A DNA stretch of 25,597 bases. Origin: a virus. Position numbers and translations under genes: made by a program. Positions 1 through 25,597 of the stretch are shown in pieces (the stretch's first letter is position 1; the number at the start of each line of letters is the position of its first letter). The stretch is from the IMG/VR virus record IMGVR_UViG_3300025282_000214, positions 1 to 25,597 of that record; one strand, written 5' to 3'. The notes below the pieces were generated by a model. It had not been told where the DNA came from and ran no database searches. It saw only the letters and a list, made by a program, of their open reading frames with translations.

Positions 1-231
1 AGAGAATATTTAGAATCATTACCTGAAGATGAAAGAGAAACAGCAGGAATTCATACTTGTGATAAATGTTGTAGTAGCAAGCATACAATAGAATGTGAAG
101 AGGAAGAAGATGGTTCTCTAACTCTAAACATTCCTGATGATTTAGTACAGGAGATAGTACAGTCATTTATAGAAAATGCATTGTATGAACTTGCCAAAGA
201 AAATCAAAAGTTAAGTAAGGAGATAAAATGA
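1..231 (+). CDS. Partial small Cys-cluster protein (5' end outside window)
   Basis: An open frame enters from the left edge and ends at a TGA that overlaps the next ATG (ATGA at 228-231). The visible 76 residues contain a Cys cluster, TCDKCC, and another Cys 11 residues later, then an acidic stretch and an amphipathic C-terminal helix ending in KLSKEIK. The cluster resembles the metal-binding knuckles of the neighbouring mini-proteins, but only one CxxC is visible. It belongs to the same tightly coupled plus-strand operon. The function is not recognised. The coupling and plausible codon content support a real gene, but its true length is unknown. Confidence 0.6.
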   Translation, partial: REYLESLPEDERETAGIHTCDKCCSSKHTIECEEEEDGSLTLNIPDDLVQEIVQSFIENALYELAKENQKLSKEIK

Positions 232-398
232 CACAGGAACAAGCAATGTTAACAGAAAACATACTCAGTTTTTATTGGACAGAAGAAGAAAAGCATTATG
301 ATGAAGGTGGTAAAGACCCTAAGCATATATTCAATAGCTTTCTTGGTCTACAAGCTGAATTAGATAACTTTTATCACAGAGGGATCAAAGTAATATGA
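228..398 (+). CDS. Small acidic hypothetical protein (56 aa)
   Basis: The ATG at 228 overlaps the previous stop (ATGA), with an AAGGAG Shine-Dalgarno at about 216-221. The stop TGA at 396-398 overlaps the ATG of the next gene at 395, so it is coupled on both sides. The product is small, rich in Glu/Asp and aromatics (FYWTEEEKHYDEGG), without Cys or a membrane segment. A soluble helical protein is likely. The family is not recognised. Conservation of the double overlap is the main reason for calling it. Confidence 0.6.
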   Translation: MTQEQAMLTENILSFYWTEEEKHYDEGGKDPKHIFNSFLGLQAELDNFYHRGIKVI

Positions 399-634
399 GT
401 AAAATGAAAGAGGGACCGAATGATTGGGGATTAACATATAACATTGACTGGAATAAGTCATATGAAAGGACAGTTGTGAAGACTAGAGATAATTTTGCAG
501 TCCATCTATGCCCAGAGTGCAACATTGCTTATGAAATAGTCAAAGATGTCTATCAGAAGAAGCAAAATACGCATTATTACAAGGACTTTCCTTCTATAGG
601 ATTGCCACGTAAAACTTGTTTAGGATGCTCATAA
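395..634 (+). CDS. Small zinc-ribbon-like protein (79 aa)
   Basis: Two CxxC knuckles are visible: CPEC at residues 39-42 and CLGC at 75-78, about 33 residues apart. This is typical of a zinc ribbon whose second knuckle sits at the extreme C terminus. The N-terminal 35 residues are polar and contain WGLTYNIDWNKSYERTV. Start and stop are both shared with neighbours (ATGA at 395, TAATG at 632-636). Small CxxC proteins in phage early operons often bind nucleic acid or host enzymes, but no specific function can be assigned. It is one of several similar proteins in this operon. Confidence 0.7.
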   Translation: MSKMKEGPNDWGLTYNIDWNKSYERTVVKTRDNFAVHLCPECNIAYEIVKDVYQKKQNTHYYKDFPSIGLPRKTCLGCS

Positions 635-825
635 TGCCTATGCCTAATCATTGTTTGGAATGCGATAAACCCTTCTTAGGAGAACAGAAATACTGTACCA
701 AGTGTGCTGACAGTCGTTTTTATATAAACGAGCACAATCTTATTATCGAAGAAGCAGAATTTAATACTATACAGGAGATGATAGATGAAGAGAAAGCAAA
801 AAGAGCAGCAAACCGCAATAGATAG
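634..825 (+). CDS. Small zinc-ribbon-like protein (63 aa)
   Basis: I place the start at the ATG at 634, which overlaps the preceding TAA (TAATG), rather than at the in-frame ATG at 616 inside the upstream gene. The N terminus holds a compact zinc ribbon: CLEC at residues 7-10 and CTKC at 21-24, with a short beta-hairpin-length loop (DKPFLGEQKY) between. An acidic helix rich in Glu and Lys follows. The 3' end overlaps the next gene by 41 nt. The role is unknown; nucleic-acid or protein binding would fit the fold. Confidence 0.7.
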   Translation: MPMPNHCLECDKPFLGEQKYCTKCADSRFYINEHNLIIEEAEFNTIQEMIDEEKAKRAANRNR

Positions 826-1072
826 GTTAATTTCTGATGATATAATTCTCTCTCCAGATAGTGGAGCTGAATATCGCATTCAGAAAGATACATCTCAAAA
901 TAAACTTGAAGCAGATAATGATTGGAGAGCTGGAATAAATGCTTTCCGTTCAAGCGCAACATTAGAATTAGAGAAGATTCCGTTATTAGAAGGTCATCTT
1001 TATAATACGATGGAGTCTTTGTTACAACGGGTACTATTGCTTGAGAAAAAGGTCGAAATACTTGGGGAATAA
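785..1072 (+). CDS. Small helical/coiled-coil protein (95 aa)
   Basis: An AGGAG at 773-777 lies 7 nt before the ATG at 785, so the 41-nt overlap with the upstream gene is supported by a good ribosome site. The N terminus is basic and Gln-rich. The last 30 residues form a leucine-rich heptad pattern (SLLQRVLLLEKKVEIL) that should make a short coiled coil, probably for oligomerisation. No Cys pair and no membrane segment. The family is not recognised. Confidence 0.65.
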   Translation: MKRKQKEQQTAIDRLISDDIILSPDSGAEYRIQKDTSQNKLEADNDWRAGINAFRSSATLELEKIPLLEGHLYNTMESLLQRVLLLEKKVEILGE

Positions 1073-1220
1073 GTGCTTATATTGTGATCGCAACAGAGAA
1101 CGACGAGGAGGCTACGCGAGTCTCCTCGTTTGTACTAAATGCTTTAGGAGAATGATAAATGACAAAAAAAGACTATATAAAGATATCAAAAGTCATAAAG
1201 GAGCATACAAGAGGTGCTGA
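1062..1220 (+). CDS. Putative small zinc-ribbon protein, TTG start (52 aa)
   Basis: This short frame lies between and partly overlaps two better supported genes: 11 nt with the gene ending at 1072 and 62 nt with the gene starting at 1159. It has no ATG before its Cys pairs, so a TTG start is proposed at 1062, with a weak AAAGG at 1048-1052. TTG at 1041 is an alternative. The reason to keep it is the motif: CLYC at residues 5-8, a Gly/Arg-rich loop, then CTKC at 24-27, followed by a basic tail. This is the same double-knuckle pattern as its neighbours. It fills an otherwise empty 86-nt gap. Real translation is uncertain. Confidence 0.45.
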   Translation: MGNKCLYCDRNRERRGGYASLLVCTKCFRRMINDKKRLYKDIKSHKGAYKRC

Positions 1221-1350
1221 TAGCGACGATGGCTATCAAGGTCATATAGCACATTATGTTTTAGTAGAGAAGCTATCAGACGTGTTCTTAAGCGATAATG
1301 ATAGATTTGATGCTGATAAATTCAAGAAAGCATGTAAAGGAGACACATGA
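1159..1350 (+). CDS. Small conserved phage hypothetical protein (63 aa)
   Basis: A Shine-Dalgarno TAGGAGA lies just before the ATG at 1159, and the stop TGA overlaps the next ATG (ATGA at 1347-1350). The sequence has an N-terminal DYIKISKVIKEH helix and a C-terminal DNDRFDADKFKKAC motif. From memory, a DNxRFDxxxFxxAC ending of this kind is common in small phage and prophage proteins of unknown function. No catalytic or metal site is evident. It is probably a conserved accessory protein. Confidence 0.7.
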   Translation: MTKKDYIKISKVIKEHTRGADSDDGYQGHIAHYVLVEKLSDVFLSDNDRFDADKFKKACKGDT

Positions 1351-1706
1351 TACCAGGTTCTTGCGCTCATTGTGACTCCAAAGAAGACTTAATCCCTATA
1401 TGTATTCAGTGTGTACATATCAGGGCTGGCTATAAGAAAGCTTATAATATACTTATGGATTATTGGAGTTTTATTCCAGATGATGATAAATATGATGTAA
1501 GCAAAAGAATTGATGAAGCTTTAGGCTTCGAGAATGAAAAAACAACTTCTGATGAACTCAATAAGGTCACTATAGTGCCAAATAAGGCCCAAAATAGCCC
1601 CTTAAAGGACGTTTCTCATAAAGTTGATACTCCACATCCAGATACAATTAAAAACGCCTTAAAACGGCTCAGAGACACCTTTAATTACGGAATTAGAGAT
1701 GAGTGA
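1347..1706 (+). CDS. Zinc-ribbon-like protein with disordered tail (119 aa)
   Basis: Coupled to the previous gene by ATGA. The N terminus has a tight double knuckle, CAHC (residues 6-9) and CIQC (19-22), with a ten-residue loop. A helical segment with aromatic and acidic residues (YNILMDYWSFIPDDD) follows, then a polar, probably disordered stretch, then a basic end (ALKRLRDTF). The product could bind nucleic acid through the ribbon and basic tail, but this is inference. The 3' end overlaps the next gene by 8 nt. Confidence 0.7.
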   Translation: MIPGSCAHCDSKEDLIPICIQCVHIRAGYKKAYNILMDYWSFIPDDDKYDVSKRIDEALGFENEKTTSDELNKVTIVPNKAQNSPLKDVSHKVDTPHPDTIKNALKRLRDTFNYGIRDE

Positions 1707-1929
1707 TAAAGAGATTGAATTCATAGGAAATGTAGGTGTTAATGTTTTTCGTTGTGAGATGTGTAGTAATATATCTAAATTTAAGTACTTAAAACGCCCT
1801 AATGAAGCTGTGGCAGCACTATTAACTGATAGAAAGTTTATGGACATCTGCAGGAAATGTGCTAAAAGAGAAAATGGGAGCAAAAATAAACGTGGATGGG
1901 AAAGGATACATGAAAAAGAAGCCAACTAG
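1699..1929 (+). CDS. Small zinc-ribbon-like protein (76 aa)
   Basis: CEMC at residues 19-22 and CRKC at 51-54 form a split zinc ribbon, with a Lys-rich loop and a helix (EAVAALLTDRKFMDI) between them. The C terminus is strongly basic (KRENGSKNKRGWERIHEK). The layout (short beta-type N terminus, knuckle, helix, knuckle, basic tail) suggests nucleic-acid contact, without direct evidence. It overlaps its neighbours by 8 nt upstream and about 20 nt downstream. Confidence 0.7.
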   Translation: MSDKEIEFIGNVGVNVFRCEMCSNISKFKYLKRPNEAVAALLTDRKFMDICRKCAKRENGSKNKRGWERIHEKEAN

Positions 1930-2164
1930 ACGCGAAATTTCAGATGTAATTGTATCAATGAATAATATATTTATGCAATTAGATAGGAGGATAAGAGGCT
2001 TAGAGTATGCAATTTCGGAATACTTTAAGTTTCAAAATACAGAGGATGATTTCGAGAAATATCTAAAGGAGAAAAAGGATGAAGAAGTCAAAGAAAGCGA
2101 TGCAAAAGCTCATGGAAGAGATATTCAGACAGGTTCAGACAACAAGAGAGGAGGGTCAGAATGA
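1910..2164 (+). CDS. Small charged helical protein (84 aa)
   Basis: The frame is open from 1859, but I prefer the ATG at 1910. It has a GGAAAGGA purine tract just upstream and reduces the overlap with the preceding gene from 71 to 20 nt. The product begins MKKKPTRREISDVIVSMNN and continues as a predicted helix (MQLDRRIRGLEYAISEYF), then a highly charged Lys/Glu/Asp tail. The helix resembles a short coiled-coil oligomerisation segment. No Cys, no membrane segment, no recognised family. It overlaps the next gene by 86 nt. Confidence 0.55.
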   Translation: MKKKPTRREISDVIVSMNNIFMQLDRRIRGLEYAISEYFKFQNTEDDFEKYLKEKKDEEVKESDAKAHGRDIQTGSDNKRGGSE

Positions 2165-2444
2165 GTATGCGCATGATGCAGATAATGCTTTTGCTAACTT
2201 TGAACGCATAGCAGAGCGTACTGGAACAACGAAAGAGAAGGTATTGCTAACGTATTTATTGAAACATATTGACGGTATCACCGCACACGTGAATGGCCAC
2301 ACTTCACAACGTGAAGACGTGCGGGGACGGATTAAAGATTGTATTGTTTACCTATGTCTATTTTGGGGCATGGTGGAATGTGCGGAGGAGCCAGACTGCC
2401 AGAAAGACAATACAAGTTTTACAACTATACCAGAATTCGAGTAG
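2079..2444 (+). CDS. Phage protein resembling DUF1599/DUF6378-type helical families (121 aa)
   Basis: A strong AAAGGAG lies just upstream of the ATG at 2079, which supports this start despite an 86-nt overlap. After a basic N terminus, residues 28-95 show an alpha-helical pattern: an E/Y-rich turn (GQNEYAHDADNAFANFERIA), then VLLTYLLKHIDGI, then GRIKDCIVYLCLFWGMV. This spacing of a YxxxxNFxxIA helix, a conserved KHxD and a terminal D-x5-L helix resembles phage families of the DUF1599/DUF6378 kind, linked in the literature to nucleotide modification or MazG-like housekeeping of nucleotides. The assignment is from memory of the pattern, not a search. It is the last gene of the plus-strand operon. 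Confidence 0.6.
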   Translation: MKKSKKAMQKLMEEIFRQVQTTREEGQNEYAHDADNAFANFERIAERTGTTKEKVLLTYLLKHIDGITAHVNGHTSQREDVRGRIKDCIVYLCLFWGMVECAEEPDCQKDNTSFTTIPEFE

Positions 2445-2545
2445 TTTATCCCTATAAAACGCTAATGTAGCGTCGTTATGAATAGGAAGGGAAGGCGTGA
2501 GTAATCGCGTCTTCCTTATTAGTTACTCAAAGTAACCGGGGGTTT
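2445..2545. terminator. Convergent intergenic region with hairpins, putative bidirectional terminator
   Basis: Two operons converge here: the plus-strand mini-gene operon stops at 2444 and the giant minus-strand gene stops at 2546. Three inverted repeats are visible: ACGCT/AGCGT (2459-2463 with 2469-2473), GGAAG/CTTCC (2490-2494 with 2511-2515, possibly extended by GCG/CGC at 2495-2497 and 2506-2508), and GTTAC/GTAAC (2522-2526 with 2532-2536). None is followed by a long uninterrupted T-run except the T5 at 2543-2547 on the plus strand. A termination role is therefore inferred mainly from position. Confidence 0.4.
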
Positions 2546-5500
2546 TTACAGAATTCCTCTAGGACCTGGAGCTTTCATTGTTTCAGGAATATCCTCAGTA
2601 ACCTGCCTATGTATTTGCCCAAGTGGGAAGCCGAACGCATTCTCCATAATTCTCATAGGATTCTCTACGAAATTGTTAGGACCAAAAGCACTACGGAATA
2701 CCCGTCCCATGGGGAATAGCGTCCAAACCTGATAATCAGCAAGTTTAGAGTAGTCATCATCAAGCCAGCCTCTCAGAGCTGCAGGTCCGAGACGTAAAAC
2801 AGGAGGTGTAACTAGCTGTAAAGGAGCAAGAGATGTGGGATAGGCCCCGAAGAATGCTCTATCCCGTTCTTTCTCATCTCCGAGAAGCCAACTTGAAGTA
2901 TCTTGTAACCAGTTCCAAGGAGCTGGAAGCTGATTATCAAACATGGAGTACATAAATGTGTTTGCTAGCGCGAATACAAAAAGGTCGATACCCATTGTAC
3001 GTTTATATTTCTCATAAGCCTCACTACCAGCTCTATATCCGTATATATTCATCTGTCTGTTTGTATCAAACCTGAAACGGGCAGCATTCCACGCCCAAAG
3101 CTGAAATCGACCCATAACCTTACCAAGGGCTGATCGTACGAATGCGGGCCTATTTGGAGCGTTATAAAGGAATTGTGTCGCCTTAACACCTCTTTTCGCC
3201 AATTCAATTAAGAATGGATGATTAGGGTCTTTAATAGCTCCCTGGAATTTCTTCCAATAGTGAACATAATGCGCCATGAATGAGTCTCTACGAAGCACTC
3301 TCTCTGGCCTACCCATAAATATGTCAGCAATCTTGTTGAATTTACTGCTTGTGAGTTTATGCTTACGATTTAATTCTCTGAGCCTGTGAAGGCTTTCTTT
3401 AGGGTCTTCAGAAATGAGTTTAGTCGCTTCTTCAATAAATTCTTTTGTTTTAGCAGACCGAAGATCAGGAGAAAGCCCAGCTTCATAAGTAAGGAACTCA
3501 GGAAGGACACCGTGATAATCAATAAACTTTTTAACATCTTCTAACGAATCCCATCGTATTGTCTCCTCTCCTATCTTGATTTCTGGTAAATTCTCTTTAA
3601 GCCACTTTGGATTACGAGCATCTTTTAAATTCTGAAAGCCTGTTGACTGTATTGTATGAGTAGTCCCTCCGAATAGATTAGCTATAATCGTTTTAGGGTG
3701 TGTCAATAGTGTAGCAAGTTCATACTTTGCTTCCAAATTAGACCAATGCCGTAATTGCTGTAATGTTATACCCTGAAGGTTTTCAGGAAGGTCTTTGTTT
3801 ACGAGTCCTAAGAATTTAGCAATACCATTAACTTTCTCTCGTACTTTATTGTCAGCCCACCACGCATAAGGAGTTCCTGCAATCTTCATTTTAGGGTCAT
3901 TTATCATACTATCTGGAACATTTACAGGATTTCCTATAGAATCATTAACATAGAGCTTATAAAAATTAGACCATCTCGTCATAAGGCTCTGTTTTGTATC
4001 TGGATTGTAGTCGATTTTATGCCAGCCCTTCTTTATTGCTTTCTGTTCAAATTCATGGATTAGATTACGAGACATAATTTGAGAGAATTGTTTATAATAT
4101 GTATTCGTTAGGTTTCTAATATACGCTTCAGGTACTGTTGAATCAGCAGCCCATCCTGGAATATGAGAATCTCTTGAGAACATGCTTCCCATTCTTTGAT
4201 TTGCGGAATACCATTTTAATATATCGCTTGTTTCACCAGCTTTTGTAGATATATTATCAAGGGTTTCATTCCATGCTTGCCACTCTAATAGCGCATCGCT
4301 ACCCCATTCCCCTGTAATCTGCTTATGCTTATAAGCAAGACGCTTTAATTGAATATCCTGCTCTTCAGGTGTAAGTGTAGACTTTCTTACATAATCAATA
4401 GCCTGTAATAGAGACTTCTCTGCAACCTTCTTATCGAAAAACATATGAGGCCAATAATTCTCATGAGGTATTCGACCAGTCTCATCTATCTCTAATTTCT
4501 CTAATTTCTGTCTTGCAAGCATGCCTTTCTCGCTAGTAGGAATCATCTCAATCATCATACTCTTAGCGATCTTTCTAAGCCCATCGATACCAACGTCCAT
4601 TTCGATTGGCTTACCATTCTCATAATTCTCTACCATTTCACGGATAAACTTCTTATAATCAATACGAGGATTTTTAAGGGTATCTTTATCATAATATCCC
4701 TCAATATATGGCTCTAAGGCATTCTCTTTCCCAGAGATTAGTGTATAAAAATTCTCAAATAGTCCTGTATAAACCTCATTAATCTTATCTACAATCTCTG
4801 CTCCAGTCATGGTTACACGATCTTTGCCAATGTTGACTGTAAATTTCTTATCCTTTAATTCTGCATAATTATGCTTTTTAACCGCACCTTTGTAAGCATC
4901 TTTATATATTTGTGCCTCAGCACGACGTAGGGGTTCAGCGATATATTCTTTTGACATGATATAGTCGCCAATAGGGAGCTCTCTCTCGCGTATTGCTATC
5001 TCTCTTAAAGCATCCCCTTCTGTAATGCTATCTACAAAAAGAAGGTCTATAGTAGATTTATGTATCCATTCTTCTGATTTCTTCACTGAAAAATCATTAG
5101 CACGATTAATCCAGTTCTGCATGATAGTCAGGTAGTTAGATGGCTCCATGATAGTGCCAACTTTACTCTTTCCATCTTTCGTTGTGAAGATTCCTTTCCG
5201 CTTTAATAGGATAATTTCGTCCTTCATAAGTTCCCTGGATATAGTCTCAGGGAAGAGGTAATAATAACGCTTTTGTAATTGAGGTGGCCCTTTAGACTTC
5301 CATATACGCTGCCATATAGTTCCTGTCTGCAAGTCTCTGAAGAAATTATTCATAGCCCTGAAGTCATCTGCATTCATGGCATTGATATCTTTTGATAATA
5401 AACCCCTTGCTATTTCATTAATATTCTGAGCAATTTTATTATTATATTGTTTTAAATGTCCTGTAAGCTCTGTAATGATTTTAGCCTGCTCTTTTGTTAG

Positions 5501-8500
5501 TGTTCCTTTTCTTAATCCCTCGAAATGAGACATATCTGCAATCTGAGAACCTTCGACTTTAGGGTCAATCTCTGGCTCACCCATAAAGCCGAATTGTTCC
5601 TGCTTTTCAACATCAATTCTCTTATTCTCACCAAGGTTCTTAGCAGCCTCTTTTTCCTTTTCAAGTTTAGAGGGTTCAGGAGCTTTCCACATTTTACCTG
5701 TTAATCGTGAAAATTCAAGCATAAATTGTTCTACAGACGTTGGGTGTACTGCTTTACTTGAGTAGCCAAGGCGTGAGAGAGATGTTCTTGATGCTTCCAT
5801 AACCATAGAACGGAAGATATCTCTTGTAAGAGGATTCCATCGCTTTTCCTTTGTAAGCTTTTCTTTTAATGCTTCCAGTGCCTTTAAGCTTCCTCTATTT
5901 AATGAACCAAGCATAAGATAATCAAAGAGACTCTTTTGCTTGGGACTTAAGGCGTCCTTATATTCTCTAATTGCAATATCAATTTGAGATTGATCCATCT
6001 CAGCAGAGATATCATCACCACGCTCTAAGCCACGCATTTGCTTATACCATTCAGCATTGTTTACATTAGCATCGATATCATTAACAAGCATATCAGCAAG
6101 TTCCTGAGCAATCTTGTCTCTTTCTGTTATAGGATTGGAGAATGTACCTTTACGACGTCTATTGCGAGCCATTAAATAGCTTTGAGACTTAAGCTGTTCT
6201 ACTTTCTTATGAATCTCAGGAAAAAGAGCAAATTCTTCAGGCGACATTAACGATGCCATATCAGCAACCTTACGAATAGTTATAATATCTGTCAAATCAT
6301 TAACAAGGAAATCCTCTCCTGTCTCTGCTATCTCCTCCAGGACTTTTAAACGCTCATCACGTGTCTTTGCTTCCTTCATTTCCTTATTGTATTCAGGAAG
6401 TTTCTTTACAAGCTCTTTCCATTTAGCGACATTCCCTGATATAGTCTCCCTTACTGTGTGATTCCAAAGCTTATTATCATTTATCACAGCTATCTGTTCA
6501 TTATAAGGAGTTTTTAGAGTAGCTCTGCCAAGGGCGTTTCTAAGGCTCTCCATGCCTTCATTGGATAAGATACCATTTGCCTGCTGATATACGAGTTTTA
6601 AAGCTTCTTTATTAGTACGAGCAAAGATATTATCACCCCAATTGACAGGCTGAAGTGTCTGAATCATTTTAGGAAGCAGAGTATTAAACTGCCTTTCTGA
6701 ATAAGTATATATTGACTTCCCTTTTTCCTTTATCTCAGGAATAGACCACTTACGACCTTCTGTCCAATTCCTTCCGAAATATGCAGAGTTCATATCAAAG
6801 AAGTCTCCTACAATACCATTGCGCAATTCCCATCCTTCAAGGTCAAAGATTGATTTCATCTTCTTATCAACGACCCATTTCTTTCCAACTCTTTTTTCAA
6901 TTTTTCCAACATTAAAATATGCTGTCCATAATTTCTTGAGAAACATATCTGAGCTTTTAAGCCCTAATTCATCCAATGGATCAGAAGTGAATGCTATTTC
7001 AGCTCTTGTAAGAGCTCTTTGATGCTTCTGCCATTTAGGATCGGTTTTAGCATTGTATGTGACTCTATACTCCTCCTGATCCTTTCCTCTGCCACGAGTA
7101 AATATAAACTGATCTGTTTGTGCAGCAAGTTTATCTTTCTTCGGAGTTTCTAATAGCGCAGCATAAGCAGAACGCATTACTTGAGCACTTGATACGGCTG
7201 CACTAAGCTGATTACGACCCTCTACAGCACGCTGAGATATCTCCACTCTCTGATGAGGAGACCATTGCCATGCAGTGGAGTTTTGTAATGCTGCTTCTTT
7301 TGGATTAAAGTCTGATGTTAATACATCCCTAAATGTTTTTCCCTGATCAGACCCAACTTCAACAGAAGCTCCTTTATTAGGAGTGATAGTCTTTCCATCC
7401 TCTGAAAGGTACTCATGTTTATTAGCCTTAAAGACATCCTTCCATGCTTTCTTCATTCCATGCTGTTCATCTCCGAAATATACAAAAGCTTCATCACCAT
7501 CTAAATCAGCACCCCCCATTGCTCTCATAGCACGTCCATGAAGAAGTATGCCGTGTCCCTTTCTACCAGAGAATCCTTTAAACTTCAATACTTGAGCTCC
7601 TGACATTGAATCCATAGGGACTCTGACAGCAATCACTTCAAAGACATCGTCTGCTTTCGCTTTATTAGACTTAGATAATCCATCGTATGCATCCCAGAGC
7701 TTCCCAAGTGTGGTATTTTTCATACCCTGAATCGAAGTGACAACTTCCATTTCCTGGAAGCCATTATCTAAGAAGAAGATATCATCTCTTGTTTCAAGCT
7801 CTTTTAGCCTTGGATTGACTCCATCAGCATCACGCATTAAGTACTCATCATAAGGACGCATAAATGTTAATGCGCTATTAGGCATTTTAGGTCGAGTTAC
7901 CTGATGTACTATCCAGTTACGCATTGTAGCCATTCTCCAGTCGCGTACATGCTTATGGAGATATATACCAAGGCCTGTGACATCTTCACCCTTATCACGT
8001 GCCTTTTTAATTACAGCCCTTCCTCTTTTCAGCATATTATCAGCAGCACCATTAAACTCTTGTAGCTCTGTTTTAGATTCCTGTGCTTCCCATGACTCTA
8101 ATTCGCCCTCCATAACCATCTGATCAATAGCTTCCATTTGCTGTTTAGTAATCTTGTCATAAGCGAGTTCAGAGAATCTGTTAAAGTCAGGCCCATTCAT
8201 TTTCGTCATAGCATCAAGAAGTTCTGAAACGCCTATCCTATCAACATTCTTCATAAGCTTTTTAAGCCGCGTCTCACTTGGTTTAATGAGATATTTAGCA
8301 AGCTCTTCGTTCCATTTAGTTTCACCAGCAAACCTATTCTTTATAACGGAATTATAAATATCATCTACAATCTTTCTCGTTGCAGGCTCAAAAGACGTTG
8401 GATTAAGTGATGTAAAAAGCTGCTTAACCCATACTTGATTTTTAAGCATATGTTCAGTAGCTGCAGTAGAGCCTCCTCCTCGAATATCAGAAGGATTCAT

Positions 8501-11500
8501 AAAGTAATCTACGCCATATTTCCTGGTTCCCTTTTGTTTAGCAGCAGTATCATATACTTTAAAATGGAGCCCCTCTTTCAACATATCAGCGCTTTGTTTA
8601 TCTCCAGCAGCATGAAACATAAACTTGCCCAGTAAAGCACCATGTTTAGGGTCTTTGCTGACAATAAAGGATTTATTTTGACCAGACGGCATATTGCCAA
8701 AGTCAGCATTTAACACATCAACAATATCATTCCTTACTATAATAGCTCCGTCTGTGCTCTCTTCCATACGACTATTAAGAGTATTAATATCAGAGTTTTT
8801 ATCTTTAAGCTCCTCAATAAGACGATATTTGTATTTACCATCAGCAAGGTCTACAACTCTGTCTGCTGCGAAAGCATCACTATGCTTGAAGGCACTTGTC
8901 ATATAAATCTGTAGACGCTTATTATAAGCAGTAGCACCCTTAATAAAGCCCTTTCCAGAGAGCTTCTTAATATTAGCTGGTGTAGCTTCAAGGCCATTTA
9001 AAGCAAGATCATAGCGAATATTGGAAGCATAGGCCCTCCTAAAGACTTCTCTGGCTTCTTTACGAGTCATTTGTCCATTACGAGGTTTAAGCATGCCATA
9101 TTTATTAGCATACGCTGTTTCAGCTAAATCATACTCTTTTGAAAATTTATTTCCCAGTAACGTCTTAATTTTCGGAATCTGGATGCTGTCTGTATCAGGA
9201 TGAAATTTAACAAAGTATATCCTATCCTTATCACCTGACCCCCCGAATGCATACATGTTATTTTCTCTCGCTGTGTATCCAAATATACGGCTTAATACTC
9301 TACCCCAGGCTGCTTCAGAGAGAGCCTTTTTAAGTTTAGGGCTACCTTTTTGTCTCTTAGGTAGGTGATTGGTACGATAACGGCTCAAATTTAGGTCTTT
9401 ATTACCATTCTTCGCTTTAACCGTTATATGATCCATAATAATCATAGCTGCTTCCTGTGGATCACCTCCAGCTTCACGAAATGCTTCTTCAATCAGCTTA
9501 ATAGGCTCCACCATATTCTTTGGTGTACCAGATTTGGTATATGGAGTGTGTGCAGGCATAAGCCCTATATCAACAACATTTCCTTTTTCAGTAGCAGAGA
9601 AGAACCTCACAGGCTCTCCAAGGTTCCTTCTTGTCATCCATTTGCGCATCTCTCCACGCGCTTCAGGGCTAAGCTCATAACCAAGCTCTTCTGAGACGGA
9701 TTTAGCCCATTTCTCAGACCGATTAACTTCACTGCCCCTATTAAGATAAGTTTTAATACTCTCTTGTAATGAATTGGCTAAATCAGCTTTAATTCCAGGC
9801 TGAAGCTCAACCTTGGCTCCCTGCCAAGCATCTTTCATGTGATTATTTACAAAGTTGACAGACTGTCTGCCTATATATCTCCGTAAGCGATTCCCTATAT
9901 CCTGCCCTTCATTCTCTAATTCTGGAGAGCCTTCAATATCTCGGAATAGCTCTTGCTGTTCTCCAGGTTGCTTGCTTTTAACTTCAGCAACGGTTTCTTC
10001 GCTTTCAATCTTTGGGTCAGCAGTAAGAGGCTTATCTTCTTTTGGCTTATTGATATTATCTACAAGAAGCTCTCTAATAGCCTCATATCCTCTAGTTCCC
10101 TTTACAACCTCCCTGGAGCCAATACCAGCGTATCTTGATGTTAGTTTGGGTATTCCATCCATAGGAACGAAATGATTAGCACTATAATCATATTTAAACC
10201 ACTGATCGTTAAGCTCTGAGAAGACATGAGTAGGCTTCCGCATATTAATAGCCATTTGAACGCCCCATGCGGTACCACCTTTAACAGAACGTGCACCTTT
10301 TTCTATAGGAGCAACTGCATAAACACCGTTTGCATATCTTATTACATGAAAGGTTCTTCGGAAAAGGTCAAGAGTATATTTAGGTAGTTTGCTAATATCT
10401 CTATCAAGAGACATTTGAGCGAGGGTTAAAGCTTCATTAGCATCACTAAGCTCTCTTTCTGAGAGAGTCCTCTTTTTGCCCTTTAAGCTTTTAGGCGTAC
10501 TCTGCTTCTTAAATACATAATGAACAAAAGGAACTCCCAACTCATTGGATATTTCTGCAAAGGCAGCATCAGCACCCTTAGTAGCACCTGATATACCATG
10601 ATGAAGTGTTGGATGAGGCTCCTCAAGGAGCTGCTCTTCCCCATCCTTAAATTTACCAGTAGTTTTAAATCCAGATGGAGCTTCTTCAAGCATTTCAGGA
10701 ATCTTATCTTCAAGTCCAAGCTCTTTAACAAATTCCCACTGCATAGCACGTTGCTGTGAAGTAGTGCCCTTTGTCTCATCTATTTGCTTACGAACAATAT
10801 TCTGTACTTCGGTAGCAGTCTCAGCCCATTCAGGCATTAATTCAGGATCAAACTTGACAGCAAACTCAGCATCCTTAGATGCTTTCTTCTCCATTTTCTT
10901 TATGAATTTATGGGCACCCTGCTTTGTCCATGGAAGCTCTTTACCACCGAAATATGCTCCCATAAGGTAATCATATACTTGTTCTGGAGTAGTAGCCCCT
11001 CTCATAGTAGATGGAAGCCCTTGAAGAAGTGAGCCTGAGAGCGCCTTAATAGCCGTTCCAGCAGCTTTGCTGTCGGTCTTAACAAGGTTCCCGATAGTCC
11101 TAAACGCTCCACCAAAAGCAGCACCATGTACGAAAGAATCCATCATAACATTAACACCTTCCTGCCATGAAGATACTGCTGATGCAACCCCTAAGTGGAA
11201 TGCACCCTCTGCTACATGCGCTATAGGGCCTGAAATAGCCGTTTTAGCAGCAAGTTGTGCTGCACCCGCCTGTGCCCTTGATGCGGTCTTTAAAGCGGGG
11301 GATATGAGCTTCCTAGCGCGTTTTGTAGCCGCATTAGCCGCAAGCATAGGAACTGAGTATTCACCTACAGCAGCTGTTTTACGTGCAGCATTAAGAAGCA
11401 TCCGTGACTTAGTAGCTAATCCAGCAGCACGAAGAGGTCCTGATAATATCCCAGGAGCAAATCCTGCTAAATGTCCTATATTACGAGCTACAGCTTCAAA

Positions 11501-11749
11501 TTCATTATCAGGAGCGTCACCTGAGCGTAGAGTGGTGAAGCCCTGGAAGAAGCCGTATCCAGCCTGTTTAACTGCATCTAATAAAGAAAAATCCCCTGTA
11601 TAAAAGGGTACTTGGTATGCTTCAGCATGAGCTTGAAGTTCGCCCTGCTGTTCTTCAGTAAGGAGATGAGCCCTTCCTTTATATTGCTCTAAATAACTCC
11701 TTGTCTGCTCTTCGGTAAATCTTGGTTGCCATCCTTCGGGTACTGGCAT
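2546..11749 (-). CDS. Giant virion protein with two-barrel (DPBB) RNA polymerase core and SLOG domain (3067 aa)
   Basis: The 3067-aa product (roughly 350 kDa) is translated from an ATG directly adjoining the upstream TAA, with an AGGAG. Visible parts in order: a hydrophobic Gly/Ala-rich N terminus (about 60-260); a SLOG nucleotide-binding domain (about 375-565); a candidate first polymerase barrel (999-1042: TDGA at 999-1002, Lys1026, GK at 1041-1042); and the second barrel with R1376-V-P1378 and the Mg-binding D1415-L-D1417-G-D1419. These align with RAP and NADFDGD of bacterial beta prime. About 1600 mostly helical residues follow, with a possible membrane segment near 2919-2940. Related fused polymerases are known in crAss-like phages (phi14:2 gp66, a virion enzyme injected with DNA) and in SP-beta (YonO). 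As the last gene after three ejection-type proteins, co-injection is likely. The far C-terminal half has no function I recognise. Confidence 0.85.
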   Translation of the reverse strand: MPVPEGWQPRFTEEQTRSYLEQYKGRAHLLTEEQQGELQAHAEAYQVPFYTGDFSLLDAVKQAGYGFFQGFTTLRSGDAPDNEFEAVARNIGHLAGFAPGILSGPLRAAGLATKSRMLLNAARKTAAVGEYSVPMLAANAATKRARKLISPALKTASRAQAGAAQLAAKTAISGPIAHVAEGAFHLGVASAVSSWQEGVNVMMDSFVHGAAFGGAFRTIGNLVKTDSKAAGTAIKALSGSLLQGLPSTMRGATTPEQVYDYLMGAYFGGKELPWTKQGAHKFIKKMEKKASKDAEFAVKFDPELMPEWAETATEVQNIVRKQIDETKGTTSQQRAMQWEFVKELGLEDKIPEMLEEAPSGFKTTGKFKDGEEQLLEEPHPTLHHGISGATKGADAAFAEISNELGVPFVHYVFKKQSTPKSLKGKKRTLSERELSDANEALTLAQMSLDRDISKLPKYTLDLFRRTFHVIRYANGVYAVAPIEKGARSVKGGTAWGVQMAINMRKPTHVFSELNDQWFKYDYSANHFVPMDGIPKLTSRYAGIGSREVVKGTRGYEAIRELLVDNINKPKEDKPLTADPKIESEETVAEVKSKQPGEQQELFRDIEGSPELENEGQDIGNRLRRYIGRQSVNFVNNHMKDAWQGAKVELQPGIKADLANSLQESIKTYLNRGSEVNRSEKWAKSVSEELGYELSPEARGEMRKWMTRRNLGEPVRFFSATEKGNVVDIGLMPAHTPYTKSGTPKNMVEPIKLIEEAFREAGGDPQEAAMIIMDHITVKAKNGNKDLNLSRYRTNHLPKRQKGSPKLKKALSEAAWGRVLSRIFGYTARENNMYAFGGSGDKDRIYFVKFHPDTDSIQIPKIKTLLGNKFSKEYDLAETAYANKYGMLKPRNGQMTRKEAREVFRRAYASNIRYDLALNGLEATPANIKKLSGKGFIKGATAYNKRLQIYMTSAFKHSDAFAADRVVDLADGKYKYRLIEELKDKNSDINTLNSRMEESTDGAIIVRNDIVDVLNADFGNMPSGQNKSFIVSKDPKHGALLGKFMFHAAGDKQSADMLKEGLHFKVYDTAAKQKGTRKYGVDYFMNPSDIRGGGSTAATEHMLKNQVWVKQLFTSLNPTSFEPATRKIVDDIYNSVIKNRFAGETKWNEELAKYLIKPSETRLKKLMKNVDRIGVSELLDAMTKMNGPDFNRFSELAYDKITKQQMEAIDQMVMEGELESWEAQESKTELQEFNGAADNMLKRGRAVIKKARDKGEDVTGLGIYLHKHVRDWRMATMRNWIVHQVTRPKMPNSALTFMRPYDEYLMRDADGVNPRLKELETRDDIFFLDNGFQEMEVVTSIQGMKNTTLGKLWDAYDGLSKSNKAKADDVFEVIAVRVPMDSMSGAQVLKFKGFSGRKGHGILLHGRAMRAMGGADLDGDEAFVYFGDEQHGMKKAWKDVFKANKHEYLSEDGKTITPNKGASVEVGSDQGKTFRDVLTSDFNPKEAALQNSTAWQWSPHQRVEISQRAVEGRNQLSAAVSSAQVMRSAYAALLETPKKDKLAAQTDQFIFTRGRGKDQEEYRVTYNAKTDPKWQKHQRALTRAEIAFTSDPLDELGLKSSDMFLKKLWTAYFNVGKIEKRVGKKWVVDKKMKSIFDLEGWELRNGIVGDFFDMNSAYFGRNWTEGRKWSIPEIKEKGKSIYTYSERQFNTLLPKMIQTLQPVNWGDNIFARTNKEALKLVYQQANGILSNEGMESLRNALGRATLKTPYNEQIAVINDNKLWNHTVRETISGNVAKWKELVKKLPEYNKEMKEAKTRDERLKVLEEIAETGEDFLVNDLTDIITIRKVADMASLMSPEEFALFPEIHKKVEQLKSQSYLMARNRRRKGTFSNPITERDKIAQELADMLVNDIDANVNNAEWYKQMRGLERGDDISAEMDQSQIDIAIREYKDALSPKQKSLFDYLMLGSLNRGSLKALEALKEKLTKEKRWNPLTRDIFRSMVMEASRTSLSRLGYSSKAVHPTSVEQFMLEFSRLTGKMWKAPEPSKLEKEKEAAKNLGENKRIDVEKQEQFGFMGEPEIDPKVEGSQIADMSHFEGLRKGTLTKEQAKIITELTGHLKQYNNKIAQNINEIARGLLSKDINAMNADDFRAMNNFFRDLQTGTIWQRIWKSKGPPQLQKRYYYLFPETISRELMKDEIILLKRKGIFTTKDGKSKVGTIMEPSNYLTIMQNWINRANDFSVKKSEEWIHKSTIDLLFVDSITEGDALREIAIRERELPIGDYIMSKEYIAEPLRRAEAQIYKDAYKGAVKKHNYAELKDKKFTVNIGKDRVTMTGAEIVDKINEVYTGLFENFYTLISGKENALEPYIEGYYDKDTLKNPRIDYKKFIREMVENYENGKPIEMDVGIDGLRKIAKSMMIEMIPTSEKGMLARQKLEKLEIDETGRIPHENYWPHMFFDKKVAEKSLLQAIDYVRKSTLTPEEQDIQLKRLAYKHKQITGEWGSDALLEWQAWNETLDNISTKAGETSDILKWYSANQRMGSMFSRDSHIPGWAADSTVPEAYIRNLTNTYYKQFSQIMSRNLIHEFEQKAIKKGWHKIDYNPDTKQSLMTRWSNFYKLYVNDSIGNPVNVPDSMINDPKMKIAGTPYAWWADNKVREKVNGIAKFLGLVNKDLPENLQGITLQQLRHWSNLEAKYELATLLTHPKTIIANLFGGTTHTIQSTGFQNLKDARNPKWLKENLPEIKIGEETIRWDSLEDVKKFIDYHGVLPEFLTYEAGLSPDLRSAKTKEFIEEATKLISEDPKESLHRLRELNRKHKLTSSKFNKIADIFMGRPERVLRRDSFMAHYVHYWKKFQGAIKDPNHPFLIELAKRGVKATQFLYNAPNRPAFVRSALGKVMGRFQLWAWNAARFRFDTNRQMNIYGYRAGSEAYEKYKRTMGIDLFVFALANTFMYSMFDNQLPAPWNWLQDTSSWLLGDEKERDRAFFGAYPTSLAPLQLVTPPVLRLGPAALRGWLDDDYSKLADYQVWTLFPMGRVFRSAFGPNNFVENPMRIMENAFGFPLGQIHRQVTEDIPETMKAPGPRGIL
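7460..7642 (-). other. Second double-psi beta-barrel with catalytic DxDGD of the RNA polymerase
   Basis: Residues about 1370-1430 of the giant protein. The stretch reads VIAVRVP, then KGHGILLHGRAM, then GGADLDGDEAFVYF. R1376 to D1415 is 39 residues; in E. coli beta prime the equivalent R425 to D460 is 35. The triad D1415, D1417, D1419 should bind the catalytic Mg2+. The preceding VxxRxP strand and His/Gly turn also match the beta-prime barrel, so this is not a chance DxDGD. Confidence 0.85.
8600..8797 (-). other. Candidate first double-psi beta-barrel (beta-like) of the RNA polymerase
   Basis: Residues about 985-1050 of the giant protein. The segment TDGAIIVRNDIVDVL is followed by GQNKSFIVSKD and GALLGKFMFH. 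Two-barrel polymerases carry a beta-like barrel upstream of the DxDGD barrel, with two conserved lysines contacting the nucleotide or transcript end. K1026 and K1042 are the best candidates, with K1032 and K1035 possible. The placement rests on order and motif feel and is less certain than the second barrel. Confidence 0.5.
10055..10627 (-). other. SLOG-family nucleotide-binding domain inside the giant protein
   Basis: Residues about 375-565 of the giant protein. The glycine loop is GISGATKGAD (385-394), followed by AFAEISNELGVPFVHY, then a helix, then VYAVAPIE, KGGTAWGVQMAI (490-501), KPTHVF (505-510) and AGIGSRE (541-547). The order GGA-GAD loop, VYAV strand, GGTAW-VQMA, KPxxVF and AGIGxRE matches stand-alone Rossmann-like SLOG proteins (DprA/YpsA/LOG superfamily) as I remember them. 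Members bind nucleotides or nucleotide-derived signals; some cleave nucleoside monophosphates. The substrate here is unknown. Confidence 0.75.
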
Positions 11750-13036
11750 TTAATCTCCTAACGCTGATTGTAACTCTTCATCTCCTGAGAATAATTTCGC
11801 TATATCATAAGCTGTCCAAGTAGCTCCTGCTAGACCTAATGCTGTAGAGACACCTTCTGGCAATGCTATACCGGCAGCACTCAATCCAAGCTTAGTCGCA
11901 ATGGCTGGATATTTCTTCTTTAATATGCCCATAACGCTCTTCATAACTTTAGGGTCTTTAAGTTTTTTCATTATCTGCCATGTTCCAATACCACCAGTAA
12001 CCTGACCTAAAGTTTCACTACCAAGTGCCTCTCCAGCTGCTCCCCCGAGATTGATACCTAGCATGTAGGGTAGCGCTTGCTTTCCAGCTTTAGATGCTTT
12101 TCCCGTAATCTTACTAAGTGTTGTGCCTTTTTTCGCAGTTTTTCTAGCCAATTCGTCGGCCTGTGCCAGAATACTCTTCTTTGTAACCTTTCCATATTTT
12201 TTAGTCCACTCTTTATTTGTTAATCCACCATCTCTAACATGTGCTGCATCTGATTTAACAAGCTTTTTAGCTTCATCAGTTAAATTAGCTAATTGACGCT
12301 TATGTAATACTGCTCCAGTAATAGCTCCTCCGCCTACTACAAGATTCGTTCCCCTTAATTTGCCTGTATAAGGATCAATAAATATACTTGCACCCCTTTC
12401 TAAAAGCCCTGGAGATTGCGCTTTAGGGCTATAAGAGAAGCTCCTAAGAGTGGTTTTACCATCAGGAGCTACTACCTGCTCCATTCCCCCTCCTCCTAAT
12501 TGCATATAGTTTTGATATAATTGGTTAGCATTATAAGTCTTATTCATATAGTCATTGATATCATCTTCATCCCACATGGGTCTGGCAGCCTTAACCCTTG
12601 CTCTTAAGCTTTCAAACATTCCAATCTTTTGGTTAAGGTTCTTAATAGCGCTTATTTTATATTGATCTTGAAATACGGTAAAATCAGCCCCCATATCATC
12701 AGAATTCTGACCCTTCTTATATTTATCCCATGCACTCTGCATATCAGGTAGCGATTCGCCAAAAGAGGCTGTCGGATTAGTTAAAAGTGATTCTGTATTA
12801 AAAGCTTCACTAACGCTACTCATTCTATTTATAGAGCGCTGTGCTTTTTCATATAAGCCTTTTTGATAATCAACTGCTGCTTGTTGCATATCAAGTTGCC
12901 TGTCAGCACGCTCGCTTGCAGCTCGAGAATTTTTCATATCTTGAAACTGTTGAAAATAGCCCATTATCTCATCAGGTCCAAAATCTGAACTAGTATCAAT
13001 TACCATATTAGGGTTAGTATATATTTTTGCTCCCAT
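11750..13036 (-). CDS. Ejection-type internal virion protein (428 aa)
   Basis: Starts at an ATG at 13036 preceded by AGGAGAAAGC; its TAA directly adjoins the ATG of the giant gene. The N-terminal half is polar and helical with Gln-rich coiled-coil character (QFQDMKNSRAASERADRQL), ending near a GGGG turn around residue 180. The C-terminal half alternates Lys-rich stretches with Gly/Ala-rich hydrophobic helices (PYMLGINLGGAAGEALG; AAGIALPEGVSTALGLAG). Proteins of this composition between nozzle and injected enzyme genes act as ejection proteins in podoviruses (compare P22 gp7/gp20/gp16), but no direct homology is claimed. Its first 12 residues, MGAKIYTNPNMV, are repeated at the end of the 273-aa protein upstream. 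Confidence 0.7.
   Translation of the reverse strand: MGAKIYTNPNMVIDTSSDFGPDEIMGYFQQFQDMKNSRAASERADRQLDMQQAAVDYQKGLYEKAQRSINRMSSVSEAFNTESLLTNPTASFGESLPDMQSAWDKYKKGQNSDDMGADFTVFQDQYKISAIKNLNQKIGMFESLRARVKAARPMWDEDDINDYMNKTYNANQLYQNYMQLGGGGMEQVVAPDGKTTLRSFSYSPKAQSPGLLERGASIFIDPYTGKLRGTNLVVGGGAITGAVLHKRQLANLTDEAKKLVKSDAAHVRDGGLTNKEWTKKYGKVTKKSILAQADELARKTAKKGTTLSKITGKASKAGKQALPYMLGINLGGAAGEALGSETLGQVTGGIGTWQIMKKLKDPKVMKSVMGILKKKYPAIATKLGLSAAGIALPEGVSTALGLAGATWTAYDIAKLFSGDEELQSALGD
13001..13036 (-). repeat. 36-bp direct repeat, copy 1 (start of the 428-aa gene)
   Basis: Identical over 36 bp to 14274-14309 and in the same orientation. Read on the minus strand it encodes MGAKIYTNPNMV in frame in both genes. 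This copy holds the genuine ATG of the 428-aa gene. Confidence 0.95.
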
Positions 13037-13044
13037 GCTTTCTC

Positions 13045-14259
13045 CTATGAGTTAATAGCTGTGTCCCAGGACACCATATTATTCCAAAACTCCTGGTTAT
13101 ATTCTTCTTGTAAATCAGCTGTGCCGCTAGCTAAATCATCTACAGCCTGTTCTGTATCAATTTTCTGTTCTTTCATCTGCATTTCCCTATCTGTTGTACC
13201 GGCATTAACAGACCGTTCAGCTTCTTCTATAGCTTGCTTCTTCTCAAAATCTGCTGCAAAATCTCCTGAACCAGCAAATCCAGCTTGGGATGTTTTTTGT
13301 TGAGATTGGGTTAGCATACCAAATAGTCCGCTTGACATCTGAGAGCCAACAGCTTTCTGATTCATAATATCTTGCGTAAAGGCTTTATCTTCCTGTAGCC
13401 CAAGCCTTTCAATATCTCTAGAATAATTATCTTTTAACTCGTCTTGGCCCCTAGTATCATATGGATCAAGATAATCCATTATATCGTTTGCATTAGATTC
13501 AGTCTGTTTTTCACCTGCCGCGGTACTCATAGCGGCAATATTTTCGTCTGAAAATAATCCCTTATTTGCCATTCCAAGGCCCCTATTTGCCATTCCAAGG
13601 CCCCTTTTCGCAAATTCCAAACTTTTTTGCTTATTTGCGGCTGCATCTTCTGGTGTGGTAACTAAACCAGATTGTTGTGTCACGAAATTCTCAAATTCAG
13701 GGTTTAAGCCTGAAGCCCATCCTCCTGATTTAATTTTTTCAGTATCATCTACGTTTTCATCAGCTGTCCAAATACCAGCTATATTCTCCTGCTCGTATTT
13801 ACGTCTAAATTTTTCAAACTGTGTGTGTCTAGCCTTGGCCTCTGCCTTTGCTCTATCACGAGCTCTGGATTTTTTAGTTTGCCATATACCCCACTTACCT
13901 TGCGATGGGCGCCATGTTCCATATTCCCGAAGTCCAGTCTTAGGATTAGTAGTACCACTACCTATACTTTGTACCCAAGCTTCTCCAAGAGGACCAAGAG
14001 CATCAATAGCATTGGCTTCAGTAGTATTTACATGGGCTACCTCTCCGCCCACTCTACGTAACTCACTGTCACCTCTACGACCCTTACGAGCTACACTCCT
14101 TACACCAGCACCTTGCTTAATATCGGTCCCTGGGATATGACTCCCAGATGGCGGGTTTCCTCGTTCATTATCGTTTGAGGAACGCGTTCTTGGACCAGAA
14201 GGATTGGAATGTAGACTTCCACGTAATTGATTTGCTAATAATAATAAGTTAACTGCCAT
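13045..14259 (-). CDS. Putative internal virion protein lying between direct repeats (404 aa)
   Basis: Starts at the ATG at 14259, sharing a base with the TAA of the upstream 273-aa gene (TAATG). The N terminus has a short hydrophobic stretch (MAVNLLLLANQL), then a Ser/Pro/Arg-rich, strongly basic linker to about residue 80. A Lys/Arg/Ala helix (KSRARDRAKAEAKARH) follows, then Gln/Asn/Met-rich helices to the end. A seven-residue duplication (RGLGMAN twice, then MANKGLF) comes from a 21-bp tandem repeat. The whole gene lies inside a 1273-bp unit bounded by two identical 36-bp repeats, which suggests insertion or duplication. A structural or ejection role is inferred from position only. Confidence 0.65.
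   Translation of the reverse strand: MAVNLLLLANQLRGSLHSNPSGPRTRSSNDNERGNPPSGSHIPGTDIKQGAGVRSVARKGRRGDSELRRVGGEVAHVNTTEANAIDALGPLGEAWVQSIGSGTTNPKTGLREYGTWRPSQGKWGIWQTKKSRARDRAKAEAKARHTQFEKFRRKYEQENIAGIWTADENVDDTEKIKSGGWASGLNPEFENFVTQQSGLVTTPEDAAANKQKSLEFAKRGLGMANRGLGMANKGLFSDENIAAMSTAAGEKQTESNANDIMDYLDPYDTRGQDELKDNYSRDIERLGLQEDKAFTQDIMNQKAVGSQMSSGLFGMLTQSQQKTSQAGFAGSGDFAADFEKKQAIEEAERSVNAGTTDREMQMKEQKIDTEQAVDDLASGTADLQEEYNQEFWNNMVSWDTAINS
13564..13605 (-). repeat. 21-bp perfect tandem duplication
   Basis: Two adjacent identical 21-bp units (13564-13584 and 13585-13605) inside the 404-aa gene, giving a repeated RGLGMAN. The length is a multiple of three, so the frame is kept. Degenerate partial units flank it (FAKRGL before, MANKGLF after). 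Confidence 0.9.
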
Positions 14260-15080
14260 TATCTATAATCCCTTACCATATTAGGGTTAGTATATATTTT
14301 TGCTCCCATTTCATCTTTATATTTTCCTAAAGAAGGGCTCCATTCTCTACCGTCCTCACTCATTTCCCAATCACCAGGATCATCTAAGCCAGGAAGATTT
14401 ATACCAAAGGCACCCATATCTAGTAAACTTGATGGGATAGTTTCACCGCCCATTACATTTCCAGATAGACCTTCAGGCAGTCCTCCTTTATCTATTCCTG
14501 CTACAATATCTGTAATATCAAAACCACCTGCACCACCTCCAGCACTTGGAGCAGCTCCACCTAAAATATCTCCAACCATTCCCTTGGTTTGAGCCTTTGG
14601 TGCTAATCCTAAATAACCTTCTGCCCCACCTTTTAGCCCACCTAAAAAGCCGGCACCACCTGCAGAGCCAGCCTTAAATCCAGCACCTAACTTTTGCATT
14701 TGTCCGGCTCCCATAAAACTACTTAATGCAGCTTTACCTACATTACTAAATTCTTGTGACGCTATTTGGCTAGTAATATTACCGCGAGTTTTCTTTCTAA
14801 ACTTGCCGCTTAACAAGTCTTCTTGACTAACCCCTGAAGTAGCGCCTCCTACCTTACTACCTAGCAAAGCTCCTGCGCCACTTGCGGCAGCCAATAACAA
14901 GGGAGAAGCTGCCCCACCTGTAATAACAGTTAAAGCTAAAGCACCAAGTAATCCACCTATTCCAGCACCACCAGATTTAGCAGAAGCATATCGTGATGAT
15001 TTTCTTGCAAGAGCGGAATCTTCATTCTGTACATCTCTTTCGAGAAGATTCATTCCACCTGCGCCTGTTTTAATTCCCAT
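14259..15080 (-). CDS. Gly/Ala-rich hydrophobic ejection-type protein (273 aa)
   Basis: The ATG at 15080 is preceded by AAAGGAAT. Residues 38-75 form one long Gly/Ala/Leu-rich hydrophobic region (GGLLGALALTVITGG) that could span or insert into a membrane. The middle is Gly-rich and low in complexity, and the C terminus is acidic. This composition, next to other ejection-type genes, suits a protein released from the virion to help form the DNA channel, as known for podoviral internal proteins. The last 16 residues are odd: MGAKIYTNPNMV is a perfect copy of the start of the 428-aa protein, followed by only RDYR and stop. The gene may therefore have once been fused in frame to the 428-aa gene. 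Confidence 0.7.
   Translation of the reverse strand: MGIKTGAGGMNLLERDVQNEDSALARKSSRYASAKSGGAGIGGLLGALALTVITGGAASPLLLAAASGAGALLGSKVGGATSGVSQEDLLSGKFRKKTRGNITSQIASQEFSNVGKAALSSFMGAGQMQKLGAGFKAGSAGGAGFLGGLKGGAEGYLGLAPKAQTKGMVGDILGGAAPSAGGGAGGFDITDIVAGIDKGGLPEGLSGNVMGGETIPSSLLDMGAFGINLPGLDDPGDWEMSEDGREWSPSLGKYKDEMGAKIYTNPNMVRDYR
14274..14309 (-). repeat. 36-bp direct repeat, copy 2 (end of the 273-aa gene)
   Basis: Same orientation and identical over 36 bp to 13001-13036, 1273 bp apart. It encodes residues 258-269 of the 273-aa product. No Shine-Dalgarno precedes the internal ATG here, unlike the other copy. Confidence 0.95.
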
Positions 15081-15091
15081 AATTTATTCCT

Positions 15092-15160
15092 TTATAATTG
15101 AACATTCTTTGAATCACTCGCATTAACATCTCTTTGTAGTAACATTGACTGTAATGACAT
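15092..15160 (-). CDS. Putative 22-aa micro-ORF
   Basis: A short ATG-to-TAA frame in the 90-nt gap between the 194-aa and 273-aa genes. It has a well placed TAGGAG upstream (spacing about 7 nt to the ATG at 15160) and ends just before the AAAGGAAT of the next gene. Its sequence around SMLLQRDVNASDS resembles residues 10-22 of the next protein (MNLLERDVQNEDS). It may be a degenerate partial duplicate of that gene's start or a translated leader. Too short for a confident call. Confidence 0.35.
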   Translation of the reverse strand: MSLQSMLLQRDVNASDSKNVQL

Positions 15161-15170
15161 CTTAATACTC

Positions 15171-15755
15171 CTATTTTTTAATCCCTATATAACCACCATG
15201 TATATCATCATAAGAAGAACCTCGCACGCCAGCAACAACGACTACTATATAGTTTGACTCATTGCCTATAAAGGTAGTATCAAATACACCTTCTACTCCA
15301 AATGCTACAGGAGACATTAATGGAACAAACGAACTATCATCATAATTAGAACTAAACGCTTTCCATTCACGATTAGGAGACCCTCCAGAGCTTCCATATA
15401 TTTTAGCCTTATATGCTTTATACCCAACAGGAAGAACTACATTAGCTACCATATCTACCTCATCTGTTATTGACCCTGAATGGGTTGCCAACGCATTAGG
15501 ATAATATGCATCATAAGCAGAGTTGCTCGATTTAAAAGCTAATGGCAATACTTTTACTCTCGTAGAGCTTCCATGCCATCCATCACTTTTTTGCTCACTA
15601 TCAATAGAAAACCACCTTCCATCACTTTTAGTATATAATTTAGCACCGACAACTATTTGGTCTCCGTCATCACCATCACTACTTAAAGGAGGTTGTAATT
15701 GAGTAATAACTTTATTACCCTTTTGATGCGATAATCTTCTGCTATCTCTATCCAT
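15171..15755 (-). CDS. Small beta-rich virion/tail protein (194 aa)
   Basis: The ATG at 15755 shares its A with the stop of the upstream nozzle-like gene (TAATG), so the two are translationally coupled. The N terminus contains GDQIVVGAKLYTKSDGRWF, a pattern familiar from small phage tail proteins that carry a short beta-hairpin module. The rest is rich in Ser, Gly, Asp and aromatic residues with alternating hydrophobic strands (YIVVVVAG). There is no signal peptide or catalytic motif. A tail accessory or adhesin-like structural role fits the composition and location but is inferred. Confidence 0.65.
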   Translation of the reverse strand: MDRDSRRLSHQKGNKVITQLQPPLSSDGDDGDQIVVGAKLYTKSDGRWFSIDSEQKSDGWHGSSTRVKVLPLAFKSSNSAYDAYYPNALATHSGSITDEVDMVANVVLPVGYKAYKAKIYGSSGGSPNREWKAFSSNYDDSSFVPLMSPVAFGVEGVFDTTFIGNESNYIVVVVAGVRGSSYDDIHGGYIGIKK

Positions 15756-18136
15756 TACTTAATACCCTTAGTCCTGTAAATGAATGATATATCATTAATC
15801 ATAAAATTTGTAGCACAAGAGCCAGTTAAGTGCAACTGGCAAGAGTAAATACTCTTCGCCTCATCAGAATCATCTGGCTTTAGTTCTAACCTAGTCCACT
15901 CTGTTACATTGCCAAATCCAGAACCATCAAATCCATAATTAGCTGTTCCACCATTGGTATGATAATTTTCAGTAATATTAGTACCATCACCCTTATAGGT
16001 AACATAAATCTTATATAACTTCTTCCTTACTGCTGGCTCACCAAAGTCAATATCCTTTGTTTTAATAACAATAGCAGGGGCTCCACTAAAAGGCGTATCA
16101 GCCCATTTATCTATTGTTCCACTACCGTCATGTATTAAAAGGCTACCATCTACAGGGTCATTAATAAAGTTAGAACCCGTACTTCCACTTGCCACCATAT
16201 TTGCTGAAAAAGTCCAGCTTTTAGTTACCATATCATAAACATAAGCATCATTGCCTGTTGTTCCTTGTAATACGACAAGTTGCCGCTTAAAGGGATTAAA
16301 GCCTATACGGTGATAATTATCTGTTCCAATAAAGGTGCTCCAAGTTGATTGATTAATCTTACGCATACCTTGGTCTTCAAGTAGGTCAGTCACTGCTTGG
16401 CCATCATACATATAACATCCATTTTGATTAGCCCAGGCAACTCCATAATCCGTTCTACAAGCAGCTCCTGGATTGGTAATACCTTTAAATTTATGCTCTG
16501 CCTCTAAATATTCAGCACTACCAGATACATTAATTATATAGCAAGTATTCTTCTTAAACTGTAGTATTCTATCAGCATATTCAACCAGGGCCACAATATC
16601 ATCGCCATCATGAATAGCCACATCAATATTATTAATACTAGGAAACTTGTCAAACTGATTAACTGGAGATTTGAGCATTCTATCTGCATGTATCTTGCCA
16701 TCTTGTTTGATATTGCCTAAATATACCCTACGATTAGCTACTACTGCAGTTTTATAAGAATCTACTTTTATTATATCTGTTGAAGTATGGGCATTTAATA
16801 CATCATATTGAAAGTATCTTGGAGGATTAGTCCATAAACTTCCTTCCGCTGTCATTGCAGTGCCATGCCTTACTCCGCCATGAGTATCAGTAGCAGGGTC
16901 TGCCCATGGTCCATATCCACTAGTACCACCTCCCGCACCATCAATCCCAACTAATTTTATACCTTCATCAAATTTAGCATCCATCATTTGCCATAATGTA
17001 GTATAACCGTCCTCATTAGATGCCCAATATATACGACAGCCAGTTATACGTTGATTACCGATACCAGTAGTAGCTGTTGTGAAAGCACCGAAGTTATAAG
17101 TAGATTCATATACACTAAAAACAGGCAAAAAGTATACTGCAACATTTTCTCCATAAATATCAGAAGTACTATCTCCATTAGAAAAAGGAAGTTCTGTTTC
17201 TATTGTTTTACCCTCAAAAGTCACACCACCGGCAATATCCTTTGTTTTAAACATACGGAATAGTTGTGGCAAACTTTCCTGAGTATGGTCATCATACATA
17301 GTGGTAATAAAAAACTGATATCTTGTATCAGTGGTCGGCATCCATTTTCCAGTACCATTTCCTCCACTAGCCTCGGCAAATTCCAGTACTGCTCCCCATT
17401 TATGGTCTGACGTAGCTGAAGATGCGCCAGTAGTTCCAGTATAAGAAGCCGTATTTGAATCAGTAGTAGTACAAAGTGCCTGTCCAGTTAAACTATATGC
17501 AACATCGGTACCAATAGACCAATCAGATTCAGCTTCTAATGCATATGCAGTATTAAGCATAGTAGCATTTTTACATACATCTACATCATTAAAGGAAAAA
17601 GTTGGAAAACATCCTGCTATCTCAGCATTGGTTTTATACCAACCTTCGGTAATTTCTACATCTGCTCCAGGAGCTGTAGACAAATATGTCTTAGCCTCAA
17701 TAAATCCTTTCCATATAGGAATAGTACCTCCAGCATGGTCAGCCTCTGCTATTCTAAGAGCTCCATCAACATAATACATACTTGCTTCATTCATAGTACA
17801 AGCTATATTACCAGATTCACCATCATCTCCTATGCCTGTAACTTGATTACCATTCTCTACTAAATAATATGTTGTACCAACATTATCTAAGCCACCATCA
17901 AGCAATCCTGTATGGTCAGTAGTACACGCAAATAGGCCCCTACCTGCCCCTGTAAGGTCGCCTGATAGACCACCTTTAAGAAGAGTCTGAACATCACCAA
18001 GCACTATAATCTTCCCCATTTCATCAACAGCAACATTCTGCAAATCAGCAAACTGATTATCCCCTATATCTCTAGGGTCAGCATCATTGTTTATGCCACC
18101 ATCAAAACGGAGTATCTTATAAGTACGTTTAGCCAT
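15755..18136 (-). CDS. Tail nozzle/stabilisation-type protein (793 aa)
   Basis: The N terminus reads RFDGGINNDADPRDIGDNQF and continues with a strand, N-V and DEMGK. This is the FxGGxN--PxxI--xQ--NV--G signature typical of podoviral tail nozzle or packaged-DNA stabilisation proteins (P22 gp10-like, T7 gp12-like roles). The remaining length is beta-rich with many Tyr/Trp/Gly turns, consistent with a propeller-like ring. Family members close the portal after packaging and form the tail tube tip. It is coupled by a 1-nt overlap to the gene upstream and by TAATG to the gene downstream. Placed downstream of the adaptor gene, it fits podovirus order. I am confident in the family type, less so in the exact position in the tail. 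Confidence 0.75.
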   Translation of the reverse strand: MAKRTYKILRFDGGINNDADPRDIGDNQFADLQNVAVDEMGKIIVLGDVQTLLKGGLSGDLTGAGRGLFACTTDHTGLLDGGLDNVGTTYYLVENGNQVTGIGDDGESGNIACTMNEASMYYVDGALRIAEADHAGGTIPIWKGFIEAKTYLSTAPGADVEITEGWYKTNAEIAGCFPTFSFNDVDVCKNATMLNTAYALEAESDWSIGTDVAYSLTGQALCTTTDSNTASYTGTTGASSATSDHKWGAVLEFAEASGGNGTGKWMPTTDTRYQFFITTMYDDHTQESLPQLFRMFKTKDIAGGVTFEGKTIETELPFSNGDSTSDIYGENVAVYFLPVFSVYESTYNFGAFTTATTGIGNQRITGCRIYWASNEDGYTTLWQMMDAKFDEGIKLVGIDGAGGGTSGYGPWADPATDTHGGVRHGTAMTAEGSLWTNPPRYFQYDVLNAHTSTDIIKVDSYKTAVVANRRVYLGNIKQDGKIHADRMLKSPVNQFDKFPSINNIDVAIHDGDDIVALVEYADRILQFKKNTCYIINVSGSAEYLEAEHKFKGITNPGAACRTDYGVAWANQNGCYMYDGQAVTDLLEDQGMRKINQSTWSTFIGTDNYHRIGFNPFKRQLVVLQGTTGNDAYVYDMVTKSWTFSANMVASGSTGSNFINDPVDGSLLIHDGSGTIDKWADTPFSGAPAIVIKTKDIDFGEPAVRKKLYKIYVTYKGDGTNITENYHTNGGTANYGFDGSGFGNVTEWTRLELKPDDSDEAKSIYSCQLHLTGSCATNFMINDISFIYRTKGIK

Positions 18137-18642
18137 CAGCCCCTAAGCTGGCCCTGATTAAACAATTTGCTAAGCCAAGATTTAGAAGAACCACCAGACA
18201 TATTATTTCCTTCGCCCCAAGGATCAACAGGCCCCGCAGGATTTGTTCTAGGATCATAATCGAAAGATTCTTCTACACTCTCCCCTGAATAGTCAGTATC
18301 ATAGTCCAAACTCTCTTCGCTATCACCTCTTTGTAAACTTCTTAATGCAGACAAGGTCTTTCCGCCAAGCATCGCATCTTCTTTAAGTTCATTACCTTCT
18401 GAGTCTGTTATACCAAGAGAGTTCATCATTTTTTGCAATTTTAAGACACCCTTGCTATCTTCAGGATTAAATTCTTTAGCAAACTTCCTTGTACGATCCA
18501 TAACAGATTTGCCCGTTAGGCCCATTATAAGGTCTTTTGCCCTTCCGCCTAATACGCCTTCAGCACCACCCTGGAAAAGACCCTTATCGTCTTTCATAGA
18601 GGCACCTAAAGCTCCAAATAGATTTTTTATTCCCCATGCCAT
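18136..18642 (-). CDS. Virion protein with peptidoglycan-binding-like repeat (168 aa)
   Basis: An AAAGGAG lies upstream of the ATG at 18642. Residues 64-104 show the PG_binding_1 pattern: KGVLKLQKMMNSLGITD, an acidic loop, then GGKTLSALRSLQ, i.e. LQ--L--LG, G, and TL-AL--Q. This three-helix fold binds cell-wall peptides in endolysins and tail lysins. Here no catalytic domain is attached. The N terminus is Gly-rich, and the C-terminal 60 residues are acidic and low in complexity. It could target the virion to the cell wall during infection, or the match may be structural mimicry. It sits between the metallophosphoesterase and the nozzle gene. Confidence 0.65.
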   Translation of the reverse strand: MAWGIKNLFGALGASMKDDKGLFQGGAEGVLGGRAKDLIMGLTGKSVMDRTRKFAKEFNPEDSKGVLKLQKMMNSLGITDSEGNELKEDAMLGGKTLSALRSLQRGDSEESLDYDTDYSGESVEESFDYDPRTNPAGPVDPWGEGNNMSGGSSKSWLSKLFNQGQLRG

Positions 18643-18643
18643 T

Positions 18644-19423
18644 TTATTTTACTCCTTTTATTAATTCGCCCCATATTACCGCCTGTCCTCCTACAATCTT
18701 AATTGGAGTAACACAAAAGTTACCACCCTTGTAGAAGTCTATTATTGCGAAAGCATGAGCCCATTGATGAGGGCGTCCTTTAAGCCACTCGTTCTTTTCG
18801 CTGGACATATCCTTTAGACAGCCTATGCTCCACGCCTCTATCGGCCCATTAAAGCTGGTTAGTGACATCATCTGAAGATTATGCCAGTGACCATACATTA
18901 TTGAGCCTCCAAGTTTACGAAGATGATTAGCAGTATGATATTGACCTCCAAAGTGATGTCCATGATAAAACGCCATTTTGCCCACTTTAACGTACTTTCC
19001 TGCCTTATGGTAGGTATAACCTCGATCTTTAAGAGAAAGTGCGTTAGAGAGGCTATATTGGGCCAAATACGGGTGTTCTGCAACGAATCGCTCTAGCCAT
19101 TCATCATGATTGCCTGCGCAGAAGTGCTTTATCTTGCATCCTGCCTTATCAAGAGATTCATCAATATCGTCTAACATGTCATTTACAGCTAAAACGTCAG
19201 CATCAACGTCCTTAACGATATACTCCAGAGGTGGTTTCTTTCTATTCTTCCACTTCCAGTGAGATACGCTACCCCACTCACCACAATCACCAAGTTCAAT
19301 GTATATCTCTGGTTTTACAAGCTCTATTGCTTGCTTAACAACGGATATCGCCTTCCTGTCATGCAAAGGTGCATGTTTATCAGGTGTGACGATAGCACGT
19401 TTTATAACGCCATCATCTTTCAT
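18644..19423 (-). CDS. Calcineurin-like metallophosphoesterase (259 aa)
   Basis: All main motifs of the binuclear metallophosphoesterase fold are visible in order: D15-K-H17, G45-D46 (ELGDCGEW), G104-N-H-D107 (GNHDEW), H154-G-H156 with GG (159-160), and G178-H-W-H181. These supply the two-metal site for cleaving phosphate esters. The first motif is DKH rather than the usual DxH followed by G, but both metal ligands are kept. The ATG at 19423 follows AGGAGTTTTTTG. The substrate cannot be deduced; nucleic-acid ends, nucleotides or phosphoproteins are possible. Its location among virion genes is unusual for an enzyme and suggests a packaging, tail or early-infection role. No signal peptide is present. 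Confidence 0.85.
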   Translation of the reverse strand: MKDDGVIKRAIVTPDKHAPLHDRKAISVVKQAIELVKPEIYIELGDCGEWGSVSHWKWKNRKKPPLEYIVKDVDADVLAVNDMLDDIDESLDKAGCKIKHFCAGNHDEWLERFVAEHPYLAQYSLSNALSLKDRGYTYHKAGKYVKVGKMAFYHGHHFGGQYHTANHLRKLGGSIMYGHWHNLQMMSLTSFNGPIEAWSIGCLKDMSSEKNEWLKGRPHQWAHAFAIIDFYKGGNFCVTPIKIVGGQAVIWGELIKGVK

Positions 19424-19435
19424 TTCAAAAAACTC

Positions 19436-19798
19436 CTAGTTTGCTTCGTTATTGGAAGATTGTGACCAGTCGCTTGGATTAATCCATGTTCCTCGTAGCA
19501 CTTCAAGCATATCTTCTGTTTTGCATCTGCCAAAACGTAGATAAAGCTTACTACAATAATCACACTCCCAAAGAAGCGTTCCTTGATATGCGCCAAGTAT
19601 CTCTAATCCCGTGATGTGATGCGAACCACATTCTGAACATTGTACTGGTGCATGTTCGAATCGTGCTGGCGATTGTATCCCCAGCGCCTTTAATATCTCG
19701 CCCCTTTTTACAGTGCGATCAATTAGGTTGTCAAATAAGACTGTTCTAGACTCGTCGCCCTCTAGAGCGTTTCGAGCAATTCCTTCACCTTTTCCCAT
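19436..19798 (-). CDS. Zinc-ribbon protein (120 aa)
   Basis: Four cysteines form a classic ribbon: C54-SE-C57 and C79-DY-C82, with a 21-residue beta segment (GLEILGAYQGTLLWE) between. The N-terminal part is helical and charged (NLIDRTVKRGEILKALG), which could be a small DNA-binding or dimerising helix bundle. The C terminus is short and polar. It overlaps the preceding 49-aa gene by 37 nt and is followed 12 nt later by the metallophosphoesterase. The pair may work together, but no family is recognised. The ATG at 19798 sits behind AAGATATGGG, a weak ribosome site, so expression may depend on coupling. Confidence 0.7.
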   Translation of the reverse strand: MGKGEGIARNALEGDESRTVLFDNLIDRTVKRGEILKALGIQSPARFEHAPVQCSECGSHHITGLEILGAYQGTLLWECDYCSKLYLRFGRCKTEDMLEVLRGTWINPSDWSQSSNNEAN

Positions 19799-19911
19799 AT
19801 CTTATCGTCCTTTTCTGACTTAGAGGCCTTGATGGCATAGTCTCCCACTAATAGTAAGACCTTTTTAAGACCCTTCTTTACAATTAATTTGCCTAATAGT
19901 ATCTTAAGCAT
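19762..19911 (-). CDS. Small hydrophobic/basic protein (49 aa)
   Basis: The ATG at 19911 overlaps the end of the 50-aa gene by 8 nt, and the TAG at 19762-19764 lies inside the zinc-ribbon gene. The N terminus alternates Lys with Leu/Ile/Val (MLKILLGKLIVKKGLKKVLL), an amphipathic or short membrane-associating helix, followed by a charged Lys/Glu tail. It fills a gap that would otherwise be empty. A membrane-active helper or a small lysis-related protein is possible; there is no direct evidence. Confidence 0.5.
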   Translation of the reverse strand: MLKILLGKLIVKKGLKKVLLLVGDYAIKASKSEKDDKIWEKVKELLETL

Positions 19912-20056
19912 CTTTTCCAATTATCTTAAAGATTACCTTCTTTATTGCTGTCCATATTAAATCATCCCATTCCGTTGGACTTAATGCAACAATCTTATCG
20001 ATTGCAAGGATAGCTATTAGTACATATTCCCAATTGGCTAATAATAATTCAATCAT
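19904..20056 (-). CDS. Small single-span membrane protein (50 aa)
   Basis: The ATG at 20056 overlaps the previous stop (ATGA), and the TAA at 19904 overlaps the next gene. Residues 3-25 (ELLLANWEYVLIAILAIDKI) form one hydrophobic span, followed by a Trp-containing and then Lys-rich tail. The topology is compatible with a small holin or antiholin, but length and sequence are too generic to name it. It sits in a run of three tiny hydrophobic proteins. Confidence 0.55.
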   Translation of the reverse strand: MIELLLANWEYVLIAILAIDKIVALSPTEWDDLIWTAIKKVIFKIIGKDA

Positions 20057-20202
20057 TTTAGCTCCTTGTAAATTTTAATTAGCATATATATTAAAGTTGC
20101 TATAGCTCCTAATGCGCTAAAAAATGGAGGAGCCCAATCTATCCAACCTAAAGTAGAGCCTGCTATCCCTATTCCTGCTGTTTTTAATGTATCACCCATC
20201 AT
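20053..20202 (-). CDS. Putative holin-like small membrane protein (49 aa)
   Basis: The frame is open from 20256, but an AGGGAG sits 4-7 nt before the tandem ATGs at 20202/20199, and this start overlaps the preceding gene by only 11 nt. The product has a weakly hydrophobic Gly-rich first segment (TLKTAGIGIAGSTLGWI), then APPFFSALGAIATLIYMLI as a clear transmembrane span, then KIYKELK as a positive tail. The size and layout are typical of small phage holins. Against a holin call, no endolysin is next to it. Confidence 0.55.
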   Translation of the reverse strand: MMGDTLKTAGIGIAGSTLGWIDWAPPFFSALGAIATLIYMLIKIYKELK

Positions 20203-20380
20203 TAGTCTCCCTTGTCCAAGGCGAAGAAATCGCCCATTTTCCAGTTGTAATTTCATTCCAGACGAATGTAGTGTCGTCCCAATTATTAAGTCCTCCTAAA
20301 ACAGTATCTACAATTGTATCAAGCTCTTTCTCCTGACCCCAAGCTATTACACTAAGGTCTGTTTCCTGCGTCCAAGCCAC
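20192..20380 (-). CDS. Small Trp/Thr-rich virion-like protein, GTG start (62 aa)
   Basis: Starts with GTG at 20380, overlapping the TAG of the adaptor gene. The product is rich in Trp and Thr with repeated W-T/W-x-E motifs (AWTQET, AWGQEKEL, NNWDDTTFVWNE, SPWTRET) spread through its length. It contains no Cys and no membrane span. Short Trp-rich proteins like this occur next to adaptor genes in marine-type phages and may plug or decorate the tail. That is a guess. Overlap on both sides supports it being translated. Confidence 0.6.
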   Translation of the reverse strand: MAWTQETDLSVIAWGQEKELDTIVDTVLGGLNNWDDTTFVWNEITTGKWAISSPWTRETNDG

Positions 20381-21063
20381 TAGAAGTCTGTAGGCCTTAT
20401 AACTACTGAACCCGAAGATATATAATTAGCTCTTGCATTTTTCTTACCATCACGGACAAGAGCTTGGTACTTTCCTTCAAATATCTGAGATGCCTGTGGA
20501 TTGAACTCTTCTACTCCCGCCTTTAAATAAGCATCAGATATTACCTTATAAACAAGGGCATCATGAAATTGATTTGGTATTCCGGAAACTTCTGTTAAAT
20601 CTGTTGTAAAATCAGTTGCTTGAGCTATAGCATATATACGTATTTCTTTTACTTCGGAAATAGACTGATAATCAGAAGTTTTACCCTCCCTTGTAACGTT
20701 ATTTGTTGCTTTTTCTACTATAGCAAGCCTATCATTGCTAATATACCAATATCTTTCGTCTGAAGTGGTAGAAGGAGCGCCAAGTCCGCTAGCCCCATCA
20801 AATTCATCATCATCAATAATTGGATTACCAATAAGTCTCGATATATCAACATCGTTAATTTGCACCCTAGTAATCTTCAGGATTTGAGAATCAAGTGTAT
20901 AATAACGCTTTCCAGCGGCAGAAGTCTGAGTATAAGTGGTTTTAATAAGCTCCGTCTTAGCACAATAATCATCTTGTGCGCGATTAAGAGCGAGACGTAT
21001 TTCAGTCTCGCCCATCGCAGAATGATGCTGTTGAATTAGCTCAATCAGTTGCTTCTGAGTCAT
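20380..21063 (-). CDS. Head-tail adaptor protein, SU10-adaptor-like (227 aa)
   Basis: The N-terminal helix (KQLIELIQQHHSAMGETEIR) is followed by RYYTLDSQILKITRVQIND. This matches the connector pattern in which a helical bundle leads into a strand YYxLP---KI-RVxI-G. The C terminus has the characteristic IPNQFHDALVYKVISDAYLK helix, followed by ASQIFEGKYQALVRDGKK. These are the hallmarks of podoviral adaptor proteins that link the portal to the nozzle (SU10 adaptor, P22 gp4 role). The ATG at 21063 lies inside the end of the fibre gene. Its place upstream of the nozzle gene supports the call. Confidence 0.7.
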   Translation of the reverse strand: MTQKQLIELIQQHHSAMGETEIRLALNRAQDDYCAKTELIKTTYTQTSAAGKRYYTLDSQILKITRVQINDVDISRLIGNPIIDDDEFDGASGLGAPSTTSDERYWYISNDRLAIVEKATNNVTREGKTSDYQSISEVKEIRIYAIAQATDFTTDLTEVSGIPNQFHDALVYKVISDAYLKAGVEEFNPQASQIFEGKYQALVRDGKKNARANYISSGSVVIRPTDF

Positions 21064-23176
21064 TTGATATTCCTATTTTAAGCAGTAGATCATCTTTAGT
21101 ATCTCCAGAGTTATACTCTATAGAGCTGTTATCCATATACGCTTTTAACTGCTCTTTTGTCCATCCGCCTGATGGTTCTCCTCCTGGGAAGCTTCCTGAG
21201 CTATCATCTCCTCCACTTCCTTCTTCGGAATCATCTGAAGCATCACTTCCAGAGCTCCCTGAGCCTTGGTTGCCATCGTCTGATGATGGTTCGCTAGACG
21301 CTGATTCTCCGCCACTTGAGCTTGAAGAGTCACTGCTACTTCCTTCAGCTCCTCCACTGTCTTCCCCTGCGGATTCGCTAGAGGGCTCTCCTGCGTTGTT
21401 GTTTCCTTGGTTTCCTTGGTCATTGTTACTGTCTCCCGTTTGGTTATTGTTTTCTAAGGCTGTTACCTTAGCTGATAATTCTTGTATTGCTTTTACTAGC
21501 ATAGCCACTATTGGCTCATATCTAATCATTTTTAAGTCTGTATAATCAGTACCATTCTTTCTGATAGCCCTTTTCTTTATGATTTTGGGAAATACTGTTT
21601 CTATTTCATCAGCAATAAAACCAATACGTTTTGCTTCAGCTGCATCCTTGCCTTTATAATTAAAGTTTCTAACTTTTAGCTTATTTATATCTTCAAGTTT
21701 TGCACTTGCATCTACTATATTTTCCTTCAATCTTACATCTGAAATGTGGTCTGTTTCGTCTGCATGGATACCACCGTCACTATATACAGCAAAGTTGTCA
21801 CTGTCGTTATCTTGATAAAGAATTGCCCTATCATCAGTAATTGTATCATTTGTAAAGTCGCCTCCAGAAAACATGATTAAGATACCTTCTGGATTAACAC
21901 CATCTACATTTTGAAACTTTGCAGCAAACTCATTACCTGTAGAAGTAACAACGTCAAGTGGATAGGATGGTGCATTCGTCCCAATACCGACATTGCCATC
22001 TTGAAGAATTGTGAGCACCTCATCAGAACCATCATTTATAAGTTGTAAAACATTGACACCTCCACTAGCATGCCCTGCTGTATCATTTATAAGCTTCCAT
22101 TCTGCGTCACCATTTGCCCCTAACTGAAGGGAAGCATTCTGTCCATTTGCAGCATCTATAAAAACATTGCAGGAAGCAGAAGCAGCAGAAGAAACTTCTA
22201 AATTCTCAGCAGGTGAATCAGTCCCAATACCGACCTTGCCATCATATTGCTGAAACAATCCTGTATTTGAACTACCATCATAAGTTTTAAACCTTAAATC
22301 TGTGTTAGCCCCACTAGCTGCAGTATTTCTTTCAGCTATTATTGAAGCAGTTTCGCCCGTACCCTGTCCACATGGGTGGAAACCTATTTTGCATCCTGCA
22401 CCATTTTCAACTACTGCATCATTACCTATAGAAAAGCAAAGTTCAACAGCTCCAGCATCTGAACCATGAGCTTGTAAAATATCAGAAGCACCACTATGCA
22501 TAGTTAATGAATCATTCCTAACATCCAATAAAGCTTCTGGTGCAGTAATCCCAATACCGACATTGCCAGCACTATCAATAACTAATCTATCGTCAACCCC
22601 ATCTGTCCTAATGGAGAAATGGTTATCACTATGGTCGTATACGAGTGCTCCAGCGTTTGCAGCCGAATCTCTAAAAAGTATCATAATAACCCCAGTATCA
22701 GTATCCTCCAATCGTATGCTTGGATTAGCAGATTTTATGTGCAATTGATTGTCTGGTGAAGTAGTCCCAATACCGACATTGCCAGCACCGTTATATCCAA
22801 CAGTCATAATTGCAGTACCATCATTCTTAAAATCAACACAATTACCAGATCCATCATTATTTACAACTAATGCATTTTGGTTATCAAGGGCGTTCGAGTT
22901 ATTAAAATAAACCATTGCAGCATTAGTACTTCCTTCTGCCAAATCTCTTTCAACTCTTAATGTAGAACCCGTGGTTGTGCCAACTGCTGAAACATCTAAC
23001 CTAGCTGCTGGCGAATCAGTCCCAATACCGACTCTATCCTGACTTATTGCAAGAGCAGAATCAGTATCTGCGCTATCCTGTATGTATGAAGCATTTACAC
23101 CTGCTCCCATTGTATCACTATTCATTCTCAATAATTTTAAGAATGTGCTTGCTATTGTACTTCCGCTTAATGCCAT
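21041..23176 (-). CDS. Trimeric tail fibre with self-cleaving Peptidase_S74 chaperone (711 aa)
   Basis: Five repeats of the N/R-VGIGT-xxP-xxxLxV type (first at residue 49) separate beta-rich segments, a common layout for trimeric phage fibres. The Peptidase_S74 intramolecular chaperone starts at S479-DVRL-K484-ENI, with the Ser-Lys dyad five residues apart as in endosialidase fibres, and continues through IGFIADEIETVFP to a heptad (AMLVKAIQELSAKV). Family knowledge predicts trimerisation and then autocleavage before S479. Unusually, a Ser/Gly/Asp-rich stretch (about 580-672) and a small WTKEQLKAYMDNSSI helix unit follow the chaperone. The gene contains a second plausible frame in that tail. 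It is preceded by a small gap and an AAGGAG. Confidence 0.85.
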   Translation of the reverse strand: MALSGSTIASTFLKLLRMNSDTMGAGVNASYIQDSADTDSALAISQDRVGIGTDSPAARLDVSAVGTTTGSTLRVERDLAEGSTNAAMVYFNNSNALDNQNALVVNNDGSGNCVDFKNDGTAIMTVGYNGAGNVGIGTTSPDNQLHIKSANPSIRLEDTDTGVIMILFRDSAANAGALVYDHSDNHFSIRTDGVDDRLVIDSAGNVGIGITAPEALLDVRNDSLTMHSGASDILQAHGSDAGAVELCFSIGNDAVVENGAGCKIGFHPCGQGTGETASIIAERNTAASGANTDLRFKTYDGSSNTGLFQQYDGKVGIGTDSPAENLEVSSAASASCNVFIDAANGQNASLQLGANGDAEWKLINDTAGHASGGVNVLQLINDGSDEVLTILQDGNVGIGTNAPSYPLDVVTSTGNEFAAKFQNVDGVNPEGILIMFSGGDFTNDTITDDRAILYQDNDSDNFAVYSDGGIHADETDHISDVRLKENIVDASAKLEDINKLKVRNFNYKGKDAAEAKRIGFIADEIETVFPKIIKKRAIRKNGTDYTDLKMIRYEPIVAMLVKAIQELSAKVTALENNNQTGDSNNDQGNQGNNNAGEPSSESAGEDSGGAEGSSSDSSSSSGGESASSEPSSDDGNQGSGSSGSDASDDSEEGSGGDDSSGSFPGGEPSGGWTKEQLKAYMDNSSIEYNSGDTKDDLLLKIGISNDSEATD
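21145..21423 (-). CDS. Putative overprinted coiled-coil protein inside fibre gene (92 aa)
   Basis: An alternative frame, shifted by +1, runs 92 codons inside the Ser/Gly-rich tail of the fibre gene. Its ATG at 21423 follows ACGGGAGAC with good spacing. The product looks like a natural protein: after a Thr/Lys/Glu start it gives KTVEELKEVAVTLQAQVAEN, then QGALEVMLQMIPKKEVEEM, with regular heptad hydrophobics and few low-complexity runs. The fibre frame over the same bases is almost only S, G, D, E and N. The local base composition is visibly more GC-rich than around it. Against this, third positions in the 92-codon frame favour G, unlike neighbouring genes. It could be a real overlapping gene, or a shadow. 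Confidence 0.45.
   Translation of the reverse strand: MTKETKETTTQESPLANPQGKTVEELKEVAVTLQAQVAENQRLANHHQTMATKAQGALEVMLQMIPKKEVEEMIAQEASQEENHQADGQKSS
21437..21742 (-). other. Peptidase_S74 intramolecular chaperone domain of the fibre
   Basis: Residues 479-580 of the fibre: SDVRLKENI with catalytic S479 and K484, then RIGFIADEIETVFP and YEPIVAMLVKAIQEL. The order matches the S74 family, which folds the trimer and then cuts itself off N-terminal to the serine. Confidence 0.85.
22223..23032 (-). repeat. VGIGT-encoding repeats in the fibre gene
   Basis: The 12-bp plus-strand string cccaataccgac occurs at 22223-22234, 22550-22561, 22766-22777 and 23021-23032, and once more at 21980-21991. Each encodes VGIG of the fibre repeat. 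Spacing between copies varies, so these are protein-level repeats with conserved codons, not a DNA array. Confidence 0.8.
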
Positions 23177-23199
23177 TTCAGTTTCTCCTTATTAAGGCG

Positions 23200-23745
23200 T
23201 TATTTCTTTGCTATTATATATTCTGCAGTAGTAGCCGTACCTACTGCCTTCATGTAAACTTGGTCACAGTTAAAATCTGCATGACCTCCACCACGAAAAT
23301 ACACACTTCCTCCTGGTGGTACTAAGATAAAGTAATCATTATCACCATCAACTGCTACACTTAAATCATAATCACCTGTATTCTTGATATAACAGAATGA
23401 CAGATCATTTCCATCGTCTGAAAGTCGTACTCCAGAACTTGTTCCAACTGATGCTGCTCCATTCCAATATTCCTCAACATCTTCCCATCTATTACCACTT
23501 ACATCTGTGGCGTCAGCCCAATCTTCCCAATGCATCTGAGAATGAGCCATAGAGGTCCATGAATCACTCCACTGTGTTGCATTTAAATCAGTGCAAGTTC
23601 CCTTGCCGCCTAATGTTTTAGCCACAGCATCTCCACTAGTATCTTGTCTTAATATTGTCCATTTCTGCAAGGTACTTTCTTCCATATCAGCAGCTTCTTG
23701 TGGGATGAGATGTGTGCCAAATATTATTCTTCTATCATCAGCCAT
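23200..23745 (-). CDS. Small beta-sandwich-like virion protein, paralogue of the next gene (181 aa)
   Basis: The ATG at 23745 lies one base after the upstream stop. The N-terminal half has a helix (HLIPQEAADMEESTLQKWTI) and a Trp-rich middle with repeated W-x-D/E (WSDSW, HWEDWAD, NRWEDVEEYW). The C-terminal 75 residues alternate strands and turns: FCYIKNTGDYDLSV, NDYFILVPPGGSVYF, and a final strand EYIIAKK. This C-terminal pattern matches the 132-aa protein next door, so the two share one domain. Decoration, tail or head-proximal structural roles are possible; there is no catalytic motif. Confidence 0.65.
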   Translation of the reverse strand: MADDRRIIFGTHLIPQEAADMEESTLQKWTILRQDTSGDAVAKTLGGKGTCTDLNATQWSDSWTSMAHSQMHWEDWADATDVSGNRWEDVEEYWNGAASVGTSSGVRLSDDGNDLSFCYIKNTGDYDLSVAVDGDNDYFILVPPGGSVYFRGGGHADFNCDQVYMKAVGTATTAEYIIAKK

Positions 23746-23746
23746 A

Positions 23747-24145
23747 TTATGTACCTACCATATATTCAATTGTTGAATCTTCACCGCTAGCACACTTAAC
23801 CTTAACAACAGCAGAAGTATGAATCTTAGATGCAAAGCATTCCCCACTACCTAATAAAATATAATATTTAGTATTATCAATAGTAATGAGGACTTCATCT
23901 CCACTCCCACCTCCAGTATTCTTAATAAAAATAAAATCATCGCTTGAGGTTAAAGCTGAGGATGCTGAATCTGTTACTGCAAGATTGCTAACATAAGCCT
24001 TTGTACCATCTACAGTGACACTTGCTACACCAGTCATTTTACGACCACAATCACTATCTAAATACCATCTTGAACCTGTGGTAAAATTTACCTGTTCCTG
24101 TGGTGTGCAATGATTTTTATATACCATTTTATATGTTGCTGCCAT
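23747..24145 (-). CDS. Small beta-sandwich-like virion protein (132 aa)
   Basis: The ATG at 24145 follows the coiled-coil gene closely. The C-terminal part (DFIFIKNTGGGSGDEVLIT, then YYILLGSGECFASKI, then VKVKC and TIEYMVGT) parallels the C terminus of the 181-aa protein: FIKNTG turn, strand, YxIL--G, strand, EYM. The N-terminal part is different and shorter. The shared module looks like an Ig-like or jelly-roll-type beta sandwich, common in phage decoration and fibre-anchoring proteins. Three Cys are present, but not as a CxxC. The function is inferred from context only. Confidence 0.65.
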   Translation of the reverse strand: MAATYKMVYKNHCTPQEQVNFTTGSRWYLDSDCGRKMTGVASVTVDGTKAYVSNLAVTDSASSALTSSDDFIFIKNTGGGSGDEVLITIDNTKYYILLGSGECFASKIHTSAVVKVKCASGEDSTIEYMVGT

Positions 24146-24146
24146 A

Positions 24147-25597
24147 TTATGCCTCCGCTTGTTGTTGTTGTTGTGGAGCTGCTATCATGAATGCTTTCTC
24201 ATATTCCATCTTTAAGCGACCATATTGGTCCTGTAGCCACTGATAGCCAACACCTTCAGTTTGCAGGTCAGCTTGATATTTTTGTAGTTTAGAAGCTGAA
24301 TCTGCTTGATATACAGCTAAATCAGCACCATAATGTTGTAATTCTGTACTATATTTAGCCAGTTTATTCTGCTCCGTCTGTGTGAGTCCCTGCATATCGG
24401 TAGTCGCTTTTTGCAAATAAAACTGATATTTCTTAACTGCAGCATCATAGTCTGCTATTGCGGCCTGAACAGTTGCTGCCTTATTGGTAATGTCTACCTG
24501 TGTTTCACTATCACCATTCTTAACTGCTATCTGTATATCAGCTTGATACTCTGCTAACTGTTTCTGAACATCAGCCTGAAATGCAGCATTATCTTCGTTG
24601 AACTCTCCCAGTGAATCCTGCTGTTCAGCCTGATATCTGGCAAACCTATTACTCTGCTCCCCTTGCCATGTCTGTAAAGCCTTTTGTAGGTTCTGAGTAT
24701 ACTGTGTTACCTCACTATTGACCTCAGCCTGGTAATTCTGCAACTCTGCAGTATATTTACCTAAGATTTGTTGATATTCTTGTGATTCTTGCTGAAGAAC
24801 CTGTGCCTTATTCTGAACATCAACATCGGTACTTTTATTCATTTTAGCGATATCTGCTTGAACCTGAGATTGCAATTCTGCCATATCTTTTTGCAATACA
24901 GCCTGATAAACAATATTATCCTCATTAAATTCATTAAGGGAATCTTGTTGTTCAGCCTGGTATCTAGCTATTCTATTTGTCTGTTCACCTTGCCATGTTT
25001 GTATAGCTTTTTGTATATTTTGTGTATATTCAGCAGTTTCAATAGCAGCTTCCTGTTGATATACCGATACTTCAGCTTGATATTTCTGTAAATTAGCACT
25101 ATATTCCTGTACTGTATCAGCAACTTCTGCCTGATATAATGCTACTTCAGCTTGAAATGCCTGGAGTTCTAAAGTATAGTCCTGTATATTTGCTTGCAAT
25201 GTCATATCTCCAGCTTGCTTAGCTTCATCTACATCAGCTGAAAACTTTGCTATTATAGTACTTGTGCTAGCTTGGTATATAGCACTTTCCTTATTAAATT
25301 CATTTAATTCATTTTGAACATTAAGACCAATTACTTGCATTTCAGCTGATACCTTAGCCTGGTAAACAGCAAGTTCAGCCTGATAACTAGATATTTTAGA
25401 CTGATTGTCCTGTATTATTTCCTGCATCTCGTTTGTTGCATTCTGTAGTTCACGCTCTAATTGCTTATCTTTATCTCTAACTGCAACTTGCAAGTCGGCT
25501 TGGCCCTGCTGTAATGCGGCCTGATTTGCTATATCAGCAGTTTTCATATTATCCGCTGTTTCCATTTGATACTGCTGGATAGCATTAGCCTGTTCTG
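24147..25597 (-). CDS. Long coiled-coil repeat protein, 5' end outside window
   Basis: The frame runs off the right edge without a stop (EQANAIQQYQ before the first visible ATG at 25565), so that Met is internal and the true length exceeds 480 residues. Almost the whole protein is heptad coiled coil with Tyr-Gln-Ala-Glu units (YQAEV, FQAEVALYQAEV). A 109-residue (327-bp) repeat is clear: the core TWQGEQTNRIARYQAEQQDS recurs as TWQGEQSNRFARYQAEQQDS. It ends with a Gln-rich tail (APQQQQQAEA). Such rods usually form fibre stalks or spacers in virions. It is followed immediately by the small beta-sandwich genes. Confidence 0.7.
   Translation of the reverse strand, partial: EQANAIQQYQMETADNMKTADIANQAALQQGQADLQVAVRDKDKQLERELQNATNEMQEIIQDNQSKISSYQAELAVYQAKVSAEMQVIGLNVQNELNEFNKESAIYQASTSTIIAKFSADVDEAKQAGDMTLQANIQDYTLELQAFQAEVALYQAEVADTVQEYSANLQKYQAEVSVYQQEAAIETAEYTQNIQKAIQTWQGEQTNRIARYQAEQQDSLNEFNEDNIVYQAVLQKDMAELQSQVQADIAKMNKSTDVDVQNKAQVLQQESQEYQQILGKYTAELQNYQAEVNSEVTQYTQNLQKALQTWQGEQSNRFARYQAEQQDSLGEFNEDNAAFQADVQKQLAEYQADIQIAVKNGDSETQVDITNKAATVQAAIADYDAAVKKYQFYLQKATTDMQGLTQTEQNKLAKYSTELQHYGADLAVYQADSASKLQKYQADLQTEGVGYQWLQDQYGRLKMEYEKAFMIAAPQQQQQAEA
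24548..25028 (-). repeat. 327-bp (109-aa) repeat in the coiled-coil gene
   Basis: Two best-conserved cores lie at about 24875-25028 and 24548-24701, exactly 327 bp apart, encoding the TQN-QKA-QTWQGEQ...NEFNEDN block. The repeats are diverged at the DNA level but clearly homologous. Confidence 0.75.

Follow-up and report, generated by a model that had tools for sequence, protein, structure and literature searches.

Introduction

Virion RNA polymerases (vRNAPs) fused to large proteins are already known in crAss-like and N4-like phages. In the crAss-like phage phi14:2, which has a 100-kb genome, gp66 (PDB 6VR4) is a large late structural protein of 2180 aa that contains a single-chain two-barrel (double-psi beta-barrel, DPBB) polymerase core with an R-x-P motif followed by DxDxD, in this case DFDID. 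In the long-tailed phage P23-45, which has a second polymerase, a two-barrel polymerase forms the N-terminal part of the tape measure protein gp96, a giant virion protein of 5002 aa that is proposed to transcribe during DNA entry (PMC10770324). The gp50 vRNAP of N4, about 3500 aa long, has a T7-type single-subunit catalytic domain in its middle and leaves its short-tailed phage particle together with two further ejection proteins (PMC12633501). Two barrels in one chain also occur in the stand-alone enzymes QDE-1, RDR2 and YonO, which are not virion proteins.

Here we analyzed a stretch of virus DNA of 25,597 nt (25.6 kb; IMG/VR record IMGVR_UViG_3300025282_000214), hereafter the window, that encodes a protein of 3067 aa. 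As in gp66, a predicted single-chain two-barrel core lies within a large late structural protein and shows R-x-P followed by DxDxD, which is DLDGD in the window protein and DLDID in some of its family; in contrast to gp66, the family has proteins of about 3100 aa, genomes of 50-55 kb and a P22-type portal. The protein would resemble gp96 as a giant virion protein with a two-barrel polymerase, but the polymerase is central rather than N-terminal, and its C-terminal partner resembles ejection proteins, whereas gp96 is a tape measure. The body plan is that of N4 gp50, with the polymerase in the middle, while the core is two-barrel rather than T7-type, which would make it a convergent solution. 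YonO can be likened to the window protein by description only. The best explanation of the locus, and in our judgment a probable one, is a virion-type two-barrel RNA polymerase fused to an ejection protein and forming a new family.

Results

A giant open reading frame carries conserved polymerase motifs

A sequence-only reading of the window had reported a 3067-aa open reading frame (ORF) with a two-barrel polymerase core at positions 2546-11749, leaving its strand unstated. The ORF was borne out and lies on the minus strand, with residue r of the protein at 11749-3(r-1) downwards, and the giant gene was intact in 53/53 complete relatives checked, where it encodes 2516-3436 aa. The following features were assigned:

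2546..11749, minus strand: giant protein gene, 3067 aa, ORF open throughout
10925..11749, minus strand: N-terminal conserved segment, residues 1-275 (GxFHLGVASxVSSW, TTPEQVYxYxxGAYFG; conservation)
10229..10600, minus strand: SLOG/DprA-like nucleotide-binding domain, residues 384-507 (phrog_768, E=3.9e-8 for the N-terminal segment)
6632..9259, minus strand: predicted two-barrel RNA polymerase core, residues about 831-1706 (AlphaFold2 model; Foldseek and VIA matches)
8477..8836, minus strand: predicted beta-like barrel (DPBB-B) region, residues about 972-1091 (alignment, model, VIA)
7478..7639, minus strand: predicted beta-prime-like barrel (DPBB-A) region, residues about 1371-1424, from RVPMDSMSGAQVL to GGADLDGDEAFVYF
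7493..7507, minus strand: DLDGD, residues 1415-1419, predicted Mg2+-binding catalytic aspartates
2549..6139, minus strand: C-terminal 1197 residues (1871-3067), likely ejection/virion domain (AlphaFold2, BFVD and PDB likeness)

Read off the translation, the motifs stand where they had been claimed, with VIAVRVP from residue 1372, DLDGD at 1415-1419 and the whole block RVPMDSMSG...GGADLDGDEAF at residues 1376-1421. A second conserved block, which is lysine-rich, covers residues 1000-1109 and includes DGAIIVRND at about 1000 and DGAIIVRNDIVDVLNADFG...KSFIV...GALLGK at about 1000-1042, again as first placed. An alignment of the core comprising 58 rows (residues 831-1870, about 28-39% identity to the window protein) revealed invariant D1000, G1001, K1026, K1042, K1071, K1109, R1376, P1378, D1380 and S1383. 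The first five of these lie in the DPBB-B region, the exact borders of which were inferred from predicted strands, and K1109 lies just after it; the four invariant lysines are candidate catalytic residues of the beta-like barrel.

The catalytic aspartates are retained across the family

Searching IMG/VR with the core as a single sequence returned nothing, and scanning its DNA with the degenerate pattern GGAD(x)DGDxxF yielded at least 119 stretches. About 114 of these encode the same giant protein, as judged by eye from the translated context, and phmmer E-values for the scanned stretches were near 0 among the matches listed. The RxPxDxxSG block, which was not selected for, is present in nearly all of these giant-protein stretches, and the common block RVPMDSxSGAxxLxFxGFTGxxGHGxLxHxRxMxALGGADLDGD reaches far past the scanned pattern. 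As selection by motif introduces a bias, relatives were re-collected using C-terminal peptides; 317 stretches encode relatives found in this way, 80 were kept, and 60 were testable in that the ORF extends at least 2400 bases further upstream. All three catalytic aspartates (D-x-D-x-D) are present in 60/60 of these motif-blind relatives, as DxDGD in 53, DLDAD in three, DLDID in three and DHDID in one. As judged from these sequences, the putative catalytic motif is more than chance.

This retention bears on the idea that the polymerase has degenerated, lost catalysis and been retained as a structural scaffold for ejection. Constraints from virion structure are probable, and a barrel fold alone is no proof of activity. 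However, loss of the aspartates would be expected in an inactive enzyme, and their presence in every testable relative at about 30-40% identity, along with the invariant lysines and RxP, makes such a scaffold very improbable.

Five stretches from the motif scan (L028, L071, L098, L106 and L116) show another context; these other phage contigs encode proteins that contain GGADFDGD or GGADVDGD and reach lengths of about 930 aa. L071, the only one of the five scanned against Pfam, matches the RdRP family PF05183 (positions 2339-5131, 4e-24) and is by this match predicted to be a two-barrel polymerase from a different family; the motif thus seems specific to polymerases of the two-barrel type. Separately, a 3539-aa ORF (L097) represents a distant member with 22% identity in the C-terminal part, in which the catalytic block is recognisable and the rest of the core is little alike.

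The core is predicted to adopt a two-barrel polymerase fold

Residues 831-1870 were modeled with AlphaFold2 on the basis of the 58 relatives, giving a core model with a pLDDT of 88 and a pTM of 0.84. When the model was compared to the PDB with Foldseek, 6VR4 was the sole match below 1e-3 (E 1e-7), followed in the ranking by P74-26 gp62 and P23-45 gp64. With VIA, the closest folds were QDE-1 (Z 18.1, 485 residues aligned) and plant RDR2 (Z 17.0), and P74-26 gp62 (Z 14.0) and 6VR4 (Z 11.8, 743 residues across the whole core model) also matched. The largest subunits of multisubunit polymerases rank below these four and match only model residues about 390 to 870, the beta-prime-like half.

The two-barrel core proposed from the sequence thus stood up to the structure prediction on which it had been staked. 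In the model, the alignments to known enzymes span both barrels, and DLDGD (model residues 585-589) is flanked by predicted strands E570-573 and E590-594 and falls in the half that matches beta-prime-type subunits. By predicted fold and active site, the 3067-aa protein is a member of the two-barrel (DPBB) RNA polymerase superfamily, and residues about 831-1706 would form a single-chain DPBB polymerase in which the beta-like barrel precedes the beta-prime-like barrel that bears DLDGD.

That QDE-1 and RDR2 are the best structural matches could be taken to indicate an RNA-dependent RNA polymerase of the QDE-1/RDR type, acting on host or phage RNA. Yet the same searches also bring up phi14:2 gp66 and the P23-45 enzymes, PMC10770324 unites single-chain enzymes of phages and eukaryotic RNAi enzymes in one clade, and the context, which in relatives includes TerL and portal genes, is that of a tailed dsDNA phage; we regard RNA-dependent activity as the least probable of the readings considered.

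Searches of BFVD also matched two unnamed proteins, A0A516LW39 and A0A516LAI4, that are close relatives with 26-28% identity in the core. Five others (A0A516L9L2, A0A516M3R5, A0A516LUR1, A0A516LSI3 and A0A516M7V2) match the core fold with E-values of 1e-15 to 1e-10 at only 10-12% identity, and hint at further unnamed two-barrel families.

Sequence comparison separates the family from known polymerases

Sequence searches of the PDB, Pfam, PHROGs and NCBIfam with the core or the whole protein retrieved no polymerase family; PF05183 (Pfam RdRP) had no match in the window protein and PF04998 none in the window. The likeness to gp66 holds for structure and does not extend to sequence profiles: comparing the gp66 profile to the 58-row profile with hhalign gave a probability of 0.4%, on which membership in the gp66 family was rejected. 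Profile comparison with P23-45 gp64 and gp96 showed no full-length similarity, only the short DxDGD block being alike (hhalign probability 4.6% for gp96 on the isolated block), and membership in the gp96 family was rejected on this basis. Membership in the N4 vRNAP family was rejected as well, the core being two-barrel instead and the T7-type polymerase family PF00940 not being detected in 18 long relatives (T7 control positive). In a local profile match, the catalytic block resembled that of an RdRP-family phage protein (E 5.6e-4; reversed control 0.28).

Text searches found no published description of this polymerase family, which the survey of viral two-barrel polymerases that accompanies PMC10770324 may already list. 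Fused two-barrel phage polymerases had been thought shorter than the window protein, and the combination of its size and flanks undescribed. The first statement is not general, since gp96 is larger, and the argument from size is weakened accordingly; this particular family and the way its flanks are combined do appear undescribed in the sources searched.

The flanking regions suggest a virion-type protein

Residues 1-275 are conserved and matched no known family. The SLOG-like domain lies in the variable N-terminal part of the protein, where phrog_768 was matched by 8/47 relatives and Pfam cpYpsA by one relative at 6.5e-22.

The C-terminal 1197 residues are mostly helical (AlphaFold2 pLDDT 70) and are best conserved at 2676-2990. 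In BFVD, besides two family members, proteins with a large polyvalent protein associated domain lead (E 1e-6), and internal virion proteins rank lower (E about 1e-3). In the PDB, structures of the T7 gp16 type hold ranks 1 and 6, namely the phiM1 ejectosome (8VB2, Z 4.8, 219 residues, sub-threshold) and the T7 core proteins (9JYY, Z 3.9), with Z-values that fall below the tool's noise guide for helical folds of Z 8-13; Pfam gave no ejection-protein match for this region. Two libraries and the gene position nonetheless agree, which is no more than suggestive of a relation between the C-terminal third and ejection proteins. In T7, gp16 comes last among the virion genes, as the giant gene does here.

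Polyvalent proteins combine several unrelated activities in one injected chain and contain named LPD or metallopeptidase Pfam domains (PMC5512222). Among 38 C-terminal and 47 N-terminal members of the family, no Pfam LPD was listed, and Peptidase_Mx1 gave one weak match (0.014). In the window protein, a single chain is predicted to combine a SLOG-like domain, a two-barrel polymerase and a virion-type region.

The giant gene is the last gene of the late operon

All large genes above position 2546 in the window are on the minus strand and encode a tail fibre, structural and internal virion proteins, a metallophosphoesterase, three Gly/Ala-rich proteins and, last, the giant ORF, which is faced by small genes on the plus strand:

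2079..2444, plus strand: small conserved gene facing the giant gene, marking the end of the late operon (phmmer)
11750..15080, minus strand: three Gly/Ala-rich genes directly upstream of the giant gene (428, 404 and 273 aa; position)
15755-18136, minus strand: virion gene, phrog_511 internal virion protein
18644-19423, minus strand: metallophosphoesterase
20380-21063, minus strand: structural protein, phrog_399/437
21041..23176, minus strand: tail fibre-like protein

Six long relatives of 50-55 kb have their genes arranged alike, in a replication arm and a late arm, and the giant gene is the last of the late operon in 6/6. The facing gene at 2079-2444 recurs in 4/6 (phmmer E 1e-37 to 1e-42) and the 20380-21063 protein in 6/6. 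The three upstream proteins matched no family, and their function was therefore deduced from position: they are likely internal or ejection proteins, and similar-sized genes precede the giant gene in 6/6 long relatives. Their hydropathy shows one borderline membrane segment in the window and occasional ones in relatives, so membrane insertion is without firm support.

In the relative scanned in detail, genes for TerL, a P22-type portal and the major head protein open the late arm, and the replication arm carries those for a DnaB-like helicase/primase, an AAA protein and paired ThiF and JAB proteins. The P22-type portal model matches 36/40 long records, and TerL shows about 27% identity to varied non-crAss phages, the best among the matches listed. 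The polymerase core is single-copy in 39/40 long records, the fortieth being cut by a contig end. One contig has both ends inside the giant gene and is therefore probably a complete 52.9-kb genome.

Several further observations were made on these genomes. The metallophosphoesterase among the virion genes recurs in 5/6 long relatives (1e-89 to 1e-126), and in phi14:2, too, such a gene lies close to the structural genes. A single ORF encodes the 227-aa structural protein (phrog_399) in the window, and two nearby ORFs, of 87-91 and about 125-155 aa, correspond to it in 6/6 long relatives. The early arm of L128 (record G037) encodes, at 3560-4246 and 4218-5069, a ThiF/E1-like protein (8.8e-15) and an overlapping JAB-protease-like protein (weak, 7.6e-5, under the cut-off), which may form a phage-borne pair for ubiquitin-like modification. 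At 7677-8537, the same arm encodes a radical-SAM member of the spore photoproduct lyase family (3e-23).

A real two-barrel polymerase might also stay out of the particle and serve as a late non-virion enzyme for late genes or replication priming, on the model of P23-45 gp64, which acts inside the cell on early and middle genes. The fold is equally close to the non-virion P74-26 gp62, and a role in priming is conceivable because a search of 18 long relatives revealed no family-A DNA polymerase (T7 control positive). Against this stand the closing position of the giant gene in the structural operon of all long relatives, its fusion to a region resembling virion ejection proteins, and a place in the late block and a protein scale that match known virion enzymes. 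We consider a non-packaged enzyme unlikely.

Relatives are abundant in metagenomes, which hold hundreds of them. By tblastn, 50,697 phage records contained no relative, with at most chance-level fibre matches, and plasmids contained none. A search of 84,980 GTDB genomes gave 593 pattern matches, none of them a relative, and thus no prophage or host clue.

Discussion

A virion-type two-barrel polymerase fused to an ejection protein is favored by the computed fold, by conservation of the active site, by the place of the gene and its occurrence once per record, and by the lack of a detected T7-type polymerase. Encoding in the late/structural operon is a trait of virion RNA polymerases, and it is found here. 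The sequence-only reading had gone on to propose an enzyme that is packaged and transcribes early genes after injection. Its virion/ejection element gains from the late-operon position in 6/6 relatives and from the weak C-terminal structural link, while packaging, injection, DNA-dependent activity and coupling to DNA entry are put forward by analogy with N4 gp50 (PMC12633501), P23-45 gp96 (PMC10770324) and phi14:2 gp66. We counted against this explanation the weakness of the ejection link, the missing full-length profile link to polymerases and the absence of a shared promoter-like motif, words of this kind upstream of genes in six long relatives being no more frequent than in shuffled sequence.

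By these analogies, the giant protein would be made late, as the structural operon's final product, enter the head together with the proteins encoded just upstream, and be ejected along with the phage DNA. Its C-terminal part may help form or anchor the ejection apparatus, and its polymerase part would transcribe the first phage genes entering the cell. A more tentative extension, which we rate as possible but doubtful, is an N4-like strategy reached by convergence, with an ejection-channel protein and the only detected RNA polymerase in one chain whose movement may pull the genome in. If true, the first transcripts would be made while polymerase movement draws in the genome, in an abundant uncultured lineage without an isolate.

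Taken together, these findings extend the few known single-chain two-barrel polymerases by a large family that appears to be unnamed, and locate such a polymerase within an ejection-type protein of phages with small genomes (50-55 kb). This suggests that injected giant polymerases arose more than once, from unrelated polymerase folds: T7-type in N4, and two-barrel in the window family, crAss-like phages and P23-45. With hundreds of diverse sequences, the family is well populated for study of the deep history of transcription enzymes, and it provides a concrete candidate enzyme for transcription coupled to genome entry.
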